Assembly (NCBI GenBank): GCA_903882935.1
Contig: CAIRZB010000100.1
Span: 1 to 64,000 of the forward strand
DNA: 64,000 nucleotides
From: an uncultured Parafilimonas sp.
GTDB lineage: Bacteria > Bacteroidota > Bacteroidia > Chitinophagales > Chitinophagaceae
Direction of reading: 5' to 3'
The position numbers and the translations under genes are program-made. Positions 1 through 64,000 of the stretch are shown one piece after another. Below the pieces are notes generated by a model. The model was not told the DNA's origin. It did no database searches and saw nothing but the letters and a program-made list of their open reading frames with translations. The stretch's first letter is position 1, and each line of letters opens with the position of its first letter.

Positions 1-50
1 CCTCTTTATGCTAAAACACTTGAATTTACAAACATGCTTAACTTTGGACG

Positions 51-134
51 CTGTAAACCTTTTACAGGACTAACATTTTGTCATGTAAACCAAAAACAGG
101 ATTATCTAACAAACCTGTAAACCTATTTCAGGAC
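51..134. repeat. three direct repeats at exact 32-bp spacing
   Basis: Three copies of a 20-bp motif start at 51, 83 and 115. Each has TGTAAACC, five variable bases, then CAGGA, separated by 12-bp unrelated spacers. The first copy is also a near-palindrome (CTGTAAA...TTTACAG). The array lies just downstream of the minus-strand gene at 182-1351. The spacers are too short and the repeats too degenerate for CRISPR. It could be a multi-repeat transposon end (IS21-like elements have such ends) or a regulator-binding array; no transposase is visible. Confidence 0.6.
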
Positions 135-181
135 GAGACATCTGCTTTCTTTTACTGGTAGCGCGCATTTTCCCTCCCCTC

Positions 182-1351
182 TTACACCCTTATATAAACC
201 TTCTTTTTATCTAGCATATATACCACCAACCAGTAAAAAACTATCATGCTTATGGCATATAGCAAGGAGGCATTGCGTACATCGGTAAAAATGGGTGCGC
301 AAACGTGCAGGTAAAACCAGCCAAAAGGTGATGTATAATGTGGCACCGCGTTAGCAGAGGCTGTGTTTATACGCACCAAACCCAGCACCCTGGGCAAAAA
401 GCCGCTGAGTACAAAAATAAAAAGGGGGTTTTTGCCAAATACATCAAAAAAGCGGCTCCAAGCACCACGGCCATTTTTAAACTCAATTATAAAAATGGGT
501 AGGCTAAGGGTTAATATGGCAAGCCCGGTGGTATACAGCACATAACTGCTGGTCCATATTTTTTTGTTGATGGGGAATACCAGGTCCCAACAGAAACCTG
601 CAAATATCAACAATACGGCGGCAATAAAAAGGTGGCTGAGCATTTCATAGGTTTTGCCCTTTTGCTGTATGTACCGCCCCACAAAATACCCCCCAATTAC
701 CTGCACAATGGCACTAAGGTTACTGGTAATACCTTCGGGGTCAAATGCAACACCTTCGCCATGGTACATGTGGTTTTCGTGCAGTATGGCTTTGTCAATA
801 CCCAAGCCAAAATACCCTTGAAGGCTATAAGGGCTGCCCGGCTGGCCCAGCCAATAGCAAAGCCCCCAATACAACAGCAACAGCCCTGTGCTAATAATGT
901 ATACCCCCTTCGGTTTAAAAAAATATGCAATAAGCGATGCAAAAAGGTAACAAACCGCTATGCGCTGCAGCACCCCCAAAATGCGTACGCCATGGGCCGC
1001 CCCATCGTCGCCCACCCACTCCCAGGGTTTAAATACTATACTTCCCCCCCGCCACATACAAAAAGGCAGCCAGTTAAGTATAAACCCAATAACAAATATC
1101 AACAGCGCACGCTTAAGCACCTTTTGCAAAAAAACACTGGTGCCGGCTTCGCGAAAGCGGGGCATTACAAATGCCATAGCATTACCCACCGCAAACAAGA
1201 AAAACGGAAAAACAAGGTCGGTTGGCGTACACCCATGCCAAGACGCATGATCAAGCGGGGCATATGATGTGCCACCTTGGTTATTCACCAGTATCATTAA
1301 TGCAACAGTTGCGCCGCGAAAAACGTCAAGGGAGTAATATCTTTCCTTCAT
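182..1351 (-). CDS. multi-TM acyltransferase-like protein (COG4299, HGSNAT/DUF5009-like)
   Basis: This 389-residue integral membrane protein has about ten hydrophobic segments. It resembles the bacterial COG4299 family, related to the catalytic domain of heparan-alpha-glucosaminide N-acetyltransferase. Support comes from the N-terminal signature RYYSLDVFRGATVALMILVN and the HASWHGCTPTDLVFPFFLF segment near residues 35-54; the human enzyme's acetyl-carrying His lies in an equivalent HxxWHG region. Family members are thought to move acetyl groups across the inner membrane onto sugars, but the substrate here is unknown. The gene stands alone, divergent from the polysaccharide locus. Its start is the only good Met before the conserved N-terminus. 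Family assignment is fairly sure; the reaction is inference. Confidence 0.85.
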   Translation of the reverse strand: MKERYYSLDVFRGATVALMILVNNQGGTSYAPLDHASWHGCTPTDLVFPFFLFAVGNAMAFVMPRFREAGTSVFLQKVLKRALLIFVIGFILNWLPFCMWRGGSIVFKPWEWVGDDGAAHGVRILGVLQRIAVCYLFASLIAYFFKPKGVYIISTGLLLLYWGLCYWLGQPGSPYSLQGYFGLGIDKAILHENHMYHGEGVAFDPEGITSNLSAIVQVIGGYFVGRYIQQKGKTYEMLSHLFIAAVLLIFAGFCWDLVFPINKKIWTSSYVLYTTGLAILTLSLPIFIIEFKNGRGAWSRFFDVFGKNPLFIFVLSGFLPRVLGLVRINTASANAVPHYTSPFGWFYLHVCAPIFTDVRNASLLYAISMIVFYWLVVYMLDKKKVYIRV

Positions 1352-1536
1352 GTAAATATTTGCTGGCTAATAAGGCATTAAAAATAGTAAATAAAATTAA
1401 CTGGCAAAAGCAATAAGCCGAATGCGGAAAAAATACTGCTGCCGAAAAAAGCATAGCGTTAGGTTAGCCGAATTTGATAAACGGGTTGATTTTTATAAAG
1501 GTTGTTAAAGCCATTTACATCACATACCAAAATACC

Positions 1537-1544
1537 TATATTTG
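1537..1544 (+). promoter_or_regulatory. candidate -7 promoter element (TATATTTG)
   Basis: TATATTTG fits the Bacteroidota -7 consensus TAnnTTTG. The -33 region is weak (TTTA at about 1513-1516, 20 bp upstream). It lies 178 bp before the exopolysaccharide export gene, in the 371-bp divergent interval 1352-1722, where nothing else is recognised. Confidence 0.35.
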
Positions 1545-1722
1545 CCACGCTGGCAAAAACCACCCTAAACAGGGCTGACTTAAGACATGAAAAACAAAAA
1601 TTAGGTTTGCAGGAAAATTTTCTACTGCACAGTCTTTTTTAAAACCCATGTGTGCCAGATGGCGGAGCTTTGTATTTTGTAAATTTGGCTATACCAAAAC
1701 TTTATTCTCCCAACATTTCTGC

Positions 1723-4152
1723 ATGAAAACAACCATTTTATTTGCCTGTTTATTGTTGGCCTCAATTGCGTGCACGGCACAGGTTAATTTGCAACAGACT
1801 GATTTACGACAAATACATATAGACCAGTTGAGTGATGACGAGGTTGCAACCTATTACAAAAAAGCGCAGCAATCGGGTATTACTATTGACCAGGTTTTGC
1901 AAATTGCCGCTTCAAAAGGCCTGCCCCAAGAGGAGATTGCCAAACTACAGCAACGCCTGCTGTCGATTAGCAACGGGCAGAAATCACCGACTAGTAGCAA
2001 CTACGACACTGTGCAAAATGGCCGGAGCCAAATAAAAACAGCCACCGCAACGGCGGATGAGGAATTTGACAAAAGAATATTTGGCGCGGAATTGTTCAGC
2101 ACATCGTCCCTAACATTTGAACCCAATTTGCGCATAGCAACCCCAGCTAACTATGTTTTGGGTAGTGATGACCAACTTTTGATTGCCGTATACGGCTTTT
2201 CAGAAGCAAACTACAAACTTACCGTTAGCCCAGAGGGTACCATTTACATACCCAATGCAGGCCCAATACTGGTTGCAGGCCTTAGCATTGCAGATGCCGC
2301 GGAAAAAATAAAGGGTAAACTTGCCGCCACCATCTACAAAGCTATATCAACGGGCAACACCAAAGTACAGGTAACATTAGGCAACATAAAAAGCATACAT
2401 GTAACCATTATTGGGCAAGCCAAAAAGCCTGCCAGCTATACACTGTCATCCCTGTCCACCGTTTTTAATGCGCTGTACCTTTGCGGTGGGCCCAATAAAA
2501 CAGGCAGTTACCGCCATATTGAACTACTGCGGAACAATAAAATTTACAGAACAATAGACTTATATAAAGTTTTAGTTACCGGCAGTTTGGAAGATAATGT
2601 GCGTTTAATGGACCAGGACATATTATATATACCGTATTACAATACCCGGGTTACGCTTGCAGGGCAAGTAAAACGGCCTGGGATTTTTGAGACACTGCCC
2701 GGCGAACCCCTGCAACAGCTGTTGACAAATGCCGGGGGCTTCACCGACTCCGCCTACCGGTCTTCCGTTAAAATAACACAGGTTACTGACCGGGAAAAAA
2801 GCATTGCAGATGTTGAAAGTAGCAGGTTTGGCAGCTACATACCCAACGGCAGCGATTCAATAAATGTTGGTAAGGTTATAAACCGCTATGCAAACCGTGT
2901 ATTGATTGAGGGGGCAGTGATGCGCCCCGGCCAATTTGAATTAACCACAGGCCTAACATTGGGGCAACTGATTAGGAAGGCCGACGGGGTTAAAGAAGAT
3001 GCGTTTTTAAACAGGGCCGCGGTAACAAGACTAAAGGACGACCTGACATTGGAAGTAGTGCCGTTTGAAGTATCCGGTATACTCAATGGCAGCCAGCCGG
3101 ACATACCTTTACGGCGGGAAGACAAAGTAACCATTTCATCTATTTTTGACCTGCAAAACAAGAAGACAGTTTTTGTGCAAGGTGAGGTTCGCTTTCCAGG
3201 AAACTACGATTTTAAAGACAGCACCAGCATTAAAGACCTAATATTTGAGGCCGGCGGGTTTACTGAAGCCGCCACAGGCAAGCGCATTGAAATTGCCCGC
3301 CGGGTAACCAACGGGGAAGTGACTGGCACGGCTACCCAAATGGCAAAAATTGTATTGGTTGACGGCGAAAAAGACTTGCGTTTTACTGCCACCAATTTTT
3401 ATCTGCAACCTTTTGATGTTATTATTGTGCGTAACAACCCTGGTTATTTTACCCAAAAAACGGTGCAGTTACAAGGCGAAGTGTTGTACCCAGGCCCTTA
3501 TGTGATAGACTCCACCGATGAAAAGCTGAGCAGTATTATTGAGCGCGCGGGCGGGCTTAAATCAACCGCAGACCCATCTGCAGCCTCTTTAAAACGGTTG
3601 AATAAAATAGACGACCTAACTAAGCTAAAAACCGAGAAAGTAGGCAAATTATCAACAACGTTTGGCAGAGATTCGGCACTTGCCGATTCGTTGTCAAAAG
3701 AAGCCGTGCGGCCGTATGATTTTATAGGTATAAACCTAAAAGAAGTAATCGCCCACCCCGGTATTACCAACGACTTGATATTGGAGGACGGTGATGTTGT
3801 ATTTGTACCGAAGAAAAACCAAGCGGTGAAAGTACGCGGAGAGGTATTATTCCCTACCCAGTTTGCCTACGAACAAGGAAAGGACCTAAAATATTATGTA
3901 GACAGGGCCGGTGGATTTTCGACCAATGCGCAAAGAAGGCGGGCTTTTGTGTTAGGTTCAAACGGCAATGCACGCAGGGTTAAACATTTTCTATTTTTTA
4001 AAACCTACCCCGAAATATACGCAGGCGATGAAATTTTTGCACCCAAAAAGCCTGAAAACACTGGCAATATTGGGCAAACCATCGGCATAACATCGGCAGT
4101 GGTTGGCATGGCATCGGTGGTAATTGCCTTATTAAATAATTTGAAATTGTAA
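1723..4152 (+). CDS. SLBB-domain polysaccharide export outer-membrane protein (Wza-like)
   Basis: An 809-residue periplasmic/outer-membrane exporter for capsule or exopolysaccharide. The ATG at 1723 begins a clear signal peptide (MKTTILFACLLLASIACTAQ); an in-frame ATG at 1648 would add 25 non-signal residues, so 1723 is preferred. A Poly_export domain (about residues 125-215, VLGSDDQLLIAVYGF) is followed by roughly six SLBB repeats, recognisable by V.G.V..PG.(Y/F) and AGG(F/L) at around residues 220, 320, 400, 490, 590 and 700. A hydrophobic segment closes the protein (IGITSAVVGMASVVIALL), like the longer Bacteroidota homologues rather than the 380-residue E. coli Wza. It opens the polysaccharide operon, 28 bp before the Wzz-like gene. 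Assignment is firm; the exported polymer is unknown. Confidence 0.92.
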   Translation: MKTTILFACLLLASIACTAQVNLQQTDLRQIHIDQLSDDEVATYYKKAQQSGITIDQVLQIAASKGLPQEEIAKLQQRLLSISNGQKSPTSSNYDTVQNGRSQIKTATATADEEFDKRIFGAELFSTSSLTFEPNLRIATPANYVLGSDDQLLIAVYGFSEANYKLTVSPEGTIYIPNAGPILVAGLSIADAAEKIKGKLAATIYKAISTGNTKVQVTLGNIKSIHVTIIGQAKKPASYTLSSLSTVFNALYLCGGPNKTGSYRHIELLRNNKIYRTIDLYKVLVTGSLEDNVRLMDQDILYIPYYNTRVTLAGQVKRPGIFETLPGEPLQQLLTNAGGFTDSAYRSSVKITQVTDREKSIADVESSRFGSYIPNGSDSINVGKVINRYANRVLIEGAVMRPGQFELTTGLTLGQLIRKADGVKEDAFLNRAAVTRLKDDLTLEVVPFEVSGILNGSQPDIPLRREDKVTISSIFDLQNKKTVFVQGEVRFPGNYDFKDSTSIKDLIFEAGGFTEAATGKRIEIARRVTNGEVTGTATQMAKIVLVDGEKDLRFTATNFYLQPFDVIIVRNNPGYFTQKTVQLQGEVLYPGPYVIDSTDEKLSSIIERAGGLKSTADPSAASLKRLNKIDDLTKLKTEKVGKLSTTFGRDSALADSLSKEAVRPYDFIGINLKEVIAHPGITNDLILEDGDVVFVPKKNQAVKVRGEVLFPTQFAYEQGKDLKYYVDRAGGFSTNAQRRRAFVLGSNGNARRVKHFLFFKTYPEIYAGDEIFAPKKPENTGNIGQTIGITSAVVGMASVVIALLNNLKL

Positions 4153-4180
4153 GTTTTAACAAGTATCCCGATTTTATTGT

Positions 4181-5245
4181 ATGCCCGAACAAGACACTAA
4201 CAATATAGGCGACATATCCTTATCGGATATTTCACTTAAGCTAAAGCTGCTGTTTAAGTTTTTAAAATCTAAATGGTTGGCCATTTTATTGGCATCCATT
4301 AGCGGCGGTATAATCGGCATTGCTTATGCCTGGATGCAAAAGCCAAGTTACTCTGCTGTAATCAGCTTCTCAATGGAAGAAGATAAATCTTCTGTGGGCG
4401 GCCTTGCCGGACTAGCCTCGCAATTTGGCCTTGATCTCGGCGGCGTTGGCGGCACGTTTTCGGGTGAGAACATATTGGTGTTCATGGAATCAAACAGGAT
4501 GATTCAAGCGACACTATTGGCAAAAGGAAACATTGGCGGTAAGGAAGAGACCCTACTAAATGGTTACCTTGAAATTACAGAAATGGATAAGGCTTTTAAA
4601 AAAGCCGACTTAAAAGAAATTCGCGACCTACGTTTTCCAGAAAACCTTACCTTAGAAAAATACTCACGTTTGCAAGACAGTGTTATGGTAAAGGTTGTAG
4701 AAGACATCCGGAAAAACATCATTAAAACAGCCAAACCTGAATCGAGACTTAATTACTATACCTTAACTTGCAAAAGTAGCAATGAAGACTTTTCCACCAA
4801 TTTTTGCAACCAGCTTGTTAAACAAGTTATAAGCTTTTATACAGATACAAAAACGAAACGCTCATCAAAAATTGTAGATCTACTACAAAAAAGGGCCGAC
4901 TCGTTAAAATTAGCATATGACAATGCACTTTTAGGTAGGGCGGAATTAAGTGATGCCAATTTAAACTCAGCTTTCCAAACACCTGTAGTTGCCATACAAC
5001 GCAAGCAAACGGATATAACTGTATTAGCCACAGCTTATGGAGAGTTACTTAAAAACCTTGAAATTGCGAAGTTTAACATGCTTAAGGACGCCCCATTGAT
5101 ACAAATAATTGACACACCCATGCAACCTTTGGAAAAAAAGAAGCTTAGCCGGTTGTTGGTGGGCTTACTATTAGGGTTTGCATTTGGTATAATTTCAGTT
5201 TTTCGTTTAGCATTTAAATATGCAATCAAGAAAACCACACATTAA
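4181..5245 (+). CDS. Wzz-like polysaccharide co-polymerase / chain-length determinant
   Basis: A 354-residue inner-membrane protein with the Wzz layout. A first membrane helix at about residues 29-50 (WLAILLASISGGIIGIAYAW) leads into a long helical periplasmic domain. A second helix near residues 325-345 is preceded by the Pro-rich PMQPLEKKK motif typical of Wzz/PCP proteins. It lacks the C-terminal tyrosine-kinase domain found in Wzc, so control of chain length here would not depend on autophosphorylation by this protein. It sits directly behind the SLBB exporter and ahead of the flippase, which fits a Wzx/Wzy-dependent pathway. Confidence 0.88.
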   Translation: MPEQDTNNIGDISLSDISLKLKLLFKFLKSKWLAILLASISGGIIGIAYAWMQKPSYSAVISFSMEEDKSSVGGLAGLASQFGLDLGGVGGTFSGENILVFMESNRMIQATLLAKGNIGGKEETLLNGYLEITEMDKAFKKADLKEIRDLRFPENLTLEKYSRLQDSVMVKVVEDIRKNIIKTAKPESRLNYYTLTCKSSNEDFSTNFCNQLVKQVISFYTDTKTKRSSKIVDLLQKRADSLKLAYDNALLGRAELSDANLNSAFQTPVVAIQRKQTDITVLATAYGELLKNLEIAKFNMLKDAPLIQIIDTPMQPLEKKKLSRLLVGLLLGFAFGIISVFRLAFKYAIKKTTH

Positions 5246-5290
5246 CCATTCCTATTAAAAACAGTTTAAAAATAATTCCTTCAAACCCAG

Positions 5291-6571
5291 TTGTTGAAAA
5301 TATCCTTCTTCCGCATAAAACAAATCGCATCGAATAAACTAGCAAAGAGTTTCGCTACCCTCGGCATTATTCAGTCGGCAAATCTTCTTATACCGCTGAT
5401 GCTTACGCCTTATTTGATAAAAACCACAGGTATATCAAACTACGGCAAAATCGTGTTTTCCCAATCAGTTATGCTTACGCTAAACATACTAGTAGAATAC
5501 GGATTTAACCTTTCCGCCACGCGAAGTATTTCAATAAACCGCACGGATCCCCAAAAAATAAACGAAATTTACTCGGCAACATACGGCGCAAAGCTTTTGT
5601 TAATCTGCGGCGCGTTTATAATATTTTGCATGTTTTTACCTGTGTCAATTTTCGGCGAAAATTACAAAATTCTTTTTTTGAGTTTTTCAATACTATTGGG
5701 GCAATTGCTAACCCCAATTTGGGCCTTCCAAGGTTTAGAAAAAATTAGCACATATGCGGTAATTAATATTATATTTAAAACACTATATATTGCAGCCGTG
5801 TTTACCTTTTTAACTAAACCCGGTCAGTACGTTTATGCAAACCTGTTCTTAGGTATTTCAGGCATATTAACGGGTATATGTTCAATTGTTTATCTCTACA
5901 TAAAAACGGGCATTAAATTTACGCCAGTGGCACCAAATAAAGTCTTTGAAACATTAAAGGAAGGTTTTCATTACTTCATTTCAGCTTTTTCCCTAAGCAT
6001 CTATTCATACAGTAATTCAGCAGTACTTGCTTTTTTTACAAACTACGAGAGTGTTGGCCTGTACAGCATTGTTGAAAAAATTATGCAAGCGTCAAAGCAA
6101 ATATTAATAGTATACTCACAAGTCGTACATCCGGCAGCTTGTAGAATTGCCGATAAGTCATATACAGAATATAAACGTTTTTTGTTTAGAGCCTTTATTC
6201 CTTTTTTTACCGTTTTTACCATTTTCTGCTTTGGACTATTCTTGTGGGCCCCTTTAGTTTCACGCTATTTCAATGCCTCTGATGTAGCCAAAGCAGCATT
6301 CCTGACAAGAATTTTAGTTTTTGCCCTCATAATTACATGTGCCAATATACCAGCATATTTATCACTGTTAGCGCTTCATTTACCAAAATCGTATTCACTG
6401 GTATTTGTAATCTCATCTGGTGTAAGTATTGTATTAAATATTATGCTTACCTATATATTTGGCTTAACGGGAACAGTGATAAATATACTGATAACAGAAT
6501 TTTTAATAACATTAGGCCTACACCTTACGCTACAGCTTAAGCATAAGAAATACGCCCTATTTAACCTATAA
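5291..6571 (+). CDS. polysaccharide flippase (Wzx, MATE/MVF-type)
   Basis: A 426-residue protein with about twelve hydrophobic segments, matching the O-antigen/exopolysaccharide flippase family that moves undecaprenyl-linked repeat units across the inner membrane. The N-terminal stretch (FATLGIIQSANLLIPLMLTP, then GISNYGKIVFSQS) is the classic RfbX-like opening. The only available start is TTG at 5291 or the adjacent TTG at 5294; no ATG lies upstream in frame. The sequence is visibly AT-richer than the crt cluster, as is usual for strain-variable surface-glycan genes. Nearest alternative would be a generic MATE transporter, but the locus context argues for Wzx. Confidence 0.88.
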   Translation: MLKISFFRIKQIASNKLAKSFATLGIIQSANLLIPLMLTPYLIKTTGISNYGKIVFSQSVMLTLNILVEYGFNLSATRSISINRTDPQKINEIYSATYGAKLLLICGAFIIFCMFLPVSIFGENYKILFLSFSILLGQLLTPIWAFQGLEKISTYAVINIIFKTLYIAAVFTFLTKPGQYVYANLFLGISGILTGICSIVYLYIKTGIKFTPVAPNKVFETLKEGFHYFISAFSLSIYSYSNSAVLAFFTNYESVGLYSIVEKIMQASKQILIVYSQVVHPAACRIADKSYTEYKRFLFRAFIPFFTVFTIFCFGLFLWAPLVSRYFNASDVAKAAFLTRILVFALIITCANIPAYLSLLALHLPKSYSLVFVISSGVSIVLNIMLTYIFGLTGTVINILITEFLITLGLHLTLQLKHKKYALFNL

Positions 6572-6575
6572 GATT

Positions 6576-7262
6576 ATGGCATTATATGACGCAAAGGATT
6601 TTCAATATTACCGGAATGTACGAACTGACATAATAACAGCTTTGGGCAATGAAACCTTTAATAATGTTTTGGAGCTAGGTGCCGGGGGATGCGACACCAT
6701 GGCATATATGAAAAAATTTGGTTTAGCGCAACATGTTACGGCACTTGAACTTTTTAAGATACCCGGGAGCAACCAAGAAAGCCCTCTGATTGACAAACTT
6801 TTGATTGCCGACCTTTCTGATATTCATACATTAGAATTGCCGGAAAATCATTTTGACCTTATCATTTGTGGAGATGTGTTAGAACACATCTTTAACCCGT
6901 GGGAAATAGTGCTTTATATTAAAAGACTGCTTCGCCCGAGAGGGAAAATTATTTGCAGTTTGCCAAATATCAGGTTTTACAGAGCACTGATAAATATCTT
7001 TCTAAAAGGAGACTTCAAATACTCAAAAGACGGAATACTTGACATGACTCACATTCGCTTTTTTTGCAAAAAAAACATGGTTATGCTTTTTAGGCAAAAC
7101 GGTTACAAAATAAATAGCATATTACCTGGATTTAAACTCAATAAAAATGAAGGAAAAAGCAAAGTTCTAAACATGCTAACCTTTGGCATTTTTCAGGATT
7201 TTTTAGCTTTTCAGTATATCCTACAAGCTAGCATAGACAATATTGACGATAAAGCAATATGA
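6576..7262 (+). CDS. class I SAM-dependent methyltransferase
   Basis: A 228-residue cytoplasmic methyltransferase of the Methyltransf_23/11 type. SAM-binding motif I is VLELGAGGCD at about residues 31-40, and the post-motif DLIICGDVLEHIFNP (about 93-107) has the common D.LEH signature. It begins 4 bp after the flippase gene and overlaps the next glycosyltransferase by ATGA, so it is translationally coupled in the glycan operon. It probably O-methylates a sugar of the repeat unit or caps the chain; the acceptor cannot be read from sequence. Confidence 0.85.
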   Translation: MALYDAKDFQYYRNVRTDIITALGNETFNNVLELGAGGCDTMAYMKKFGLAQHVTALELFKIPGSNQESPLIDKLLIADLSDIHTLELPENHFDLIICGDVLEHIFNPWEIVLYIKRLLRPRGKIICSLPNIRFYRALINIFLKGDFKYSKDGILDMTHIRFFCKKNMVMLFRQNGYKINSILPGFKLNKNEGKSKVLNMLTFGIFQDFLAFQYILQASIDNIDDKAI

Positions 7263-8170
7263 AAAAAATAGGGATCGTAACCGTCTTGTATAATTCAAAT
7301 AATCTGTTATCAGATTTTTTTTCGAGCATCGCAATGCAGGACTATGCCAATTTCACAGTCTATTTGGTAGACAATACTCCAAGTGAATCAACAAGGCTTA
7401 AAATTTCTGAGCTGAAAGACAAGTACTATCTTGCGAATGTAATACATATTGAAAACACACAAAATGTAGGGGCGGCTGAAGGCAATAATGTCGGAATAAA
7501 ACAGGCATTGTCCGACGGGTGTAATTATTTAATTTTATGTAACAACGATATCTATTTTAGCAACCCTAGGCTATTTTCAACACTAATTTTCAAGGCCGAG
7601 ACCAAACACCTTCAAATAATTGCACCAAAAATATATTTCGCAAATTCAAACAAGATTTGGTACGCCGGAGGTGGAATTATCGATTGGAAGGCTGCTGTTA
7701 TACATTATGGTAACGGCAAAGTTGACAACCCCCATTTTAATTTAAGTGGCCCAACCGGCTACGCACCAACAACTTTTGTATTGCTAAACGCTAGGGTATT
7801 TAATGATGTACCAATGCTGGATAGCACATACTTTATTTATACTGAAGATTTGGATTTTATGTTCATAGCGAAGGCCAAAGGGCACACAATTTGGTACGAC
7901 GCCAACATATTCATATACCATAAAGAAAGCTCAACAACGGGTGGTGTATTTTCGAATATAGGCCTTTTTTATAATGCCCGAAATCGTATATATTTTGCAA
8001 GAAAATTTTACCCAAAAACCAAAAAAATAATCGCTATAGGGTATGTTATTGTCAGCATGCTATATCATGCATTTAGGCAAAAACGAATTAATGCAATAAT
8101 GAGCGTGTCTCGTGGATTTTTCCAAGGCCTTTTACTTCGAGTTTCAAAAGAAAAATTACCGCAGCTTTGA
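7259..8170 (+). CDS. family 2 glycosyltransferase (rhamnosyltransferase-like)
   Basis: A 303-residue GT-A fold enzyme. The N-terminus IVTVLYNSN and YLVDN, the NVGAAEGNNVGI segment (about residues 75-86) and the CNNDIYF acid cluster (about 98-104, the DXD equivalent) are typical GT2 features. YTEDLDFMF near residue 200 is the ED motif that binds the acceptor. It overlaps the methyltransferase upstream and the polymerase downstream by 4 bp each. It should add one sugar to the lipid-linked repeat unit in the cytoplasm; donor and linkage are unknown. Confidence 0.87.
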   Translation: MKKIGIVTVLYNSNNLLSDFFSSIAMQDYANFTVYLVDNTPSESTRLKISELKDKYYLANVIHIENTQNVGAAEGNNVGIKQALSDGCNYLILCNNDIYFSNPRLFSTLIFKAETKHLQIIAPKIYFANSNKIWYAGGGIIDWKAAVIHYGNGKVDNPHFNLSGPTGYAPTTFVLLNARVFNDVPMLDSTYFIYTEDLDFMFIAKAKGHTIWYDANIFIYHKESSTTGGVFSNIGLFYNARNRIYFARKFYPKTKKIIAIGYVIVSMLYHAFRQKRINAIMSVSRGFFQGLLLRVSKEKLPQL

Positions 8171-9459
8171 AAAAGCCAACTTCCTTGTGTTTAGTTTTAT
8201 TTTCCGTTACAATCGGTTGTTTTGTACTGCAAGACCTCGCAACGCAAAAATATTTTGGCACGATAGCGGCGTCTCCAACGGTATTCATCGCTCCGCTTTT
8301 TTTTGTTTTAATTATATTTCACGAAAAAAAAGTTCGTGCCACTCCCTTAAACAAATACTATTTTCTGTACGGATTCACTACAACCCTATGCTCAATCTTA
8401 ATGTTAATTTACACAGCTATATTTGTGACCAACGGCAACCTGCACGTTTATGATGAATTTATGCCTGCAAAATTAATTAAAGCCGCAAGTTATAATATTG
8501 CATTTTTCTTTACTGTGTATGTCGTCTTTGCAGTTGCTGAGTACCTAAGTATTACTTTAATCTATAAAGTATTAAACATTACCTTATGGGCATTGATATT
8601 TTATGGTATCATTCAAGCAATTTTTAACGTACACATACCATTCATCAACGGTACAGAATCATCCGAAACTGCAAGAATCTATTTAACCGCCCCTGAGCCA
8701 TCAATAGCAGCGCCATTTTTTGTAACTTTATCATTAACTGTTATTGCATTACGGCTGTATTTACATAAACCAATCTTACTCACTGCGGTTACGGCAGGAT
8801 TAAGCTTACTAATAGTAATACTAATTGGTTCAAAAGGTGTATTAGTGTTGCTACCGGTGGCACTTGTTATTGCAATACGCAAAAAACTAACGGTAAAAGT
8901 TATCTTCCTTGCAACGCTTATACTCATCCCTTTAACAATTGTTGTTATTTATAAAGTTATTCCTATGCTTGCAATGGACCTTGAAGGCTTTAACAGTATT
9001 AGTACAAGATCTACTACTTGGCTGGCGGCCTTTGAAAGCCTTTTTATTTATCCTCTTGGGGAGGGTTACGGAACTTACCTCGTATACTTCCCGCCGATGC
9101 TAGTGCCTGCAAATCATCAAATTACTAATGTTACGGGAATACCGCTACTTACATTTGAAATTGATTCAATGATTGAAACAGGAAAATACCTTGGAGCAAA
9201 ATCTGGGATAGCCAATCAAGTACTAAACAATGGCTTTTTGGCTGTTATTTTTACATTTTTGGTTTCAAAACACTATTTGCGTTTAAAGAAAAAAGTGAAT
9301 TATTATTCGGTTCAAGTAGTCTTCTCAATCATTGGTATTTTCCTTTTGGTTTCATTCCTATTTACAACATCATTGGAAAATGCCTATTATTATTTATTGC
9401 CATTTGTTGCACTAGATAAAATTGTTTTAGCAAAAAAAGAAAGTATAGCGGCGTTATGA
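8167..9459 (+). CDS. O-antigen polymerase/ligase-like membrane protein (Wzy candidate)
   Basis: A 430-residue very hydrophobic protein with about eleven membrane segments. A long periplasmic loop falls between roughly residues 275 and 340 and includes STRSTTWLAAFESL and PLGEGYGTY, the region where Wzy and WaaL proteins keep their conserved residues. Translation begins at TTG 8167, overlapping the stop of the preceding glycosyltransferase by 4 bp; no earlier start is possible without deep overlap. As the only polymerase-like gene in the locus it most likely joins repeat units on the periplasmic side. Wzy and ligases are hard to separate by eye. Confidence 0.8.
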   Translation: MKKPTSLCLVLFSVTIGCFVLQDLATQKYFGTIAASPTVFIAPLFFVLIIFHEKKVRATPLNKYYFLYGFTTTLCSILMLIYTAIFVTNGNLHVYDEFMPAKLIKAASYNIAFFFTVYVVFAVAEYLSITLIYKVLNITLWALIFYGIIQAIFNVHIPFINGTESSETARIYLTAPEPSIAAPFFVTLSLTVIALRLYLHKPILLTAVTAGLSLLIVILIGSKGVLVLLPVALVIAIRKKLTVKVIFLATLILIPLTIVVIYKVIPMLAMDLEGFNSISTRSTTWLAAFESLFIYPLGEGYGTYLVYFPPMLVPANHQITNVTGIPLLTFEIDSMIETGKYLGAKSGIANQVLNNGFLAVIFTFLVSKHYLRLKKKVNYYSVQVVFSIIGIFLLVSFLFTTSLENAYYYLLPFVALDKIVLAKKESIAAL

Positions 9460-10709
9460 TAAAAAAAATCCTATTGCTTATCCCGCAAAATGTTATTCCG
9501 GCAACCGACGGGGGGAAAATTGGTATTTTTAAACCCATGCAAAAGTTAGCAGCAGAGTTTAACGTAAAAGCAATGGTTTTTGTAGATCAGGAGGAAAAAG
9601 CTAACGCCCAACCTTATAGTAAAATAAACGTTGATGTCACTTTCCTGGCAGTTAGCAAAAAAGACACCTTCCTTTCTGCTATTTTCAATATTGGCAACAA
9701 GATGCCATTTAAGTTTCAAAAATATTATTTGGAACAGCACAAATTATTTATTGAGAAAACATGTAATAACTGGAAACCAGATGCTATCATATGCCACCAT
9801 GCACACTTGGCAAATTATTGCAGAGACATAAAACGCAAATTTCCAGCCATTTTGCTATTGCTGCGGGAGCATAATGTGGAGTATTTGCTGGTTGAGCAAT
9901 ATTGCAAACACCAGCGTAATTTAATTTTACGGCAGTTTGCCTATTGGCAATTCCAAAAAACAAAAAGGTTTGAACGACGGAGCTGGGATTATTTTGACAA
10001 TGTTATATTTATTTCGGACTCCGATTTTAAGCACCATACCGTAGATAGTATTTCCAAGGCACAAATCATTTATGACGGAACTGACAATATAGCTGAATAT
10101 ATAGAGGTCCCTGAAGAAAAAATTAACGCTTTTTTATTTTCCGGAAGCCTTCGCTCCTATCAAAACCAAATAAACCTACATCATTTTGTGCACAATATTT
10201 GGATACCGTGGAAAAAGAATTATCAAGGGTCGTTTGGCTACGAGCTTTGGGTAACCGGGGACAAGGATACACAATTTGTACAGCAGCAATTGGGCTTAAA
10301 CAAAAGTGAGGTAAATGAGTATAAAATACAATTACTGGGCTTTGTGGATGACATAGTTGTTGTTATGACCAAAGCTAAATTCTTTCTGTCGCCAACAATA
10401 ATCGGCGCTGGTATAAGAATTAAAGTTTTGCAGGCAATGGGCTTGGGCTGCGTTGTTTTTTTGACACAAAAAGATTTAGACATATCAGTGGAATTTAAGC
10501 ACAGCCAAAACGTAATATTGTATGAAGACACTGCCTCTTTCAATAAAAATTTTGAACTATTATCTACTATACCCAACCCACTTTATGTTAAAATTGCTGC
10601 CCGCGCAGCATTATGCGCAAAAGAACACTTTACGTGGGATATTTTTTACAACAAGCTAAAGACGCTTATAAACGTTGTAAATAGCGGTACTGAAAACCAT
10701 AACAACTAG
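9456..10709 (+). CDS. glycosyltransferase, GT-B fold (GT4-like)
   Basis: A 417-residue GT-B type protein. The C-terminal half carries FFLSPTIIGAGIRIKVLQAM (about residues 308-327), the pattern found in GT4-like transferases whose nucleotide-sugar binding site ends in an E/K-x7-E-like helix. The N-terminal domain contains AIICHHAHLANY and LLREHNVEY, seen in GT4 enzymes of surface-glycan loci. It overlaps the polymerase by 4 bp (ATGA). Donor sugar is unknown. Confidence 0.82.
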   Translation: MIKKILLLIPQNVIPATDGGKIGIFKPMQKLAAEFNVKAMVFVDQEEKANAQPYSKINVDVTFLAVSKKDTFLSAIFNIGNKMPFKFQKYYLEQHKLFIEKTCNNWKPDAIICHHAHLANYCRDIKRKFPAILLLLREHNVEYLLVEQYCKHQRNLILRQFAYWQFQKTKRFERRSWDYFDNVIFISDSDFKHHTVDSISKAQIIYDGTDNIAEYIEVPEEKINAFLFSGSLRSYQNQINLHHFVHNIWIPWKKNYQGSFGYELWVTGDKDTQFVQQQLGLNKSEVNEYKIQLLGFVDDIVVVMTKAKFFLSPTIIGAGIRIKVLQAMGLGCVVFLTQKDLDISVEFKHSQNVILYEDTASFNKNFELLSTIPNPLYVKIAARAALCAKEHFTWDIFYNKLKTLINVVNSGTENHNN

Positions 10710-10717
10710 CGTTCACG

Positions 10718-11851
10718 ATGTTTAAAATACTTCAGCTTACTAAACACTACCCACCAGTTTTTGGCGGGATTGAGACAGTGACATTTGATTTAACAGAGGG
10801 GTTGAATAAGCGGCAAATCCAATGCGATGTGTTATGTGCAAATACCAATAATATATTGGAGGTAACTCATCTTAAAAATTACAAAGTCATCAGGGTACCA
10901 AGAGTTGGCAAATTAATGTCTACCTCCATTTCACCCCAACTACCGTCTTATTTGAAGAAAAACTTGGCCTCATACGATGTGGTGCATGTTCATTTTCCAG
11001 ACCCTATGGCTGCCTTAGCGTTATACCTGCAAAAGAATAATAAAGTTCCCTTAGTGGTACACTGGCATAGCGACATAATCAGGCAAAAGACCCTGTTAAA
11101 ATTATATCAACCTTTGCAGGATTGGATTTTAAAAAAGGCAGATCGCATTATTGCAACTTCAGAAAATTATGCGCTACATTCATTGTCATTAAAACCCTAT
11201 CTAAATAAGGTTTCAGTGGTACCAATTGGTATTGACGCATCCAAAATAGGGGCAGTTGACACTTGTACATTTGATATAAAAAAGGAACACCCAGGTAAAA
11301 AAATTGTGTTTGCGTTGGGCAGGCTGGTTTATTATAAGGGGTTTGAATTTTTGTTAAAAGCCGCAACGGCTATAAACGACGATACTATCATCATTATCGG
11401 CGGGGATGGGCCCTTGTTTACAACTTTGCAGGCTTTAATACACCAAAACAATTTGACAAATAAGGTTTTTTTAGTTGGTAAAATACCAAATGTGCAACTG
11501 AGCAGCTATTTTAATGCCTGCGATATTTTCTGTTTGCCCGCGATAGAGAAATCAGAGGCTTTTGGGGTAGTGCTTTTAGAGGCATTGTATTATGGCAAAC
11601 CATTGGTCACCTCGGATATTAAAGAATCTGGTATTTGCTGGGTTAACCAACATGATAAAACAGGGTATAATCTGCCACCAAAAGATATTGTTGCGTTGGC
11701 AATAAAGATAAATGAATTGTTGGCAAACAAAGAAAAATACGCTATGCTCTCCGCCAATGCGAAGGAAAGGTTTCACGAGCATTTCCAAAGTGAAAAAATG
11801 GTTGATTCGATGGTGGATGTATATAAAGAAATATTAAATAGGAATAACTAG
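10718..11851 (+). CDS. family 4 glycosyltransferase
   Basis: A 377-residue retaining GT4 enzyme. The acceptor domain starts ILQLTKHYPPVFGGIETV with the Gly-rich FGGIE loop. The donor domain has FALGRLVYYKGFEFLLKA, GGDGPL, and SEAFGVVLLEALYYGKPLV, where the two Glu residues of the E-x7-E motif fall at about 285 and 293. It follows the previous glycosyltransferase by 8 bp in the operon. It acts in the cytoplasm on the lipid-linked oligosaccharide; mannosyl or glucosyl transfer are the common family activities. Confidence 0.9.
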   Translation: MFKILQLTKHYPPVFGGIETVTFDLTEGLNKRQIQCDVLCANTNNILEVTHLKNYKVIRVPRVGKLMSTSISPQLPSYLKKNLASYDVVHVHFPDPMAALALYLQKNNKVPLVVHWHSDIIRQKTLLKLYQPLQDWILKKADRIIATSENYALHSLSLKPYLNKVSVVPIGIDASKIGAVDTCTFDIKKEHPGKKIVFALGRLVYYKGFEFLLKAATAINDDTIIIIGGDGPLFTTLQALIHQNNLTNKVFLVGKIPNVQLSSYFNACDIFCLPAIEKSEAFGVVLLEALYYGKPLVTSDIKESGICWVNQHDKTGYNLPPKDIVALAIKINELLANKEKYAMLSANAKERFHEHFQSEKMVDSMVDVYKEILNRNN

Positions 11852-11903
11852 GTATACTGCTGTCCATAAATTTTTGCACTTTTCAACGCCTTAATACTTT
11901 CGA

Positions 11904-12686
11904 ATGAAACAAAAAATCAGAGACTTTTTACATTTATTTGGCATTGACATTACTCTCCGGCCCAAATATAATGGCAGTTCCACTTTTGAGATTGACGGAT
12001 TTAGCTACGGTTTTTCTACACCTACTGCGAATTTAACACCATGGGACGGTGATGAGGATTTTAAAAAAATATATGCCATAGTTAGAAACAGGTTTACATT
12101 AGTGGATATTTACCGTTGTTATGAGTTGTGGCAATTGGTTGAAAAAGCTTATGAGTTAAGCCCATCAGCCGGAATACTGGAAGTGGGTGTTTGGCGGGGC
12201 GGCACTTCAGCTATAATGGCTGAAAAATTAAAAACACTACATGCTAACACACCCATATTTATGGCTGATACGTTTACAGGGGTGGCAAAAGCAACAAAAG
12301 AAGATAAGTTTTATGTTGGAGGGGAACATTGCGACACAAGCGAACAATTGGTTACCGAACTAATGATAGATACTGTTGGCTATAAAAATTTCACTATCTT
12401 AAAAGGCATTTTCCCCGAGGATACCCAGCATCTCATAACTTCTGTAGAACAGTTTTCACTTTGCCATATTGATGTTGATGTTTATGCATCAGCAAAAGAT
12501 ATACTAGAGTGGATATGGGGCAAATTGATTATAGGGGGTATGATTGTATTTGATGATTACGGGTTTCATACCTGTGTCGGCATAACAAAATTTGTTGAAG
12601 AACACCGTCATAAAACAGACCGCGTAATAATACATAACTTAAATGGACACGCGATTATTGTAAAAATAGGTAACCAAATAGTATAA
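11904..12686 (+). CDS. TylF/macrocin-type O-methyltransferase family protein
   Basis: A 260-residue class I methyltransferase resembling the metal-dependent TylF/MycF family that methylates sugar hydroxyls. LEVGVWRGGTSAIMAE (about residues 96-111) is motif I. CHIDVDVY (about 195-202) and IVFDDYGF (about 222-229) supply the acidic metal and catalytic positions expected in TylF-like enzymes. It is the last plus-strand gene before the opposite-strand methyltransferase, with only 24 bp between their stop codons. Likely role: O-methylation of a glycan residue. Confidence 0.83.
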   Translation: MKQKIRDFLHLFGIDITLRPKYNGSSTFEIDGFSYGFSTPTANLTPWDGDEDFKKIYAIVRNRFTLVDIYRCYELWQLVEKAYELSPSAGILEVGVWRGGTSAIMAEKLKTLHANTPIFMADTFTGVAKATKEDKFYVGGEHCDTSEQLVTELMIDTVGYKNFTILKGIFPEDTQHLITSVEQFSLCHIDVDVYASAKDILEWIWGKLIIGGMIVFDDYGFHTCVGITKFVEEHRHKTDRVIIHNLNGHAIIVKIGNQIV

Positions 12687-12710
12687 ACTCCGCCTGAGAT
12701 AATTTCGGAA

Positions 12711-13346
12711 TCAACTATTTTTTTTCGCATAAACATATTCTGCAAAGCCCAAGATATCCCAAAATATGCTGCCTGGAATGTAACCACGTTTCATCACGTT
12801 ATAGGCAATCTTTATTGGAGTAAGCAGAATGTAAGGCCAATATCGCCGTAACCCTTTACTAATTGTTACAAAGCCGGCAGTTGTTAATAGTTGCTCAATT
12901 TCTTGTAAAGAGTAAAGTCTTACGTGAGTGGGGTCGTCATAAAAATTTAAAGAACCGCGCATTTTTGGAAAGCGCGTGCTCTTTTCCCCAGGGTATTCTA
13001 TATAAATAAACCCGCCGGGTTTCAATTTTTTAGCAAGCCCTTCTATTACCTTATCACCGTTGTGTAAGTGTTCTATGATATGGCTTAATATTATCAAATC
13101 ATAATAATAATCGGGAATCTCATCAAAATCTAACTTGGTTACATCCATTTCAAAATACCGATCCATCAATGACATGTCATTTGCGGAATTATCATAATTT
13201 CCAATATCAATGCCATGGTAAATACAATCTGGAAAAACTCTTTTTGCTAGCGAAGGTGAATGACTGCCTGCGCCAACATCAAGTAAAATAAATTTTTTAG
13301 TTTTAAAATGGTTGTGGGAAAAACGAAACCTCGGTGGAATAATCAT
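12711..13346 (-). CDS. class I SAM-dependent methyltransferase on the opposite strand
   Basis: A 211-residue methyltransferase. Motif I is FILLDVGAGSHSPSLA (about residues 19-34), motif II GIDIGNYD, and LIILSHIIEHLHNGDKVI (about 87-104) has the D/S.IEH signature, followed by LKPGGFIYIEYPGE. It is the only gene in the 1.7-16.6 kb glycan locus transcribed leftwards. It converges with the TylF-like gene and is divergent from the next glycosyltransferase across a 141-bp gap, so it splits the locus into two transcription units. Acceptor unknown. Confidence 0.85.
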   Translation of the reverse strand: MIIPPRFRFSHNHFKTKKFILLDVGAGSHSPSLAKRVFPDCIYHGIDIGNYDNSANDMSLMDRYFEMDVTKLDFDEIPDYYYDLIILSHIIEHLHNGDKVIEGLAKKLKPGGFIYIEYPGEKSTRFPKMRGSLNFYDDPTHVRLYSLQEIEQLLTTAGFVTISKGLRRYWPYILLTPIKIAYNVMKRGYIPGSIFWDILGFAEYVYAKKNS

Positions 13347-13487
13347 ACAAACAAATCATTTAAACTTAGCGCAAAAAAGGGTTTATGATAATCTTTATCT
13401 TAGGCATTTTTTAGAAAAAAATCCCATACGATTCAAGCACAAAAGAAAGACAAAAATTCAGTATTTATACGTCTGTTTAAATTTTTA

Positions 13488-14303
13488 ATGCATAAATTAA
13501 CTTGTTCAATAGTAATATACCAGCAACGGGCATGCACTTTAATGCCGTTAGTTTTAAACCTAACCAACTGCCAGTTGATTGAAAAACTTTACCTAATCGA
13601 CAACTCCCCTATCAATACCTTACACTCCCTTGCAACCCACCCAAAAATTGAATACATATTTAACAATGCCAACCTGGGTTATGGAGCAGGGCACAACGTT
13701 GCTGTAAAAAAGGCATTGGCCAAAAGCAAATACCATATTGTTGTAAACCCAGATATTATGTTTGAGCCTGGCACCATTGAAAAAATGTACGATTACATGC
13801 AGGCAAACCATGCTGTTGGCCTGCTAATGCCCAAAATAAATTACCCTAATGGAACCCTACAATATGCCTGTAAGCTATTGCCAACACCGGCCGATTTAAT
13901 ATTAAGGCGTTTTTTGCCGGCTGCGTTGATAAAAAACAGAACGGCCTATTTTGAAATGCACGACAGCGGTTACAACAAAATAATGGAAGTACCGTATCTT
14001 TCCGGCTGCTTTATGTTTTTGAGGACAGAGGCACTAAATAAAGCGGGGCTTTTTGACGAACGTTTTTTTATGTACCCGGAAGACATTGACCTAACCAGGC
14101 GCATACACAAACATTATAAAACAATCTTCTACCCGTATGCTGATATAACCCACGTGCATGAAAGAGGAAGCTACAAAAGTATTAGGTTGCTTTTTGTGCA
14201 TATAATAAACATGATAAAATATTTTAATAAATGGGGCTGGTTTTTTGATTCGGAAAGAAAACAGGTGAACGAAAAAATAAGGAGCCAATATACAAGGCGT
14301 TAA
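13488..14303 (+). CDS. family 2 glycosyltransferase (WbbL-like)
   Basis: A 271-residue GT-A enzyme. The opening LTCSIVIYQQ, the donor-site YLIDNS, NANLGYGAGHNVAVKKAL (about residues 60-77) and the DXD-like VVNPDIMFEPG (about 84-94) place it with WbbL-type rhamnosyltransferases. FMYPEDIDLTRRI (about 193-205) carries the acceptor-site ED. It starts the second plus-strand half of the glycan locus after the divergent intergenic gap. Rhamnosyl transfer is a family-based guess. Confidence 0.88.
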   Translation: MHKLTCSIVIYQQRACTLMPLVLNLTNCQLIEKLYLIDNSPINTLHSLATHPKIEYIFNNANLGYGAGHNVAVKKALAKSKYHIVVNPDIMFEPGTIEKMYDYMQANHAVGLLMPKINYPNGTLQYACKLLPTPADLILRRFLPAALIKNRTAYFEMHDSGYNKIMEVPYLSGCFMFLRTEALNKAGLFDERFFMYPEDIDLTRRIHKHYKTIFYPYADITHVHERGSYKSIRLLFVHIINMIKYFNKWGWFFDSERKQVNEKIRSQYTRR

Positions 14304-14334
14304 ACAAGCAAAACAAAAAGCAAGAGGTAAATTT

Positions 14335-15531
14335 TTGAAACCCAAACTACTCATCATACTCAACCGTTTGGTTATTGGCGGGCAAGCCTTAGATACCATA
14401 CCACTTCTTTATAACTTAAAAGAAGAGTTTGACCTACTTATTTTGCATGGCCGCAAGGAAAAAGATGAAATAGAGGCTACCGCTCTTTTGCACCAATTTA
14501 GAAGCCTGCCCTTGGTGCTAAATCCTTATTTTAAACGCAAACTGAACGTAATTAATGACATTGGGGCCTTTTTTTTCATCCTTTCCACCATCCTTAAGTT
14601 CAAACCTAGTATTGTACACACCCATGGTTTAAAATCTGGTCTTATGGGCCGCGTGGCAGCTTACCTGGCGGGCATAAAATGTGTTTACCATACTTACCAT
14701 GGGCACCATTTTCACTCGTATTTCAACCCATTCATTTCCAAATGGATTATCCTAGCCGAACGGTTGCTGGCTAAAATAACAACCAGCCTTGTTGCGATAA
14801 GTGCCACCCAAAAAAATGAACTGGCCATTACCTATAAAATTGCCCCCTCCGAAAAAATACAGGTAATTCCACTTGGTATAGATAAAAACGTCTTTTCAAG
14901 TAATAACGAGGTGGCCAGACAACAATTTAGGCAGCATTACGCCATTAGCGACAAAGCCATAACCATTGGCATCATCGGCCGCATTGTACCCGTAAAAAAC
15001 CTCCTCCTGTTTACACAGGTTGTCGCCAACACTATTAGGCAAAAAGACAACAGCACCGCAGTTAAGTTTTTTATTATTGGCGATGGCCAGGACAAGAAAA
15101 TGGTAATGGCCGACTTGGATAAAAACAATATCCGCTGGTGCAAGGCCGATAATTTGGATAGCAGCGCGCAGGTAGTGTTTACCTCTTGGGTTACCCATGT
15201 AGCGTTAGCCCTACATGGGCTGGATGTTGTTGTGCTTACCTCGCATAATGAGGGCACCCCCCTATCGCTCATCGAGGCTCAGTTTTGTGGCAAACCGGTG
15301 GTGGCCACAAATGTTGGTGGCGTAAAGGATACTTTTGTTGACGGTGAGAGCGGCTTTTTGGTACCAGCCGGCAATGCAGGTATTTTTACCGAAAAGCTAA
15401 TGCTGTTGGTTACCGATGGGCACCTGCGCGCCAATATGGGCAGGCACGCTGCGGCATTTGCTGCAAATAATTTTTCCAAAGCAAAAGAAATTGATAGCTT
15501 CAAACAATTATACCACTCCTGCGAAAAATAG
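14335..15531 (+). CDS. family 4 glycosyltransferase
   Basis: A 398-residue GT4 enzyme translated from TTG 14335. N-terminal LIILNRLVIGGQALDTIPLL, IVHTHGLKSGLMGR and YHTYHGHHFHSY are typical of the WcaL/Bsh-type acceptor domain. The donor domain has IGIIGRIVPVKNLLLF and VLTSHNEGTPLSLIEAQFCG, with E-x7-E at about residues 306 and 314. It precedes the epimerase by 6 bp, so the two are surely cotranscribed. Likely adds a hexose or uronic acid to the repeat unit. Confidence 0.88.
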   Translation: MKPKLLIILNRLVIGGQALDTIPLLYNLKEEFDLLILHGRKEKDEIEATALLHQFRSLPLVLNPYFKRKLNVINDIGAFFFILSTILKFKPSIVHTHGLKSGLMGRVAAYLAGIKCVYHTYHGHHFHSYFNPFISKWIILAERLLAKITTSLVAISATQKNELAITYKIAPSEKIQVIPLGIDKNVFSSNNEVARQQFRQHYAISDKAITIGIIGRIVPVKNLLLFTQVVANTIRQKDNSTAVKFFIIGDGQDKKMVMADLDKNNIRWCKADNLDSSAQVVFTSWVTHVALALHGLDVVVLTSHNEGTPLSLIEAQFCGKPVVATNVGGVKDTFVDGESGFLVPAGNAGIFTEKLMLLVTDGHLRANMGRHAAAFAANNFSKAKEIDSFKQLYHSCEK

Positions 15532-15537
15532 ATTACC

Positions 15538-16590
15538 ATGAAATTTTTAGTTACCGGCACCGCTGGTTTTATTGGGTTTCATTTAACCAACCGCCTGCTT
15601 GCCGAAGGGCACAGTGTTGTGGGTATTGACAGCATTAACTATTACTATGATGTTAACGTAAAATACAACCGCCTTGCCTTTGCAGGTATTTTAAAAGAAA
15701 ACATACAGTACAACCAGCCTGTTTTAAGTACCAAAAACAACAACTACACATTTTACAAGGTTCAGCTGGAAGAGAAACAACACCTGATGGCAATTTTTGA
15801 GCAGTATGGCTTTGATGTGGTGGTAAATCTTGCGGCCCAAGCAGGGGTACGATACAGTTTGATAAACCCCGATGCCTACGTTAACAGCAACATTGTTGGC
15901 TTTGTAAATATATTGGAGTGTTGCAGGCACCATCATATCGGCCATTTGGCCTACGCCAGCAGCAGCAGCGTATACGGGCTTAACGATGAAAACCCTTTTT
16001 CAACAGCACAAAATGTTGACCACCCTCTTTCTCTGTACGCAGCAAGTAAAAAAAGCAACGAGCTGATGGCCCATGTATATAGCCACCTGTTTAACCTGCC
16101 CACCACCGGGCTGCGCTTTTTTACAGTGTACGGCCCTTGGGGCAGGCCAGATATGGCGTTGTTCATATTTACAAAGGCCATTCTTGAGGGCAGGCCAATT
16201 CAGGTGTTTAACAACGGCAATATGCTGCGCGATTTTACGTATGTAGACGACATTGTGGAAGGCATTTTAAGGGTTGCCCTAAACCCACCCCAGCCAAACC
16301 CTGGTTGGCTGGCCAGCAACTCTGATGCTTCATCGTCGTCAGCACCGTATAAGGTATACAATATCGGCAATAATTCCCCTGTAAAACTAATGGACTTTAT
16401 AAACGCCGCGGAGAATGAACTTGGCATAGAAGCAATTAAAGAGTACATGCCCCTGCAACCGGGCGACGTGCCGGCTACCTACGCAGATGTGCATGACCTT
16501 GTGCGCGATATGGGCTACAAGCCAGCCACAACAGTGCAGCATGGCATAAAAATGTTCATACAATGGTATAGAGAGTATTACAAGGTGTAA
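15538..16590 (+). CDS. NAD-dependent UDP-sugar epimerase, UDP-glucuronate 4-epimerase-like
   Basis: A 350-residue extended SDR enzyme. The NAD-binding motif is GTAGFIGFH (residues 7-15), [16 protein letters not shown] (about 30-45) is characteristic of UDP-glucuronate 4-epimerases, ASSSSVYG supplies the catalytic Ser and YAASK (about 168-172) the Tyr/Lys pair. [16 protein letters not shown] matches the same subfamily. It would supply UDP-galacturonate for the polysaccharide, implying an acidic polymer. It ends the glycan locus, 100 bp upstream of a strong terminator. Other 4-epimerase substrates (UDP-GlcNAc types) remain possible. Confidence 0.88.
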
Positions 16591-16690
16591 AGTATTTCTG
16601 CAAAAGCTAGGGTGGCCCCGTTTAGGCCTTGTTGCCAAACCCAGCCAAAATGCTAATATTATTCGCTCCTTTTGTGCTATAAATAACTTT

Positions 16691-16719
16691 TACCCTGCCT
16701 TTGGTGGGGTATTTTTTTT
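16691..16719 (+). terminator. rho-independent terminator after the glycan locus
   Basis: A 9-bp stem (TACCCTGCC / GGTGGGGTA, two G-U pairs) with a TTT loop is followed by eight T residues at 16712-16719. It lies 100 bp after the epimerase stop and isolates the glycan operon from the carotenoid regulator. Confidence 0.85.
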
Positions 16720-16859
16720 CTAACTTATTTGGTTGCTCCGTCTGGGCTTGGTAAAACCCGGCATGCCCAAAAAATATTTGTTTAAATATTTTAACAATAT
16801 TTATATTGAAAAATAAACAAAAATGCAAAAGCATTCTTAGTTTCGGTTTGTATTCAGGC

Positions 16860-16886
16860 TAAGCGTGTAATAATATAAAACGCTTA
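16860..16886. promoter_or_regulatory. inverted repeat upstream of the CarH-like gene
   Basis: TAAGCGT (16860-16866) and ACGCTTA (16880-16886) form a perfect 7-bp inverted repeat with a 13-bp AT-rich spacer, 36 bp before the ATG of the B12-binding regulator. The left half, AAGCGTGTAA, resembles AAGCGCGTAA at 17851-17860 ahead of the sigma-factor promoter. Position and symmetry suggest an operator, perhaps autoregulatory; binding is inference. Confidence 0.4.
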
Positions 16887-16921
16887 AACATTTTTTTACT
16901 GTTTCTTGTTGTTTATGGACT

Positions 16922-17800
16922 ATGGATGCATTTACAATCAAAGATTTGGAGAACTTAAGCGGTATAAAGGCCCATACCATCCGCATTTGGGAGCAGCGGT
17001 ATTCATTCCTGAAACCCCAACGCACCGATACCAACATACGGTATTACACCAACGAGGAGCTAAAAAAATTGCTGAATGTTGCCCTGTTGAACAAATTTGG
17101 CTTTAAAATTTCCCACATCAACCGGATGAATGGCCAGCAGGTGTACGAAAGAATCGAATCACTTACGCAATCCGAAGCAGTTAATGAGAAGATTGTAAAC
17201 AGCTTGGTTACGTTGATGATTGACTTAGAGGTGGGCAAGTTTGAAGATATTCTGGATGAATACATTGCAGTTAAAGGCATTGAAAAAACAATACCCCAGT
17301 TAATTTTCCCGTTGCTTGAAAAAATTGGCGTACTATGGCACACCAACCACATAGTGCCGGCGCAGGAGCATCTCGTAAGCAACATTATGCGGCAAAAATT
17401 GATTGTTGGCATAGAAAATGCCAACCCGCAAATAAAACTTGATAAAACCGTGTTGGTATTTTTACCGGAAGACGAACACCACGAGCTGGGCCTATTGTAT
17501 ATGTACCACCAATTTAAAACCCGTGGCTTTACGGTGTTGTACCTCGGCCCCAACACCCCCGTGTCAGACGTGCATTTTGTAGTACGCCGTAAAAAGGTAC
17601 ATTTTGTATATACACATATAATATCAAGCCCGGTAAATTTTAATTTTGATAAATTTTTGGCATCCTATTCCAGTATGGTGCCAGATGTACCGATGGTAAT
17701 AACGGGTAAGTACGCAAAAACCTACAAAAAAAGCACCCCTGTGCATGTACATTTCAAACAATCTCTTGCTGACGTAATGGAATATGCCACTAGCCTTTAA
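16922..17800 (+). CDS. CarH/LitR-like MerR regulator with B12-binding domain
   Basis: A 292-residue regulator. An N-terminal MerR helix-turn-helix (residues 3-70; FTIKDLENLSGIKAHTIRIW, then RYSFLKPQR) is joined to a helical bundle and a C-terminal cobalamin-binding Rossmann domain. The bundle contains W139-x9-E149-H150, the Wx9EH signature of adenosylcobalamin-binding photoreceptors. The Rossmann domain has E185-x-H187-x-x-G190, placing H187 as the lower axial Co ligand. In characterised CarH proteins, AdoCbl-bound tetramers repress carotenoid genes in the dark and fall apart in light. The gene is followed by an ECF sigma factor and crtI/crtB, which fits that role. Whether this protein senses light or only B12 is inference. 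Confidence 0.9.
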   Translation: MDAFTIKDLENLSGIKAHTIRIWEQRYSFLKPQRTDTNIRYYTNEELKKLLNVALLNKFGFKISHINRMNGQQVYERIESLTQSEAVNEKIVNSLVTLMIDLEVGKFEDILDEYIAVKGIEKTIPQLIFPLLEKIGVLWHTNHIVPAQEHLVSNIMRQKLIVGIENANPQIKLDKTVLVFLPEDEHHELGLLYMYHQFKTRGFTVLYLGPNTPVSDVHFVVRRKKVHFVYTHIISSPVNFNFDKFLASYSSMVPDVPMVITGKYAKTYKKSTPVHVHFKQSLADVMEYATSL

Positions 17801-17876
17801 CCCCTTGCGGCAAAAATTAACTACCACTAATTTATAAATAAGTACCAAGAAAGCGCGTAAATTGTAAAAAACTTTA

Positions 17877-17904
17877 TTGCCAACTAAAAATATGTTTAAC
17901 TTTG
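17877..17904 (+). promoter_or_regulatory. Bacteroidota-type promoter for the sigma factor and crtI
   Basis: TTG at 17877-17879 (the -33 element, ATTG in context) is followed after 17 bp by TAACTTTG at 17897-17904, a perfect match to TAnnTTTG. The ECF sigma gene starts 26 bp downstream. AAGCGCGTAA at 17851-17860, just upstream, resembles half of the inverted repeat before the CarH-like gene. Confidence 0.6.
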
Positions 17905-17930
17905 CAGTGTAAATTTTTAAACAAAAAGTT

Positions 17931-18431
17931 ATGGCAGCTTTAGAATTTAACCAAGTGTTGTTGAGCAATGCAGAGTTTTTAAAGCCCTTTGCTATTACTT
18001 TAACAAGGGATACAGAAGCGGCGAAAGACCTTTTTCAGGAAACTATGTACCGTGCCCTTGTTAATGAGGATAAATACAAAGTGGGCACCAATGTTAAGGC
18101 GTGGCTTTACACCATAATGCGTAATGTGTTTATCAACGGCTACCGGCGCAAAGCAAAGCAACAAACCATATTTGATGCCACCCCTAACGAGGCTTTACTA
18201 AATTCTAACCAGTTAAGCGTTATGAACGATGCTGCGAGCATACTTAACCATAAAGAATTGCAAAAAGCCATTTATAACCTGCCAGAGATTTTCAAGACTC
18301 CCTTCATGCTATATTTTGACGGCTTTAAATACCACGAAATTGCAGAAGTGTTAAATGAACCACTGGGTACAATAAAAAGCAGGATACATTTTGCGCGAAA
18401 ACTACTTAAAGAACAAGCAGAACGATTTTAA
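17931..18431 (+). CDS. ECF-type RNA polymerase sigma factor
   Basis: A 166-residue sigma-70 family protein with regions 2 and 4 only. Region 2 shows DTEAAKDLFQETMYRAL (about residues 28-44) and VKAWLYTIMRNVFINGYRR (about 58-76). Region 4 has FMLYFDGFKYHEIAEVLNEP and GTIKSRIHFARKLLK, the helix-turn-helix that reads the -35/-33 element. No anti-sigma factor is adjacent, so control probably runs through transcription by the upstream CarH-like regulator. It lies 24 bp before crtI and likely drives the carotenoid genes. Confidence 0.9.
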   Translation: MAALEFNQVLLSNAEFLKPFAITLTRDTEAAKDLFQETMYRALVNEDKYKVGTNVKAWLYTIMRNVFINGYRRKAKQQTIFDATPNEALLNSNQLSVMNDAASILNHKELQKAIYNLPEIFKTPFMLYFDGFKYHEIAEVLNEPLGTIKSRIHFARKLLKEQAERF

Positions 18432-18435
18432 AATA

Positions 18436-18448
18436 GGGGCCAAGCCCC
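18436..18448 (+). promoter_or_regulatory. small hairpin in the crtI leader
   Basis: GGGGC-CAA-GCCCC forms a 5-bp GC stem 7 bp before the TTG start of crtI, where a ribosome would bind. It could limit translation of crtI relative to the sigma factor. Confidence 0.35.
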
Positions 18449-18455
18449 ACTTACA

Positions 18456-19949
18456 TTGGCACAAAAAGTAATTATTATTGGCGCGGGCTTTTCGGGACTT
18501 TCCTCCGCATGCTTTATGGCTAAAGCTGGGTGGGATGTAACCGTATTAGAAAAACACGACATTCCTGGTGGCAGGGCTAGGCAGCTGGTAGCTGAAGGCT
18601 TTACTTTCGACATGGGACCCAGCTGGTATTGGATGCCCGATGTTTTTGAGCGGTTTTTCAATAGCTTTGGCAAAAAAGTAAGTGACTATTACAGCCTTTA
18701 CAGGTTAAGCCCCAGTTACCGCATATTTTGGGAAGATAGTTTGATGGATGTACCAGCTGACTACGAGGGCTTCAAAAACCTTTTTGAACAAATAGAACCG
18801 GGAAGCGGCGAAAAACTAGATAGGTTTTTAGCTGAGGCAGAATACAAATACAACACCGGCATCAATAATCTCGTATATAAGCCGGGATTATCTGTTACTG
18901 AATTTATTGACAAAGACCTAATTGCCGGCCTTTTTAGGCTTGATGTTTTCCAATCTATTAAAAAACACATCGGTAAGTATTTCAAAAACCCCAAGCTGCA
19001 GCAGCTGCTGGAATTTCCGGTATTGTTTTTGGGTGCCCTGCCAGAAAAAATGCCTGCGTTATACAGCCTTATGAATTATGCCGATATTAAAGGCGGTACA
19101 TGGTTTCCTAAAGGGGGCATGTACAGTATTGTAAAAGCTATGCACAGCCTTGCCGAAGAACTTGGCGTGTCGTTTTTGTTTAACGAGGACGTGCAAGAAA
19201 TTGTGGTAGAAAACGGAAAAGCGAACAAAATAATCTCCTTCAACCAAAAAGAGCAAACCACCGCATCGTATACGGCGGATGCGTTTATTGGCAGTGCCGA
19301 CTACCACCACATTGAAACAGCATTATTACCCCTCCAATACAGAAGCTACACCGAAAATTATTGGGAAAAGAGGGTTATGGCACCCGGTTGTTTACTTTAT
19401 TATGTAGGATTGGATAAACGTTTGAACAATCTTGCCCACCATTCGTTATTTTTCGATACGTCGTTTGCGGTACATGGCAGTGAAATATACAATGATAAAC
19501 AATGGCCTACCAACCCACTGTTTTATGTGAGTGCCACTTCGGTTACTGAAAACGGGCTTGCCCCAGAAGGGTGCGAAAACCTATTTTTCCTTATACCGGT
19601 GGCCGTTGGCCTAGCGGGCGACGACGAGGCTTTGAGGGAACGGTATTTTGACATGATTATAAAACGCTTTGAGGATAGGGTTGGCGAGCCTGTTAAACAG
19701 CATATTATTTACAAAAAAACTTTTGCCAATAGCGATTTTGTAAATGACTACAATGCATTTAAAGGCAATGCATATGGGTTGGCAAATACTTTGTTGCAAA
19801 CTGCCATGTTAAAACCCTCGTGCAGAAGCAAAAAAGTGGAAAACCTGTTTTATGCAGGGCAATTAACTGTTCCCGGGCCAGGTGTACCGCCATCCATTAT
19901 AAGCGGGCAGGTGGCCGCAAAACAGGTGGTGGAAAATTTTATTAGTTAA
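18456..19949 (+). CDS. crtI: phytoene desaturase
   Basis: A 497-residue FAD-dependent desaturase that would convert phytoene to lycopene. The FAD-binding dinucleotide fold is at the N-terminus (VIIIGAGFSGLSSACFMAKAG, written here as residues 4-23: VIIIGAGFSGLSSACFMAKA). GPSWYWMPDVFERFF (about residues 54-68) and the C-terminal FYAGQLTVPGPGVPPSIISG are the bacterial CrtI signatures. Translation must begin at TTG 18456, since no ATG lies close. The gene is cotranscribed with the ECF sigma gene and followed by crtB. Confidence 0.93.
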   Translation: MAQKVIIIGAGFSGLSSACFMAKAGWDVTVLEKHDIPGGRARQLVAEGFTFDMGPSWYWMPDVFERFFNSFGKKVSDYYSLYRLSPSYRIFWEDSLMDVPADYEGFKNLFEQIEPGSGEKLDRFLAEAEYKYNTGINNLVYKPGLSVTEFIDKDLIAGLFRLDVFQSIKKHIGKYFKNPKLQQLLEFPVLFLGALPEKMPALYSLMNYADIKGGTWFPKGGMYSIVKAMHSLAEELGVSFLFNEDVQEIVVENGKANKIISFNQKEQTTASYTADAFIGSADYHHIETALLPLQYRSYTENYWEKRVMAPGCLLYYVGLDKRLNNLAHHSLFFDTSFAVHGSEIYNDKQWPTNPLFYVSATSVTENGLAPEGCENLFFLIPVAVGLAGDDEALRERYFDMIIKRFEDRVGEPVKQHIIYKKTFANSDFVNDYNAFKGNAYGLANTLLQTAMLKPSCRSKKVENLFYAGQLTVPGPGVPPSIISGQVAAKQVVENFIS

Positions 19950-19995
19950 TGGCAAGTTAATTGTATAAGCATAAAAAACTATATTTATCAACAGT

Positions 19996-20829
19996 ATGCA
20001 CTTGTTTCACGATGTATGCCTGCAGTGCAGCAGCATAACCACCCAGCAGTACAGCACCTCGTTCTCGTCGGCTATCAGGCTTCTCGACAAAAGCCTTAGG
20101 CCCCATATATGCTCTGTATATGGTTTCGTGCGCGTTGCTGATGAAATAGTGGATACTTTTCATGATTACGACAAAAAAACCCTGTTAGCCGAGTTTAAGA
20201 AGGAAACCTATATCGCCATCAACCGAGGAATAAGCGTGAACCCCATTTTACACAGTTTTCAGCTTACGGTAAATAAATACAATATTTCCAACGACTTAAT
20301 AGAGGCGTTTTTCCGGAGTATGGAATTTGATTTGGAGAAAACCGTATACGACGTTAACGGTTACCAAACCTATATATATGGCAGCGCGGAGGTTGTAGGC
20401 CTAATGTGCCTGTACGTTTTTTGCGAGGGGGATGAGCAACTGTATAAAAAGCTAACACCATTTGCCCGCAGCTTAGGCGCGGCCTTTCAGAAAGTTAACT
20501 TTTTGCGCGATTTCAAAAACGACTTTGAGGGCCTAAACCGAATGTACTTTCCCGGTTGCGACTTTACCAACTTTTCGGCAAAAGACAAGGAGGTTATAGA
20601 GAAGGACATTCAAGCTGATTTTGACAGTGCTTACCCCGGCATATTGCAACTGCCTGTAAAAGTGCGTTTCGGCGTGTATGTAGCTTACAAATACTACCTA
20701 TCGTTGTTTAAAAAAATCCGTAAGGCCGCCCCACAAAAAATCCTTAAACAGCGTGTACGCATACCCGACTATGGCAAAATGCTTATTTTGGCAAAGGCCG
20801 GCGTACGCCAGCAGTTTAACATGCTGTAA
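19996..20829 (+). CDS. crtB: phytoene synthase
   Basis: A 277-residue squalene/phytoene synthase that joins two geranylgeranyl diphosphates. The first Asp-rich motif is VRVADEIVD (about residues 46-54), the second LRDFKNDFEGLNRMYFP (about 171-187); both bind Mg-diphosphate. YGSAEVVGLMC (about 128-138) is also conserved. It begins 46 bp after crtI. It is the committed step of the pathway. Confidence 0.93.
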   Translation: MHLFHDVCLQCSSITTQQYSTSFSSAIRLLDKSLRPHICSVYGFVRVADEIVDTFHDYDKKTLLAEFKKETYIAINRGISVNPILHSFQLTVNKYNISNDLIEAFFRSMEFDLEKTVYDVNGYQTYIYGSAEVVGLMCLYVFCEGDEQLYKKLTPFARSLGAAFQKVNFLRDFKNDFEGLNRMYFPGCDFTNFSAKDKEVIEKDIQADFDSAYPGILQLPVKVRFGVYVAYKYYLSLFKKIRKAAPQKILKQRVRIPDYGKMLILAKAGVRQQFNML

Positions 20830-20854
20830 CCGCCAGCCAATAACCAACCCAATG

Positions 20855-20885
20855 TTTGCCTAACAACAATAAGTAGCTATTTTTG
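20855..20885 (+). promoter_or_regulatory. internal promoter ahead of idi
   Basis: TTTG at 20855-20858 is followed after exactly 19 bp by TATTTTTG at 20878-20885, an ideal Bacteroidota housekeeping promoter (TTTG-N19-TAnnTTTG). It lies in the 106-bp gap between crtB and idi, about 50 bp before the idi ATG, so the distal carotenoid genes can be transcribed without the sigma-factor-dependent upstream promoter. Confidence 0.7.
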
Positions 20886-20935
20886 TATTGAGTACTAAAC
20901 CACGTTTCATAAAACTGCCCTAAACCACCCACACT

Positions 20936-21469
20936 ATGGAACAAGTAATTTTGGTAAATGAGTACGACGAACCTATTGGCATGATGGAAAAAATGCAGGC
21001 CCACGAAACTGCGGTGCTGCATAGGGCATTCAGCGTTTTTATTTTTAATAACACCGGTGAAATGCTACTGCAACAACGGGCAGGCACCAAGTACCACAGT
21101 GCCGGTTTATGGACAAACGCCTGCTGCAGCCACCCAAGGCCGGGCGAAGAAACGATAGCAGCGGCGCACCGCAGGCTGGTGGAGGAACTTGGGTTTGACA
21201 CCGAACTTAAAAAAATTTTCCATTTTACTTACAAAGCCGATTTTAGCAACGGCTTGGTAGAGCATGAGTTTGACCACGTATTTACAGGCGGGTATTCAGG
21301 TAAAATTTGGCCAGATGCTGCTGAAGTTAGCAACTATGCCTATCATACGCTGCAATTCATCGAGGACGACTTGGCGCTTAACCCCGAAAAATATACCGCA
21401 TGGTTTCACATTGCCTTCCCTAAAATAAGGGATTGGTGGCAATTGATCGCACATAACACCAATGCCTAA
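20936..21469 (+). CDS. idi: isopentenyl-diphosphate delta-isomerase, type I
   Basis: A 177-residue Nudix-family isomerase interconverting IPP and DMAPP. HRAFSVFIFNNTGEMLLQQR (about residues 31-50) and TNACCSHPRPGE (about 60-71) contain the catalytic Cys in the NxCCSHP motif. HEFDHVF (about 104-110) carries the catalytic Glu, and AAHRRLVEELGF is the Nudix-like helix. It supplies precursors to CrtB. Its own promoter lies immediately upstream and its stop is 4 bp before the next desaturase. Confidence 0.93.
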   Translation: MEQVILVNEYDEPIGMMEKMQAHETAVLHRAFSVFIFNNTGEMLLQQRAGTKYHSAGLWTNACCSHPRPGEETIAAAHRRLVEELGFDTELKKIFHFTYKADFSNGLVEHEFDHVFTGGYSGKIWPDAAEVSNYAYHTLQFIEDDLALNPEKYTAWFHIAFPKIRDWWQLIAHNTNA

Positions 21470-21473
21470 CTGT

Positions 21474-22973
21474 ATGCAAAAAGCAATCATCATCGGCTCG
21501 GGCGTGGCTGGCATGGCCAGTGCAATAAGGCTGGCAGCACAGGGCTTTGAGGTTAATGTGTTTGAAAAAAACAGTTACCCTGGCGGAAAGTTAAGCAGCA
21601 TCAGCCGAGGCGGCTACCAATTTGACGCCGGCCCCAGCCTTTTTACACAACCCCAAAACATTGAAGAATTGTTTGCCCTAGCCGGGGAAGACATGGCAGC
21701 ATACCTTCAATATGAACGGCTGCCGTTAGCATGCCGCTATTTTTACGAAAACGGTAAGGTGCTGAATGCCTATACTGACCCCGCAAAATTTTCAACGGAA
21801 CTTCAAAACATAATGGGCGAGGATGCCACGGCGGTTTTAACATATTTAAACCAATCTGCGCAATTGTACAACAACATCGGCAGTATATTCCTCAACAATT
21901 CTTTACATAAGGCTAGCACTTGGCTGCGGCCAACTATTGCCAAAGCATTTGCATCTATCAACCCAAAATACTTGTTTAAAACCCTGCATGCTATAAACTC
22001 GGGCAGCTTTACCAACCCACAAACGGTGCAACTGTTTGATAGGTTTGCCACCTACAATGGCAGCACCCCCTACCAAGCACCCGGAATGTTGAGCCTTATA
22101 CCACACTTGGAGCATAACGAGGGCACTTTTTACCCCAAAGGCGGCATGATAAGCATTACCAACGCACTGTATAACCTAGCCCAAAAAACAGGTGTGCGTT
22201 TTTACTTTAACACCCCGGTAGATAGAATTATTGAAACAGAGGGCAAAGCACTAGGCATTGTTGCCAACAACAAAAACATTTATGCCGATGTTGTTGTAAG
22301 CGATATGGATGTTTTGTTTACGTACAAAAACCTATTGGGTGATGAAACCTTTGCCAAAAAACTAACCAAACAACCCCGCAGCAGCAGTGCCGTCGTTTTT
22401 TATTGGGGCATAAAAAAAGAGTTTAAGCAATTACACCTACACAATATCTTTTTTAGCGACAACTATAAAGCCGAATTCGATTGTTTGTTTAACAAAGGCG
22501 GCATGTACAACGACCCAACGGTTTACTTAAACATAACTAGTAAATGCGAGCCTGGCCTACATGCGCCGGTTGGCTACGAAAACTGGTTTATACTGGTAAA
22601 CGCCCCCGCGTATAACGGCCAAAATATACAAACCATGCTAGCCCAATGCCGAGCCAACACAATAAGCAAACTAAACCGTATGCTAAACACCGATATAGAA
22701 GCCTTAATTGAGGTGGAAGAAATATTGGACCCTGTGCAAATTGAGCATAAAACCGCATCGTATGCCGGGGCTTTATACGGCACAAGCTCCAACACAAAAA
22801 TGGCCGCTTTTTTAAGGCACCCCAATTTTACCAACCAAATAAAGCGTTTATATTTTGTTGGCGGCAGCGTACACCCCGGCGGCGGCATACCTCTATGCCT
22901 TAAAAGTGCCAAAATAACGGCCGATATTATTGCAAAAGACAAAACAAAATGGGGCAATAGCCACCACAATTAA
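21474..22973 (+). CDS. crtD: carotenoid desaturase paralogue, CrtD-like
   Basis: A 499-residue second CrtI-family FAD enzyme. AIIIGSGVAGMASAIRLAAQ is the N-terminal dinucleotide fold, FDAGPSLFTQP the following conserved strand, and YFVGGSVHPGGGIPLCLKSA the C-terminal signature. Sequences of this subgroup that sit beside cruF act as 1-hydroxycarotenoid 3,4-desaturases, so it is named crtD by context. ATG 21474 puts the FAD motif 4 residues in; an ATG at 21462 overlaps the idi end and is also possible. Plain phytoene/zeta-carotene desaturation cannot be excluded. Confidence 0.85.
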   Translation: MQKAIIIGSGVAGMASAIRLAAQGFEVNVFEKNSYPGGKLSSISRGGYQFDAGPSLFTQPQNIEELFALAGEDMAAYLQYERLPLACRYFYENGKVLNAYTDPAKFSTELQNIMGEDATAVLTYLNQSAQLYNNIGSIFLNNSLHKASTWLRPTIAKAFASINPKYLFKTLHAINSGSFTNPQTVQLFDRFATYNGSTPYQAPGMLSLIPHLEHNEGTFYPKGGMISITNALYNLAQKTGVRFYFNTPVDRIIETEGKALGIVANNKNIYADVVVSDMDVLFTYKNLLGDETFAKKLTKQPRSSSAVVFYWGIKKEFKQLHLHNIFFSDNYKAEFDCLFNKGGMYNDPTVYLNITSKCEPGLHAPVGYENWFILVNAPAYNGQNIQTMLAQCRANTISKLNRMLNTDIEALIEVEEILDPVQIEHKTASYAGALYGTSSNTKMAAFLRHPNFTNQIKRLYFVGGSVHPGGGIPLCLKSAKITADIIAKDKTKWGNSHHN

Positions 22974-22992
22974 CCAAATGTAGTAAGGCGGC

Positions 22993-23682
22993 ATGCAAAT
23001 AAACAAACCAAGCACCAACAAAATAGCCCTTTTTATCGCACTGTTGTTTCATACATGCGGCGTTATCGGCATATTATGCGGCCCTTACAACCAATGGTTT
23101 ATCAACAACACACCGTTAACCCTAACCATTATGGCTGGGTTGTTAATTGCAACACAGCCACAAAAAAACAAATGGTTTTATATTTTTTTTGGGCTTGCAT
23201 TTACCACCGGCTTTTTGGTAGAGTTTACGGGCGTAAACACAGGCTTGCTGTTTGGGCGGTACACCTACGGCCAGGTGTTGGGGCCAAAAATAGCAGGGGT
23301 GCCGTTGCTGATTGGCGTAAACTGGTTTACGATTGTGTATTGTTGCGGGTGCATTGTTTACCAGTTTGAGGAATGGATGCAAAAAAAGCTGACAGGGCAA
23401 GCCAAGTTTTCATCAACAATACAGGGCATTGCCTTTGCCATGGATGCCGCGTTACTAACAACCTTGTTCGATTGGGTGCTTGAGCCCGTAGCTATTAAGC
23501 TACATTTTTGGCAATGGCAAAACAATACGGTGCCTTTGTTTAACTATGTTTCCTGGTTTGGCGTAAGCATGGCATTGTTGGTCGTATTCCGCAAATTACC
23601 ATTTAACAAACACAACCAATTCGCTGTACATTTGTTTATCATTCAGTTATTATTTTTTTTAGCACTGCAAACATTTTTATGA
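22993..23682 (+). CDS. cruF: carotenoid 1,2-hydratase (CruF family)
   Basis: A 229-residue membrane protein with about six hydrophobic segments, matching the DUF422/CruF family that hydrates the acyclic psi-end of gamma-carotene or related carotenoids. The segment TGVNTGLLFGRYTYG (about residues 78-92), followed by GVPLLIGVNWF, is the family core. DAALLTTLFDWVLEPVAIKL (about 150-169) is the second conserved patch. It overlaps the crtZ start by 4 bp. Together with the CrtD-like enzyme it gives the 1'-hydroxy-3',4'-didehydro end group. Confidence 0.88.
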   Translation: MQINKPSTNKIALFIALLFHTCGVIGILCGPYNQWFINNTPLTLTIMAGLLIATQPQKNKWFYIFFGLAFTTGFLVEFTGVNTGLLFGRYTYGQVLGPKIAGVPLLIGVNWFTIVYCCGCIVYQFEEWMQKKLTGQAKFSSTIQGIAFAMDAALLTTLFDWVLEPVAIKLHFWQWQNNTVPLFNYVSWFGVSMALLVVFRKLPFNKHNQFAVHLFIIQLLFFLALQTFL

Positions 23683-24173
23683 ACTGGATAATATATTGCT
23701 TAATTGCGCTGGCAACTTTTTTTACCATGGAAGGCGTGGCATGGTTTACCCATAAGTTTGTGATGCATGGTTTTTTATGGTACCTACATGAGGACCACCA
23801 CAAAAAAGACAAGGGTTTTTTTGAAAAAAACGATTCGTTCTTCCTCATATTTGCAGTACCGGCTTGGTTGTTTATCATGCTGGGCAGTATGGCCCAGGCC
23901 TGGTGGGCAGTAAGCATTGGCTTTGGCATAACCGCCTACGGCTCAGCTTATTTTTTGGTACACGACCTTATTATACACCAGCGCTTTAAGGTGTTTACCC
24001 GCACCAATAACAGGTATGTAAAAACAATACGCTGGGCACACAAAATGCACCACAAATATTTGGAGAAGGAAGACGGCGAAAGCTTCGGCATGCTGTTGGT
24101 GGCAAAAAAATACTGGGACAAAGTGCGCAGAGATGAGGAAATTAAAAGAAAATCGGCTAAACCAACTAATTAA
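23679..24173 (+). CDS. crtZ: beta-carotene hydroxylase
   Basis: A 164-residue membrane di-iron hydroxylase adding OH at C3 of the beta-ring. Four His boxes are visible: H25-x4-H30, H37-x2-H40-H41 (HEDHH), VHDLIIHQRF near residue 95 and HKMHHKY near residue 123. Length and boxes match CrtZ rather than the larger CrtR type. It overlaps cruF by 4 bp and precedes crtY by 65 bp. Confidence 0.93.
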   Translation: MNWIIYCLIALATFFTMEGVAWFTHKFVMHGFLWYLHEDHHKKDKGFFEKNDSFFLIFAVPAWLFIMLGSMAQAWWAVSIGFGITAYGSAYFLVHDLIIHQRFKVFTRTNNRYVKTIRWAHKMHHKYLEKEDGESFGMLLVAKKYWDKVRRDEEIKRKSAKPTN

Positions 24174-24238
24174 AAGGGTTACGGTTTTAAATGCATGCCC
24201 AATTTGCCGTAACAAATTTCCACATTGTTAATTATTAA

Positions 24239-25447
24239 TTGCGATACACACTGCCGCCAAATAACCAATATGACTATATTATTGCCGGCGCAGGATGCGC
24301 CGGACTGAGCTTATTGATGCGCATATTGGAAAACCCCTTTTTAAGCAACAAACAAATTTTGGTAATTGACGAGGCACCAAAAAACCTTAACGACCGCACT
24401 TGGTGCTTTTGGGAAACCAGCCCCGGTTTGTTTGAACCAGTTGTACACCACCGCTGGCCCCGGCTAAACTTTTATTCCCAGGCATTCTCCTCCCCTATCA
24501 ATATTACCCCATATGAATATAAGATGATAAGGGGAATTGATTTTTACACGTACGTTCTGCAAAAAGCGCAACAGTACCCCAACGTGCATTTTCATTTTGG
24601 TAAAATAACCAGCAGTGGAAATGAAGACAGGTTAGGGTACGTATTAACCGACGGCGAAAAACTATATGCCAACTATGTTTTCAACAGTATTTTGCCAAAG
24701 TTTCGCCAAGCAGACCACACCAGCCTGCATAAAGCACCCTCTAGGCAAGCTGGCACATCTTCCCTCCTACAGCATTTCAAAGGTTGGCTGATTGAAACCC
24801 CCGAAAATATTTTTGACGATACCGCGGCCACCTTTATGGATTTTCGGGTGGGCCAGCAAAAAGCCACCACCTTTGTATATGTGCTGCCGGTGGCACCCAA
24901 CAAAGCTTTGGTTGAGTTCACGCTGGTATCGGAAAGATTATTAGACCAAATTGACTACGGCCAGGGTTTGACCAGCTATATTAATAACTATGTTACCAAA
25001 GGGGCGTACACTGTATTGGACGAAGAGTTTGGCGTTATACCCATGACCGATTTTCGTTTCGCACCTAGCAATGGGCGGGTAATTAACATTGGCACGGCTG
25101 GCGGCCAAACCAAGGCGAGCAGTGGTTTTACCTTCCAGTTTATACAAAAACACAGCGAGGTAATGGTACAACTTTTGGCCGGTGGCAAGCACCCAACTGC
25201 GCGAACATCATTTTTACAAAAAAGGTTTCATTTGTACGACAGTATTCTGCTGCATATCCTACAAACTGGCAAAATGCAGGGTGCCGACATTTTTGCAAGG
25301 ATGTTTAAGAAAATACGCCCCAAAACCATCCTGCGCTTTTTAGATAACAAATCAACGTTAATAGAAGAACTCGGCATAATGGCCAGCATGCCGGCGCGTA
25401 TTTTTTTACCTGTGGCTATTCAAAAAATTAACCGGCTAAGGAAATAA
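24239..25447 (+). CDS. crtY: lycopene beta-cyclase
   Basis: A 402-residue FAD/NAD-binding cyclase of the CrtY/CrtL type. The N-terminal YDYIIAGAGCAGLSLLMRI holds the dinucleotide motif, DRTWCFWE (about residues 57-64) and VIPMTDFRFAP (about 262-272) are conserved in CrtY, and GGQTKASSGFTFQFIQK (about 284-300) is the C-terminal signature. The start is TTG 24239. It would form the single beta-ring of a monocyclic carotenoid, with the other end taken by CruF/CrtD. It is the last crt gene. Confidence 0.92.
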   Translation: MRYTLPPNNQYDYIIAGAGCAGLSLLMRILENPFLSNKQILVIDEAPKNLNDRTWCFWETSPGLFEPVVHHRWPRLNFYSQAFSSPINITPYEYKMIRGIDFYTYVLQKAQQYPNVHFHFGKITSSGNEDRLGYVLTDGEKLYANYVFNSILPKFRQADHTSLHKAPSRQAGTSSLLQHFKGWLIETPENIFDDTAATFMDFRVGQQKATTFVYVLPVAPNKALVEFTLVSERLLDQIDYGQGLTSYINNYVTKGAYTVLDEEFGVIPMTDFRFAPSNGRVINIGTAGGQTKASSGFTFQFIQKHSEVMVQLLAGGKHPTARTSFLQKRFHLYDSILLHILQTGKMQGADIFARMFKKIRPKTILRFLDNKSTLIEELGIMASMPARIFLPVAIQKINRLRK

Positions 25448-25607
25448 ATCGTTGTATGCCCTTACCCGGTTGAGCATTGCCATTTACATTACGTTAATGC
25501 AAAAGGTGGATAAAACACGTGCTTTCGCGTAATTTTAACCAATTTATAGTAAATAGTCCCGCCGTTTTATGGTGGGTTTTGTGTCTATTTGTAGCAGAAA
25601 CGCAACC

Positions 25608-26129
25608 ATGAAAAAATTTGTATTATCCGCAATCGCCGTCACCGCTTTGTTTGCATTTACCACGGTAAACCTCAGCCCGGTTGACAGTGAGGATGCAGTA
25701 ACTTTTGTAATTAAAAATTTTGGCATAAATACCAAAGGCAGCATTAATGGCTTAAAAGGCAGCATTAAATGGGATGCATCAAACCCAGCCGCATCTCAAA
25801 TTACTGCCACTGTTGATGTTAACACCTTGAACACTAACATAGAAATGCGCGACAAGGAGCTGAAGGAAGCCACCTATTTTAACTATGGCAAGTTTAAAAC
25901 CATCAGCTTTGCCAGCACTGCCATTACGGCCACCAGCGTTACCGGCAACCTTACCATAAAAGGGGTTACCAAAAGCATAACTTTCCCTATTACCGTTACA
26001 CCATCGGGCAAAGGCTACTTGTTTGAGGGTACATTTACCATAAACCGGCTCGACTTTGGGGTGGGTGCCAGCAGTATGGTGCTGAGCGACAAAGTGGAGG
26101 TAACCTTAAAAGTGCAAACAAAGCCATAG
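25608..26129 (+). CDS. YceI-family lipocalin-like secreted protein
   Basis: A 173-residue YceI-domain protein. ATG 25608 begins a signal peptide (KKFVLSAIAVTALFAF); an in-frame ATG at 25569 would put 13 odd residues ahead of it. VTFVIKNFGINTKGSINGLKG and MRDKELKEATYFNYGKFKTI carry the family pattern. YceI proteins form an isoprenoid-binding beta-barrel in the periplasm. Its place 160 bp behind the carotenoid cluster may therefore be meaningful, but the family is common and general. Confidence 0.88.
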   Translation: MKKFVLSAIAVTALFAFTTVNLSPVDSEDAVTFVIKNFGINTKGSINGLKGSIKWDASNPAASQITATVDVNTLNTNIEMRDKELKEATYFNYGKFKTISFASTAITATSVTGNLTIKGVTKSITFPITVTPSGKGYLFEGTFTINRLDFGVGASSMVLSDKVEVTLKVQTKP

Positions 26130-26281
26130 TTGCAAAAAACTTCCGTTGGGGTGTATTGTAACCCAAAAGCTAAAAAGCGCACAATCCCATGGTCATCCAT
26201 TAGCCTTTCAGCAATTGTTTTTACGCTAGGGTTGATTCTATTTGTTTCAAAGCCTGCAAACCGCTACTTTTGCCGCCGTTT

Positions 26282-26353
26282 GGCCACGTAGTACAATGGA
26301 TAGTATAAGAGCCTCCGAAGCTCCAGATACAGGTTCGATTCCTGTCGAGGCCA
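26282..26353 (+). tRNA. tRNA-Arg (anticodon CCG)
   Basis: A 72-nt cloverleaf. The anticodon loop CTCCGAA gives CCG (CGG codon, Arg), with stem GAGC/GCTC. The T arm is ACAGG-TTCGATT-CCTGT and the D arm has GGAT in its loop. The acceptor stem GGCCACG/CGAGGCC pairs except at position 5-68 (A-A), and position 27-43 is A-C. The discriminator is A and no CCA is encoded. Confidence 0.92.
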
Positions 26354-26698
26354 CAGAGTAAAACTAGGATAACCAGTAATCAGATTTTTCAATCCAAAAC
26401 AAGGCCCCGGTATTTATTATTTGCCACCATGTCTTCACGGGCGGCAGATTATTATCAAAAAAAAAATACTTTTTCTTCCCATCCTCATATTTTACCGCTC
26501 ATCAACCGGCCTGGCATCCTTTTCGTCTCAAAATTCCCCCCATTCGTCGCAGCATTTGGCATACATTGATGCATATATATTGCCTATCCGCTACTTTAGC
26601 AGCACGGAATAACTATTCACAAAAACACAGCTGCCGTTTACCAGACAACCTTCTATTGGATTGCCCCAACGGTACAAAATGATTAGTTACCCCTTAGA
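26354..26698. other. 345-bp intergenic region without a recognised gene
   Basis: This interval between the tRNA and the histidine kinase contains only short open frames with no family resemblance, and no strong promoter match. The kinase promoter probably lies here but cannot be placed with confidence. Confidence 0.5.
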
Positions 26699-27766
26699 AT
26701 GGATAAAGACACACAACAAAAGCAAGCCTGGTACACAAAAAAATGGGTCACCATCACATTGCATACAGCAGTATGGATATTGATGTTCTCCTTGCCATTT
26801 TTGCTAAGGCCTTCATACGACAGCAATAAGGCCCATTTACAAGAGCAGCCACATTACGACTGGTTATATATGTATTCGTGCATGGCCATCGTTTGGATAT
26901 CGTTTTTTTACGCCAATGCCTACATATTTATTCCAAAATACATTTACACAAAAAAATATTGGCTTTATTTAGCCAGCCAGTTGCTGTGTATCGTCATTAT
27001 TTTAGGAGCAGACCGTTTTTGCTTTTGGCTGTTTTTAGAATCAACTGACAAAACATACAGGCTACGCGGGTTTATTACTTACAACACGTTTACGTACCTT
27101 TTTATATCCATCAGTAGCACAGCCTACCAGTTTATTGAAGACAGGATGCGATTAGACAAGCTGGCGAAAGACCGCGAGAACGAAAATCTTAAAACAGAGC
27201 TGGCGTTTTTACGCAGCCAAGTTAGCCCGCATTTTATGTTTAACGTGCTAAACAACATGGTGTCGCTGGCGCGGAAACAAAGCGACCAGCTGGAGCCGTC
27301 GTTGATAAAACTCTCCTCGCTCATGCGGTACATGCTGTACGAGACTGATGAAGATAAGGTACCGTTAGAAAGGGAGATTGAATACCTGCAAAGCTATATT
27401 GACCTACAACAGCAGCGTTTTGGCAAAAAAGTAAAGGTTTCGGTCAACTTGGAGGTGGCCGACGGACACTACGAAGTGGAGCCTATGCTACTGATACCTT
27501 TTGTTGAAAATGCCTTTAAACATGGCACGGGTATGATTGAGGATGCACAAATTGAAATTAGTTTGAAAGCAGCGAATAATATCCTCAACTTTACAGTGCG
27601 CAACAGGTTTAACACCACCACAGTAGAGGTAAAAGACAAAACATCGGGTATTGGTTTAAACAATGTAAAAAGGCGCCTTAGCCTGTTATACGGCAAAAAC
27701 CATAACCTTTGGATTACCACAAACGATAACTGGTTTTTGGTTTCATTACAGCTAAACATGCATTAA
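26699..27766 (+). CDS. LytS-type sensor histidine kinase
   Basis: A 355-residue membrane kinase with four predicted helices (about residues 18-36, 55-78, 87-106, 126-145). The His_kinase domain has SQVSPHFMFNVLNNMVSLAR with phospho-acceptor H178. The ATPase domain shows PFVENAFKHG (N box) and TSGIGLNNVKRRLSLLYG (G box). It overlaps the response regulator start by one base (TAATG), so the pair is coupled. Signal unknown; targets of such pairs in Bacteroidota are often neighbouring or surface genes. Confidence 0.92.
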   Translation: MDKDTQQKQAWYTKKWVTITLHTAVWILMFSLPFLLRPSYDSNKAHLQEQPHYDWLYMYSCMAIVWISFFYANAYIFIPKYIYTKKYWLYLASQLLCIVIILGADRFCFWLFLESTDKTYRLRGFITYNTFTYLFISISSTAYQFIEDRMRLDKLAKDRENENLKTELAFLRSQVSPHFMFNVLNNMVSLARKQSDQLEPSLIKLSSLMRYMLYETDEDKVPLEREIEYLQSYIDLQQQRFGKKVKVSVNLEVADGHYEVEPMLLIPFVENAFKHGTGMIEDAQIEISLKAANNILNFTVRNRFNTTTVEVKDKTSGIGLNNVKRRLSLLYGKNHNLWITTNDNWFLVSLQLNMH

Positions 27767-28479
27767 TGCTAAAATGTATTGCCATAGACGACGAAGATTT
27801 GGCCCTTGAACTGCTGGAAGACAATATTGGCCAAATACCCTACCTAAAACTGGTGGCCAAATGCAGCAATGCCCTTGAAGCAGTGCAAGTGATGCAGCAA
27901 CAGCCTGTTGACCTTATTTTTTTAGATATACAAATGCCCGGCCTAACCGGTTTGCAATTTATACAAAGCCTGGCGGTTAAGCCCATGATAATATTGATAA
28001 CCGCCTATGAAAAATATGCGCTGCAGGGCTTTAACTTGGATGTAACGGATTATTTGGTAAAACCGGTATCGTTCGACAGGTTTTTAAAAGCCTGCAACAA
28101 GGCTTGGGAGTTGCATGAGCTTAAAACAGCAAAAACGAAAGAACCCGGAAACCACCCGGGATATTTTTTTGTAAACGTGGATTACAAGTTGCTTAAAGTG
28201 GTAACAGATGATATTGTATGGGTGGAAGGGTTAAAGGATTATGTAAAAATACACCTTAAAAGCCCTGCCAGGCCTATAGTTACCCGCATGAGCATGAAGG
28301 CCATGGAAGAAGAATTGCCTAAAGCCAGTTTTTTACGCATTCACAAATCGTATATTGTTTCTATTGCCCATATTACGGCGGTGATGAAAAACAGCGTGTT
28401 TATGGGCGAGCTAGAGTTACCTGTAGGCGAAAATTATCGGGATGAAATGGCAGCCTTAACCGGCAAGGCTGGGCAGTAA
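27766..28479 (+). CDS. LytTR-family response regulator
   Basis: A 237-residue regulator. The receiver domain has IDDED (residues 7-11), phospho-acceptor D54 in LIFLDIQMPG, the T/Lys switch residues in ITAYEKYALQGF and VKPV. The C-terminal LytTR DNA-binding domain shows DDIVWVEGLKDYVKIHL (about 149-165) and FLRIHKSYIVSIAHITAV (about 189-206). It is the partner of the kinase immediately upstream. Confidence 0.93.
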   Translation: MLKCIAIDDEDLALELLEDNIGQIPYLKLVAKCSNALEAVQVMQQQPVDLIFLDIQMPGLTGLQFIQSLAVKPMIILITAYEKYALQGFNLDVTDYLVKPVSFDRFLKACNKAWELHELKTAKTKEPGNHPGYFFVNVDYKLLKVVTDDIVWVEGLKDYVKIHLKSPARPIVTRMSMKAMEEELPKASFLRIHKSYIVSIAHITAVMKNSVFMGELELPVGENYRDEMAALTGKAGQ

Positions 28480-28494
28480 TATCGGTTACAAGTT

Positions 28495-28640
28495 ACCAAA
28501 TACAGGATACCTGGATTAGCGGAACACTGAATTGCGCTTTGTTTGTAATTTACAAGCTGCAGATACCAGTAACATGGTACCAGTAATGTGAAACAAGTAG
28601 CCCGCTACCAGTAACCTGCAACTTGTAACCTGCAACCATA
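28495..28640. repeat. low-complexity intergenic repeat (TACCAGTAA family)
   Basis: TACCAGTAA occurs at 28564, 28578 and 28606, interleaved with ACAAGTTACC, CTGCAAC and TTGTAACCTGCAAC variants. The tract fills most of the gap between the response regulator and the LolA-like gene and codes for nothing recognisable. Confidence 0.65.
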
Positions 28641-28750
28641 GCTATATGCCGCTGGTAACATTTTATATCCGCTTACCCATTGAAAATTTACATTAGCAGG
28701 AGATTAGTAGTTTTTTTTACCTTTTTTATACAAAAACAAAACAATAAACA

Positions 28751-29458
28751 ATGAAATCGCTTAAAATGATGTTATCTGCAACAGCCATGCTGGTTGCCTC
28801 CATAACAGTAAATGCACAAACCGCAGACGATATTATTAATAAACATTTGGATGCCATAGGCGGTAAAGACAAACTTGCCCAGGTAAAATCCATTGTTATA
28901 GATGCATCTGTAAACGCCATGGGTAACGAAGCACCAGCCAAAACAACGTTGCTGGTAGGCAAAGGCTTTAAAACCGAAACGGAAATGATGGGCCAGCAGG
29001 TTGTACAAACAGTTACTGACAAAGGCGGCTGGGCCATAACCCCACAAACCGGAGGTGCCGCGCAGGCAATACCTGATGAACAATATGCGAGTGCCAAGGG
29101 TTCTCTGTATGCCGACCCTTTTCTTGATTACGCGGCCAACGGTTATAAAGTAGAGCTGAAAGGCAATGAGGCCGGCAACTTCGTACTGGCATTAACAGGT
29201 GCCAATAATGCCGTAACCACCTACTATGTTGACAACACCACTTACAACATTACAAAAGCGGTAACCTCCATCAACATGATGGGTAATGATATTGACCTTA
29301 CATATACATTTTCTGATTTTAAGAAAACAGAATTTGGCATCACACGCGCCTACACAACTGAAATTGCCTACGGCAGCATGTTCTCTATGACGTCGACTGT
29401 TAAAACCATAACTATCAACAGCGATGTTGACCCTAAGGTATTTGACATGCCAAAATAA
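28751..29458 (+). CDS. LolA-like outer-membrane lipoprotein-sorting family protein
   Basis: A 235-residue exported protein with a signal peptide (LKMMLSATAMLVASITVNAQ). The mature start TADDIINKHLDAIGGKDKL is the opening common to many Bacteroidota LolA-like proteins (COG2834). The remainder is beta-rich (VELKGNEAGNFVLALTG, YYVDNTTYNITKAV, DIDLTYTFSDFKK), consistent with the half-barrel lipid-binding fold. Orthology to true LolA is uncertain since family members also bind other lipids. A strong terminator follows 22 bp after the stop. Confidence 0.8.
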   Translation: MKSLKMMLSATAMLVASITVNAQTADDIINKHLDAIGGKDKLAQVKSIVIDASVNAMGNEAPAKTTLLVGKGFKTETEMMGQQVVQTVTDKGGWAITPQTGGAAQAIPDEQYASAKGSLYADPFLDYAANGYKVELKGNEAGNFVLALTGANNAVTTYYVDNTTYNITKAVTSINMMGNDIDLTYTFSDFKKTEFGITRAYTTEIAYGSMFSMTSTVKTITINSDVDPKVFDMPK

Positions 29459-29480
29459 GTGTTACAATATTAACTTGGTC

Positions 29481-29520
29481 AAAATCCCGCCTTGGCAAAT
29501 GCAAGGGCGGGATTTTGCTT
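29481..29520 (+). terminator. rho-independent terminator after the LolA-like gene
   Basis: AAAATCCCGCC (29481-29491) pairs perfectly with GGCGGGATTTT (29506-29516), with an inner TTG/CAA extension, and is followed by GCTTTT. Confidence 0.88.
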
Positions 29521-29605
29521 TTACCGCTGCTCCGCCATTTTTACATTTCGTCGCAACATTTTATCCTGTTGTCTCATTTTAGCGGTTATTGTTATTGCCT
29601 AACAA

Positions 29606-29613
29606 TACTTTTG
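29606..29613 (+). promoter_or_regulatory. candidate -7 element (TACTTTTG)
   Basis: TACTTTTG matches TAnnTTTG and lies 46 bp before the ATG of the TonB-dependent barrel gene. No -33 element at the usual distance is convincing. Confidence 0.35.
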
Positions 29614-29658
29614 TGCCGCCGAAAGGCAAACAGTTAAAAGCAACCATAAAGACTAGTT

Positions 29659-32289
29659 ATGAAAAAGTTATTACTCGCAACGCTTATTTTACTCAGCGGC
29701 ATGGCAGCCAAAGCACAGTTTCCGGGCGCGGCTGCAGTCGGCAAGGGGCAGCAAGGGGCCATGAATATTGGCCATGTGTACGGAAAATTGGTTGACAGCA
29801 CAGGCAAAGCCGTAACCGACGCCTCGGTGGTTTTGCTGCAAAACAAATATGACAGTGCCACTAAAAAGAAAAAAGACGTACTGCTTAAAGCCATGAACGT
29901 TACCGCCTTGGGTGAATTTAATTTTGAGGACCTGCCCATGTTTGGTGCCTTAAAATTAAAAGTAACCGCAGTGGGTTATAAACCGTACGAACAAACCGTT
30001 AGCTTTCAAATGAACATGGGCGGTGCCCCTAAAACGGCCGCACCCAATAGCAACCCCATGGCAGCTTTGAGCAGCATGCTAAATGGTATAGATAAAGACC
30101 TTGGCAACATTAAATTAAAGGAAGATGCTGCCCATTTGCAAGATGTTACCGTGCAAACCAGTGCCAGCGGGTTAAAAATGGACATTGACAAAAAAACCTT
30201 TAGCGTTGACAAAAACATTGTAAGCGCAGGCGGTACCGCCATGGATGTTATGCGCAATGTACCCAGCGTGCAGGTAGATATTGACGGCAATGTAAAACTG
30301 CGCAACGCCACCCCAACCATATATATTGACGGAAGGCCCACAACACTTACATTAGACCAAATACCGGCAGACGCCATACAAAGCGTGGAAGTTATTACCA
30401 ACCCATCAGCTAAGTACGATGCTAGCGGCGGCAATGCAGGTATTTTAAACATTGTGTTGAAGAAGAACAAAAAATCAGGCTACAACGGTAACTTAACAGC
30501 AGGTGTTGACAGCCGTGGCGGCTTTAACGGCGGCGGCAACTTTAATATTAGGCAAGGCAAGTTTAACGTAACTGCGGCAGGCATGGTTAATGCCATGCGT
30601 AACAAAAATGTGGGCAACACAACCCGTGAAACATTTGGCACCACCCCGTCGGATGTGTACCAGTCAACACTTGACAAAACACATGGTGCATTTTTGTTTG
30701 GCAGGCTAGGGATTGATTATTACATTACCAACAGAACCACCTTTTCATTGGCTGGCATTAAAGTACACGGAGAGTTTAAGCCAAATTCAACCATCACTTC
30801 TGACAGTTTTAGCACCAGCACCGGCAACCTGTTAAACTACTATAACCGTATGACCAACGGTACGAGAACGTTTAACGCAAACGGCGTGCAGTTTGGCATG
30901 GTACACAATTTTGCCAAAGAGGGCGAACAATGGACTGCCGACGGAAACATATTTTCCGGTAAAAACAATAGCAGTTCCTTATACCAAACCAACAGCTTTA
31001 CGGCAGATAATAAAAGCATTGGCACATCGTACCAGAAGCAGCTTTCAGATGGCGGCAACGATTTTTTTACCATACAAACTGACTATGTAAACCCCTTTAC
31101 CAAAAAAACAAAGCTTGAGGCAGGTTTAAGGGCACAAATACGCAAAACTGTTAACAACAACACTATTTCAGTAGGCCAATCACCCGACCATTTATTTACG
31201 CTGCCCACAGCCACAAACAATTACAAAAACACCGACAAAGTTTTTGCCGCTTATACCAGCATTACCAGCGGTATTAAAGACTTTGGCTACCAAATTGGCC
31301 TACGTGCAGAAAGCAGCGACTACAGTGGCGAGCTTACAAACACAGGCAAGCAATTTAAAAACAGTTACCCGATAAGCCTTTTCCCTTCGGTTTTTTTAAG
31401 CCAAAAGTTAAAAAACAACCAAGAGCTACAACTGAATTATTCAAGAAGAATTAACAGGCCTAACTTTTTTCAGTTGATACCTTATACTGACTTTACTGAC
31501 AGCTTGAACATAACCAAGGGCAACCCCGACCTAGTACCAGAATTTACCAACTCGTTGGAAGCTTCGTACAGCAAAACGTTTCCGCATAACAACTCACTGT
31601 TGTTCTCGGTGTACTACAAACATTCAACAAACTTAATTACCAGGTATCTTGACACCGAGTATGTGAATACCCAAAAACTATTGGTTAACACATATATCAA
31701 TGCCACATCAAGTTATACTTATGGTGCCGAGGTTACTGCGGTAAACAACATTAAAAAATGGTGGGATGTTACAACCAACATTAACGTGTACAATTCAAAA
31801 ATAAACACGTCAAACATACCTAACGCTACACAGCAAGACCCCATATTGAGCTGGTTTGGTAAAATGAGCAACAACTTTAAACTGCCTAAAAACTTTACCA
31901 TACAGCTTTCTGGCAACTACCAAAGCAAAACCAACCTACCTGTTAGCAGCGGCCAAGGCATGATGGGCCCTCCGGGTTCGCAGTCACAAAGCTCTTCACA
32001 GGGTTATGTTAAGTCGTACTGGTCAATGGATATCGCCATCAAAAAAACGTTCCTCAAAAACAATGCAGGTTCAATTTCATTGAGCTTTAGCGATATATTC
32101 AGAACAAGGAACAATGAGCAGATTTCAAACAGCCCAGGTATTTTTTACCAAGATAATTACCGCCTAAACAACCCGCAACTGGTAAGGCTTAATTTCAGCT
32201 ACCGCTTCGGTAAAATGGATGTGTCGTTGTTTAAACGTATGAACACTAAGAGCACAGGCACACAAGATGCCATGCAGGGTGCGCAATAA
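29659..32289 (+). CDS. TonB-dependent receptor-like outer-membrane beta-barrel protein
   Basis: An 876-residue outer-membrane protein. A signal peptide (residues 1-20) is followed by a carboxypeptidase-regulatory-like Ig domain (VYGKLVDSTGKAVTDASVVL, about 35-54). A plug domain covers about 160-265 (GTAMDVMRNVPSVQVDIDGN; PADAIQSVEVITNPSAKYDA). A long barrel of the OMP_b-brl_3 type runs to the end (LQLNYSRRINRPNFFQLIPY). This family is widespread in Bacteroidota, and its substrates are mostly unknown. It is a single-gene unit between the two terminators. Confidence 0.9.
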   Translation: MKKLLLATLILLSGMAAKAQFPGAAAVGKGQQGAMNIGHVYGKLVDSTGKAVTDASVVLLQNKYDSATKKKKDVLLKAMNVTALGEFNFEDLPMFGALKLKVTAVGYKPYEQTVSFQMNMGGAPKTAAPNSNPMAALSSMLNGIDKDLGNIKLKEDAAHLQDVTVQTSASGLKMDIDKKTFSVDKNIVSAGGTAMDVMRNVPSVQVDIDGNVKLRNATPTIYIDGRPTTLTLDQIPADAIQSVEVITNPSAKYDASGGNAGILNIVLKKNKKSGYNGNLTAGVDSRGGFNGGGNFNIRQGKFNVTAAGMVNAMRNKNVGNTTRETFGTTPSDVYQSTLDKTHGAFLFGRLGIDYYITNRTTFSLAGIKVHGEFKPNSTITSDSFSTSTGNLLNYYNRMTNGTRTFNANGVQFGMVHNFAKEGEQWTADGNIFSGKNNSSSLYQTNSFTADNKSIGTSYQKQLSDGGNDFFTIQTDYVNPFTKKTKLEAGLRAQIRKTVNNNTISVGQSPDHLFTLPTATNNYKNTDKVFAAYTSITSGIKDFGYQIGLRAESSDYSGELTNTGKQFKNSYPISLFPSVFLSQKLKNNQELQLNYSRRINRPNFFQLIPYTDFTDSLNITKGNPDLVPEFTNSLEASYSKTFPHNNSLLFSVYYKHSTNLITRYLDTEYVNTQKLLVNTYINATSSYTYGAEVTAVNNIKKWWDVTTNINVYNSKINTSNIPNATQQDPILSWFGKMSNNFKLPKNFTIQLSGNYQSKTNLPVSSGQGMMGPPGSQSQSSSQGYVKSYWSMDIAIKKTFLKNNAGSISLSFSDIFRTRNNEQISNSPGIFYQDNYRLNNPQLVRLNFSYRFGKMDVSLFKRMNTKSTGTQDAMQGAQ

Positions 32290-32424
32290 TACCAATAGTC
32301 AGTAAGTCATTGGGGCATAGAGAAGCACTAAATACGAAAAGTGATGAATGAAATTGGAGGATGATCAAGTAAAAGCGAGAAAGATTAAGGAAGATGAATA
32401 AATGAAAAGACTATTGCAAGATTG

Positions 32425-32456
32425 ACGATTCTCGTTTCACGTTTCTCGTTTCACGA
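32425..32456. repeat. dispersed CGTGAAACGAGAA repeat, copy A
   Basis: The reverse strand reads as tandem CGTGAAACGAGAA-type modules. Related copies are at 39568-39621 and 45193-45238. Confidence 0.65.
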
Positions 32457-32525
32457 CAAAAGCTTTTTGACAATATTATAAAGATGTCTCATAAGCAAGC
32501 GACCGACGAATAAACTTGCTTACAC

Positions 32526-32555
32526 GGCCCCCTTTTTTAAGGGGGCCTCTTTTTT
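32526..32555 (+). terminator. strong rho-independent terminator
   Basis: A perfect 9-bp stem GGCCCCCTT/AAGGGGGCC with a TTTT loop is followed by TCTTTTTT. It lies 237 bp after the barrel protein and directly behind another hairpin (TAAGCAAG 32492-32499 / CTTGCTTA 32515-32522), so it may terminate a small RNA rather than, or as well as, the upstream gene. Confidence 0.9.
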
Positions 32556-32659
32556 GTTTGCCATTGGCCTACCAACACTATAAAAAGCCGCCAAGCCATT
32601 CGCCGAACGAAACAGGCCAAAAAAAATTTTTAATGGCACACATTGGTGTTATATATTTA

Positions 32660-32682
32660 CATTGCGTAATTATTACGCAATG
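32660..32682. promoter_or_regulatory. 23-bp perfect palindrome, candidate operator
   Basis: CATTGCGTAAT and ATTACGCAATG flank a central T as a perfect palindrome. It is followed by GAAG-free AAG and eight T residues (32685-32692), so a terminator reading is also possible. It sits about 190 bp upstream of the thioredoxin-like gene. Confidence 0.5.
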
Positions 32683-32841
32683 AAGTTTTTTTTAGCCAAT
32701 AACAACACGGCCAGTTGTAAATAATAAGCTGTCCGCTGGTTTTGATAACGAAGGTGCTACAGTGGAACCCTAAAATATTTAAGGGCTGTTAATTGGTGGC
32801 AAACCTCAAAAATGAAAAAAAGCTGTGTTTAACAATGTGGC

Positions 32842-32849
32842 TATGTTTG
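32842..32849 (+). promoter_or_regulatory. candidate -7 element (TATGTTTG)
   Basis: TATGTTTG fits TAnnTTTG and lies 20 bp before the ATG of the thioredoxin-like gene, which would give a very short leader. The -33 region is weak. Confidence 0.35.
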
Positions 32850-32868
32850 CATGTAAAAAGTTTATGTT

Positions 32869-33372
32869 ATGCTAATTAAAAAGGTATCGGTACTTATTGC
32901 CTGGGCTTGCTGGCTGCTTTTACCATGCAATAGTTTTGCAAAACAGTTTGAGGTGCCAAAAACAATACCGCCCTTCAATATGCTCCTTAGTGATGGTGTT
33001 ACTTATTACAACGCATCCAACATTGAGCAGAACAAACCCTTGGTAATTATTTATTTTGACCCAGAGTGCCAGCATTGCCAGCATTTTACGGCCGATATTT
33101 TAAAAAGCAGCAAAAAGTTTAGCCAGGATCAGATAGTTATGATTTGCTGTGTGCCGGGCTTGCCGCCACTACAAAAATTTGTGGCCGATTTTGGTTTGGC
33201 CAAGTACGGCAATATTAAAGTTGGCACAGAAGGCATATACAAAGCAACCTTGAATTTTTACCGTGTTAGCGTAACACCTTTTACCGCTGTGTACAATGCC
33301 AAGGGCGAATTGGTAAAATATTACCGTACTGTGCCACAAATACAGGAGCTTGTTTTGCAATTAAGCAAATAA
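32869..33372 (+). CDS. thioredoxin-fold periplasmic protein
   Basis: A 167-residue exported protein: hydrophobic N-terminus (about residues 6-24), then a thioredoxin-like fold with the redox motif C67-Q-H-C70 in FDPECQHCQHF. The cis-Pro region is VSVTPFTAVYN (about 137-147). It resembles TlpA/AhpC-TSA-like proteins of Bacteroidota that reduce or thiol-exchange in the periplasm. The next gene, a TMEM220 protein, starts 30 bp downstream. Confidence 0.85.
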   Translation: MLIKKVSVLIAWACWLLLPCNSFAKQFEVPKTIPPFNMLLSDGVTYYNASNIEQNKPLVIIYFDPECQHCQHFTADILKSSKKFSQDQIVMICCVPGLPPLQKFVADFGLAKYGNIKVGTEGIYKATLNFYRVSVTPFTAVYNAKGELVKYYRTVPQIQELVLQLSK

Positions 33373-33402
33373 CTTAGCACCTTAATTTAAACATGCTTAA
33401 AT

Positions 33403-33828
33403 ATGAAAATCTTTAACTGGTTTTTTATTGTAACGTTCGTCGTTTTTGCGGGATTGCAATACAACGACCCCGACCCGTACATTTGGATGCCCATTTATCT
33501 ATACGCGGCGCTTTTATGTTGGTTTTCCATTAAAAATAAATTCCAGCCCATTGCCTATTGGGTAGGGTTTGCCGTATACGGCGCCTACGCTGTATACAAG
33601 GTTTTTGATGAAAACGGCATTGTTGACTGGATAAATAAACACAATGCCCAAAACATTGCCGAAACCATGAAGGCCGAAACGCCTTGGGTAGAAGAATCGC
33701 GCGAGTTTTTCGGCTTAGTGATAATGATAGTTGTTTTGCTTATCAACTACATTTATTTAAAACGCAGTAAAACAGCGTCGGAGAAGGTGGCCTTTGGCAG
33801 CTTTTATGCCAATTCGCCAAAGCCATAA
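33403..33828 (+). CDS. TMEM220-family membrane protein
   Basis: A 141-residue protein with four hydrophobic segments (about residues 4-20, 30-46, 53-68, 103-121). LQYNDPDPYIWMPIYLYAAL (about 19-38) and ESREFFGLVIM are hallmarks of the TMEM220 family, found in animals and many Bacteroidota with no known function. Likely cotranscribed with the thioredoxin-like gene. Confidence 0.85.
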   Translation: MKIFNWFFIVTFVVFAGLQYNDPDPYIWMPIYLYAALLCWFSIKNKFQPIAYWVGFAVYGAYAVYKVFDENGIVDWINKHNAQNIAETMKAETPWVEESREFFGLVIMIVVLLINYIYLKRSKTASEKVAFGSFYANSPKP

Positions 33829-33941
33829 CGGCATTATAGCGGGCAAACAATAAGCGCCGCAGTATTAAAAAAGTAAATTACCCCTTCATTAAAATATTTA
33901 CCCAAGTAGTCAGCAACAATTATAATTATTTAAACAACACG

Positions 33942-36311
33942 ATGAAAAAGATTTGTTCTTTATTAATGCTAATGTTTATCGGGTTTTCGGCTTTCAGCCA
34001 AGAGGCTGCGAATGTTTCGGGTAAGGTAACCGATAAAAAATCAGTGCCCATTTACGGTGCTTCTGTTAACGTACTCAATACCAACATTGCAACAGCCAGC
34101 AACGCCCAAGGCGTATTTGAAATAAAGGGCATAACAGCGGGCGATTACACTATTGCGGTCTCCGCCTTGGGCTATGCCACCATTAACGAAAAATTACACG
34201 TGGATAAAGGCAGTAACCCAAGCTTGGCCCTACAGTTGGAAGAATCGGCCAACCAACTGGGCGCAGTAGTGGTAACCGCCCAAAAACGTGAGGAAAACGT
34301 GCAGTTGGCTCCTATTGCAGTAACCGCACTCACCGCTACAAATATCGATGATTACCGCCTCTGGAATACGAAAGACTTAACCGCCATTGTACCCAACCTA
34401 TATTCAGGCAACCCTGGGGATGGCAGGAATGTAACCTCCATCCGTGGCATTACCTCCTCCTCATACGACCCGGCGGTAACCACCTATGTTGACGGGGTTA
34501 ACCAGTTTACCTTAGATACCTACATTCCACAGCTTTTTGATGCCGAACGCATTGAGGTATTAAGGGGGCCACAGGGTACGTTATATGGCCGCAATGCCAT
34601 GGGTGGTGTAATAAACATTATTACTAAACAGCCCACCAACAAAACTGACGGCTATGTGGAAGCCAGCCTTGGCAACTATGGCCAACAGCGGTACACAGCA
34701 GCCATCCGCACCCCATTGGCAAAAGGCAAGTTGTTTTTTGGGGCATCAGGTTTGTACGAAGGTTTGGACGGTTATTATTTTAACCAGTACACCAACAGCA
34801 AATTTGATAAGCAGTACAGCATAGGCGGCAACTACTATTTAAAATATTTAATCAACCCCAAATGGGCGGCCACCTTAAATGTTAAGCATATTGCCAACAG
34901 AAACAATGGCTCTTTTCCTTTGGCGGGCAGCGCGAGCGATGCGTTTGCCAACCCCTACCAGCTAAACCAAAATGCGGTGGCAAAGCTGGTGGATAACACA
35001 TTTAACGCCTCACTATCTTTAGTACACGCTGGCCAAAGGGTTAATTTCACTTCGCAAACCAGCTACCAGGCAAACTACCGGTATTATGCCACCCCCATTG
35101 ACGGAGACTTCTCCCCAATCGACGGCGTAACTGTCATTAATAACTATGGCAACAAATGGAACAATGTAAAAACGGTAACGCAGGAGTTTAAGCTTTCATC
35201 CCCGGCATCATCTGCCTCACCTTTTAAATGGACGGCCGGTACATACTTCTTTTACCAAGACATACCCAACAAACAGGCCACCCATTTTGGCAAAGATGCA
35301 GCACTGGTGGGGTCACCCGATATAAATTACGCAGTCATCAACACCACAAAAGCATCCGCATACGGAACAGCCGTTTACGCCCAAGCCACCTACGCCATTA
35401 GCAAGCAGTGGGATGTTACAGGTGGCCTGCGTTATGACTACCAGCATTCAAAACAAGATGTACTGGGCGAGTACCAGCCAGACGCATCGCCCACGCCTGT
35501 TTTCCAAACACAGCCCGACACTTCGGCTACTGCATCGTACAGTGCGTTTTCGCCCATGGCAACCATAGCCTGGCACCCTGCGCCAACCACCAACTTGTAT
35601 GCAACCTATAACAGGGGCTACCGAACCGGCGGCCTAACACAGCTTGGTGCCGACCCTACCCAACCCCCTTTGTATTCATATAAACCAGAGTATAGCGACA
35701 ACTACGAAATAGGCATTAAAAACACTTTTTTTAATAACCGCCTGCGCATAAACATCGCCTTTTTTTATACCAATATTACCGATGCGCAAGTACCTACGCT
35801 GGTGTTGCCAAGTGCAATTACTATTACAAAAAATGCGGGCAGCCTAACCAGCAAAGGCTTTGATGTGGAGCTAGCAGCAACACCCGTAAAAGGCCTTGAG
35901 CTGGCCTACAACTTTGGCTATACCCATGCAAGGTACACTACGCTGTTCCTTGCATCCAATGGCTCAGAAGAAGACCTGCAAGGTAACCGCCAAATTTTTA
36001 CGCCAGATGTAACGTCCATGCTGGCGGCACAATACACGGTACCGCTCAATGCCAAAAAATCAATCAAGCTCTTAGCCAGGGGCGAGTGGCAGTATTTAGG
36101 CAGCACATATTTTGACTTGGCCAATACCATCAACCAAGGTTCGTACAGCTTGCTAAACGCCAAATTGGGTGTTACCACCAAGCATTTTGACCTGTTGCTG
36201 TGGGCCAGAAACATTGGTGATGTAACCTATATATCCTATGCGTACGACTTTGGCGCAGTGCATTTAGGCACGCCAAAAACGTATGGCGCAACCGTGCGTG
36301 TAAAGTTTTAG
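33942..36311 (+). CDS. TonB-dependent receptor
   Basis: A 789-residue outer-membrane transporter. After a signal peptide (1-19) comes a carboxypeptidase-regulatory-like domain (NVSGKVTDKKSVPIYGASV, about 24-42). The plug has VVVTAQKREENVQLAPIAVT, then VDGVNQFTLDTYIPQLFDAE and IEVLRGPQGTLYGRNAMGGV (about 201-220). The barrel ends in a Phe (TYGATVRVKF), as outer-membrane proteins do. The plug looks like iron-complex or small-ligand receptors rather than SusC, and no SusD partner is present. It lies ahead of GH3, so a carbohydrate ligand is possible but unproved. Confidence 0.92.
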   Translation: MKKICSLLMLMFIGFSAFSQEAANVSGKVTDKKSVPIYGASVNVLNTNIATASNAQGVFEIKGITAGDYTIAVSALGYATINEKLHVDKGSNPSLALQLEESANQLGAVVVTAQKREENVQLAPIAVTALTATNIDDYRLWNTKDLTAIVPNLYSGNPGDGRNVTSIRGITSSSYDPAVTTYVDGVNQFTLDTYIPQLFDAERIEVLRGPQGTLYGRNAMGGVINIITKQPTNKTDGYVEASLGNYGQQRYTAAIRTPLAKGKLFFGASGLYEGLDGYYFNQYTNSKFDKQYSIGGNYYLKYLINPKWAATLNVKHIANRNNGSFPLAGSASDAFANPYQLNQNAVAKLVDNTFNASLSLVHAGQRVNFTSQTSYQANYRYYATPIDGDFSPIDGVTVINNYGNKWNNVKTVTQEFKLSSPASSASPFKWTAGTYFFYQDIPNKQATHFGKDAALVGSPDINYAVINTTKASAYGTAVYAQATYAISKQWDVTGGLRYDYQHSKQDVLGEYQPDASPTPVFQTQPDTSATASYSAFSPMATIAWHPAPTTNLYATYNRGYRTGGLTQLGADPTQPPLYSYKPEYSDNYEIGIKNTFFNNRLRINIAFFYTNITDAQVPTLVLPSAITITKNAGSLTSKGFDVELAATPVKGLELAYNFGYTHARYTTLFLASNGSEEDLQGNRQIFTPDVTSMLAAQYTVPLNAKKSIKLLARGEWQYLGSTYFDLANTINQGSYSLLNAKLGVTTKHFDLLLWARNIGDVTYISYAYDFGAVHLGTPKTYGATVRVKF

Positions 36312-36339
36312 TTAGCCATTTGAAAATGGCTGGTTAACC

Positions 36340-36408
36340 ACAGCGTTTCACAGATTCTTGAGCCACGGTATTTTGGCGTGCGTGTATAAGTAGTTAGTGA
36401 AACGCTGT
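36340..36408. repeat. 12-bp inverted repeat upstream of the GH3 gene
   Basis: ACAGCGTTTCAC (36340-36351) and GTGAAACGCTGT (36397-36408) are perfect inverted repeats 45 bp apart. A smaller hairpin AGCCATT/AATGGCT (36314-36331) precedes it, perhaps a weak terminator of the receptor gene. Confidence 0.6.
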
Positions 36409-36502
36409 TTTCTTTAACGTGGGTATTTTCGGCGGTTAAGCGGGCAAAAACGATTGCGCTTTTAAATAAGCTTATAAAAACTACATATAAAAGCAACCAA
36501 AC

Positions 36503-38929
36503 ATGAAAAAAAGCAACCAAAGGGCAATGCCATTTTTTGCCTTGGCCACTGCCCTTCTGCTCACCACACAAACACATGCACAAGCATCGGCACCGCAGCT
36601 TGGCAAAGCACCGGTTAAAGATGTAATTGCCGCCATGACACTGGAAGAGAAAGCCAAACTGGTGGTGGGTATGGGCTTTCGTTTCCAAAGCCCTGTGCCA
36701 ACCAGGCGCGATTCGAGTACTGCCAAAAAAGACACCACTTCTGCTGCACCTGCGTTTAAATTGCCGCCCATTGCCCCCGGTGACGACATACCCGAAAAAG
36801 TACCCGGCTCCGCAGGCCGCACCCATGCTGTACCAAGGCTGGGCATACCATCCATAACCGTGTCCGACGGGCCCGCAGGCATCAGAATATCGCCCATACG
36901 CAACAACGACAGCTCCAAAACTTATTATGCAACGGCCTTCCCGTCAGGCACATTGCTGGCAAGCACATGGGACACTGCCACCGTTAAAAAAGTGGGCATT
37001 GCTTTTGGTGATGAAATACGCGAATACGGTGCCGACCTTATCCTCGGGCCTGGCTTAAACATACACCGCAACCCGTTGGGTGGCAGGAATTTTGAATATT
37101 ATTCAGAAGACCCATTGGTTACCGGCAACATTACCGCCGCCATCGTAAACGGCATACAAAGCAAAGGTGTTGGCACCAGCATAAAACACTATGCTGCTAA
37201 CAACCAGGAAACCAACCGTAACAGTGTAAACACCATTGTAAGTGAAAGGGCCTTGCGTGAAATTTATTTGAAAGGCTTTGAAATAGCCGTTAAGAAAGCG
37301 CAACCCTGGACGGTGATGACCTCCTACAACAAAATTAATGGCCCATACGCCTCAGAAAACCCTGAACTGGTTACAACCATATTGCGGAACGAGTGGGGCT
37401 TTAAGGGCTTTGTGATGACCGACTGGTTTGGCGGCAGCGACCCCGTTGCACAAATGAACGCCGGCAACGACTTATTGATGCCTGGTACAGCAGACCAAAC
37501 CAAAAAAATTATTGACGCGGTTACCAATGGCCAAATTGACCAAAAGCAACTGGATAAAAACGTAGAACGCATTTTGAACGTTATCCAACTCTCCCCAGAG
37601 TTCAAAAAGTACAAATACTCCAACAAACCAAACTTAACAGCCCACGCCCTGGTATCGCGCGCGGCGGCAACCGAAGGCATGGTATTGCTTAAAAACGACG
37701 GCAAGGCGCTGCCCTTGAAAGAGGCGGCCAAAATTGCCTTGTTTGGCAATGTGTCCTACGATATTATAGCGGGCGGTACTGGCAGCGGCGATGTAAACAA
37801 GGCATACACCGTAAACCTAGCCCAAGGCCTCACCCATGCCGGGTTTTATGTTGACCCAGCATTGGAAGCAAAATACGAGCAGCATATTGCTGATGTAAAA
37901 GCCAAACGCCCCAAACCAAGAGGCTTTTCATTCGCTGTGCCCAAGCCCGTGCCTGAAATACCTTTTGAGGCTGCCGCATTGGGCGAAATTGCCAACAGCG
38001 ATGATGTGGCGGTTATCACTATCGGACGTAACGCGGGCGAAGGACAAGACCGAAAACTGAACGGTGATTACTATTTAACCGATACCGAAAAAGCCGTTAT
38101 AAAAAATATTGCCGAAGCTTTTCATGCCAAGGGCAAAAAAGCCATCGTAGTACTAAATGTTGGTGGCGTGGTGGAAGTGGCAAGTTGGCAAGAAGGGCCT
38201 GATGCAGTGCTGCTGGCTTGGCAGCCCGGCCTTGAAGCTGGTAATGCTATTGCTGACATTTTGGGCGGCACGGTTAACCCCTCTGGCAAGCTGGCCACTA
38301 CCTTCCCAGCGGATTATAAGGATGTACCGTCGGCCAAAAACTTCCCTGGCAAGGAACTGCCAGACGCCTACAAAGGCCCGGCAAACCCCATGAGGGGCAA
38401 ACCATCGGAAGTTAAGTATGAGGAAGGCATTTATGTGGGTTACCGCTATTACAACACATTTCACGTAAAACCCGCCTATCCGTTTGGCTACGGCTTGTCA
38501 TACACTAGCTTCAAATATGGCAAGCTGGCGTTAAGTACTACCAGCTTTGCTAAAAAAATAACCGCCAGTATTACCATTACCAACAGTGGCACAATGGCTG
38601 GCAAGGAAGTGGTGGAACTGTATATAAGCGCACCCGGAAAGTCGTTAGACAAGCCCGCCGAAGAGTTAAAAGGTTTTGCTAAAACAAAACTGTTGAAGCC
38701 CGGCGAATCGCAAACCATCACATTCCCTATTAGCGCAGAAGACCTTGCTTCCTTCGACACACCAAGCAGCAGCTGGGTAGCTGAGGCAGGCACTTACAGC
38801 ATAAAAGTAGGTGCTTCTTCAGAAGACATTAAACAAACAGCAACCTTTACCGTAGCCAAGGAAATAGTTACAGAGAAAGACAACAAAGTATTGGTACCAA
38901 AAGTGCCGATAAATGAATTAAAGCCGTAA
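36503..38929 (+). CDS. glycoside hydrolase family 3 (beta-glucosidase-like)
   Basis: An 808-residue exported GH3 enzyme. A signal peptide (about 1-27) precedes the (beta/alpha)8 domain with SDGPAGIR (121-128), KHY (228-230) and nucleophile D307 in VMTDWFGG. The second alpha/beta domain (about 400-600) should provide the acid/base Glu. A fibronectin III-like domain closes the protein (ASITITNSGTMAGKEVVELY). A Ser/Thr/Pro-rich insert at about 62-105 is common in Bacteroidota homologues. Likely substrates are beta-linked gluco- or xylo-oligosaccharides. A terminator follows. Confidence 0.92.
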   Translation: MKKSNQRAMPFFALATALLLTTQTHAQASAPQLGKAPVKDVIAAMTLEEKAKLVVGMGFRFQSPVPTRRDSSTAKKDTTSAAPAFKLPPIAPGDDIPEKVPGSAGRTHAVPRLGIPSITVSDGPAGIRISPIRNNDSSKTYYATAFPSGTLLASTWDTATVKKVGIAFGDEIREYGADLILGPGLNIHRNPLGGRNFEYYSEDPLVTGNITAAIVNGIQSKGVGTSIKHYAANNQETNRNSVNTIVSERALREIYLKGFEIAVKKAQPWTVMTSYNKINGPYASENPELVTTILRNEWGFKGFVMTDWFGGSDPVAQMNAGNDLLMPGTADQTKKIIDAVTNGQIDQKQLDKNVERILNVIQLSPEFKKYKYSNKPNLTAHALVSRAAATEGMVLLKNDGKALPLKEAAKIALFGNVSYDIIAGGTGSGDVNKAYTVNLAQGLTHAGFYVDPALEAKYEQHIADVKAKRPKPRGFSFAVPKPVPEIPFEAAALGEIANSDDVAVITIGRNAGEGQDRKLNGDYYLTDTEKAVIKNIAEAFHAKGKKAIVVLNVGGVVEVASWQEGPDAVLLAWQPGLEAGNAIADILGGTVNPSGKLATTFPADYKDVPSAKNFPGKELPDAYKGPANPMRGKPSEVKYEEGIYVGYRYYNTFHVKPAYPFGYGLSYTSFKYGKLALSTTSFAKKITASITITNSGTMAGKEVVELYISAPGKSLDKPAEELKGFAKTKLLKPGESQTITFPISAEDLASFDTPSSSWVAEAGTYSIKVGASSEDIKQTATFTVAKEIVTEKDNKVLVPKVPINELKP

Positions 38930-39019
38930 ACGACGACAACGCGCCTATGTAGCGAAAATGGCCGCAGGTTTTACCCACCGGCAACCATAAAAACGTTTTG
39001 CAGGTGTCTCTGCCCATTC

Positions 39020-39064
39020 ATCCCCCTGCCAAGCCTGTAAAAAGGTTGGGCAGGGGGATTCTTT
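39020..39064 (+). terminator. rho-independent terminator after GH3
   Basis: ATCCCCCTGCC (39020-39030) pairs with GGCAGGGGGAT (39049-39059), with an inner AAGCC/GGTT extension; TTCTTT follows. It is 91 bp after the GH3 stop. Confidence 0.82.
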
Positions 39065-39175
39065 AAAAACATGGCCACCCACCAAGCGCATTTTACCATT
39101 ATATTTGTAACAACGATGCTTACTTGGTTTGTGTGGCAATATAATCCAGCAGACCAGTTACCAAACCAGCCATAT

Positions 39176-39604
39176 ATGTTTAAAAAGATATTCTTTTATA
39201 GCATAACCGCCGGGGCACTTTCGGCCTTGGGCAGCTACCTGTATAACCGTATTTATTTTTCAGCCACGGAGGAAGATTTTTCAACTGTGCTTAACCCCGG
39301 CAGGCTAATAGGCTTAAACGTTTTGGCATGCTTGGTGGCTGGCTGCGGTTATATCGCCTTTACCACCTTGGTTAAAAAAAATGGCGAATTGTATTTCAAT
39401 TTTGCTTTTGCCATCCTTTCATTTGCCAGTATCATCATCCCCATCACCATACAACTGCCGCTTGAAATTAAGGACCCGGCCATTTTTCCTGGCCTGGCCG
39501 TGCCTATGCATTTTTTCCCTGCATTGGCCTGGTTTACAGTTAGGCCGTTGTTTGTTAAAGAAGGCAGCGAACGAGAAGCGGGAAACGAGAAAGGTGACAT
39601 ATGA
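39176..39604 (+). CDS. small four-helix membrane protein, unknown function
   Basis: A 142-residue protein with four hydrophobic segments (about residues 4-20, 46-64, 73-92, 103-125). I do not recognise a characterised family. ATG 39176 (MFKKIFFYSITAGALS) is chosen over an upstream in-frame ATG at 39071 that overlaps the GH3 terminator region. The last 12 or so residues (SEREAGNEKGD) are encoded by a copy of the dispersed CGTGAAACGAGAA repeat, so the natural C-terminus may have been overwritten. Confidence 0.7.
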   Translation: MFKKIFFYSITAGALSALGSYLYNRIYFSATEEDFSTVLNPGRLIGLNVLACLVAGCGYIAFTTLVKKNGELYFNFAFAILSFASIIIPITIQLPLEIKDPAIFPGLAVPMHFFPALAWFTVRPLFVKEGSEREAGNEKGDI

Positions 39605-39621
39605 ATCGTACAATGTGAATC
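39568..39621. repeat. dispersed CGTGAAACGAGAA repeat, copy C (overlaps gene end)
   Basis: GAACGAGAAGCGGGAAACGAG and the ATGAATCGT...GTGAATC tail resemble copies at 32425 and 45193. It supplies the 3' codons and stop of the upstream membrane protein. Confidence 0.5.
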
Positions 39622-39640
39622 TTAAGTATACCTGATCAAC

Positions 39641-39736
39641 GCCGTCTGACGGCATTGCCGGGGGCAAAATAGCAGCTGCCAACAGCTGATGATTCAATAC
39701 ACAGCGTGCCGGTCAGACGGTGACCGTCAGACCGGT
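39641..39736. repeat. cluster of GTCTGAC-core palindromes
   Basis: GCCGTCTGACGGC (39641-39653) is a perfect 13-bp palindrome. Next, TTGCC-GGG-GGCAA forms a small hairpin (39655-39667). A 27-bp near-palindrome centred on 39722 (39709-39735) pairs 12 of 13 positions, again with GTCAGAC/GTCTGAC arms. The cluster fills the leader of the esterase gene. Confidence 0.7.
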
Positions 39737-39764
39737 ATGCTATTTAACAACAAAAACAATTGCC

Positions 39765-41327
39765 ATGTCGAATAATCGCATCATTAGCGCCAGTCTTTCA
39801 TGTATTGCTCTTGCATGTACAGTGTTCTTTTTCGCTTTCCGCCACATCAATTCGGCACCTTTCGAAACAGTAAAAATATCCGGAGGCCTTGTGTCAGGAA
39901 CCAGTAATGCCATTGGGGACATACAAATATTTAAAGGCATCCCTTTTGCCGCGCCGCCGGTGGGTGTTTTACGGTGGAAGGAACCGCAGCCCGTTATACC
40001 TTGGGCAGGTACAAAACAGTGCACCGCCTTTGGCCCCAGCCCTATGCAGAGCAGCCCTGTTCCGTTCGGGCCATGGTCGGAGGAATACCTGATACCCAAG
40101 GAACCCATCAGTGAAGACTGCCTGTACTTAAACGTTTGGACAGGCGCAAAAACGCCGAAAGCAAAAAAGCCTGTGATTGTTTGGATATATGGCGGTGGAT
40201 TTAGCAGCGGCGGCGCGGGCTGTGCCATTTACGACGGTGAGGCCATGGCCAAAAAAGGCATCGTGTTTGTGAGCATCAATTACCGCGTGGGCATATTTGG
40301 TTTTTTTGCACACCCCGAGCTTACAAAAGAGAGCGGCCATAACGCCAGCGGCAATTACGGTTTGATGGACCAGCTGGCGGCCCTTAAATGGGTGCACGAA
40401 AATATTGCAGCCTTTGGCGGTGACCCCAATAACGTGACGATTGCAGGGCAAAGTGCAGGCTCTATGAGCGTAAACTGCCTGGTGGCCTCACCCTTAGGCA
40501 AAGGCCTTTTTAAACGCGCTATTGCAGAAAGCGGAGCCATGTTTTTAACCAACCCGGCAATTGGTATTTCCACCCTTAAAAAGGCAGAAGACGAGGGCGT
40601 TAAAGTGGGTACCGGCCTCGCCGACTTACGCGCCATACCAGCCGCTGAGTTGATGAAAAAGCAGATGGGCATACGCGGCGTGATAGTAGACGGCTATGTG
40701 CTGCCGCAATCAATCGCCAATATTTTTGCGGCAAACAAACAAAACAATGTAGACTTACTCACCGGTTGGAACGAGGATGATGGGGTTATATTCGGCAAAC
40801 CCAAATCTGCCGACGAATTCAAACAACAGGCACAGCAGCAGTACGGTTCGGATGCAGCCACTTTCCTACAAAATTACCCGGCTGCCACAGATGCAGAAGC
40901 AGCCACATCACAAGGCAACGTTTCCAGGGATATGGTGTTTGGTATCCAAAATTATACCTGGGCCAATATCCAGTCTGCCAACGGCAAACACAAAGTGTAC
41001 CTGTACCGGTTTGCCCGCAAACTGCCTGCCACCGGAGACTATATAAAATTTGGCGCTTTCCATACTGGCGAAGTAGCCTATGCCTATGGCAACCTACAAT
41101 TTGTACACCGCTGCCCTTGGCAGCCATTGGACCATGAACTTGCAGCCACCATGAGTAGCTATTGGGCCAATTTTGCCGCCACCGGCAACCCCAACAGTGC
41201 TGGTTTGCCCAACTGGCCCGCCTATAATACCCAAAACAACAGCACCATTATTTTGGGCGAAACAGTGCAGTCCAAACCCTTACCGGGCAAGGCTGGGCTG
41301 GATTTTTTGATTGAGAAGATGAAGTAG
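39765..41327 (+). CDS. type-B carboxylesterase
   Basis: A 520-residue secreted alpha/beta-hydrolase of the carboxylesterase/cholinesterase family. ATG 39765 begins a signal or anchor segment (ISASLSCIALACTVFFFAF); an ATG at 39720 lies inside the palindrome cluster. FKGIPFAAPPVG, IYGGGFSSGGAG (oxyanion hole) and IAGQSAGSMSV (nucleophile Ser) are intact. The acid is probably in GWNEDDG and the His in FGAFHTGEVAY. It could remove acyl groups from plant or microbial glycans next to the GH genes; the true ester is unknown. Confidence 0.9.
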   Translation: MSNNRIISASLSCIALACTVFFFAFRHINSAPFETVKISGGLVSGTSNAIGDIQIFKGIPFAAPPVGVLRWKEPQPVIPWAGTKQCTAFGPSPMQSSPVPFGPWSEEYLIPKEPISEDCLYLNVWTGAKTPKAKKPVIVWIYGGGFSSGGAGCAIYDGEAMAKKGIVFVSINYRVGIFGFFAHPELTKESGHNASGNYGLMDQLAALKWVHENIAAFGGDPNNVTIAGQSAGSMSVNCLVASPLGKGLFKRAIAESGAMFLTNPAIGISTLKKAEDEGVKVGTGLADLRAIPAAELMKKQMGIRGVIVDGYVLPQSIANIFAANKQNNVDLLTGWNEDDGVIFGKPKSADEFKQQAQQQYGSDAATFLQNYPAATDAEAATSQGNVSRDMVFGIQNYTWANIQSANGKHKVYLYRFARKLPATGDYIKFGAFHTGEVAYAYGNLQFVHRCPWQPLDHELAATMSSYWANFAATGNPNSAGLPNWPAYNTQNNSTIILGETVQSKPLPGKAGLDFLIEKMK

Positions 41328-41830
41328 GGAGAGTTTAGTGGTTTACGAGTTCACAAGTTCCGAAGTTTGCGAGTGATACAATTCATTAGTTTGATATTTC
41401 AAGGTTTTGACAGTTTTTTATCCGTAGGGTCTTTTTGTTTATAAATTCGATTGCAGTTTATTTTTTTAGACCAGCGACAAATGACATGCAGTCCCAATTG
41501 TCGCTGGTCGCAAATTCTTTATGCGCTCTTCAAATAGGAACCGTCTACTACACATGGAGACGAAAATTTCATTTTTGTAGCAGGGTTTTTAGCACTTTTC
41601 AAGGTAACAAGCAAATTTAACACTATGGAAAAATCAAATCTTGAAGTAGGTTCTTAAGATACTTTGGTGGTAATTAAACTAATCATTCATTTATTCGCAG
41701 ATGGTGCAGATAGTACCCATATAGCTGATGTTAAAATCTGAGCTAACTCAGCAATTCTGCCGCCCAAAAATAAAACAACAATGCAAGTTACATCCCGGTA
41801 AATTATGCAGGCAAGTTTCGATACCAGCAT

Positions 41831-41869
41831 TAAACAAAAAGTGGCGGCACCATTAACGGGCCGCCACTT
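41831..41869 (-). terminator. rho-independent terminator of the sugar-oxidation operon
   Basis: Read on the minus strand, AAGTGGCGGC and GCCGCCACTT (41860-41869 and 41839-41848) form a perfect 10-bp stem, followed by TTTTTGTTTA. It is 136 bp after the DUF1080 stop. Confidence 0.82.
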
Positions 41870-41970
41870 ACTTATTTAGAAACCTACTTATGTTGAAAAT
41901 ATCCGCGGGCCATAATACGAAGCCTGCCCAGACCAACAACCAATAGCAAATACCCCTACATCCTCTAAAT

Positions 41971-41986
41971 TGTAAACGCTTGCGTT
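41971..41986. promoter_or_regulatory. LacI-type palindrome (TGTAAACGCTTGCG)
   Basis: GTAA-A-CG-C-TTGC is a near-perfect palindrome around CG, one base from the site at 50794-50809. It lies 20 bp past the DUF1080 stop, an odd place for a promoter operator. Confidence 0.4.
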
Positions 41987-42005
41987 TTATAAGGCACCTC
42001 GTCTA

Positions 42006-42713
42006 CTACTGTTTTATGTAAATGTTCCGGTATTCCACCTTCATTTTGGGCAGTACATGCAGTTGCAGACCTATCACGCCGTTGGCCTTGCGGTGGTCAG
42101 CATCTTCGTCAACTGTTTCGCTCATCAGCACACCGTTGATGAAATGTTGAAACTTGTTGCCCTTGGCAATAATGTGTATCTGGTTCCAGCCCTTTTTAAT
42201 ATATTTTTTTAGGGTGTCAGTATTACCAACCGAGCCGGTAATAATGGGTTTTTCAACGCCGGTTTTCAACAATGCTTTCTGGCCTCTCCATGCTAAAAAA
42301 CCACGGCCGCGTTCCTCATAATTTTGCCCGGTGTACACGTTGCCGCCGTCAATATCGGCTTGGTAGCCCTTTAACGCATGGCGAATGTCTTTTAACTCTT
42401 CACTGCGGTACTGCACGCCGCTGTTGCCGTCGGCACTTATCCTATATTCTGCCTTAAACTCAAAGTCTGCGGGCTGCCCGCCTGTCCAAATAATAAAGGT
42501 GTTGGCTTGGGGTTGTTTGGCGGGGGTAACCTCCCCAATAATAACGCCGTTCTGAACCCTCCAAAAGTTGGTGTCGGCATCCCACCCGTTTAGTGTTTTG
42601 CCGTCAAATATTTTCACAAAGCCTTCATGCGCGTTTTGGGCGAATAAGCCTGTGCTTGTTACTAATGTTGCCAACACCAATGTTAATGGCAGCCATGTTT
42701 TTTTGTGCGACAT
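42006..42713 (-). CDS. DUF1080 / 3-keto-disaccharide hydrolase family protein
   Basis: A 235-residue exported protein (signal peptide to about residue 25) with one jelly-roll DUF1080 domain. FVKIFDGKTLNGWDAD (about 32-47), YRISADGNSGVQYRSEE (about 91-107) and GYQADIDGGNVYTG (about 119-132) are the family signatures. Members hydrolyse or eliminate glycosides that carry a 3-keto group, which matches an operon with sugar-oxidising genes. It is the last gene of the minus-strand operon. Confidence 0.9.
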   Translation of the reverse strand: MSHKKTWLPLTLVLATLVTSTGLFAQNAHEGFVKIFDGKTLNGWDADTNFWRVQNGVIIGEVTPAKQPQANTFIIWTGGQPADFEFKAEYRISADGNSGVQYRSEELKDIRHALKGYQADIDGGNVYTGQNYEERGRGFLAWRGQKALLKTGVEKPIITGSVGNTDTLKKYIKKGWNQIHIIAKGNKFQHFINGVLMSETVDEDADHRKANGVIGLQLHVLPKMKVEYRNIYIKQ

Positions 42714-42813
42714 GTTTGTTGTTTTATAATGATAAGTAATGCTTTTTAATCCCTTTTTCTATTCCAAATGATAATAAACCAAGTCGCCTCCCAAGCTCAA
42801 ACGATCTGCTGAG

Positions 42814-42899
42814 CTTACAGTTCCGTAGCACCATGCTGTCGCCTTCGGCGGCGTACCTCAATCGCTGAAAGCGACAACATACAACCCCGGAACTGTAAG
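42814..42899. repeat. 11-bp inverted repeat between operon genes
   Basis: CTTACAGTTCC (42814-42824) and GGAACTGTAAG (42889-42899) are perfect inverted repeats enclosing 64 bp that contain further short stems (GTCGCCTTCGGCGGC). The gap between the oxidoreductase and DUF1080 genes is 205 bp, long for an operon. Confidence 0.6.
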
Positions 42900-42918
42900 T
42901 TGCGCAGAGTACCAAACT

Positions 42919-44082
42919 TTATTCCAAACTATAATCAACCCCGGTATCTTTCCAACTGCGGCTATTGGCAGAGTCAATCACGGCCTCGCAAACTTTTTGG
43001 GTTTGCAAAGCATCCTTAAAGCTGGGGCTGCATGGGCCGCCGGTTTCTAAACTCTTTAAAAAATCTGCCGCCTGGTGAATAAAGGAGTGTTCGTAACCGA
43101 TACCTAAGCCCGGCACCCACCATTTGTCCATGTAGGGCTGGTCGCCATCAGTAACGTGTATGGAGCGACAACCTTTAACAATGGAAGCATCGCTGTTGTC
43201 AAAAAACTCAAGCCGGTTAAGGTCGTGCAGGTCCCAGCGGAGGGAGCCGTTGGCGCCGTTTATTTCAAAAGTGTACAATGCCTTGTGGCCGCGTGCATAG
43301 CGGGTAGATTCAAACAGGCCCAGCGACCCATTCTCAAAATGGCAATGAAAAATACAGGCATCATCAATGCCTACTTTTTGCACTTTGCCGGTTAGCTGGT
43401 GCATCCGCTCCTTAACAAAGGTTTCTGTAACGGCAGATACATCTTTTATAGCACCGTTCAGCCACATGGCCGTATCAATGCAATGGGCCAGCAGGTCGCC
43501 AGTAACGCCCGAACCAGCCACATCTGCATCCATGCGCCAAAGGCCCTCGCCGCCTTGCGGCAGGTTGGCGTTAATCGTCCAGTCCTGCAGAAAATTAGCG
43601 CGGTAATGGTATATTTTGCCCAGCTTGCCCGATGCAATAATCTGCTTGGCAAGCGTTACTGCGGGTATACGGCGGTAGTTGTACCAAACAGTATTGGCTA
43701 CGCCTGCTTTTTCAACAGCATCTACCATGGTTTGCGATTCCGCCAACGACCTTGCCAAAGGCTTTTCGCACAGTATCATTTTACCGGCCTCTGCAGCGGC
43801 AATGGCTATTTCGGCATGGGTGTCGTTTGGGGTGCAAATGTCTACCGCATCAATGTCATCGCGTTTAATAAGGTTGCGCCAGTCTGTTTCAAACGACTCG
43901 TAGCCCCATTGTTCGGCAAAAGCTTTTGCCTTTGCCTGATTGCGTGAGCAGGCTGCCTTAAGTACCGGCTGGTACTGCAACGCCGGAAAAAAATTGCTTA
44001 TCCTGTTATAGGCATTGGAGTGTGTGCGGCCCATAAAACCTCCGCCAACCAACCCAATGCGCAGTTGTTTTTTATCGGACAT
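42919..44082 (-). CDS. Gfo/Idh/MocA-family NAD(P)-dependent oxidoreductase
   Basis: A 387-residue cytoplasmic dehydrogenase. The N-terminal Rossmann fold shows [19 protein letters not shown] (residues 6-24), then [20 protein letters not shown] and the catalytic EKPLA (about 104-108). The C-terminal Gfo/Idh/MocA_C domain has [12 protein letters not shown] with the active-site His (about 196-207). Unlike many secreted relatives there is no Tat signal. It probably oxidises or reduces a sugar or sugar-keto intermediate. It is 59 bp downstream of the TIM-barrel isomerase gene. Confidence 0.9.
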
Positions 44083-44141
44083 ATTGAAATCAAATTTCTT
44101 AGTTCTATAAGTATGAATTTCCTCTAAAAAAAGCTAGCTTA

Positions 44142-45176
44142 TTACGCCTCATACCAGCCATGTGCGTCACGCACTTTTATCATGGCGGCTAGGATATCGT
44201 TCCACGTTTTTTGCTGTGTCATAACGGCATTAGGGAACATACATCCATCCCAGCATATATGCCTGAAGGCTTTGGTAAGCTCGCCATTTTCATCGCGCAG
44301 CCAATAGCCCGCATCGTGGGCAATGTTTAGTTTGCCGTTGGGGTCTGTAGCCAGGCAGTGACGGCCTGTTTTATCGTGGGAGCCTGCACCAAACACCGTT
44401 CCATCGTTCTGGGCAACATGAAAATCTATTGTCCATGGCCGCAATGATGCGGTAAGGGTTTTAAGCCCGGCTTCCAAAGTAACGCGGTCGCTCCAGTCAA
44501 AATCTACCGGCAGTATCCTGTCTTCGGGGCGGTTATAACCTAACAGGTATAACAGTGTGTGCGCCATATCTGCCTGAAAACCAATGTTTGGCCGGTCTAC
44601 CGCCTCCAGTGTATCAACCATTGTTTTCCAACTGTGCATGCCGCCCCAGCAAATTTCGCCCTCAGCCGCAAGGCGTTCGCCGTATTCGGCGGCTACATCA
44701 CAGGCTTCACGAAAAGTTTCCGCAATCAGTTGGGTATTCTTTGCAGGGTCAAGCTGCCATGCCTCGGGTTTGCTGGCGGAGTCAATACGTACAATGCCGT
44801 TGGGGCGTACACCCAACTCGCGCAGCTTTCGCCCAAAGCGGCAGGAGCGGCGCACCATATCCACAAACACAGCGCGGTCTTCCTTGCTGCCCATAGCAGG
44901 CCCACCCCAAATAGGGGCTACCAGGCTGCCAATGTTCAGGTTTAACGATGCCACCCTTTCAGCCAGTCTTTTAATGCCATCGTCGGTTTCGTCAATATTA
45001 AAATGTGGCTCAAAAAGGCCAATATCTATCCCATCAAACTTTACACCGTCAACTTCCGCATCAGCGGTAAGCTTCAGCAGTTCGTCTAATGAAATGGGTG
45101 GTTCACTGTCCGGGCCTTTGCCCACAATGCCGGGCCAAGTGGCATTGTGCAGTTTGGGATAATTGTTTTTTTGCAT
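44142..45176 (-). CDS. TIM-barrel sugar phosphate isomerase/epimerase
   Basis: A 344-residue xylose-isomerase-like AP_endonuc_2 protein. Metal-site patterns are [14 protein letters not shown]-like ([12 protein letters not shown], about 175-186), [11 protein letters not shown] (about 205-215) and IDFHVAQND (about 260-268), with Glu, Asp and His ligands. ATG 45176 ([19 protein letters not shown]) is chosen. A longer frame from 45275 would translate the dispersed repeat at 45193-45238 into a non-homologous N-terminus. The role is probably isomerisation of an oxidised sugar. Confidence 0.87.
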
Positions 45177-45192
45177 ATCGTTAGAATTTAGA

Positions 45193-45238
45193 TCGTGAAA
45201 CGGGAATCGTGAAACGAGAAACGAGAATCGTGAATCGT
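45193..45238. repeat. dispersed CGTGAAACGAGAA repeat, copy B
   Basis: Four tandem variants (CGTGAAACGGGAAT, CGTGAAACGAGAA, ACGAGAAT, CGTGAATCGT) sit 16 bp upstream of the isomerase start. Related copies are at 32425-32456 and 39568-39621. Confidence 0.65.
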
Positions 45239-45364
45239 TAGTGGTGAATTTGCTAGTCATTTCCACTTTCTCCACAAAGCCTTATATAAGAAAACGAACA
45301 TCGGGCAAAGTTTACACTTACGTGCTGCAAAAAATGAACACTAAAAAATGTAAACTATACATTG

Positions 45365-46582
45365 CTATCCCAATACCAGGTCGGGGTTAGCCGGGCCAAA
45401 GTGCTTTAATATTACAATGGGGTCCGTGGCCGATGGGTTGGTGATGGTTACACCTTCCTGTGCTGCTTTCTCGCTGATAAAAAACTCGTCGTTGGTTAAC
45501 TGGCCGTAGCGGATGAGGGCCGGTGTTTCAATATCCCATACGCCAAGTTTACCATGCCCCTGCATAACAATGATGCCATAAGCCGCACTGTCTTTTATAA
45601 CAACGGTACGCCCTGGTAACACGGTAAGCTCTTTTGCGCTAAACGCATCCGATTTATAGCATATCCAGTTTTCCTCGTAGCCCTCGGCGTGCATTTGTTC
45701 TACTGCTTTTACCGGCTTTGGTGCCATAAAGCGGTTGGCCATGGTGTTGGGGTCAACATTTAGGTCCCAATCCAATATGTCAATCAATGAGTCAAAGTCT
45801 CCAATACTTTCTTTTGGCGAGCCATTCCACAACAACTCTTCGGAAATAATCGCTTCATTCACCAGCGACTGGTACATGGCAAATACATCAGATGCTTTTT
45901 GAGGCTCATACGTGCAAAGGCTGCCCGGTGCATGTAATAGGCCCGGTGGCACATCCCACCCAGTGCCTGGTTGCAGCCGGTATGCCTGGGAGTAGTTGGT
46001 TATTTTGTTATCGCCTTTGGTAAAGTTTACCAGGCACTCCCGTATTTCTTCTTTGGTGGTGCCCGGTGCTATACCAATAAAAGTGTAGGGAAAATCACCA
46101 CCGTGGTTGTTGAGTTGGGGAGGAAAATAATATGCTTCAGGCTTGCCCTTTTGGCCTATCAGTGCTGCCTTTTCATCATTATGGTGTACATGGTGCGGCA
46201 AAGGCCCCATATTATCAAAAAATTTGCTGTACATAGGCCAGCTTTCATATTCATTCCAAAGGCGGTCGCCTATTAGTTCACCTTTTAGTTCGTCCACCGC
46301 ATCCTTCAACAAAAAATGAAAATCCTTGTCGCCATCGCTCAGCACAACCATGCTCAAACCTTCGTTTTCGCCGGTTAAAGGGCCGTTTTTTGCTGGTGTG
46401 GTGGATGAAAGCCAGCGCTCATCAATACCACCGCGCTGCCCACCCAGCACATAGTAATCATCCGGGTGAAGCTTTATCCTTCGGCCCGGCACACAAAATG
46501 ACCTCGGCACCCAAGTTGGGGCCAACCGTAAAATGCCTTTACCTTGCTCAAGTGCTTTGGCAGCTAAACTTTGATTTTCCAT
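45365..46582 (-). CDS. phosphomannose isomerase-like cupin protein
   Basis: A 405-residue two-cupin protein resembling class I mannose-6-phosphate isomerases. LPHHVHHNDEKA (about residues 125-136), GKPEAYYF (about 141-148) and VPPGLLHAPGSL (about 208-219) place His, Glu and His where PMI has its zinc ligands. The sequence is not a standard ManA, so the substrate may be a free or keto sugar rather than mannose 6-phosphate. It lies 5 bp downstream of the DUF4432 gene and is clearly cotranscribed. Confidence 0.82.
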   Translation of the reverse strand: MENQSLAAKALEQGKGILRLAPTWVPRSFCVPGRRIKLHPDDYYVLGGQRGGIDERWLSSTTPAKNGPLTGENEGLSMVVLSDGDKDFHFLLKDAVDELKGELIGDRLWNEYESWPMYSKFFDNMGPLPHHVHHNDEKAALIGQKGKPEAYYFPPQLNNHGGDFPYTFIGIAPGTTKEEIRECLVNFTKGDNKITNYSQAYRLQPGTGWDVPPGLLHAPGSLCTYEPQKASDVFAMYQSLVNEAIISEELLWNGSPKESIGDFDSLIDILDWDLNVDPNTMANRFMAPKPVKAVEQMHAEGYEENWICYKSDAFSAKELTVLPGRTVVIKDSAAYGIIVMQGHGKLGVWDIETPALIRYGQLTNDEFFISEKAAQEGVTITNPSATDPIVILKHFGPANPDLVLG

Positions 46583-46587
46583 CGGTA

Positions 46588-47652
46588 TTATTCGCTTTCG
46601 TTAGATATTATAAAATGTTGTATGTCTGGCTTTTCTGTCAAAATATTAAATGCAAGTTCGTAACTGCGGTGTTCGCCGGGCTCAATAAAAATAAGCTCGC
46701 CTGTTTGCCTGGCATGTGCCTGCCCAACAGGCGGGTTGGTACCGGGTTCCAGCCCCGTAACATACTCACCGTTGCCCCAGTGGTGCCAGTTGGTAAACCA
46801 AGGCAGTTGCTTTTTGGCAAAGGTTAAAGCCACTGCTAGGCCAATTTTTGCATTGTACAGGCCGCAGGTACAAACGCCGTGTGCATTAGCCTCAATGTCC
46901 ACATACGCAGCATCTTCACCGGCAGCGTTGTGTATATCTAGGGGCGGCGGGCATTTGCGGAAATTGTTACTGGCATTAAAAGTTCTTTTGCTCACTTCAT
47001 CCCTTGGCTGCCAGTTGCCTTTCCAAATAATATCTGTGCCCTCATCCACCAGGGGCCAGCCAAAATTGCAATGGTATAGCAGCATGTGGGGAGCCGCTGT
47101 ATTGCCCCGGTTGATGACATTATCATGTATGCGTATCTCCGGTTTGCCTATGGTTGCCGAAATGGTTCTTACCAGTTCCAGCGCCGGGCCAAAAATCTGC
47201 ACTTGTTTAATGCTGCCGGTAATACTCATTTCCAACAGGCCCCTTGCAGGGTCGGGTTGTTGTATACTGATGATCTCTGCCGGTATATTGCTCACCAAGC
47301 CATGCAGGCCCCTTGCGCCATACTCATCCTCTTCAGGCCCGCCAATATGACTAAGGCCACAGGTGGTAACCAGCCCGCCGCCAAACGTACGCAGCCAGTC
47401 AATACCGCCGTGCGAAAACGGCTGGGGAGGCGTAATGCCAGGACTATTTAGCCAAGCAAGGTTGTATTGGTTATACCAAGCATCTGCAATATCCATGGCA
47501 CGGTCAATCACCACCTTAAACCGCAGGCCCGTGCCGGTGTTTACCCACGCGATGCGGGTACCACGGCCTGGCCCGTTGTCAAGCACGGATGTTTCTATAC
47601 CGCCAACCTGAGCGGCGTTGGTTATTTTGTTGTGCCAAGGATGGTTTGCCAA
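46588..47652 (-). CDS. DUF4432 aldose-1-epimerase-like protein
   Basis: A 354-residue galactose-mutarotase-like beta-sandwich protein of the DUF4432 family. FKVVIDRAMDIADAWYNQYN (about residues 45-64), WLRTFGGGLVTTCGL (about 85-99) and HMLLYHCNFGWPL (about 188-200) are family features; the His residues are likely catalytic. No signal peptide. It probably interconverts anomers of the sugar handled by the operon. Its start is 153 bp past the cytochrome gene, with a hairpin between. Confidence 0.87.
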   Translation of the reverse strand: MANHPWHNKITNAAQVGGIETSVLDNGPGRGTRIAWVNTGTGLRFKVVIDRAMDIADAWYNQYNLAWLNSPGITPPQPFSHGGIDWLRTFGGGLVTTCGLSHIGGPEEDEYGARGLHGLVSNIPAEIISIQQPDPARGLLEMSITGSIKQVQIFGPALELVRTISATIGKPEIRIHDNVINRGNTAAPHMLLYHCNFGWPLVDEGTDIIWKGNWQPRDEVSKRTFNASNNFRKCPPPLDIHNAAGEDAAYVDIEANAHGVCTCGLYNAKIGLAVALTFAKKQLPWFTNWHHWGNGEYVTGLEPGTNPPVGQAHARQTGELIFIEPGEHRSYELAFNILTEKPDIQHFIISNESE

Positions 47653-47716
47653 TATTATATCTCTCCCTAAAGATTATTTGTACAGTTTATTCGCTCCCTA
47701 AACTCCTGATTCAAAT

Positions 47717-47747
47717 CTGCTTGTAAGCAACTTATACTTACAAGCAG
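47717..47747. repeat. 11-bp stem-loop in the operon
   Basis: CTGCTTGTAAG (47717-47727) and CTTACAAGCAG (47737-47747) form a perfect stem with a 9-nt loop and no T-run, between the cytochrome and DUF4432 genes. It may be an RNA-processing or stability element separating expression of the first gene from the rest. Confidence 0.65.
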
Positions 47748-47805
47748 ACCTTATTATTGCATCTTCTTCTTTGCCTTTTATTTGATAAAAACCATTATTT
47801 GAATA

Positions 47806-50526
47806 CTATTTTTTCGCAAAAATGGTATCCTTGGCATTGCCACCTGCTTTTAGGTAGGCCAGCAAATCCCTTAGTTCTTCAGGGTTTAACCGGTTGATCA
47901 TCCCTGGCAGCATGGGCGAAATTTCAGATACCCTGGTGCGTACAACATCTTTCTTGGCAATATCACGGGTAACCAGCGGCGCAAACGGATTTTGCGAAAT
48001 CACGTATTTGTCAGCATCCTGGCTAATCATCCTGCCCACTACAGATCCGCCTTCTTTCAGGTAAAAAACGGTGGCACCGTACTGGTCCGAGATAGTTTTG
48101 CTCGGCTCTATAATAGCCTCCAGCATGTCTTTGTAGCTAAACCGGGTACCTAGCTGGGTAAGGTCGGGGCCAGCTACGCCGCCTTGGCCGCCCATGGTAT
48201 GGCAGGCTATGCAATACGATGCAGCAAACATGGCTTTGCCACGCTCAAAATTGCGGTGGGTTATGCCACTGTCGGCTACCTTAACGGCCTCGGCCAGTTC
48301 CCAATCGCGGCCGGGGCCCACGGGTTGCAAAGCACCTTTTGCCAGGTCCGTGCCTGAGAGTGCTACTATTGAGTCGCCTGAAAGGTCGTTGTAGTATTTA
48401 AATTGGTCCTTGGGTACATTGGCCAGCGCTGCTTTTCTGGCCCCGTCAATAAAGCCCACAAAACTATGGCCGCCCCTAAAGCTAAAGGCATGGTAAAACC
48501 ATTTAAAGTATTGGTCGCGCAGGGCTGGTGTCCAACCGGTCTTTACCTGGCTCAAAGCCGTGGCATAAAACGTTTGTTGGCCGGGCGGTATTTTGGCAAG
48601 CATACCGGCTATATCCATGCCGTACTGCGGGTTGCGCATAATAAGGTCTGATGAGTTGGTAAACTGCTGTTGCCCACTGCTGTTATCGTCTTTGGCAGCA
48701 TCCAGTATGGCCAAGGTTTTTTCCACCACTTGAGGCGCATCCAAATAAGAAAGCACTTTTATCAACCCACGGTTTAGTTCATTGCCGCTTTTGGCTGGGT
48801 ACAGCGGGTTTAAATAGGCAATCACTGCTGCTTTTGCCGCTGCATCGGGCATGCCCATGCGGGAAATCACCAGTTCAAAAGCGCGGGCAACGTCTACTTG
48901 TTGGGGTTCGGTTAGGCTGCTAAAATTTATGCCTTCCAATGCTGCCAGCAAATTGCTTTCATCTTTCTTGTCGCCTTTGCGGGCAAGGCCTATAATAGCT
49001 TGTGTAGCGGTAACGGCATCTTTTTCGGCAAGTGCTTTTTGTTGCCATTCGCTAACAGGCTGGTGCTCAATGGCAATACGGGCAGCATAGCGCACAAAAC
49101 GGTCGGTATCTTTTAAGTATGGCCAGGCAAAATCAACCGCGCCGGCTTTGGGTGCGCCATGGTATTCTTCCAGTTGCCTGCGTAGCTTTTGGGCTTCAGT
49201 AGGGGCAGGCGCCACCAAGGCTTCTGTGTTTTGTTTATTGTCGCCGTAGTACACGCGGTAAAGGTCAGATTCCAACCTGCGGCCGCCTGTTAAAAAATAC
49301 AAGGCACCGTCCGGACCAACAACGCCATCTGTTAAAGGCAAGGGCGAGCCAGACACAAACTCCTCGCCTTTTGCATCGTAAGATGCTCCTTTGGGCTGAA
49401 GGTGTATGGAATAAATGATACCAAAGCTCCAGTCGAAGATAAACACCGACCTACGGTAAGTTTCAGGGAAATGGGTGTTGCCGCCATATACCACGTTGGT
49501 GGGCGAGCCTTGGCCTATGTTTAACACGGGCGGTAAGTTATCGGGGAAAACAGGTGACCATTTATCGTTACCCGGGCGCCAGCCAAACTCCGCGCCACTG
49601 GGCACTTGGCACACGCGGATGGGGCGGTACCAAGGCAGGCCAAAATCCCATTCCATGTCCGAATCAAAGGTAAACAGGTCGCCAGCATCGTTAAACGCCA
49701 TATCAAATGGGTTGCGGAACCCAGACGCCATCAACTCCCAGTTCTTGCCCAATGAGTCAATATGGGCAATCCACCCACCATGCCAGTTAACAGTGTTATC
49801 GTGGCCGTTGGGGTCTTTTATCAGTGGCAGCAGGTTATCAATCTTCCCATCAGGGTAGTTTCGGTAACTATCCATTTGGGGTATCTTGGTAAAGTTACCC
49901 GCTATCACATACAATGATTTTTTATCTGGGGCAAGTACTATGCTATGCGGGCCATGTTCGCCTTCGCCGTCCAGCGCTTTAATAAGGGTTATTTTATCAA
50001 ACTCATCATCACCATTTAAATCCTGCAAACGGTAAAGCCCGCTGCCTTTGTTAAATTCTGAGTCGCTGTTATGGTTTATCATCACATACAGGCTGTTAAA
50101 GGCCCACAGCAAACCATGGGCGTAGCCGATGCTCACTTTCTTTTTTGATGTGTCGGCCTTGCCGCCTTCTTCCAAAGGTATGTTCAAGCGTTCTATGGCA
50201 ACTTTAGTGGCAGTGTCGCCAATGGCAGGCACCGTCATACGGTAAATGGCACCATATTGGTCGCTGGCGATGATGCGGCCTTTGCCATCAAACGTCATGG
50301 ATACCCAAGAACCTTCCCCATTTTCGGAGGGTCCGTACAGGTGGTCTGCATGAAAACCAGCGGGCAGCTTAAGGTGTGCTACTTTAGGGTCTTTCGACAA
50401 GTCGGCATCCTGCACACCGTCGCTGGTGCCTTTGCAGGAAGAAAATGCGGCCACGCATGCGGCCAGCACCAACATAAGGTACTGGTTTTTAAAAACATTG
50501 GCAGGTTTGATGCAGTTTTTGTTCAT
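47806..50526 (-). CDS. beta-propeller / cytochrome c lipoprotein dehydrogenase (PVC-type heme-binding)
   Basis: A 906-residue exported lipoprotein (AACVAAFSSCKG, lipid-anchored Cys near residue 31). Residues about 50-430 form a sugar-dehydrogenase-like beta-propeller (GEGSWVSMTFDGKGRIIASD; ANNFDMAF-type repeats such as MASGFRNPFDMAFNDAGDLF). A HEAT-like helical section follows (about 450-700). The C-terminal cytochrome c domain has the heme motif C-I-A-C-H in SYCIACHTMGG (about 770-780) and the GPDLTQLGTR Met/loop region. Related proteins, common in Planctomycetes and Bacteroidota, pass electrons from substrate oxidation to the respiratory chain. It leads the minus-strand operon. Confidence 0.9.
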   Translation of the reverse strand: MNKNCIKPANVFKNQYLMLVLAACVAAFSSCKGTSDGVQDADLSKDPKVAHLKLPAGFHADHLYGPSENGEGSWVSMTFDGKGRIIASDQYGAIYRMTVPAIGDTATKVAIERLNIPLEEGGKADTSKKKVSIGYAHGLLWAFNSLYVMINHNSDSEFNKGSGLYRLQDLNGDDEFDKITLIKALDGEGEHGPHSIVLAPDKKSLYVIAGNFTKIPQMDSYRNYPDGKIDNLLPLIKDPNGHDNTVNWHGGWIAHIDSLGKNWELMASGFRNPFDMAFNDAGDLFTFDSDMEWDFGLPWYRPIRVCQVPSGAEFGWRPGNDKWSPVFPDNLPPVLNIGQGSPTNVVYGGNTHFPETYRRSVFIFDWSFGIIYSIHLQPKGASYDAKGEEFVSGSPLPLTDGVVGPDGALYFLTGGRRLESDLYRVYYGDNKQNTEALVAPAPTEAQKLRRQLEEYHGAPKAGAVDFAWPYLKDTDRFVRYAARIAIEHQPVSEWQQKALAEKDAVTATQAIIGLARKGDKKDESNLLAALEGINFSSLTEPQQVDVARAFELVISRMGMPDAAAKAAVIAYLNPLYPAKSGNELNRGLIKVLSYLDAPQVVEKTLAILDAAKDDNSSGQQQFTNSSDLIMRNPQYGMDIAGMLAKIPPGQQTFYATALSQVKTGWTPALRDQYFKWFYHAFSFRGGHSFVGFIDGARKAALANVPKDQFKYYNDLSGDSIVALSGTDLAKGALQPVGPGRDWELAEAVKVADSGITHRNFERGKAMFAASYCIACHTMGGQGGVAGPDLTQLGTRFSYKDMLEAIIEPSKTISDQYGATVFYLKEGGSVVGRMISQDADKYVISQNPFAPLVTRDIAKKDVVRTRVSEISPMLPGMINRLNPEELRDLLAYLKAGGNAKDTIFAKK

Positions 50527-51020
50527 ACTATATTAACTGTTGTGGTAGATAAATGCTTTTTGCAAAGTTTTGCTGTAAAAATGCCGAATGAAAAAAAACA
50601 CTGCCCTGGCAACACCTGGCAGTTGCAATTGTGCGATAGCGCACCAACCCTGGGGTATGGGGCATGAGCGCAACGGCCTGCAATCATTTGGCAACAATAT
50701 TACCGCATAAATATAGGCGTATGCATTTGTAGTGCCATCCTGAACCATCCTGTTTGCCGATTTTTTTTTCTGGAGCTACTTGGCGGCGGGTAATGCAAAC
50801 GCTTGCGTGAAAATTGGGGGAGGTGGGCAGAACGAGTTACTAATAAGACACAGGTGGATGCAGTAGCAAACATATTGTTTTGGGGGAAAAACAACCAACG
50901 CCAGTTGCTTAGGTTGAACGGAGCTTTTGGCATACCACTTATAAGATGGCTGACAATAAAAAATCAGCCATTTTAGGTAAATGGATGCCGGATAAAACGC
51001 AGCTTTTATATATTTACCGC
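50527..51020. other. 494-bp divergent intergenic region
   Basis: Only short unconvincing frames occur. The minus strand has a -7-like TATATTTA near 50715, and a LacI-type palindrome lies at 50794-50809. The plus strand has TATATTTA just before ATG 51021. A long poly-T/A run occurs at 50761-50770. Confidence 0.5.
50794..50809. promoter_or_regulatory. LacI-type operator candidate (TGCAAACGCTTGCG)
   Basis: GCAA-A-CG-C-TTGC is a palindrome around a central CG, the architecture of LacI/PurR/CcpA-family operators. It lies about 270 bp upstream of the cytochrome gene that starts the sugar-oxidation operon. A sister site occurs at 41971-41986. No LacI gene is in the window. Confidence 0.5.
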
Positions 51021-51587
51021 ATGTCAAACGAAAGGCGCCAAAGGCGGCAGACGCAGCATGCTTACAAAAAGAACGCAAAGGAAATTAACTGGCCAAAAAT
51101 GAAGGCCACACTTAAAACATTGGCATGGGCCTACCCTTTGGCCGCAGTATGCTTTTTTATACTGTTCTTTTTACTAACCTTTTTTAGTGTTCAAAGCCGG
51201 AATAAAAAAAGGCGCGAAGTTTTGGCAAGCCTGGCCACCGCCACTGCGGCTATAACGAAAATTTACGATGGAAAAAACAGTCATTATGCCTCTTTCAGCT
51301 TCAGGGCTAAAGGCACAATATATAAAGGCGAAACTTTTCACGGCTATAAAGGGCATGTGGGCGACAGTGTTTGTGTGATGTACGATACCAACGAACCAAC
51401 TAAAAATATTTATTGTGTCGATGCCCAATTGGAAACCTTTCAAAAAGAGGTTTTTGAGCATTCGCTTTGGATTACTGCAATTGCGGCAGGCTTTATGTTC
51501 GTCATCATCCCCTTGGTTTTCATTTACCTTATTGTCACCGGCGATAGGCAAACAATTAACAACTACACTCGCAAAAAAAACCGCTGA
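51021..51587 (+). CDS. two-TM membrane protein with extracytoplasmic domain (DUF3592-like)
   Basis: A 188-residue protein: basic N-terminus (SNERRQRRQ), membrane helix at about 36-60, an 85-residue beta-rich domain (HYASFSFRAKGTIYKGETFH; VGDSVCVMYDTNEP) and a second helix at about 153-175. The layout and GD.V.V.Y...NP-like core resemble DUF3592. ATG 51021 is chosen because the upstream alternative at 50946 adds 25 residues that read like non-coding DNA, but it cannot be excluded. Function unknown. Confidence 0.7.
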   Translation: MSNERRQRRQTQHAYKKNAKEINWPKMKATLKTLAWAYPLAAVCFFILFFLLTFFSVQSRNKKRREVLASLATATAAITKIYDGKNSHYASFSFRAKGTIYKGETFHGYKGHVGDSVCVMYDTNEPTKNIYCVDAQLETFQKEVFEHSLWITAIAAGFMFVIIPLVFIYLIVTGDRQTINNYTRKKNR

Positions 51588-51731
51588 CTTACCCTAGCGA
51601 AATAGTTGCGGTAACATGCAACAAGGATTTAACCAAATACCCGCGCCGTGTTATGGTAAAAATCACCGTCATTTGGTTAATGGGTTATTCAGAACAGTTA
51701 TTTATTTTTATGTGCCATAAAATTTACCGCT

Positions 51732-54119
51732 TTGTTTAAATCTATCGTAATTGCTGCCAATGCCCGGCTTTTTTGCCGTTTGCCATATTATATATTGGCA
51801 CTGCCCCTGCCCTTTTTAACAGCCATCGCTTTTACTAGCACAGCTAGCGCACAGCCCAAAACCGTAACCCACCCTGCGGCATATGTAAACCCGTTCATCG
51901 GTGCCAGTACCAGCGGCGACCTGGCGGGCGTTTACCATGGGCTGGGCAAAACGTTTCCCGGTGCGGCCACCCCTTTTGGCTTGGTACAGCTTAGCCCCAA
52001 CACCATAACCGGCGGCGATAACGGCAGCGGCTACAGCTATGAACATACCAGCATTGAGGGGTTTGCCCTTACCCAAATGAGCGGAGTGGGCTGGTATGGC
52101 GACTTGGGTAATTTTTTAGTGATGCCCACCGCAGGCCCCGTTAAAACCTACGCAGGCAAGCTGGGCCACCCAAGCGACGGCTACCGGAGCAATTACAACA
52201 AACAAACCGAACATGCATCAGCAGGGTACTACACAGTGCTGTTGGCAGACCACCATATTAAAGCCGAACTGGCCGCTGCGCCGCACAGCGGCATCATGTG
52301 TTTTACCTACCCCAAACTGGCCCAGGCCCGCATACAGGTTGACTTAGCAAGGCGCGTGGGCGGCACAAGCACGCTGCAGTATGTGCGTATGGCCGATGAC
52401 CATACCATTGAAGGCTGGATGAAATGCCCGCCCGAAGGCGGCGGCTGGGGCAACGGTGACGGCAAGGCCGACTACACAGTATATTTTTATGCGCAGTTCA
52501 GCAAGCCTTTTACGGAGGCAGGCGTTTGGAGCGCGGACATACCGGACGGATGGGCGCGCAAACGCGAAGACATAGAGAGTGACCGGTACCAACAACAAGT
52601 GGCAAAAGCCGAACTGTTGAAAGGTATTAAGGAGAAGCAGGGTAAGCACTTAGGCTTTTATACAAATTTTTCTACCGCTGACGGGGAAAAGGTGTACCTG
52701 AAAACAGGTATTTCGTTCGTAAGCATGGAAGGTGCCAAAAACAACCTGTTGTCGGAAATAACAAACTGGGATTTTGCCTCGGTGCGCCAACAAGCCACCG
52801 CACTGTGGGATAAAGCACTAGGTAAAATGTGGATTGAAGGTGGCACCGAAGAAGAAAAGAAGGTATTCTATACCGCCCTATACCATACCATGATTGACCC
52901 AAGGGCTATGGCCGACTTAGACGGAAAATACCCCGGCGGCGACGGGCAAATACACCAATCCACCAACTTTACCAAACGTACTATTTTTAGCGGCTGGGAT
53001 GTTTTTCGCAGCCAGATGCCGTTGCAAACCATCATTAACCCAACAGTGGTGAATGACATGGTGAATTCGCTGGTGGAGCTGGCCGATGAAAGCGGCAAAC
53101 AATACTTAGAGCGCTGGGAGTTTTTAAATGCCTACAGCGGCTGCATGATTGGCAACCCCGCCGTAGCGGTACTGGCCGATGCCTACGCCAAGGGCATACG
53201 GCACTACGACGTTAACAAAGCCTACCAATACGCGCTTAACAGCTGCCTGCGTTTTGGCAATGGGGCAAAAGGCTATACTGCCGGTGAAAACAGCATATCA
53301 GAAACATTGGAATATGCTTATAGCGACTGGTGCCTCTCCACCCTCGCTGCCAGCCTGGGTAAAACCAGCGACGCCGCCGTGTATGCCCAAAAAGCAAAAG
53401 CATACATAAATATTTTTGATACCGCCAAACACTGGTTCCGCCCCAGAAACGCAGACGGCAGCTGGGTAGCTTGGCCTAAAGAAGGGCGACTGAAGCAAGA
53501 TTATGGAACCGTGGAGAGCAACCCCTACCAACAGGGCTGGTTTGTACCGCACGAAATTGACGGTATGGTAGCCCTGATGGGCGGCCGCGAAAAAGTTACC
53601 GCCGACCTTACTGAATTTTTTAAAAAGGTGCCGGAAAGCATGCTGTGGAACGATTACTATAACCAAGCCAACGAGCCCGTGCACCATGTGCCTTTTTTGT
53701 TCAACCGCATAGGCAAGCCTTGGCTGACCCAATACTGGACCCGCGAAATCTGCCGACGTGCTTACCACAACAGCGTGGAAGGGCTGGTGGGCAATGAGGA
53801 TGTAGGGCAGATGTCGGCCTGGTATGTATTGGCCGCCAGCGGCCTACACCCCGTTTGCCCCGGCGACACCCGTTTTGAAATTACCAGCCCCGTATTTAAC
53901 GCCATTACCATACAATTAGACACTACCTACGCAACAGGCAAGCAGTTTGCAATAGTGGCCCATGGTAACAGCCCAGCCAACAAATACATTCAAAAAGCCA
54001 TGTTGAACGGCCAGCCCTACCCCTACTGCCACATAAGCCATGCACAGATTGCCGCCGGCGGCAGATTGGAATTATTTATGGGCCCCACACCCAATTATAC
54101 CTGGGGGGTAGAAAAATAA
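51732..54119 (+). CDS. glycoside hydrolase family 92 (alpha-mannosidase)
   Basis: A 795-residue secreted GH92 enzyme, translated from TTG 51732. The signal segment is long (hydrophobic core about residues 20-38, ending TASAQ). VNPFIGAS, TFPGAATPFGLVQLSP and GFALTQMSGVGWYGDLGNF are N-terminal GH92 hallmarks. NEDVGQMSAWYVLAASGLHP near the C-terminus is the catalytic-domain signature, with the acid Glu likely in WLTQYWTREI or NEPVHHVPF. GH92 enzymes are Ca-dependent exo-alpha-mannosidases acting on N-glycans or fungal mannans. A GH95 gene follows 69 bp downstream. Confidence 0.93.
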   Translation: MFKSIVIAANARLFCRLPYYILALPLPFLTAIAFTSTASAQPKTVTHPAAYVNPFIGASTSGDLAGVYHGLGKTFPGAATPFGLVQLSPNTITGGDNGSGYSYEHTSIEGFALTQMSGVGWYGDLGNFLVMPTAGPVKTYAGKLGHPSDGYRSNYNKQTEHASAGYYTVLLADHHIKAELAAAPHSGIMCFTYPKLAQARIQVDLARRVGGTSTLQYVRMADDHTIEGWMKCPPEGGGWGNGDGKADYTVYFYAQFSKPFTEAGVWSADIPDGWARKREDIESDRYQQQVAKAELLKGIKEKQGKHLGFYTNFSTADGEKVYLKTGISFVSMEGAKNNLLSEITNWDFASVRQQATALWDKALGKMWIEGGTEEEKKVFYTALYHTMIDPRAMADLDGKYPGGDGQIHQSTNFTKRTIFSGWDVFRSQMPLQTIINPTVVNDMVNSLVELADESGKQYLERWEFLNAYSGCMIGNPAVAVLADAYAKGIRHYDVNKAYQYALNSCLRFGNGAKGYTAGENSISETLEYAYSDWCLSTLAASLGKTSDAAVYAQKAKAYINIFDTAKHWFRPRNADGSWVAWPKEGRLKQDYGTVESNPYQQGWFVPHEIDGMVALMGGREKVTADLTEFFKKVPESMLWNDYYNQANEPVHHVPFLFNRIGKPWLTQYWTREICRRAYHNSVEGLVGNEDVGQMSAWYVLAASGLHPVCPGDTRFEITSPVFNAITIQLDTTYATGKQFAIVAHGNSPANKYIQKAMLNGQPYPYCHISHAQIAAGGRLELFMGPTPNYTWGVEK

Positions 54120-54188
54120 AAGCAATGCCAAAAACCTTTTTACTATAACAACAGCAACCATTCACCAAAAAACATATATTAAATCATC

Positions 54189-56639
54189 ATGAAATACCTA
54201 CTCACAGCATTGTTACTGCCAGCGGCTTTTGCCGTTTTGGCGCAAACCAAGGCACCTGCGCCGGGTGCCCTAACGTTATGGTACAACCACCCTTCCACCA
54301 TTTGGGAGGAAGCCTTGCCTGTGGGCAACGGCCACATTGGTGCCATGGTATATGGCAACCCCGCCGAGGAACACCTGCAATTGAACCACGATGAATTTTG
54401 GGCTGGCAGCCCTTACAACAACGCCAACCCAAAAGGGAAGGATGCCTTGCGGGTGATACAAGCACTGATTGCAGATGGCAACTATATCGCAGCGGAAAAA
54501 ATGGCCCAGGACGATTTTGTGGCCGAAAAAGTACACGGCATGCCTTACCAACCGGTGGGCGACCTACACTTATATTTTGAAGGGCACGAGCAGTTTACCA
54601 ACCTGCGAAGGCAGCTAAACATACAAACCGCAGTGGCAACTACGTATTACACAGCCAACGGTGTAGATTACACAAGGGAAGTATTCGCCTCCTTTGCTGA
54701 CCATGCCATTATTGTACGGCTTACCGCCAGCCAGCCGGGCAAAATAAGCTTTACGGCCACGCTTACCACCCCGCAAAAAGGCAGCACCGCCAGCAATGGC
54801 AGCCACATGCTGCTGCTGTCAGCCCTTGGCCCCGACCACCAAGGCGTGCCGGGCCTGGAAAAGGTGCAGGCTGACCTTGACATTAAAAACGAGGGCGGCA
54901 CCCTGCAAGCCGGCGACACATCTCTCACCGTAAAAAATGCCACTACGGTTACCCTTTACCTAACCATGGCCACAAATTTTGTAAACTACCACGACATTAG
55001 TGCCAACCCTGTGCCGTTTGCAGCCGGTTTATTGGCCAAAGCCGAAACAAAACCTTACAAAGCGGCATTGGCCGACCATATACGGGGGTACCAACGATTT
55101 TTCAACAGGGTTTCGTTAAACTTGGGTGTAACGGAAGCTGCGACCCTGCCCACAGATGATCGCCTAAGGTTGTTTGCCACTGGCAACGACCCCCAACTGG
55201 TGAGCCTGTACTTTCAGTTTGGACGTTACTTGCTCATCTCCAGCTCGCAGCCGGGTGGCCAGGCGGCCAACCTGCAAGGCCTTTGGAACCGTCATACCAA
55301 TCCACCCTGGGGCAGCAAATACACCGACAACATAAACACTGAAATGAACTACTGGCCCGCCGAGGTTACCAATCTGACAGAGATGCACGAGCCGCTGGTA
55401 CAAATGGTTAAAGACCTGTCAGTGGCGGGCAAGGCTACAGCACAAGCCAGCTACGGCGCACGCGGCTGGGTACTGCACCACAATACCGACATTTGGCGGA
55501 TGACCGGTGCCATAGACGGCCCCTGGGGTGTTTGGCCCACCGGCGGTGCCTGGCTTTGCCAGCACCTGTGGGAAAAATACCTGTACAACGGCGACAAAAA
55601 CTTTTTGGCGGACATTTACCCTGCCATGAAGGGTGCATGTACCTTCTTTTTGGACGTACTGTATAAAGACCCTACCACAGGCTGGTGGATTGTTTCTCCG
55701 TCGGCTTCACCAGAAAACTCGCACCAAGGGTTTAGTATTGCCGGTGGCACCACCATGGATAACCAGATTGTGCTGGCACTTTTTACCCGTACCATTAAAG
55801 CTGCGCAGGTACTGGGCCTGGATGCCGCGTTTGTACAACAGTTGAAAGAAAAACTGGCCGGCCTGGCCCCTATGCAGATAGGGCTGTACAGCCAACTGCA
55901 GGAGTGGATGCACGACTGGGACAACCCAGAGGATAAGCACCGCCACATATCACACCTGTGGGGTTTATACCCGGGCAACGAAATATCCCCTTACCGTAAC
56001 CCCGAATTGTTTGAAGCGGCGCGCACATCGCTGGTGTACCGGGGTGATGTATCCACCGGTTGGAGCATGGGATGGAAGGTGAACTGCTGGGCCCGACTGC
56101 TGGACGGGGACCATGCGCTTAAACTGATAACCGACCAGTTGCGCCCGATAGGCAGCAGCCAAGAGGGCGGAGGCACCTACCCTAACCTGTTCGACGCGCA
56201 CCCACCCTTTCAGATTGACGGTAATTTTGGCTGCACATCTGGCATAGCCGAGATGCTGGTGCAGTCGCACGACGGTGCCATACACCTGCTGCCCGCCCTG
56301 CCTACCAAATGGGCTAACGGTGAGGTGAAAGGTCTCAAAGCACGCGGCGGGTTTACCATCGACATAACTTGGCAAAACGGGCAGCTCACCAAGCTGGTGA
56401 TACATTCCAAACTGGGCGGCAACTGCAGGCTACGGTATTACGGGGCGCTTAAAGCTGCAGCCGGCGTTGGCTTAACAGCTGCAACAGGTACCAACCCCAA
56501 CGCGTTTTTTGAAACCCCAGTTATAAAGCAGCCGGTAATATCACCAAAAGCCACCCTGAAAGGATTAAACCTGCAAAAAACATTTCAGTATGATTTGAAA
56601 ACGAAAGCTGGTGCGGTGTATGTGATTGGGGCGGAGTGA
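54189..56639 (+). CDS. glycoside hydrolase family 95 (alpha-L-fucosidase/galactosidase)
   Basis: An 816-residue exported GH95 inverting enzyme with a signal peptide (1-19). [20 protein letters not shown] and GHIGAMVYG open the N-terminal beta domain. The (alpha/alpha)6 domain has [18 protein letters not shown] (about 379-396), [11 protein letters not shown] with the likely general-acid Glu, and [20 protein letters not shown] (about 676-695), which holds the Asp/Asn pair that activates water. Substrates are fucosyl residues of xyloglucan, mucin or milk-type glycans. It is probably cotranscribed with GH92. Confidence 0.93.
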
Positions 56640-56947
56640 TAGGGCGCATGCGCCTCAAACAGCCCATCGTTGACAACCAACGAAGGCCTTATCGGTGCAA
56701 TTGCATTTGAATGAAATATTTACATCCATTCTATCCCGAAGGCGCGATAATGCCGCGCCTTCGGGATTTTAAACGTCATTGAGAGTCTGTAATTCCAAAG
56801 AAATTGATTTCATGCCAATCGTGGCGGCGACTCTTATCGAAAATTGGCACCATAAACAAGGGTTTACCTCTATTAATTTTTGCAGCCTAGGAGACATTAA
56901 GCACATTTCGCTGGCGCATACTAATACAGCCCACAACAGTATGCAGC
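56640..56947. other. 308-bp convergent intergenic region
   Basis: Contains a strong hairpin terminator at 56733-56771 and a loose TGCCAAT/ATTGGCA repeat near 56814-56846. No gene is visible. Confidence 0.6.
56733..56771 (+). terminator. rho-independent terminator after GH95
   Basis: ATCCCGAAGGCGCG (56733-56746) pairs perfectly with CGCGCCTTCGGGAT (56754-56767), loop ATAATGC, followed by TTTT. The 14-bp stem is the longest terminator stem in the window. Confidence 0.88.
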
Positions 56948-58057
56948 CTACGCTTCCTGCCCTATCCAAACGGCACCGCCTATGCTGCTGCGGCTGGCGC
57001 CTGTAACGCTTGCCAGTACGGTGTTTTCCTCCCGCCAGCGCAGTACACCCAGCAATGCCATCACGATGGCCTCCTTGTATTGCACGGTTTCGGCCGCGGG
57101 TATTTCAACGCTTATACCCAGTGGGTCCAAATACTTCGCCAAACGTCCCATCAGATACCCGTTGAAGGCACCCCCACCAGTCACCAGCATTTTTTTTGCG
57201 CCAGCAGCCAATTGATGGTCCGTGCCTTGTGTGGCAAGCCCGATGGCCGCCGCCACCTGCTGCGCAATATGTTCAACATAAGTGCAAAGCGCATCTTGTA
57301 CCGTTAAAGCGTAAGATTGTACCAACGGGTAAACCTCGCCGGTGCCAAACGTGTTGGCCAACGATTTTGGGTATGGGGCGGTATAATATGGTAAGGCGTT
57401 TAGCGCATCCAGCAGCGGTTGGTTAACGGTGCCGCTTTGGGCAATGCCGCCATTGTGGTCATACAGCAGGCCTTTTAACTTGGCTAGCATGTTAAGCACA
57501 CTGTTGGCCGGACAAACGTCAAACGCGGTAAACGTGTCGCCCTGCTTGGCCGATATATTGGCTATACCCCCGAAGTTTACATAATAATCAAACCCTTTCC
57601 ACAGCAGCATTTCGCCCACGGGCACAATAGGCGCACCCTGGCCGCCCAACGCCACATCCATGCTGCGCAAATCACTTACCACGTTTATGCCTGTGGCAGC
57701 CGCTATGGCCGCGCCGTCGCCAAGTTGCGCGGTAAAACCTTCGTCAGGCGCATGGAACACCGTATGGCCGTGGCTGGCAACTATCTGAATCTGGTGGTGT
57801 AAATGGTGTTCATCAATAAAATTGTTCACTTGCTGGCCGAGGTAACGGCCGTATTCGGCATGCAATTGCAGGTAAGCGTAAGCACCCAGCGCGGGGGCTT
57901 GCCGCAGTTTGTTAAGCCACACATCGCTATAGGGCGCGCAGCTTGCAGCCCTCACCTCGTATTGCCAGGTGCCGCCGCTGTCGTCCAGTTCAACAAACGC
58001 GATATCCAAGCCGTCCATTGACGAGCCGCTCATTAAGCCGATAGCCCTGTAAACCAT
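56948..58057 (-). CDS. anmK: anhydro-N-acetylmuramic acid kinase
   Basis: A 369-residue ASKHA-fold kinase that cleaves and phosphorylates 1,6-anhydroMurNAc during cell-wall recycling. AIGLMSGSSMDGLDIAFVEL (residues 5-24) is the ATP-binding opening, SHGHTVFHAP (about 95-104) and SDLRSMDVALGGQGAPIVP (about 127-145) hold the catalytic Asp region, and LVTGGGAFNGYLM (about 303-315) is the adenosine motif. It stands alone. The 220 bp upstream contain alternative hairpins and then a tandem repeat array. Confidence 0.93.
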   Translation of the reverse strand: MVYRAIGLMSGSSMDGLDIAFVELDDSGGTWQYEVRAASCAPYSDVWLNKLRQAPALGAYAYLQLHAEYGRYLGQQVNNFIDEHHLHHQIQIVASHGHTVFHAPDEGFTAQLGDGAAIAAATGINVVSDLRSMDVALGGQGAPIVPVGEMLLWKGFDYYVNFGGIANISAKQGDTFTAFDVCPANSVLNMLAKLKGLLYDHNGGIAQSGTVNQPLLDALNALPYYTAPYPKSLANTFGTGEVYPLVQSYALTVQDALCTYVEHIAQQVAAAIGLATQGTDHQLAAGAKKMLVTGGGAFNGYLMGRLAKYLDPLGISVEIPAAETVQYKEAIVMALLGVLRWREENTVLASVTGASRSSIGGAVWIGQEA

Positions 58058-58140
58058 AATAGTAGTGAAGTATTTTTTAGTGGTTAGATTGCGTGATGGG
58101 TATCAAACACACAAACTAAACCGTTTGTTTTTACGCCTTG

Positions 58141-58215
58141 GTTGGTGTTTTCAACAATCAAGTTTCTATTATTGTCCTACACAACATGATCGTTGCTGGT
58201 GAAAACACCAACAAC
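58141..58215 (-). promoter_or_regulatory. alternative hairpins in the anmK leader
   Basis: GTTGGTGTTTTC (58141-58152) pairs perfectly with GAAAACACCAAC (58201-58212). The latter can instead pair locally in GTTGCTGGTG-AAAA-CACCAACAAC (58192-58215, one mismatch). The two folds exclude each other, as in attenuators. It lies 85-158 bp upstream of anmK on its strand. Confidence 0.4.
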
Positions 58216-58279
58216 CGCGAAGATGATGAAGTAGAGCCGTAGCTAACCAAGCCAAACTTGCCTGAACCTCTTTCCAATT

Positions 58280-58830
58280 ACAAGCGGCGTGGCCATCTGC
58301 CAAACCCGCTAACGTGTATACAGATAGCCACAGCACCAGCCCACACACAAAACCCAAGGGTGCTTCGCTATGACCGTACTAAGTGATACCCCCACGTCAT
58401 GGCGAGCCGCGCTAAGGGTGTAAGATACCTACTTGCTGTAATTAGCGGCGTGGCCATCTGCCTAGCCCGCTAACGTGTATACAGATAGCCACAGCACCGG
58501 CCCACACACAACTCCCGGAAGGGCTTCGCTATGACCATACTAAGTGATACCCCCACGTCATGGCGAGCCGCGCCAAAGTTGTTAAAAAGCCACTTGTTGT
58601 AATTAGCGGCGTGGCTATCTGCCTAGCCCGGTTCTATTTGTTACAGATAGCCACAGCACCGGCCCACACACAAAACCCATGGGTGCTTCGCTATGACAGT
58701 ACTAAGTGATACCTCCCCGTCATGGCGAGCCTCGCCAAGGTTCTAAGATACCTACTTGCTGCAATTAGCGGCGTGGCCATCTGCCGCTACCCGCTTCGGT
58801 GTATTCAGATTGCTACAGCACTATCATCCT
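58280..58830. repeat. tandem array of 161-bp repeats
   Basis: Units begin at 58280, 58441 and 58602 (161, 161 and 162 bp), with a partial fourth at 58764-58830 running into the lipA end. Shared blocks include GCGGCGTGGC(C/T)ATCTG, CAGATAGCCACAGCACC, GGCTTCGCTATGAC, GTACTAAGTGATACC and GTCATGGCGAGCC. Each unit contains an inverted repeat GTGGCYATCTG/CAGATAGCCAC, perfect in unit 3 (58611-58621 / 58644-58654), and a second one, GCTTCGCTATGAC / GTCATGGCGAGC. No open frame is conserved. Confidence 0.88.
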
Positions 58831-59758
58831 ACAAAAGCTCACCAGCCATGCGCTTTTCGTCCATCCATTTGCGCCTGCCGTACCCTTCAAACACATGCAC
58901 CTCGCTGTGGTAGGATGAGCGCACCAGCGGGCCGCTTTCCACATAATCAAACCCTAGGTTATACCCAATATCGCGCAGTTCCTTAAATTCATCTGGGTGT
59001 ACAAAACGTTGCACTGCCAGGTGCTTTTTGGTGGGTTGCAAGTATTGGCCCAGCGTAACCACATCAACCTTTACGGCAGCAAGGTCTTCCAGCGTTTGCA
59101 CCACCTCTTCCTTTGTTTCGCCCAAACCGAGCATAATGCCTGTTTTGGTGCGCATGCCTCCTTGTTTCAAAACCCGCAGCACTTCAATGCTTCGGCGGTA
59201 TTTAGCCTGTATGCGTACTTGGCGGCTTAGGCGCTCCACAGTTTCCATGTTGTGGCTAACTACTTCCGGTGCCGCGTCAATCACGCGCTGTATGTTGGCC
59301 ACCTCGCCTTTAAAGTCGGGTATCAGGGTTTCCAGCGTGGTACCGGGGTTCAACGCTTTTACTGCTTTAATGGTGTTGTACCATATAATACTGCCCCCGT
59401 CCTTTATTTCGTCGCGGTCAACACTGGTAATCACGGCGTGCTTCACCTTCATCAGGTGTATGGCCTCGGCCACGCGTTGGGGTTCGTCCCAATCAAGGGG
59501 GTCGGGCCTGCCGGTGGCAACCGCACAAAAACCGCAGCTGCGGGTACACACGTTACCCAATATCATAAAAGTAGCCGTACCTGCACCCCAGCATTCGCCC
59601 ATATTGGGGCAGTTGCCGCTTTCGCAAATGGTGTGCAGTTTATGGGTATCCACTAAGCCGCGCACGTGCTTGTAGCTTTCGCCTATGGGCAGCTTAACGC
59701 GCAGCCAGTCTGGTTTTTTAGGTCTTGCTTCCGGTTGTACTGTTGGTAAATCCTGCAT
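58829..59758 (-). CDS. lipA: lipoyl synthase
   Basis: A 309-residue radical-SAM enzyme inserting two sulfurs into octanoyl groups on lipoyl domains. The auxiliary cluster Cys are C45, C50 and C56 in [12 protein letters not shown]. The radical-SAM cluster is C71, C75, C78 in [10 protein letters not shown]. The C-terminal RSSYHSEVH contains the conserved RSSY. ATG 59758 is chosen because GAGGAG lies 9 bp upstream, an unusually good ribosome-binding site here; an in-frame ATG at 59836 gives a long non-conserved N-terminus. Confidence 0.95.
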
Positions 59759-60042
59759 CCTATACTCCTCTTTAAAACTTGGTAATAAAATGTTGGCTGC
59801 TGCCTTTGGGGTGGTTTTTAAGCTTTGTTTGTGCAAAGCAAGCTGTTACCACCACAAAAAGCTGTATTAAACCGTAAAATTACAAGTTTATTGAACGTAA
59901 ATGCACCTTTGCCACGGCTTGGGTTAGTTGGGGAGGGTAAATGGGTGGCGGACAAGCCATAATTTCCTTGTTCCGAAAATTCTGCAACTTGGGTTGTGGG
60001 TTGGCATTTAATAAAAGTGCCATGGATTGGACACCACACACT

Positions 60043-60083
60043 AAAAAAACAGCCGTTAAGGTTTTACACCCCGCGGCTGTTTT
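60043..60083 (-). terminator. hairpin with T-run on the minus strand
   Basis: AAAACAGCCG (60046-60055) and CGGCTGTTTT (60074-60083) form a perfect 10-bp stem with an 18-nt loop. On the minus strand seven T follow (60049-60043); on the plus strand the arm itself ends in TTTT. No minus-strand gene is visible upstream, so it could end a small transcript. Confidence 0.5.
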
Positions 60084-60288
60084 ATCCAATTAGCTTTTGT
60101 TTTACAAATACCCTCTGCAAAAAGGACTTTTATTAATAGTTAAAACGCATAGGCTAACATCGTGTAACAAAGGGGCTCAGGCTTTAATTACATAGCAAAC
60201 GAAGCCTTTAACCAATGCTTGGGAGTACGCGTGTGAATCTTGCAATTTTCCAACTTAATTGTGTAACATCCCAACTTAGTACCAGTGC

Positions 60289-60296
60289 TAGTTTTG
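60289..60296 (+). promoter_or_regulatory. candidate -7 element (TAGTTTTG)
   Basis: TAGTTTTG matches TAnnTTTG, 30 bp before the ATG of the rubrerythrin-like gene. The nearest TTG is 27 bp upstream, longer than the usual spacing. Confidence 0.4.
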
Positions 60297-60325
60297 CATA
60301 ATTGTTTAACAAATAACCAATTAAC

Positions 60326-60991
60326 ATGAAAAAGCGCCTATTTGACACCCATTTATTTATTGCACTAATTAGCTGCTTACTAGTATTTTCTTGCGACACA
60401 AAAAAGGCAGAAACAACAATAACAACAAAAGAACATATGGACGCAGGCACCAAAACAATTGAAAATATGCAATCGGCCTATAAAGGAGAAAGAAATGCAA
60501 CGGCAAAATATGAGGCGTTTTCAAAAAAGGCCGAGGAAGAAGGTTACCACAACATTGCTTTGTTGTATAATGCAGTTTCAGCAGCCGAAAATATACATGC
60601 TACAAACCACAAAGCGGTGATTGAAGATGCTGGGGCAACGGTTGACGTAATAACCCCAGTATTTACTGTTAAAACGACCAGAGAAAATTTGAATGAGGAT
60701 GTACAAGGCGAAGCATATGAAGCTAAGACGATGTACCCCGACTTTTTAAAAACAGCCGACTTGGCAAACAACCAAATTGCCATTTTGAGCCTCACCTATG
60801 CCATGAAAACCGAGGCAAAACATAAATATTTTTTTGAACAGGCCTTGGGTGACATCAATACCAATACACTCGCCAGTTTACCCTCAAAATATTTTGTTTG
60901 CCCAGTTTGCGGCAATACTTATGCCAACACCGCACCGAAACATTGCGACTTTTCGTTTACCGAAGGAGAAAAGTTTATTACGTTTCAATAA
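60326..60991 (+). CDS. rubrerythrin-like di-iron lipoprotein with incomplete rubredoxin site
   Basis: A 221-residue exported lipoprotein (SCLLVFSCD, lipobox Cys near residue 25). The ferritin-like domain (about 40-175) retains the di-iron ligands: GERNA, KAEEEG, AENIH, EAYEAKTMYP and TEAKHKYFF. The C-terminal rubredoxin-like segment has CPVCG and HCDF, but the expected fourth Cys is Ser (CDFS, codon TCG). Rubrerythrins reduce peroxide; a periplasmic lipoprotein form with a three-Cys site may have altered electron input. The DUF2231-like gene follows by 201 bp. Confidence 0.87.
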   Translation: MKKRLFDTHLFIALISCLLVFSCDTKKAETTITTKEHMDAGTKTIENMQSAYKGERNATAKYEAFSKKAEEEGYHNIALLYNAVSAAENIHATNHKAVIEDAGATVDVITPVFTVKTTRENLNEDVQGEAYEAKTMYPDFLKTADLANNQIAILSLTYAMKTEAKHKYFFEQALGDINTNTLASLPSKYFVCPVCGNTYANTAPKHCDFSFTEGEKFITFQ

Positions 60992-61192
60992 TTTGTTTGC
61001 AGTTACCAAACTGATAATAATTTGAAATTACCAACTATTGGGCTTGGGTTTATGGCAAATGGCAGTGTATAGGTATACCCAAGCGTTGATATCGCAAACT
61101 CGAAATATTTTCCTATTACTATTCGCTTTTAAAAAACCCAGGTCATTATTAATAATAACTACGCCATTAGGGGTAGCTAAAATAACATTATC

Positions 61193-61678
61193 ATGACACA
61201 GACCCACGTACACTTGCTGATAACCCATCTTCCAATATTTGGGTCGGTTTTAGGTGCGTTCGTTCTTGCCTACGGTATTTGGACGAAAAGCAACCACACT
61301 GTAATTGCCGCCTTTAATGTTTTCATCATTTCAGCAATTGGCGCATCCATAGCCTACCTAACAGGCGAAGGTGCCGAAGAAAGTGTTGAAAATTTACAGG
61401 GCGTTATTAAGGCTACGATTAAGCAACACGAGGAATTTGCAGTTTATGCTTTAATCTCCTTAATCATCCTTGGGGTTTCTTCTATAGCGGGAATTTTCTT
61501 GGTGTTGCGAAAACCCACAACGACAAAAACATCGGCTATTGTTATTTTGTTTATTTCGCTCATCAGCTTTGGGCTGGTTGCAACAACGGGCTATTTAGGT
61601 GGCCAAATACGGCACACAGAAATCTCAACAAGTGCTCCGGCCCCCCCGGAGAATGGAGAAAAAGAAACTGACCATTAG
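61193..61678 (+). CDS. four-TM membrane protein (DUF2231-like)
   Basis: A 161-residue protein with four hydrophobic segments (about residues 11-27, 35-55, 82-104, 113-135). HVHLLITHLPIFGSVLG (about 5-21) and TGYLGGQIRHTEI (about 132-144) resemble DUF2231-like membrane proteins, in which paired His residues may bind heme. A C-terminal hydrophilic tail follows. Terminator 26 bp downstream. Function unknown. Confidence 0.75.
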   Translation: MTQTHVHLLITHLPIFGSVLGAFVLAYGIWTKSNHTVIAAFNVFIISAIGASIAYLTGEGAEESVENLQGVIKATIKQHEEFAVYALISLIILGVSSIAGIFLVLRKPTTTKTSAIVILFISLISFGLVATTGYLGGQIRHTEISTSAPAPPENGEKETDH

Positions 61679-61703
61679 AACATGCAATCCCAATAACTTC
61701 ACC

Positions 61704-61725
61704 AAGCCCTGTATAGGGCTTTTTT
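61704..61725 (+). terminator. rho-independent terminator after the DUF2231-like gene
   Basis: AAGCCCT-GTAT-AGGGCTT stem (61704-61721) followed by T residues to 61725 and AATTTT. Confidence 0.85.
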
Positions 61726-61802
61726 AATTTTCTGACACCGAGGGTTATAAAATACGGCAACGATTCGGACAGTACTAAAAAAAAATAAAAACGCAGGGCT
61801 GT

Positions 61803-61868
61803 TACACCAAACGGCCACGCCAATACTCCAAGCTTTATTTTTTTACCACCTTTTGCTAACGGCCTGCG
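61803..61868. repeat. dispersed repeat with TTTTGCTAAC-GCCTGCG end, copy 1
   Basis: About 66 bp matches 62826-62891 closely (ACGGCyAyGCCAATAC, then ACCACCTTTTGCTAAC, then GCCTGCG). It is followed by a hairpin, CTCCTGAG / CTCAGGAG (about 61906-61938). Confidence 0.65.
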
Positions 61869-62134
61869 GTGCCATGTGCCAGAGACGGCCTTGCCCTCAT
61901 AACACCTCCTGAGGGGGCCAACCCTAACGCTCAGGAGAGCATCACGTTTTTGTACCTTAATAAACTTTACGGCGATGATGGGTGAAAGTATTCCCGATTA
62001 ACATCTTGGAAGAGTACTAAATAAGCAACCTTGCGGCATTTACCTTGCTTTTTACCAATTTTACATTGGTGGCACGCTTTTTAGCACTATTCAGTGAATG
62101 AATTTCAAAAACGTTTCACCAAAAAATTAATCAA

Positions 62135-62200
62135 ATGTATATTGGAATTGGTACCGTGATTTTAATTGTGATACTTATCCTGGTTTTCAGGCGAAGATAA
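62135..62200 (+). CDS. candidate 21-residue single-TM small protein
   Basis: An ATG at 62135 opens 21 codons: a glycine-containing start (MYIGIGTV), an unbroken Ile/Leu/Val stretch of about 12 residues, and a RRR end. The composition is that of a one-helix small membrane protein with positive-inside C-terminus. A perfect 14-bp hairpin begins 8 bp after the stop. No conservation can be tested here. Confidence 0.4.
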   Translation: MYIGIGTVILIVILILVFRRR

Positions 62201-62207
62201 TCCTGTT

Positions 62208-62257
62208 ACATCCGTAGCTTCCCGCAGTGGGACAGTAACAAATGAAGCTACGGATGT
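62208..62257. repeat. perfect 14-bp stem-loop
   Basis: ACATCCGTAGCTTC (62208-62221) and GAAGCTACGGATGT (62244-62257) are perfect inverted repeats with a 22-nt loop. No T-run follows on either strand. Confidence 0.75.
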
Positions 62258-62825
62258 TCTCCTTAAAAAAACTGCTTCTGGCGAGCGTTCACGGCTGTAA
62301 AGTATAGGCGTGGTAAGCCACCTAGCTAATGACCCACTTTTCGCATGGGCACAAAGTGTTCTGGCCCTGTTCAAATCTACACAGCCAATTAAACGCAAGT
62401 AACGGCCTGCCCTTTTTGATGTAGCTGGTGAAACAGACTCCCTGCACATCCTAGTGTCATAAAAAAACCTATAATATTTTTGAAACCTTACAGTTTACTC
62501 AATGCTAAGCAGGGCATTGATTCCATAAAACACATCTATTTGCGCGGGTTTTGGGATACCAGCGGGGGATTTTTCATGGCATTCGTTGTTGTGTCACAAA
62601 CCTTTCATCGGTTGGGGCATTGGGGAGCTGTGCGGATAGTTTGGGCCTGCGGCGGCAAGTTCCAGACGGAGTCTCATTTTTAGAAGAACATCCAAAAAGC
62701 GCTGCGCTAACAATGAGAAACGCAACACTCGTTTTGATTTACCCGAACAATACGGCGAGTGGGGGTTAAAAAACACTACAATTATTTAAACTATACCAAA
62801 CCACGCAATAAACCCGCAAGGCTTA

Positions 62826-62891
62826 TACACCCAACGGCTATGCCAATACACCAACCTTTTATTTTTAACCACCTTTTGCTAACTGCCTGCG
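62826..62891. repeat. dispersed repeat with TTTTGCTAAC-GCCTGCG end, copy 2
   Basis: Matches copy 1 at 61803-61868. It continues into GTTCCAGTCGGAGACTGG and a hairpin AACCATA/TATGGTT. A third, partial relative lacking the left part lies at 62646-62755 (GCCTGCG, GTTCCAGACGGAG, TTTTTAGAAGAACA). Confidence 0.65.
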
Positions 62892-63082
62892 AATCCTTGT
62901 TCCAGTCGGAGACTGGCCTTTAGTAGAACAACCATAGAGCCGCGAAAGCGAACTTTATGGTTAGCAACACTGCTTTTTTAGTTTACCCAAATCTCCGGAT
63001 ATCGGAGCAGCATCTATCAGACAATTGAAATTCCTTCTCTGCAGAGTTTACTCAGCCGAGCCCAGTGGAAAGGGAGGCACTC

Positions 63083-63249
63083 TGCGGCATGATTAGCACC
63101 AAAGCACAATGAAGGCTAGCTGCAAGCATCTTTTGTGCAGACAGTTTCCTAACCATTGCGCGCGAAATTACTGGCTTCATCGCTATAATGAGCTTTGGCA
63201 CAAAACATGCCGCAGCGTTCTCTTGCAAAGCCTTTTCGAGAAACGCTGC
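63083..63249. repeat. imperfect 30-bp inverted repeat plus nested hairpin
   Basis: TGCGGCATG (63083-63091) and CATGCCGCA (63206-63214) are perfect arms that extend through GCACCAAAGC / GCTTTGGCAC. A second hairpin, GCAGCGTTCTC / GAGAAACGCTGC (63212-63249), overlaps its right arm. Confidence 0.65.
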
Positions 63250-63339
63250 GGAGAATGAAAAATGAACCCAAACCTAAGCCTTACCTGCACCTGTATTTAC
63301 CAACCTGCCCTCTATATAAGTGATTGTTTTAGTCCCGCT

Positions 63340-63605
63340 GGCGCAGGTCTCCCGACCTGTGCCTAGACTTTACTTGTCACCACTTTTCAACAGGCTAAAG
63401 CCACCGGATTTACTGCCTTACAAAGGCAACATAAAAGTTAGCAGCAAGCCGTGTTTTACACAAGCAAAACTAAGCCTTACATTTGTTTGTCGAACGCACA
63501 CCGCTGTATTACGATACGCAAACGCAGGGCAAGCTGCTTTTTAATAACGCTGCCTACGCGGTCGCACACAAGTAAGTGCAAGGCACAGGTCGGGAGACCT
63601 GCGCC
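63340..63605. repeat. element bounded by 24-bp perfect inverted repeats
   Basis: The left arm (63340-63363) is GGCGCAGGTC-TCCC-GACCTGTGCC. The right arm (63582-63605) is its exact reverse complement. Each arm is itself a 10-bp hairpin with one G-U pair. The enclosed 218 bp contain no transposase. Similarity continues outside the core for about 14 bp toward the interior (ACTTTACTTGT versus ACTTACTTGT). Confidence 0.8.
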
Positions 63606-63670
63606 AGTGCGGCACAGCAGGGCTTTTTATTACATCTCCGTAGCGAAAGGCAACGGAAAGCGGTTACACC

Positions 63671-63741
63671 TTTTGTTTTGCCATGCTACTGAGAGCATGA
63701 GAGAGCAACACGCTTTTGTTTTACCATGCTACCGAGAGCAG
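63671..63741. repeat. 43-bp tandem duplication
   Basis: TTTTGTTTTGCCATGCTACT followed by GAGAGCA at 63671 recurs 43 bp later at 63714 as TTTTGTTTTACCATGCTACC followed by GAGAGCA. Confidence 0.75.
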
Positions 63742-64000
63742 GGGGTAATGGAATTTTAGGATTATCAGATGTCATTACCAACAGATAGACAGCTTGGTGG
63801 TGCTTTAAAAAAAATATATCCATAGGTGCCGTGGAAGAAATACCGAAGGCACCCTCTTTTCCAGTTACACAAATATCAACAGGGCTATTTTCCGCATATC
63901 TTATAGAGAAATTTTTACACAATAAATGGTAGCTTAATTCGCTATCATTTTTCGCTATAGTTTGAATTGAGTCCCCCGTTAAAGTAAAATAAATATTTGA
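63686..64000 (-). CDS. 3' end of an unrecognised gene running off the right edge
   Basis: An open frame enters from the window end on the minus strand and stops at 63686, giving at least 104 residues. Up to about residue 85 the sequence looks protein-like (IYFTLTGDSIQTIAKNDSEL; NSPVDICVTGKEGAFGISST; AVYLLVMTSDNPKIP). The last 20 residues are encoded by the 43-bp tandem duplication, so the original C-terminus was probably lost. No start is in the window; I do not recognise the family. Confidence 0.5.
   Translation of the reverse strand, partial: SNIYFTLTGDSIQTIAKNDSELSYHLLCKNFSIRYAENSPVDICVTGKEGAFGISSTAPMDIFFLKHHQAVYLLVMTSDNPKIPLPPALGSMVKQKRVALSCSQ

Follow-up and report, generated by a model that had tools for sequence, protein, structure and literature searches.

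The systems closest to the locus described here are CarH of Thermus thermophilus, a class I LitR protein, and the LitR-LitS-crt pathway of Streptomyces. In the latter, a light-to-ECF path is already known, as reported in the available text of PMC12705666: a B12-type MerR gene stands beside an ECF sigma factor gene and crt genes, LitR acts on litS and LitS on crtE, and in light LitR is said to promote the transcription of litS. In Myxococcus xanthus, CarA is described with an operator of ~55 bp containing two inverted repeats (PMC9304148), and the sigma factor CarQ is held by the anti-sigma factor CarR. Meanwhile, the class II LitR proteins of Pseudomonas (PplR/PmlR) possess no Rossmann B12 domain and work with LOV proteins, and these LitR homologues have been linked to folE and SDR genes, among others (PMC9758184). 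Regarding the Bacteroidota, light-induced carotenoids were reported in Chryseobacterium lacus, where, according to the available portion of that report, neither a car nor a lit operon could be located and no regulator was assigned (PMC7064467). Among the matches listed from the open-licence literature, neither a B12 MerR-ECF-crt circuit nor an experimentally tested CarH-like member was found for Bacteroidota.

The window, meaning the whole stretch of 64,000 nucleotides analysed from an uncultured Parafilimonas sp., carries a comparable set of genes, all on the forward strand. A MerR/B12-binding (CarH/LitR-like) regulator gene at 16922..17800 (292 aa, from ORF and Pfam evidence) ends 130 bp before the start of an ECF sigma factor gene at 17931..18431 (166 aa, without a C-terminal extension; Pfam Sigma70_r2 2.3e-13 and Sigma70_r4_2 3.7e-11), the identity of this following gene being a difference from Thermus CarH. 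After 24 bp comes a crtI-type phytoene desaturase gene at 18456..19949 (NCBIfam NF058655, 722.6 bits against a cut-off of 640), an order that agrees with the preliminary description. It is followed by crtB for phytoene synthase (19996..20829; Pfam SQS_PSY 1.9e-43), idi for isopentenyl-diphosphate isomerase (20936..21469; NCBIfam PRK03759, 163.3 bits, cut-off 127), crtD for hydroxycarotenoid 3,4-desaturase (21462..22973; NCBIfam NF042421, 606.4 bits, cut-off 500), a cruF-like carotenoid hydratase gene (22993..23682; Pfam Caroten_synth 1.3e-27, the NCBIfam CruF models being below cut-off), an ORF at 23679..24173 and a crtY-type lycopene cyclase gene (24239..25447; Pfam Lycopene_cycl 1.4e-51). 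The ORF at 23679..24173 matched no Pfam or NCBIfam family; we take it to be a crtZ-like hydroxylase gene from its His-rich motifs, and a similar gene holds the same place in relatives. The gene order is, like the pocket residues, the conserved repeat and its statistical tie to the regulator, a feature of the sequence itself.

A terminator-like hairpin at 16691-16711 stands between the regulator-ECF-crt unit and the upstream genes, being weak evidence because such hairpins are near chance here (17 found, 14.6 expected). A Pfam scan of 30 window ORFs, four of which matched nothing, gave no match to an anti-sigma family, in contrast to the CarQ-CarR pair of M. xanthus; within those ORFs, the proposed lack of an anti-sigma partner holds. 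Most of the nearest relatives found carry the label Chitinophagaceae or Sediminibacterium, and the culturable Sediminibacterium goheungense has the same locus (L033).

As for the surroundings, polysaccharide export and synthesis families occur in part of 1648-16590, adjoining the regulator-ECF pair. In a relative, locus L052, an epimerase gene and a CpsB/CapC gene lie beside that pair, and three loci (L047, L048 and L054) have look-alike polysaccharide neighbours, judged by sequence only. A tRNA gene (26282-26353) lies just 3' of the carotenoid unit, and further on the window holds outer-membrane receptor-type genes (29659-32289 and 33942-36311) and GH3 and GH95 glycosidase genes (36503-38929 and 54189-56639).

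The regulator and its kinship with CarH

The regulator has the domain order of Thermus CarH, with a MerR DNA-binding domain, then a B12 helix bundle and then a Rossmann domain. The Pfam families MerR_1 (1.8e-14) and B12-binding_2 (4.7e-9) are both over their cut-offs, and B12-binding (3.4e-4), at 20.9 bits, falls short of its 32.1-bit cut-off. The recognition helix reads R21-x-W23-E24-Q25-R26-Y27, and the further motifs are G136xxW139, H140, E149-H150 (giving Wx9EH), E185-x-H187-x-x-G190 and G209xxxP213. Thermus CarH is the top match by both phmmer and profile search, with ~25% identity and, against 3whp, a phmmer E-value of 6e-24 over residues 3-239, in which the named pocket residues align. 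The MerR domain and W139, E149, H150, E185, H187 and G190 were found where the preliminary description had placed them.

Conservation was followed in 83 distinct sequences, the window included, reaching down to about one third identity, with hits below 180 aa and contained duplicates dropped. W139, E149, H150, E185 and H187 are invariant in 83/83, G136 is likewise unchanged, and G190 is kept in 62 of the 83. Further C-terminal positions conserved in at least 97% are K159, P182, L192, G209, P213 and G262; the C-terminal half is mostly variable, unlike the pocket residues. Most of the conserved positions also belong to the signature of the cobalamin pocket given in PMC11796333.

The AlphaFold2 model, made from a 24-sequence alignment (the window and 23 of 25 loci, leaving out L046 and the truncated L053), has a mean pLDDT of 89, and the Rossmann half is predicted whole. 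Compared with CarH 5c8d, it gives a VIA-align Z of 17.2 and an rmsd of 3.3 over 196 residues, with 22% identity. As a CarH-specific test, the fold search fails, as photocobilin (Z 17.8) and methionine synthase (16.7) score much as CarH does (17.2). The same genome encodes a cobalamin adenosyltransferase and four other B12-domain proteins and has two cobalamin riboswitches, so adenosylcobalamin is likely at hand. A CarH-like photoreceptor, as the preliminary description had it, is therefore well supported as the putative role of this protein by its sequence, the invariant pocket, the predicted fold and the B12 genes, considering that the fold is common to other B12 proteins.

It is also conceivable that, as with CarA or class II LitR, the regulator is not a B12 light sensor and answers to a partner or some other signal. 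CarA retains the His motif yet functions without B12 (PMC9304148), class II LitR is the effector of a LOV protein (PMC9758184), and the B12 motif of the window protein is worn in its C-terminal half. However, CarA lacks the Trp of Wx9EH, which is kept together with E149 and H150 in the whole set, and class II proteins have the helix bundle only, whereas here a complete Rossmann half is predicted. We consider this explanation unlikely.

Besides these similarities, there are departures from CarH. The NCBIfam CarH equivalog model gives 115.5 bits, below its cut-off of 400, and the protein is a relative of CarH, not the NCBIfam equivalog. From the classic motif D/ExHx2G/P-x41-SxT/V-x22-27-GG, the first part is present as E185xH187xxG190; SxT/V is replaced by THI, one residue early at 231-233, and GG by TG (261-262). 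The dimer salt bridge of Thermus CarH, which we take to be R176/D201, falls on H186/N211 in the regulator when counted along the phmmer alignment. Three of the four SignatureFinder elements, GxxW, EH, GxxH and GxxxP as listed in PMC11796333, are found, and GxxH has D184 in place of the Gly that 63/83 sequences carry. The claim that this residue set marks photoreceptors is then a little too strong, even though the residues themselves are present.

The Trp-His pair at 139-140 is also shared with Thermus CarH, where the corresponding His132 is the upper light-state ligand. Such a ligand occurs in many CarH proteins, not all. Within the family it is rare, as His occupies position 140 in 3/83 sequences (the window, G025 and G078), and Q, L, V, M and I are usual elsewhere. 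As described in PMC10442372, Thermus CarH H132A stays largely tetrameric in light; an earlier report cited there states the contrary, disassembly of H132A having been seen. Moreover, CtMerR, with an Arg at this position, undergoes a light-driven structural change without bis-His ligation (PMC11796333). With His140 missing in 80/83 sequences, the release step should therefore differ in most of the family, and the window protein may be one of the few canonical members.

The regulator is present as a single copy in its own genome. Second or third MerR-B12 paralogues, with 31-36% identity, occur in seven genomes of relatives, including G030 and G037, and in G037 one of them precedes crtI without a repeat (L194).

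An inverted repeat at the ECF promoter

Upstream of the ECF gene lies a putative operator of 31 bp at 17893..17923, the inverted repeat TGTTTA-N19-TAAACA, recognised by its conserved spacer and its rarity. It covers the presumed transcription start and a putative Bacteroidota sigma-A -7 box on the forward strand, TAACTTTG (17897..17904), assigned from sequence against the Bacteroidota sigma-A consensus TAnnTTTG. In 61 aligned ECF upstreams, the positions of the box outside the required hexamer show A in 90%, T in 78%, T in 85%, T in 80% and the final G in 42%. A possible -33 box is the TTG at 17877-17879; it is not conserved, and no conserved -33 box was found in these 61 upstreams.

The spacer is nearly fixed. 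The repeat with N18/19 stands ahead of the ECF gene in 42/45 loci, window included, and in these 45 loci 59 of 60 hexamer pairs (spacers 6-30) have a spacer of 18 or 19. When distinct ECF upstreams were pooled, the window included, 61/69 had the N18/19 repeat and 8/69 no exact repeat, counting each distinct ECF start once and dropping upstreams below 100 nt; a tally made only within the 61 repeat-bearing upstreams gives 84/88 pairs at 18/19 (spacers 6-40), the 45-locus tally and the following 27-locus tally being unconditional. Those 27 class-wide loci are what is new among the best 30 places, three of which belonged to the earlier loci. All 22 repeats there have a spacer of 18 or 19 (6-30 scanned), 17/27 loci have at least one repeat, and 20/27 have an ECF match, an adjacency biased to close relatives because only the best 30 places were taken. 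The strict form, TGTTTAA-N16/17-TTAAACA, occurs once in the 5.5-Mb genome of the organism (backwards control 0); 0.01 would be expected in the window, and 1/100 shuffles had it.

The repeat also follows the regulator from genome to genome. In a first panel of 59 genomes, tallied by hand with the regulator counted at E 1e-30 and the repeat accepted anywhere in the genome, the strict form is present in 27/33 regulator-bearing and 5/26 regulator-less genomes (p 1.7e-6), the backwards control giving 6/33 and 1/26. In a second panel, whose lists were copied by hand and which shares five genomes with the first, 118 of 198 sampled Bacteroidia genomes encode a protein related to the regulator at E 1e-30; the repeat is found in 100/118 of these and 16/80 of the others (p 2e-20; backwards control 18/118 and 10/80). 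This co-occurrence is partly inherited linkage, and the p values ignore phylogeny. The six regulator genomes of the first panel missing the strict repeat are G001, G005, G021, G031, G037 and G049, among which G021 has a looser repeat and G001, a congener of the window, has MerR and ECF genes with no recognisable repeat. In another congener (G002, 69% complete), the ECF gene has the repeat and no MerR gene was found. When the ECF gene is on another contig, as in G012, it still has the repeat (L102). At four loci in which merR is followed by crtI without an intervening ECF gene, the repeat lies ahead of merR, and it thus follows the regulator.

Those patterns bear on a rival reading, that the repeat serves a different regulator or the ECF factor itself. 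The CarH sites of Thermus and Bacillus are 11-bp direct repeats, differing from the inverted repeat seen here, and no tandem of the nnnnTnnACAn type exists on either strand of 16591-18455, as such an owner would allow. Against it stand the tracking of the regulator across 198 genomes, the position before merR at loci with no intervening ECF gene, a palindromic shape that is not that of an ECF promoter, and the half-site TAAACA, which fits the TnnACA core of CarH (PMC9304148). Another owner seems quite improbable to us. In addition, the inverted geometry has a precedent, because the M. xanthus CarA sites are described as inverted repeats; at 19/24 distinct successive repeat pairs lying within 150 bp, the starts are 55-57 bp apart, resembling the length of the CarA operator. 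The wiring from the regulator to the sigma gene is well supported by these sequence patterns, as a putative link.

Two further searches gave no candidate. An operator for merR autoregulation was sought in the window, where TGTTTA and TAAACA lie upstream of 16922, not at N18/19 in that orientation; some relatives have the repeat upstream of merR. A genome-wide regulon from loose hexamers was likewise rejected, with 53 sites against 16 in the backwards control (own genome, spacers 10-26) and no clear excess at spacers 18-19 among the matches listed; the later scans of this kind used the strict form only.

The repeat has other neighbours in relatives, too: folE in two genomes, SDR genes, and a gene for 6-pyruvoyl tetrahydropterin synthase. 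Of these, folE and the SDR genes are possible accessory targets reminiscent of class II LitR. One of the genomes with the repeat at folE, G041 (75% complete), has no regulator found. The strict sites in relatives are not all operators: several are inside long ORFs (e.g. at L096, L097, L106 and L142), and others adjoin genes of no known light link. Consequently, the pterin and SDR sites could be partly chance, though folE recurs.

What the sigma factor may control

The preliminary description had proposed that light controls the pigment through a relay to the sigma factor. Its first half, from sensor to sigma gene, is sustained by the repeat on the promoter; its second half, from sigma factor to pigment, is weakened by the close crtI gene, by relatives having regulator and crtI without an ECF match, and by regulator-sigma pairs without crt genes. 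With start codons chosen mechanically, the distance from ECF to crtI does not exceed 30 nt at 26 of the 34 loci measured, counting overlaps, so that one transcript is likely, and the crt genes are probably co-transcribed with the ECF gene from its promoter. In this, the locus differs from Streptomyces, since sigma and crt genes here appear to share a single operon behind the operator. In three loci of relatives (L034-L036), the ECF-crtI gap contains a hairpin, TGTCCCG...CGGGACA and then a run of Ts, perhaps an attenuator.

In a true relay, following the Streptomyces logic, the regulator would act on the sigma gene and the sigma factor would be required for crt transcription. Beyond the reported path from LitR through LitS to crtE (PMC12705666), this is favoured by G030, where the regulator and a repeat-bearing ECF gene are kept, the crt genes lie elsewhere, and their unlinked cluster has no repeat, even at one mismatch. 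It is also favoured by the ECF protein being equally conserved in loci without crtI (79% in L002, 77% in L052 and L054, 74% in L004). On the other side, crtI of the window starts 24 bp after the ECF gene, and when a target promoter of the sigma factor was sought by eye and by shared words in the ECF-crtI gaps, the ECF-idi gaps and the unlinked crt upstreams, no common -35/-10 motif was seen. Moreover, G007, G021 and G043 (97-100% complete) combine regulator and crtI, carry the repeat upstream of merR and lack any ECF match at E 1e-25, and G046 has a repeat immediately ahead of a crtI-like gene (31% identity) that is unlinked. A strict relay is possible, and on balance we doubt it.

Besides these cases, L052 and L054 retain regulator and ECF gene, with no match to crtI, crtB or crtY within ~8 kb, L052 having idi. 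Taken with G007, G021, G043 and G030, they indicate that the sigma factor is neither required in every relative for the link to crt nor confined to crt. The sigma factor here need not be the only route, another difference from Streptomyces, some relatives being without it.

A proposed light switch and its meaning

Our preferred reading, in which a dark repressor of the AdoCbl type is released from the repeat by light and the ECF-crt operon is then made, seems to us probable as a whole. The regulator would be a CarH/LitR-type repressor loaded with adenosylcobalamin. As a dimer or tetramer, it would occupy the repeat at 17893-17923 in the dark, over the -7 box and the start site, blocking the sigma-A promoter of the single ECF-crt operon. 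In light, the Co-C bond would be broken and the regulator would leave the DNA, and the ECF sigma factor and the carotenoid genes would be made together. The sigma factor would also be an output in its own right, carrying the signal to further genes, and it may be the sole link to pigment in genomes having crt genes elsewhere. Just as we infer AdoCbl binding, the light response and co-transcription, we infer repression over activation, because the repeat sits over the -7 box and the start site; control may instead be by activation, since in Streptomyces it is promotion of litS in light that is described for LitR.

What is new here is the conserved TGTTTA-N18/19-TAAACA inverted repeat on the ECF promoter. 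More tentatively, the pattern could extend to a Bacteroidia-wide circuit, in which a B12 MerR sensor, mostly without the His132 switch and with a different release step, would act on this symmetric operator, and an ECF factor free of anti-sigma control would broadcast light beyond pigment, to pterin, SDR and other genes. The family offers natural CarH relatives without the His reported, in the available text of PMC10442372, as needed for the break-up of the Thermus CarH tetramer, and the locus offers an ECF switch with no anti-sigma gene seen beside it among the 30 ORFs scanned. Together with its fixed-spacer putative operator, the gene pair is a concrete, testable light-switch candidate for members of the class Bacteroidia.
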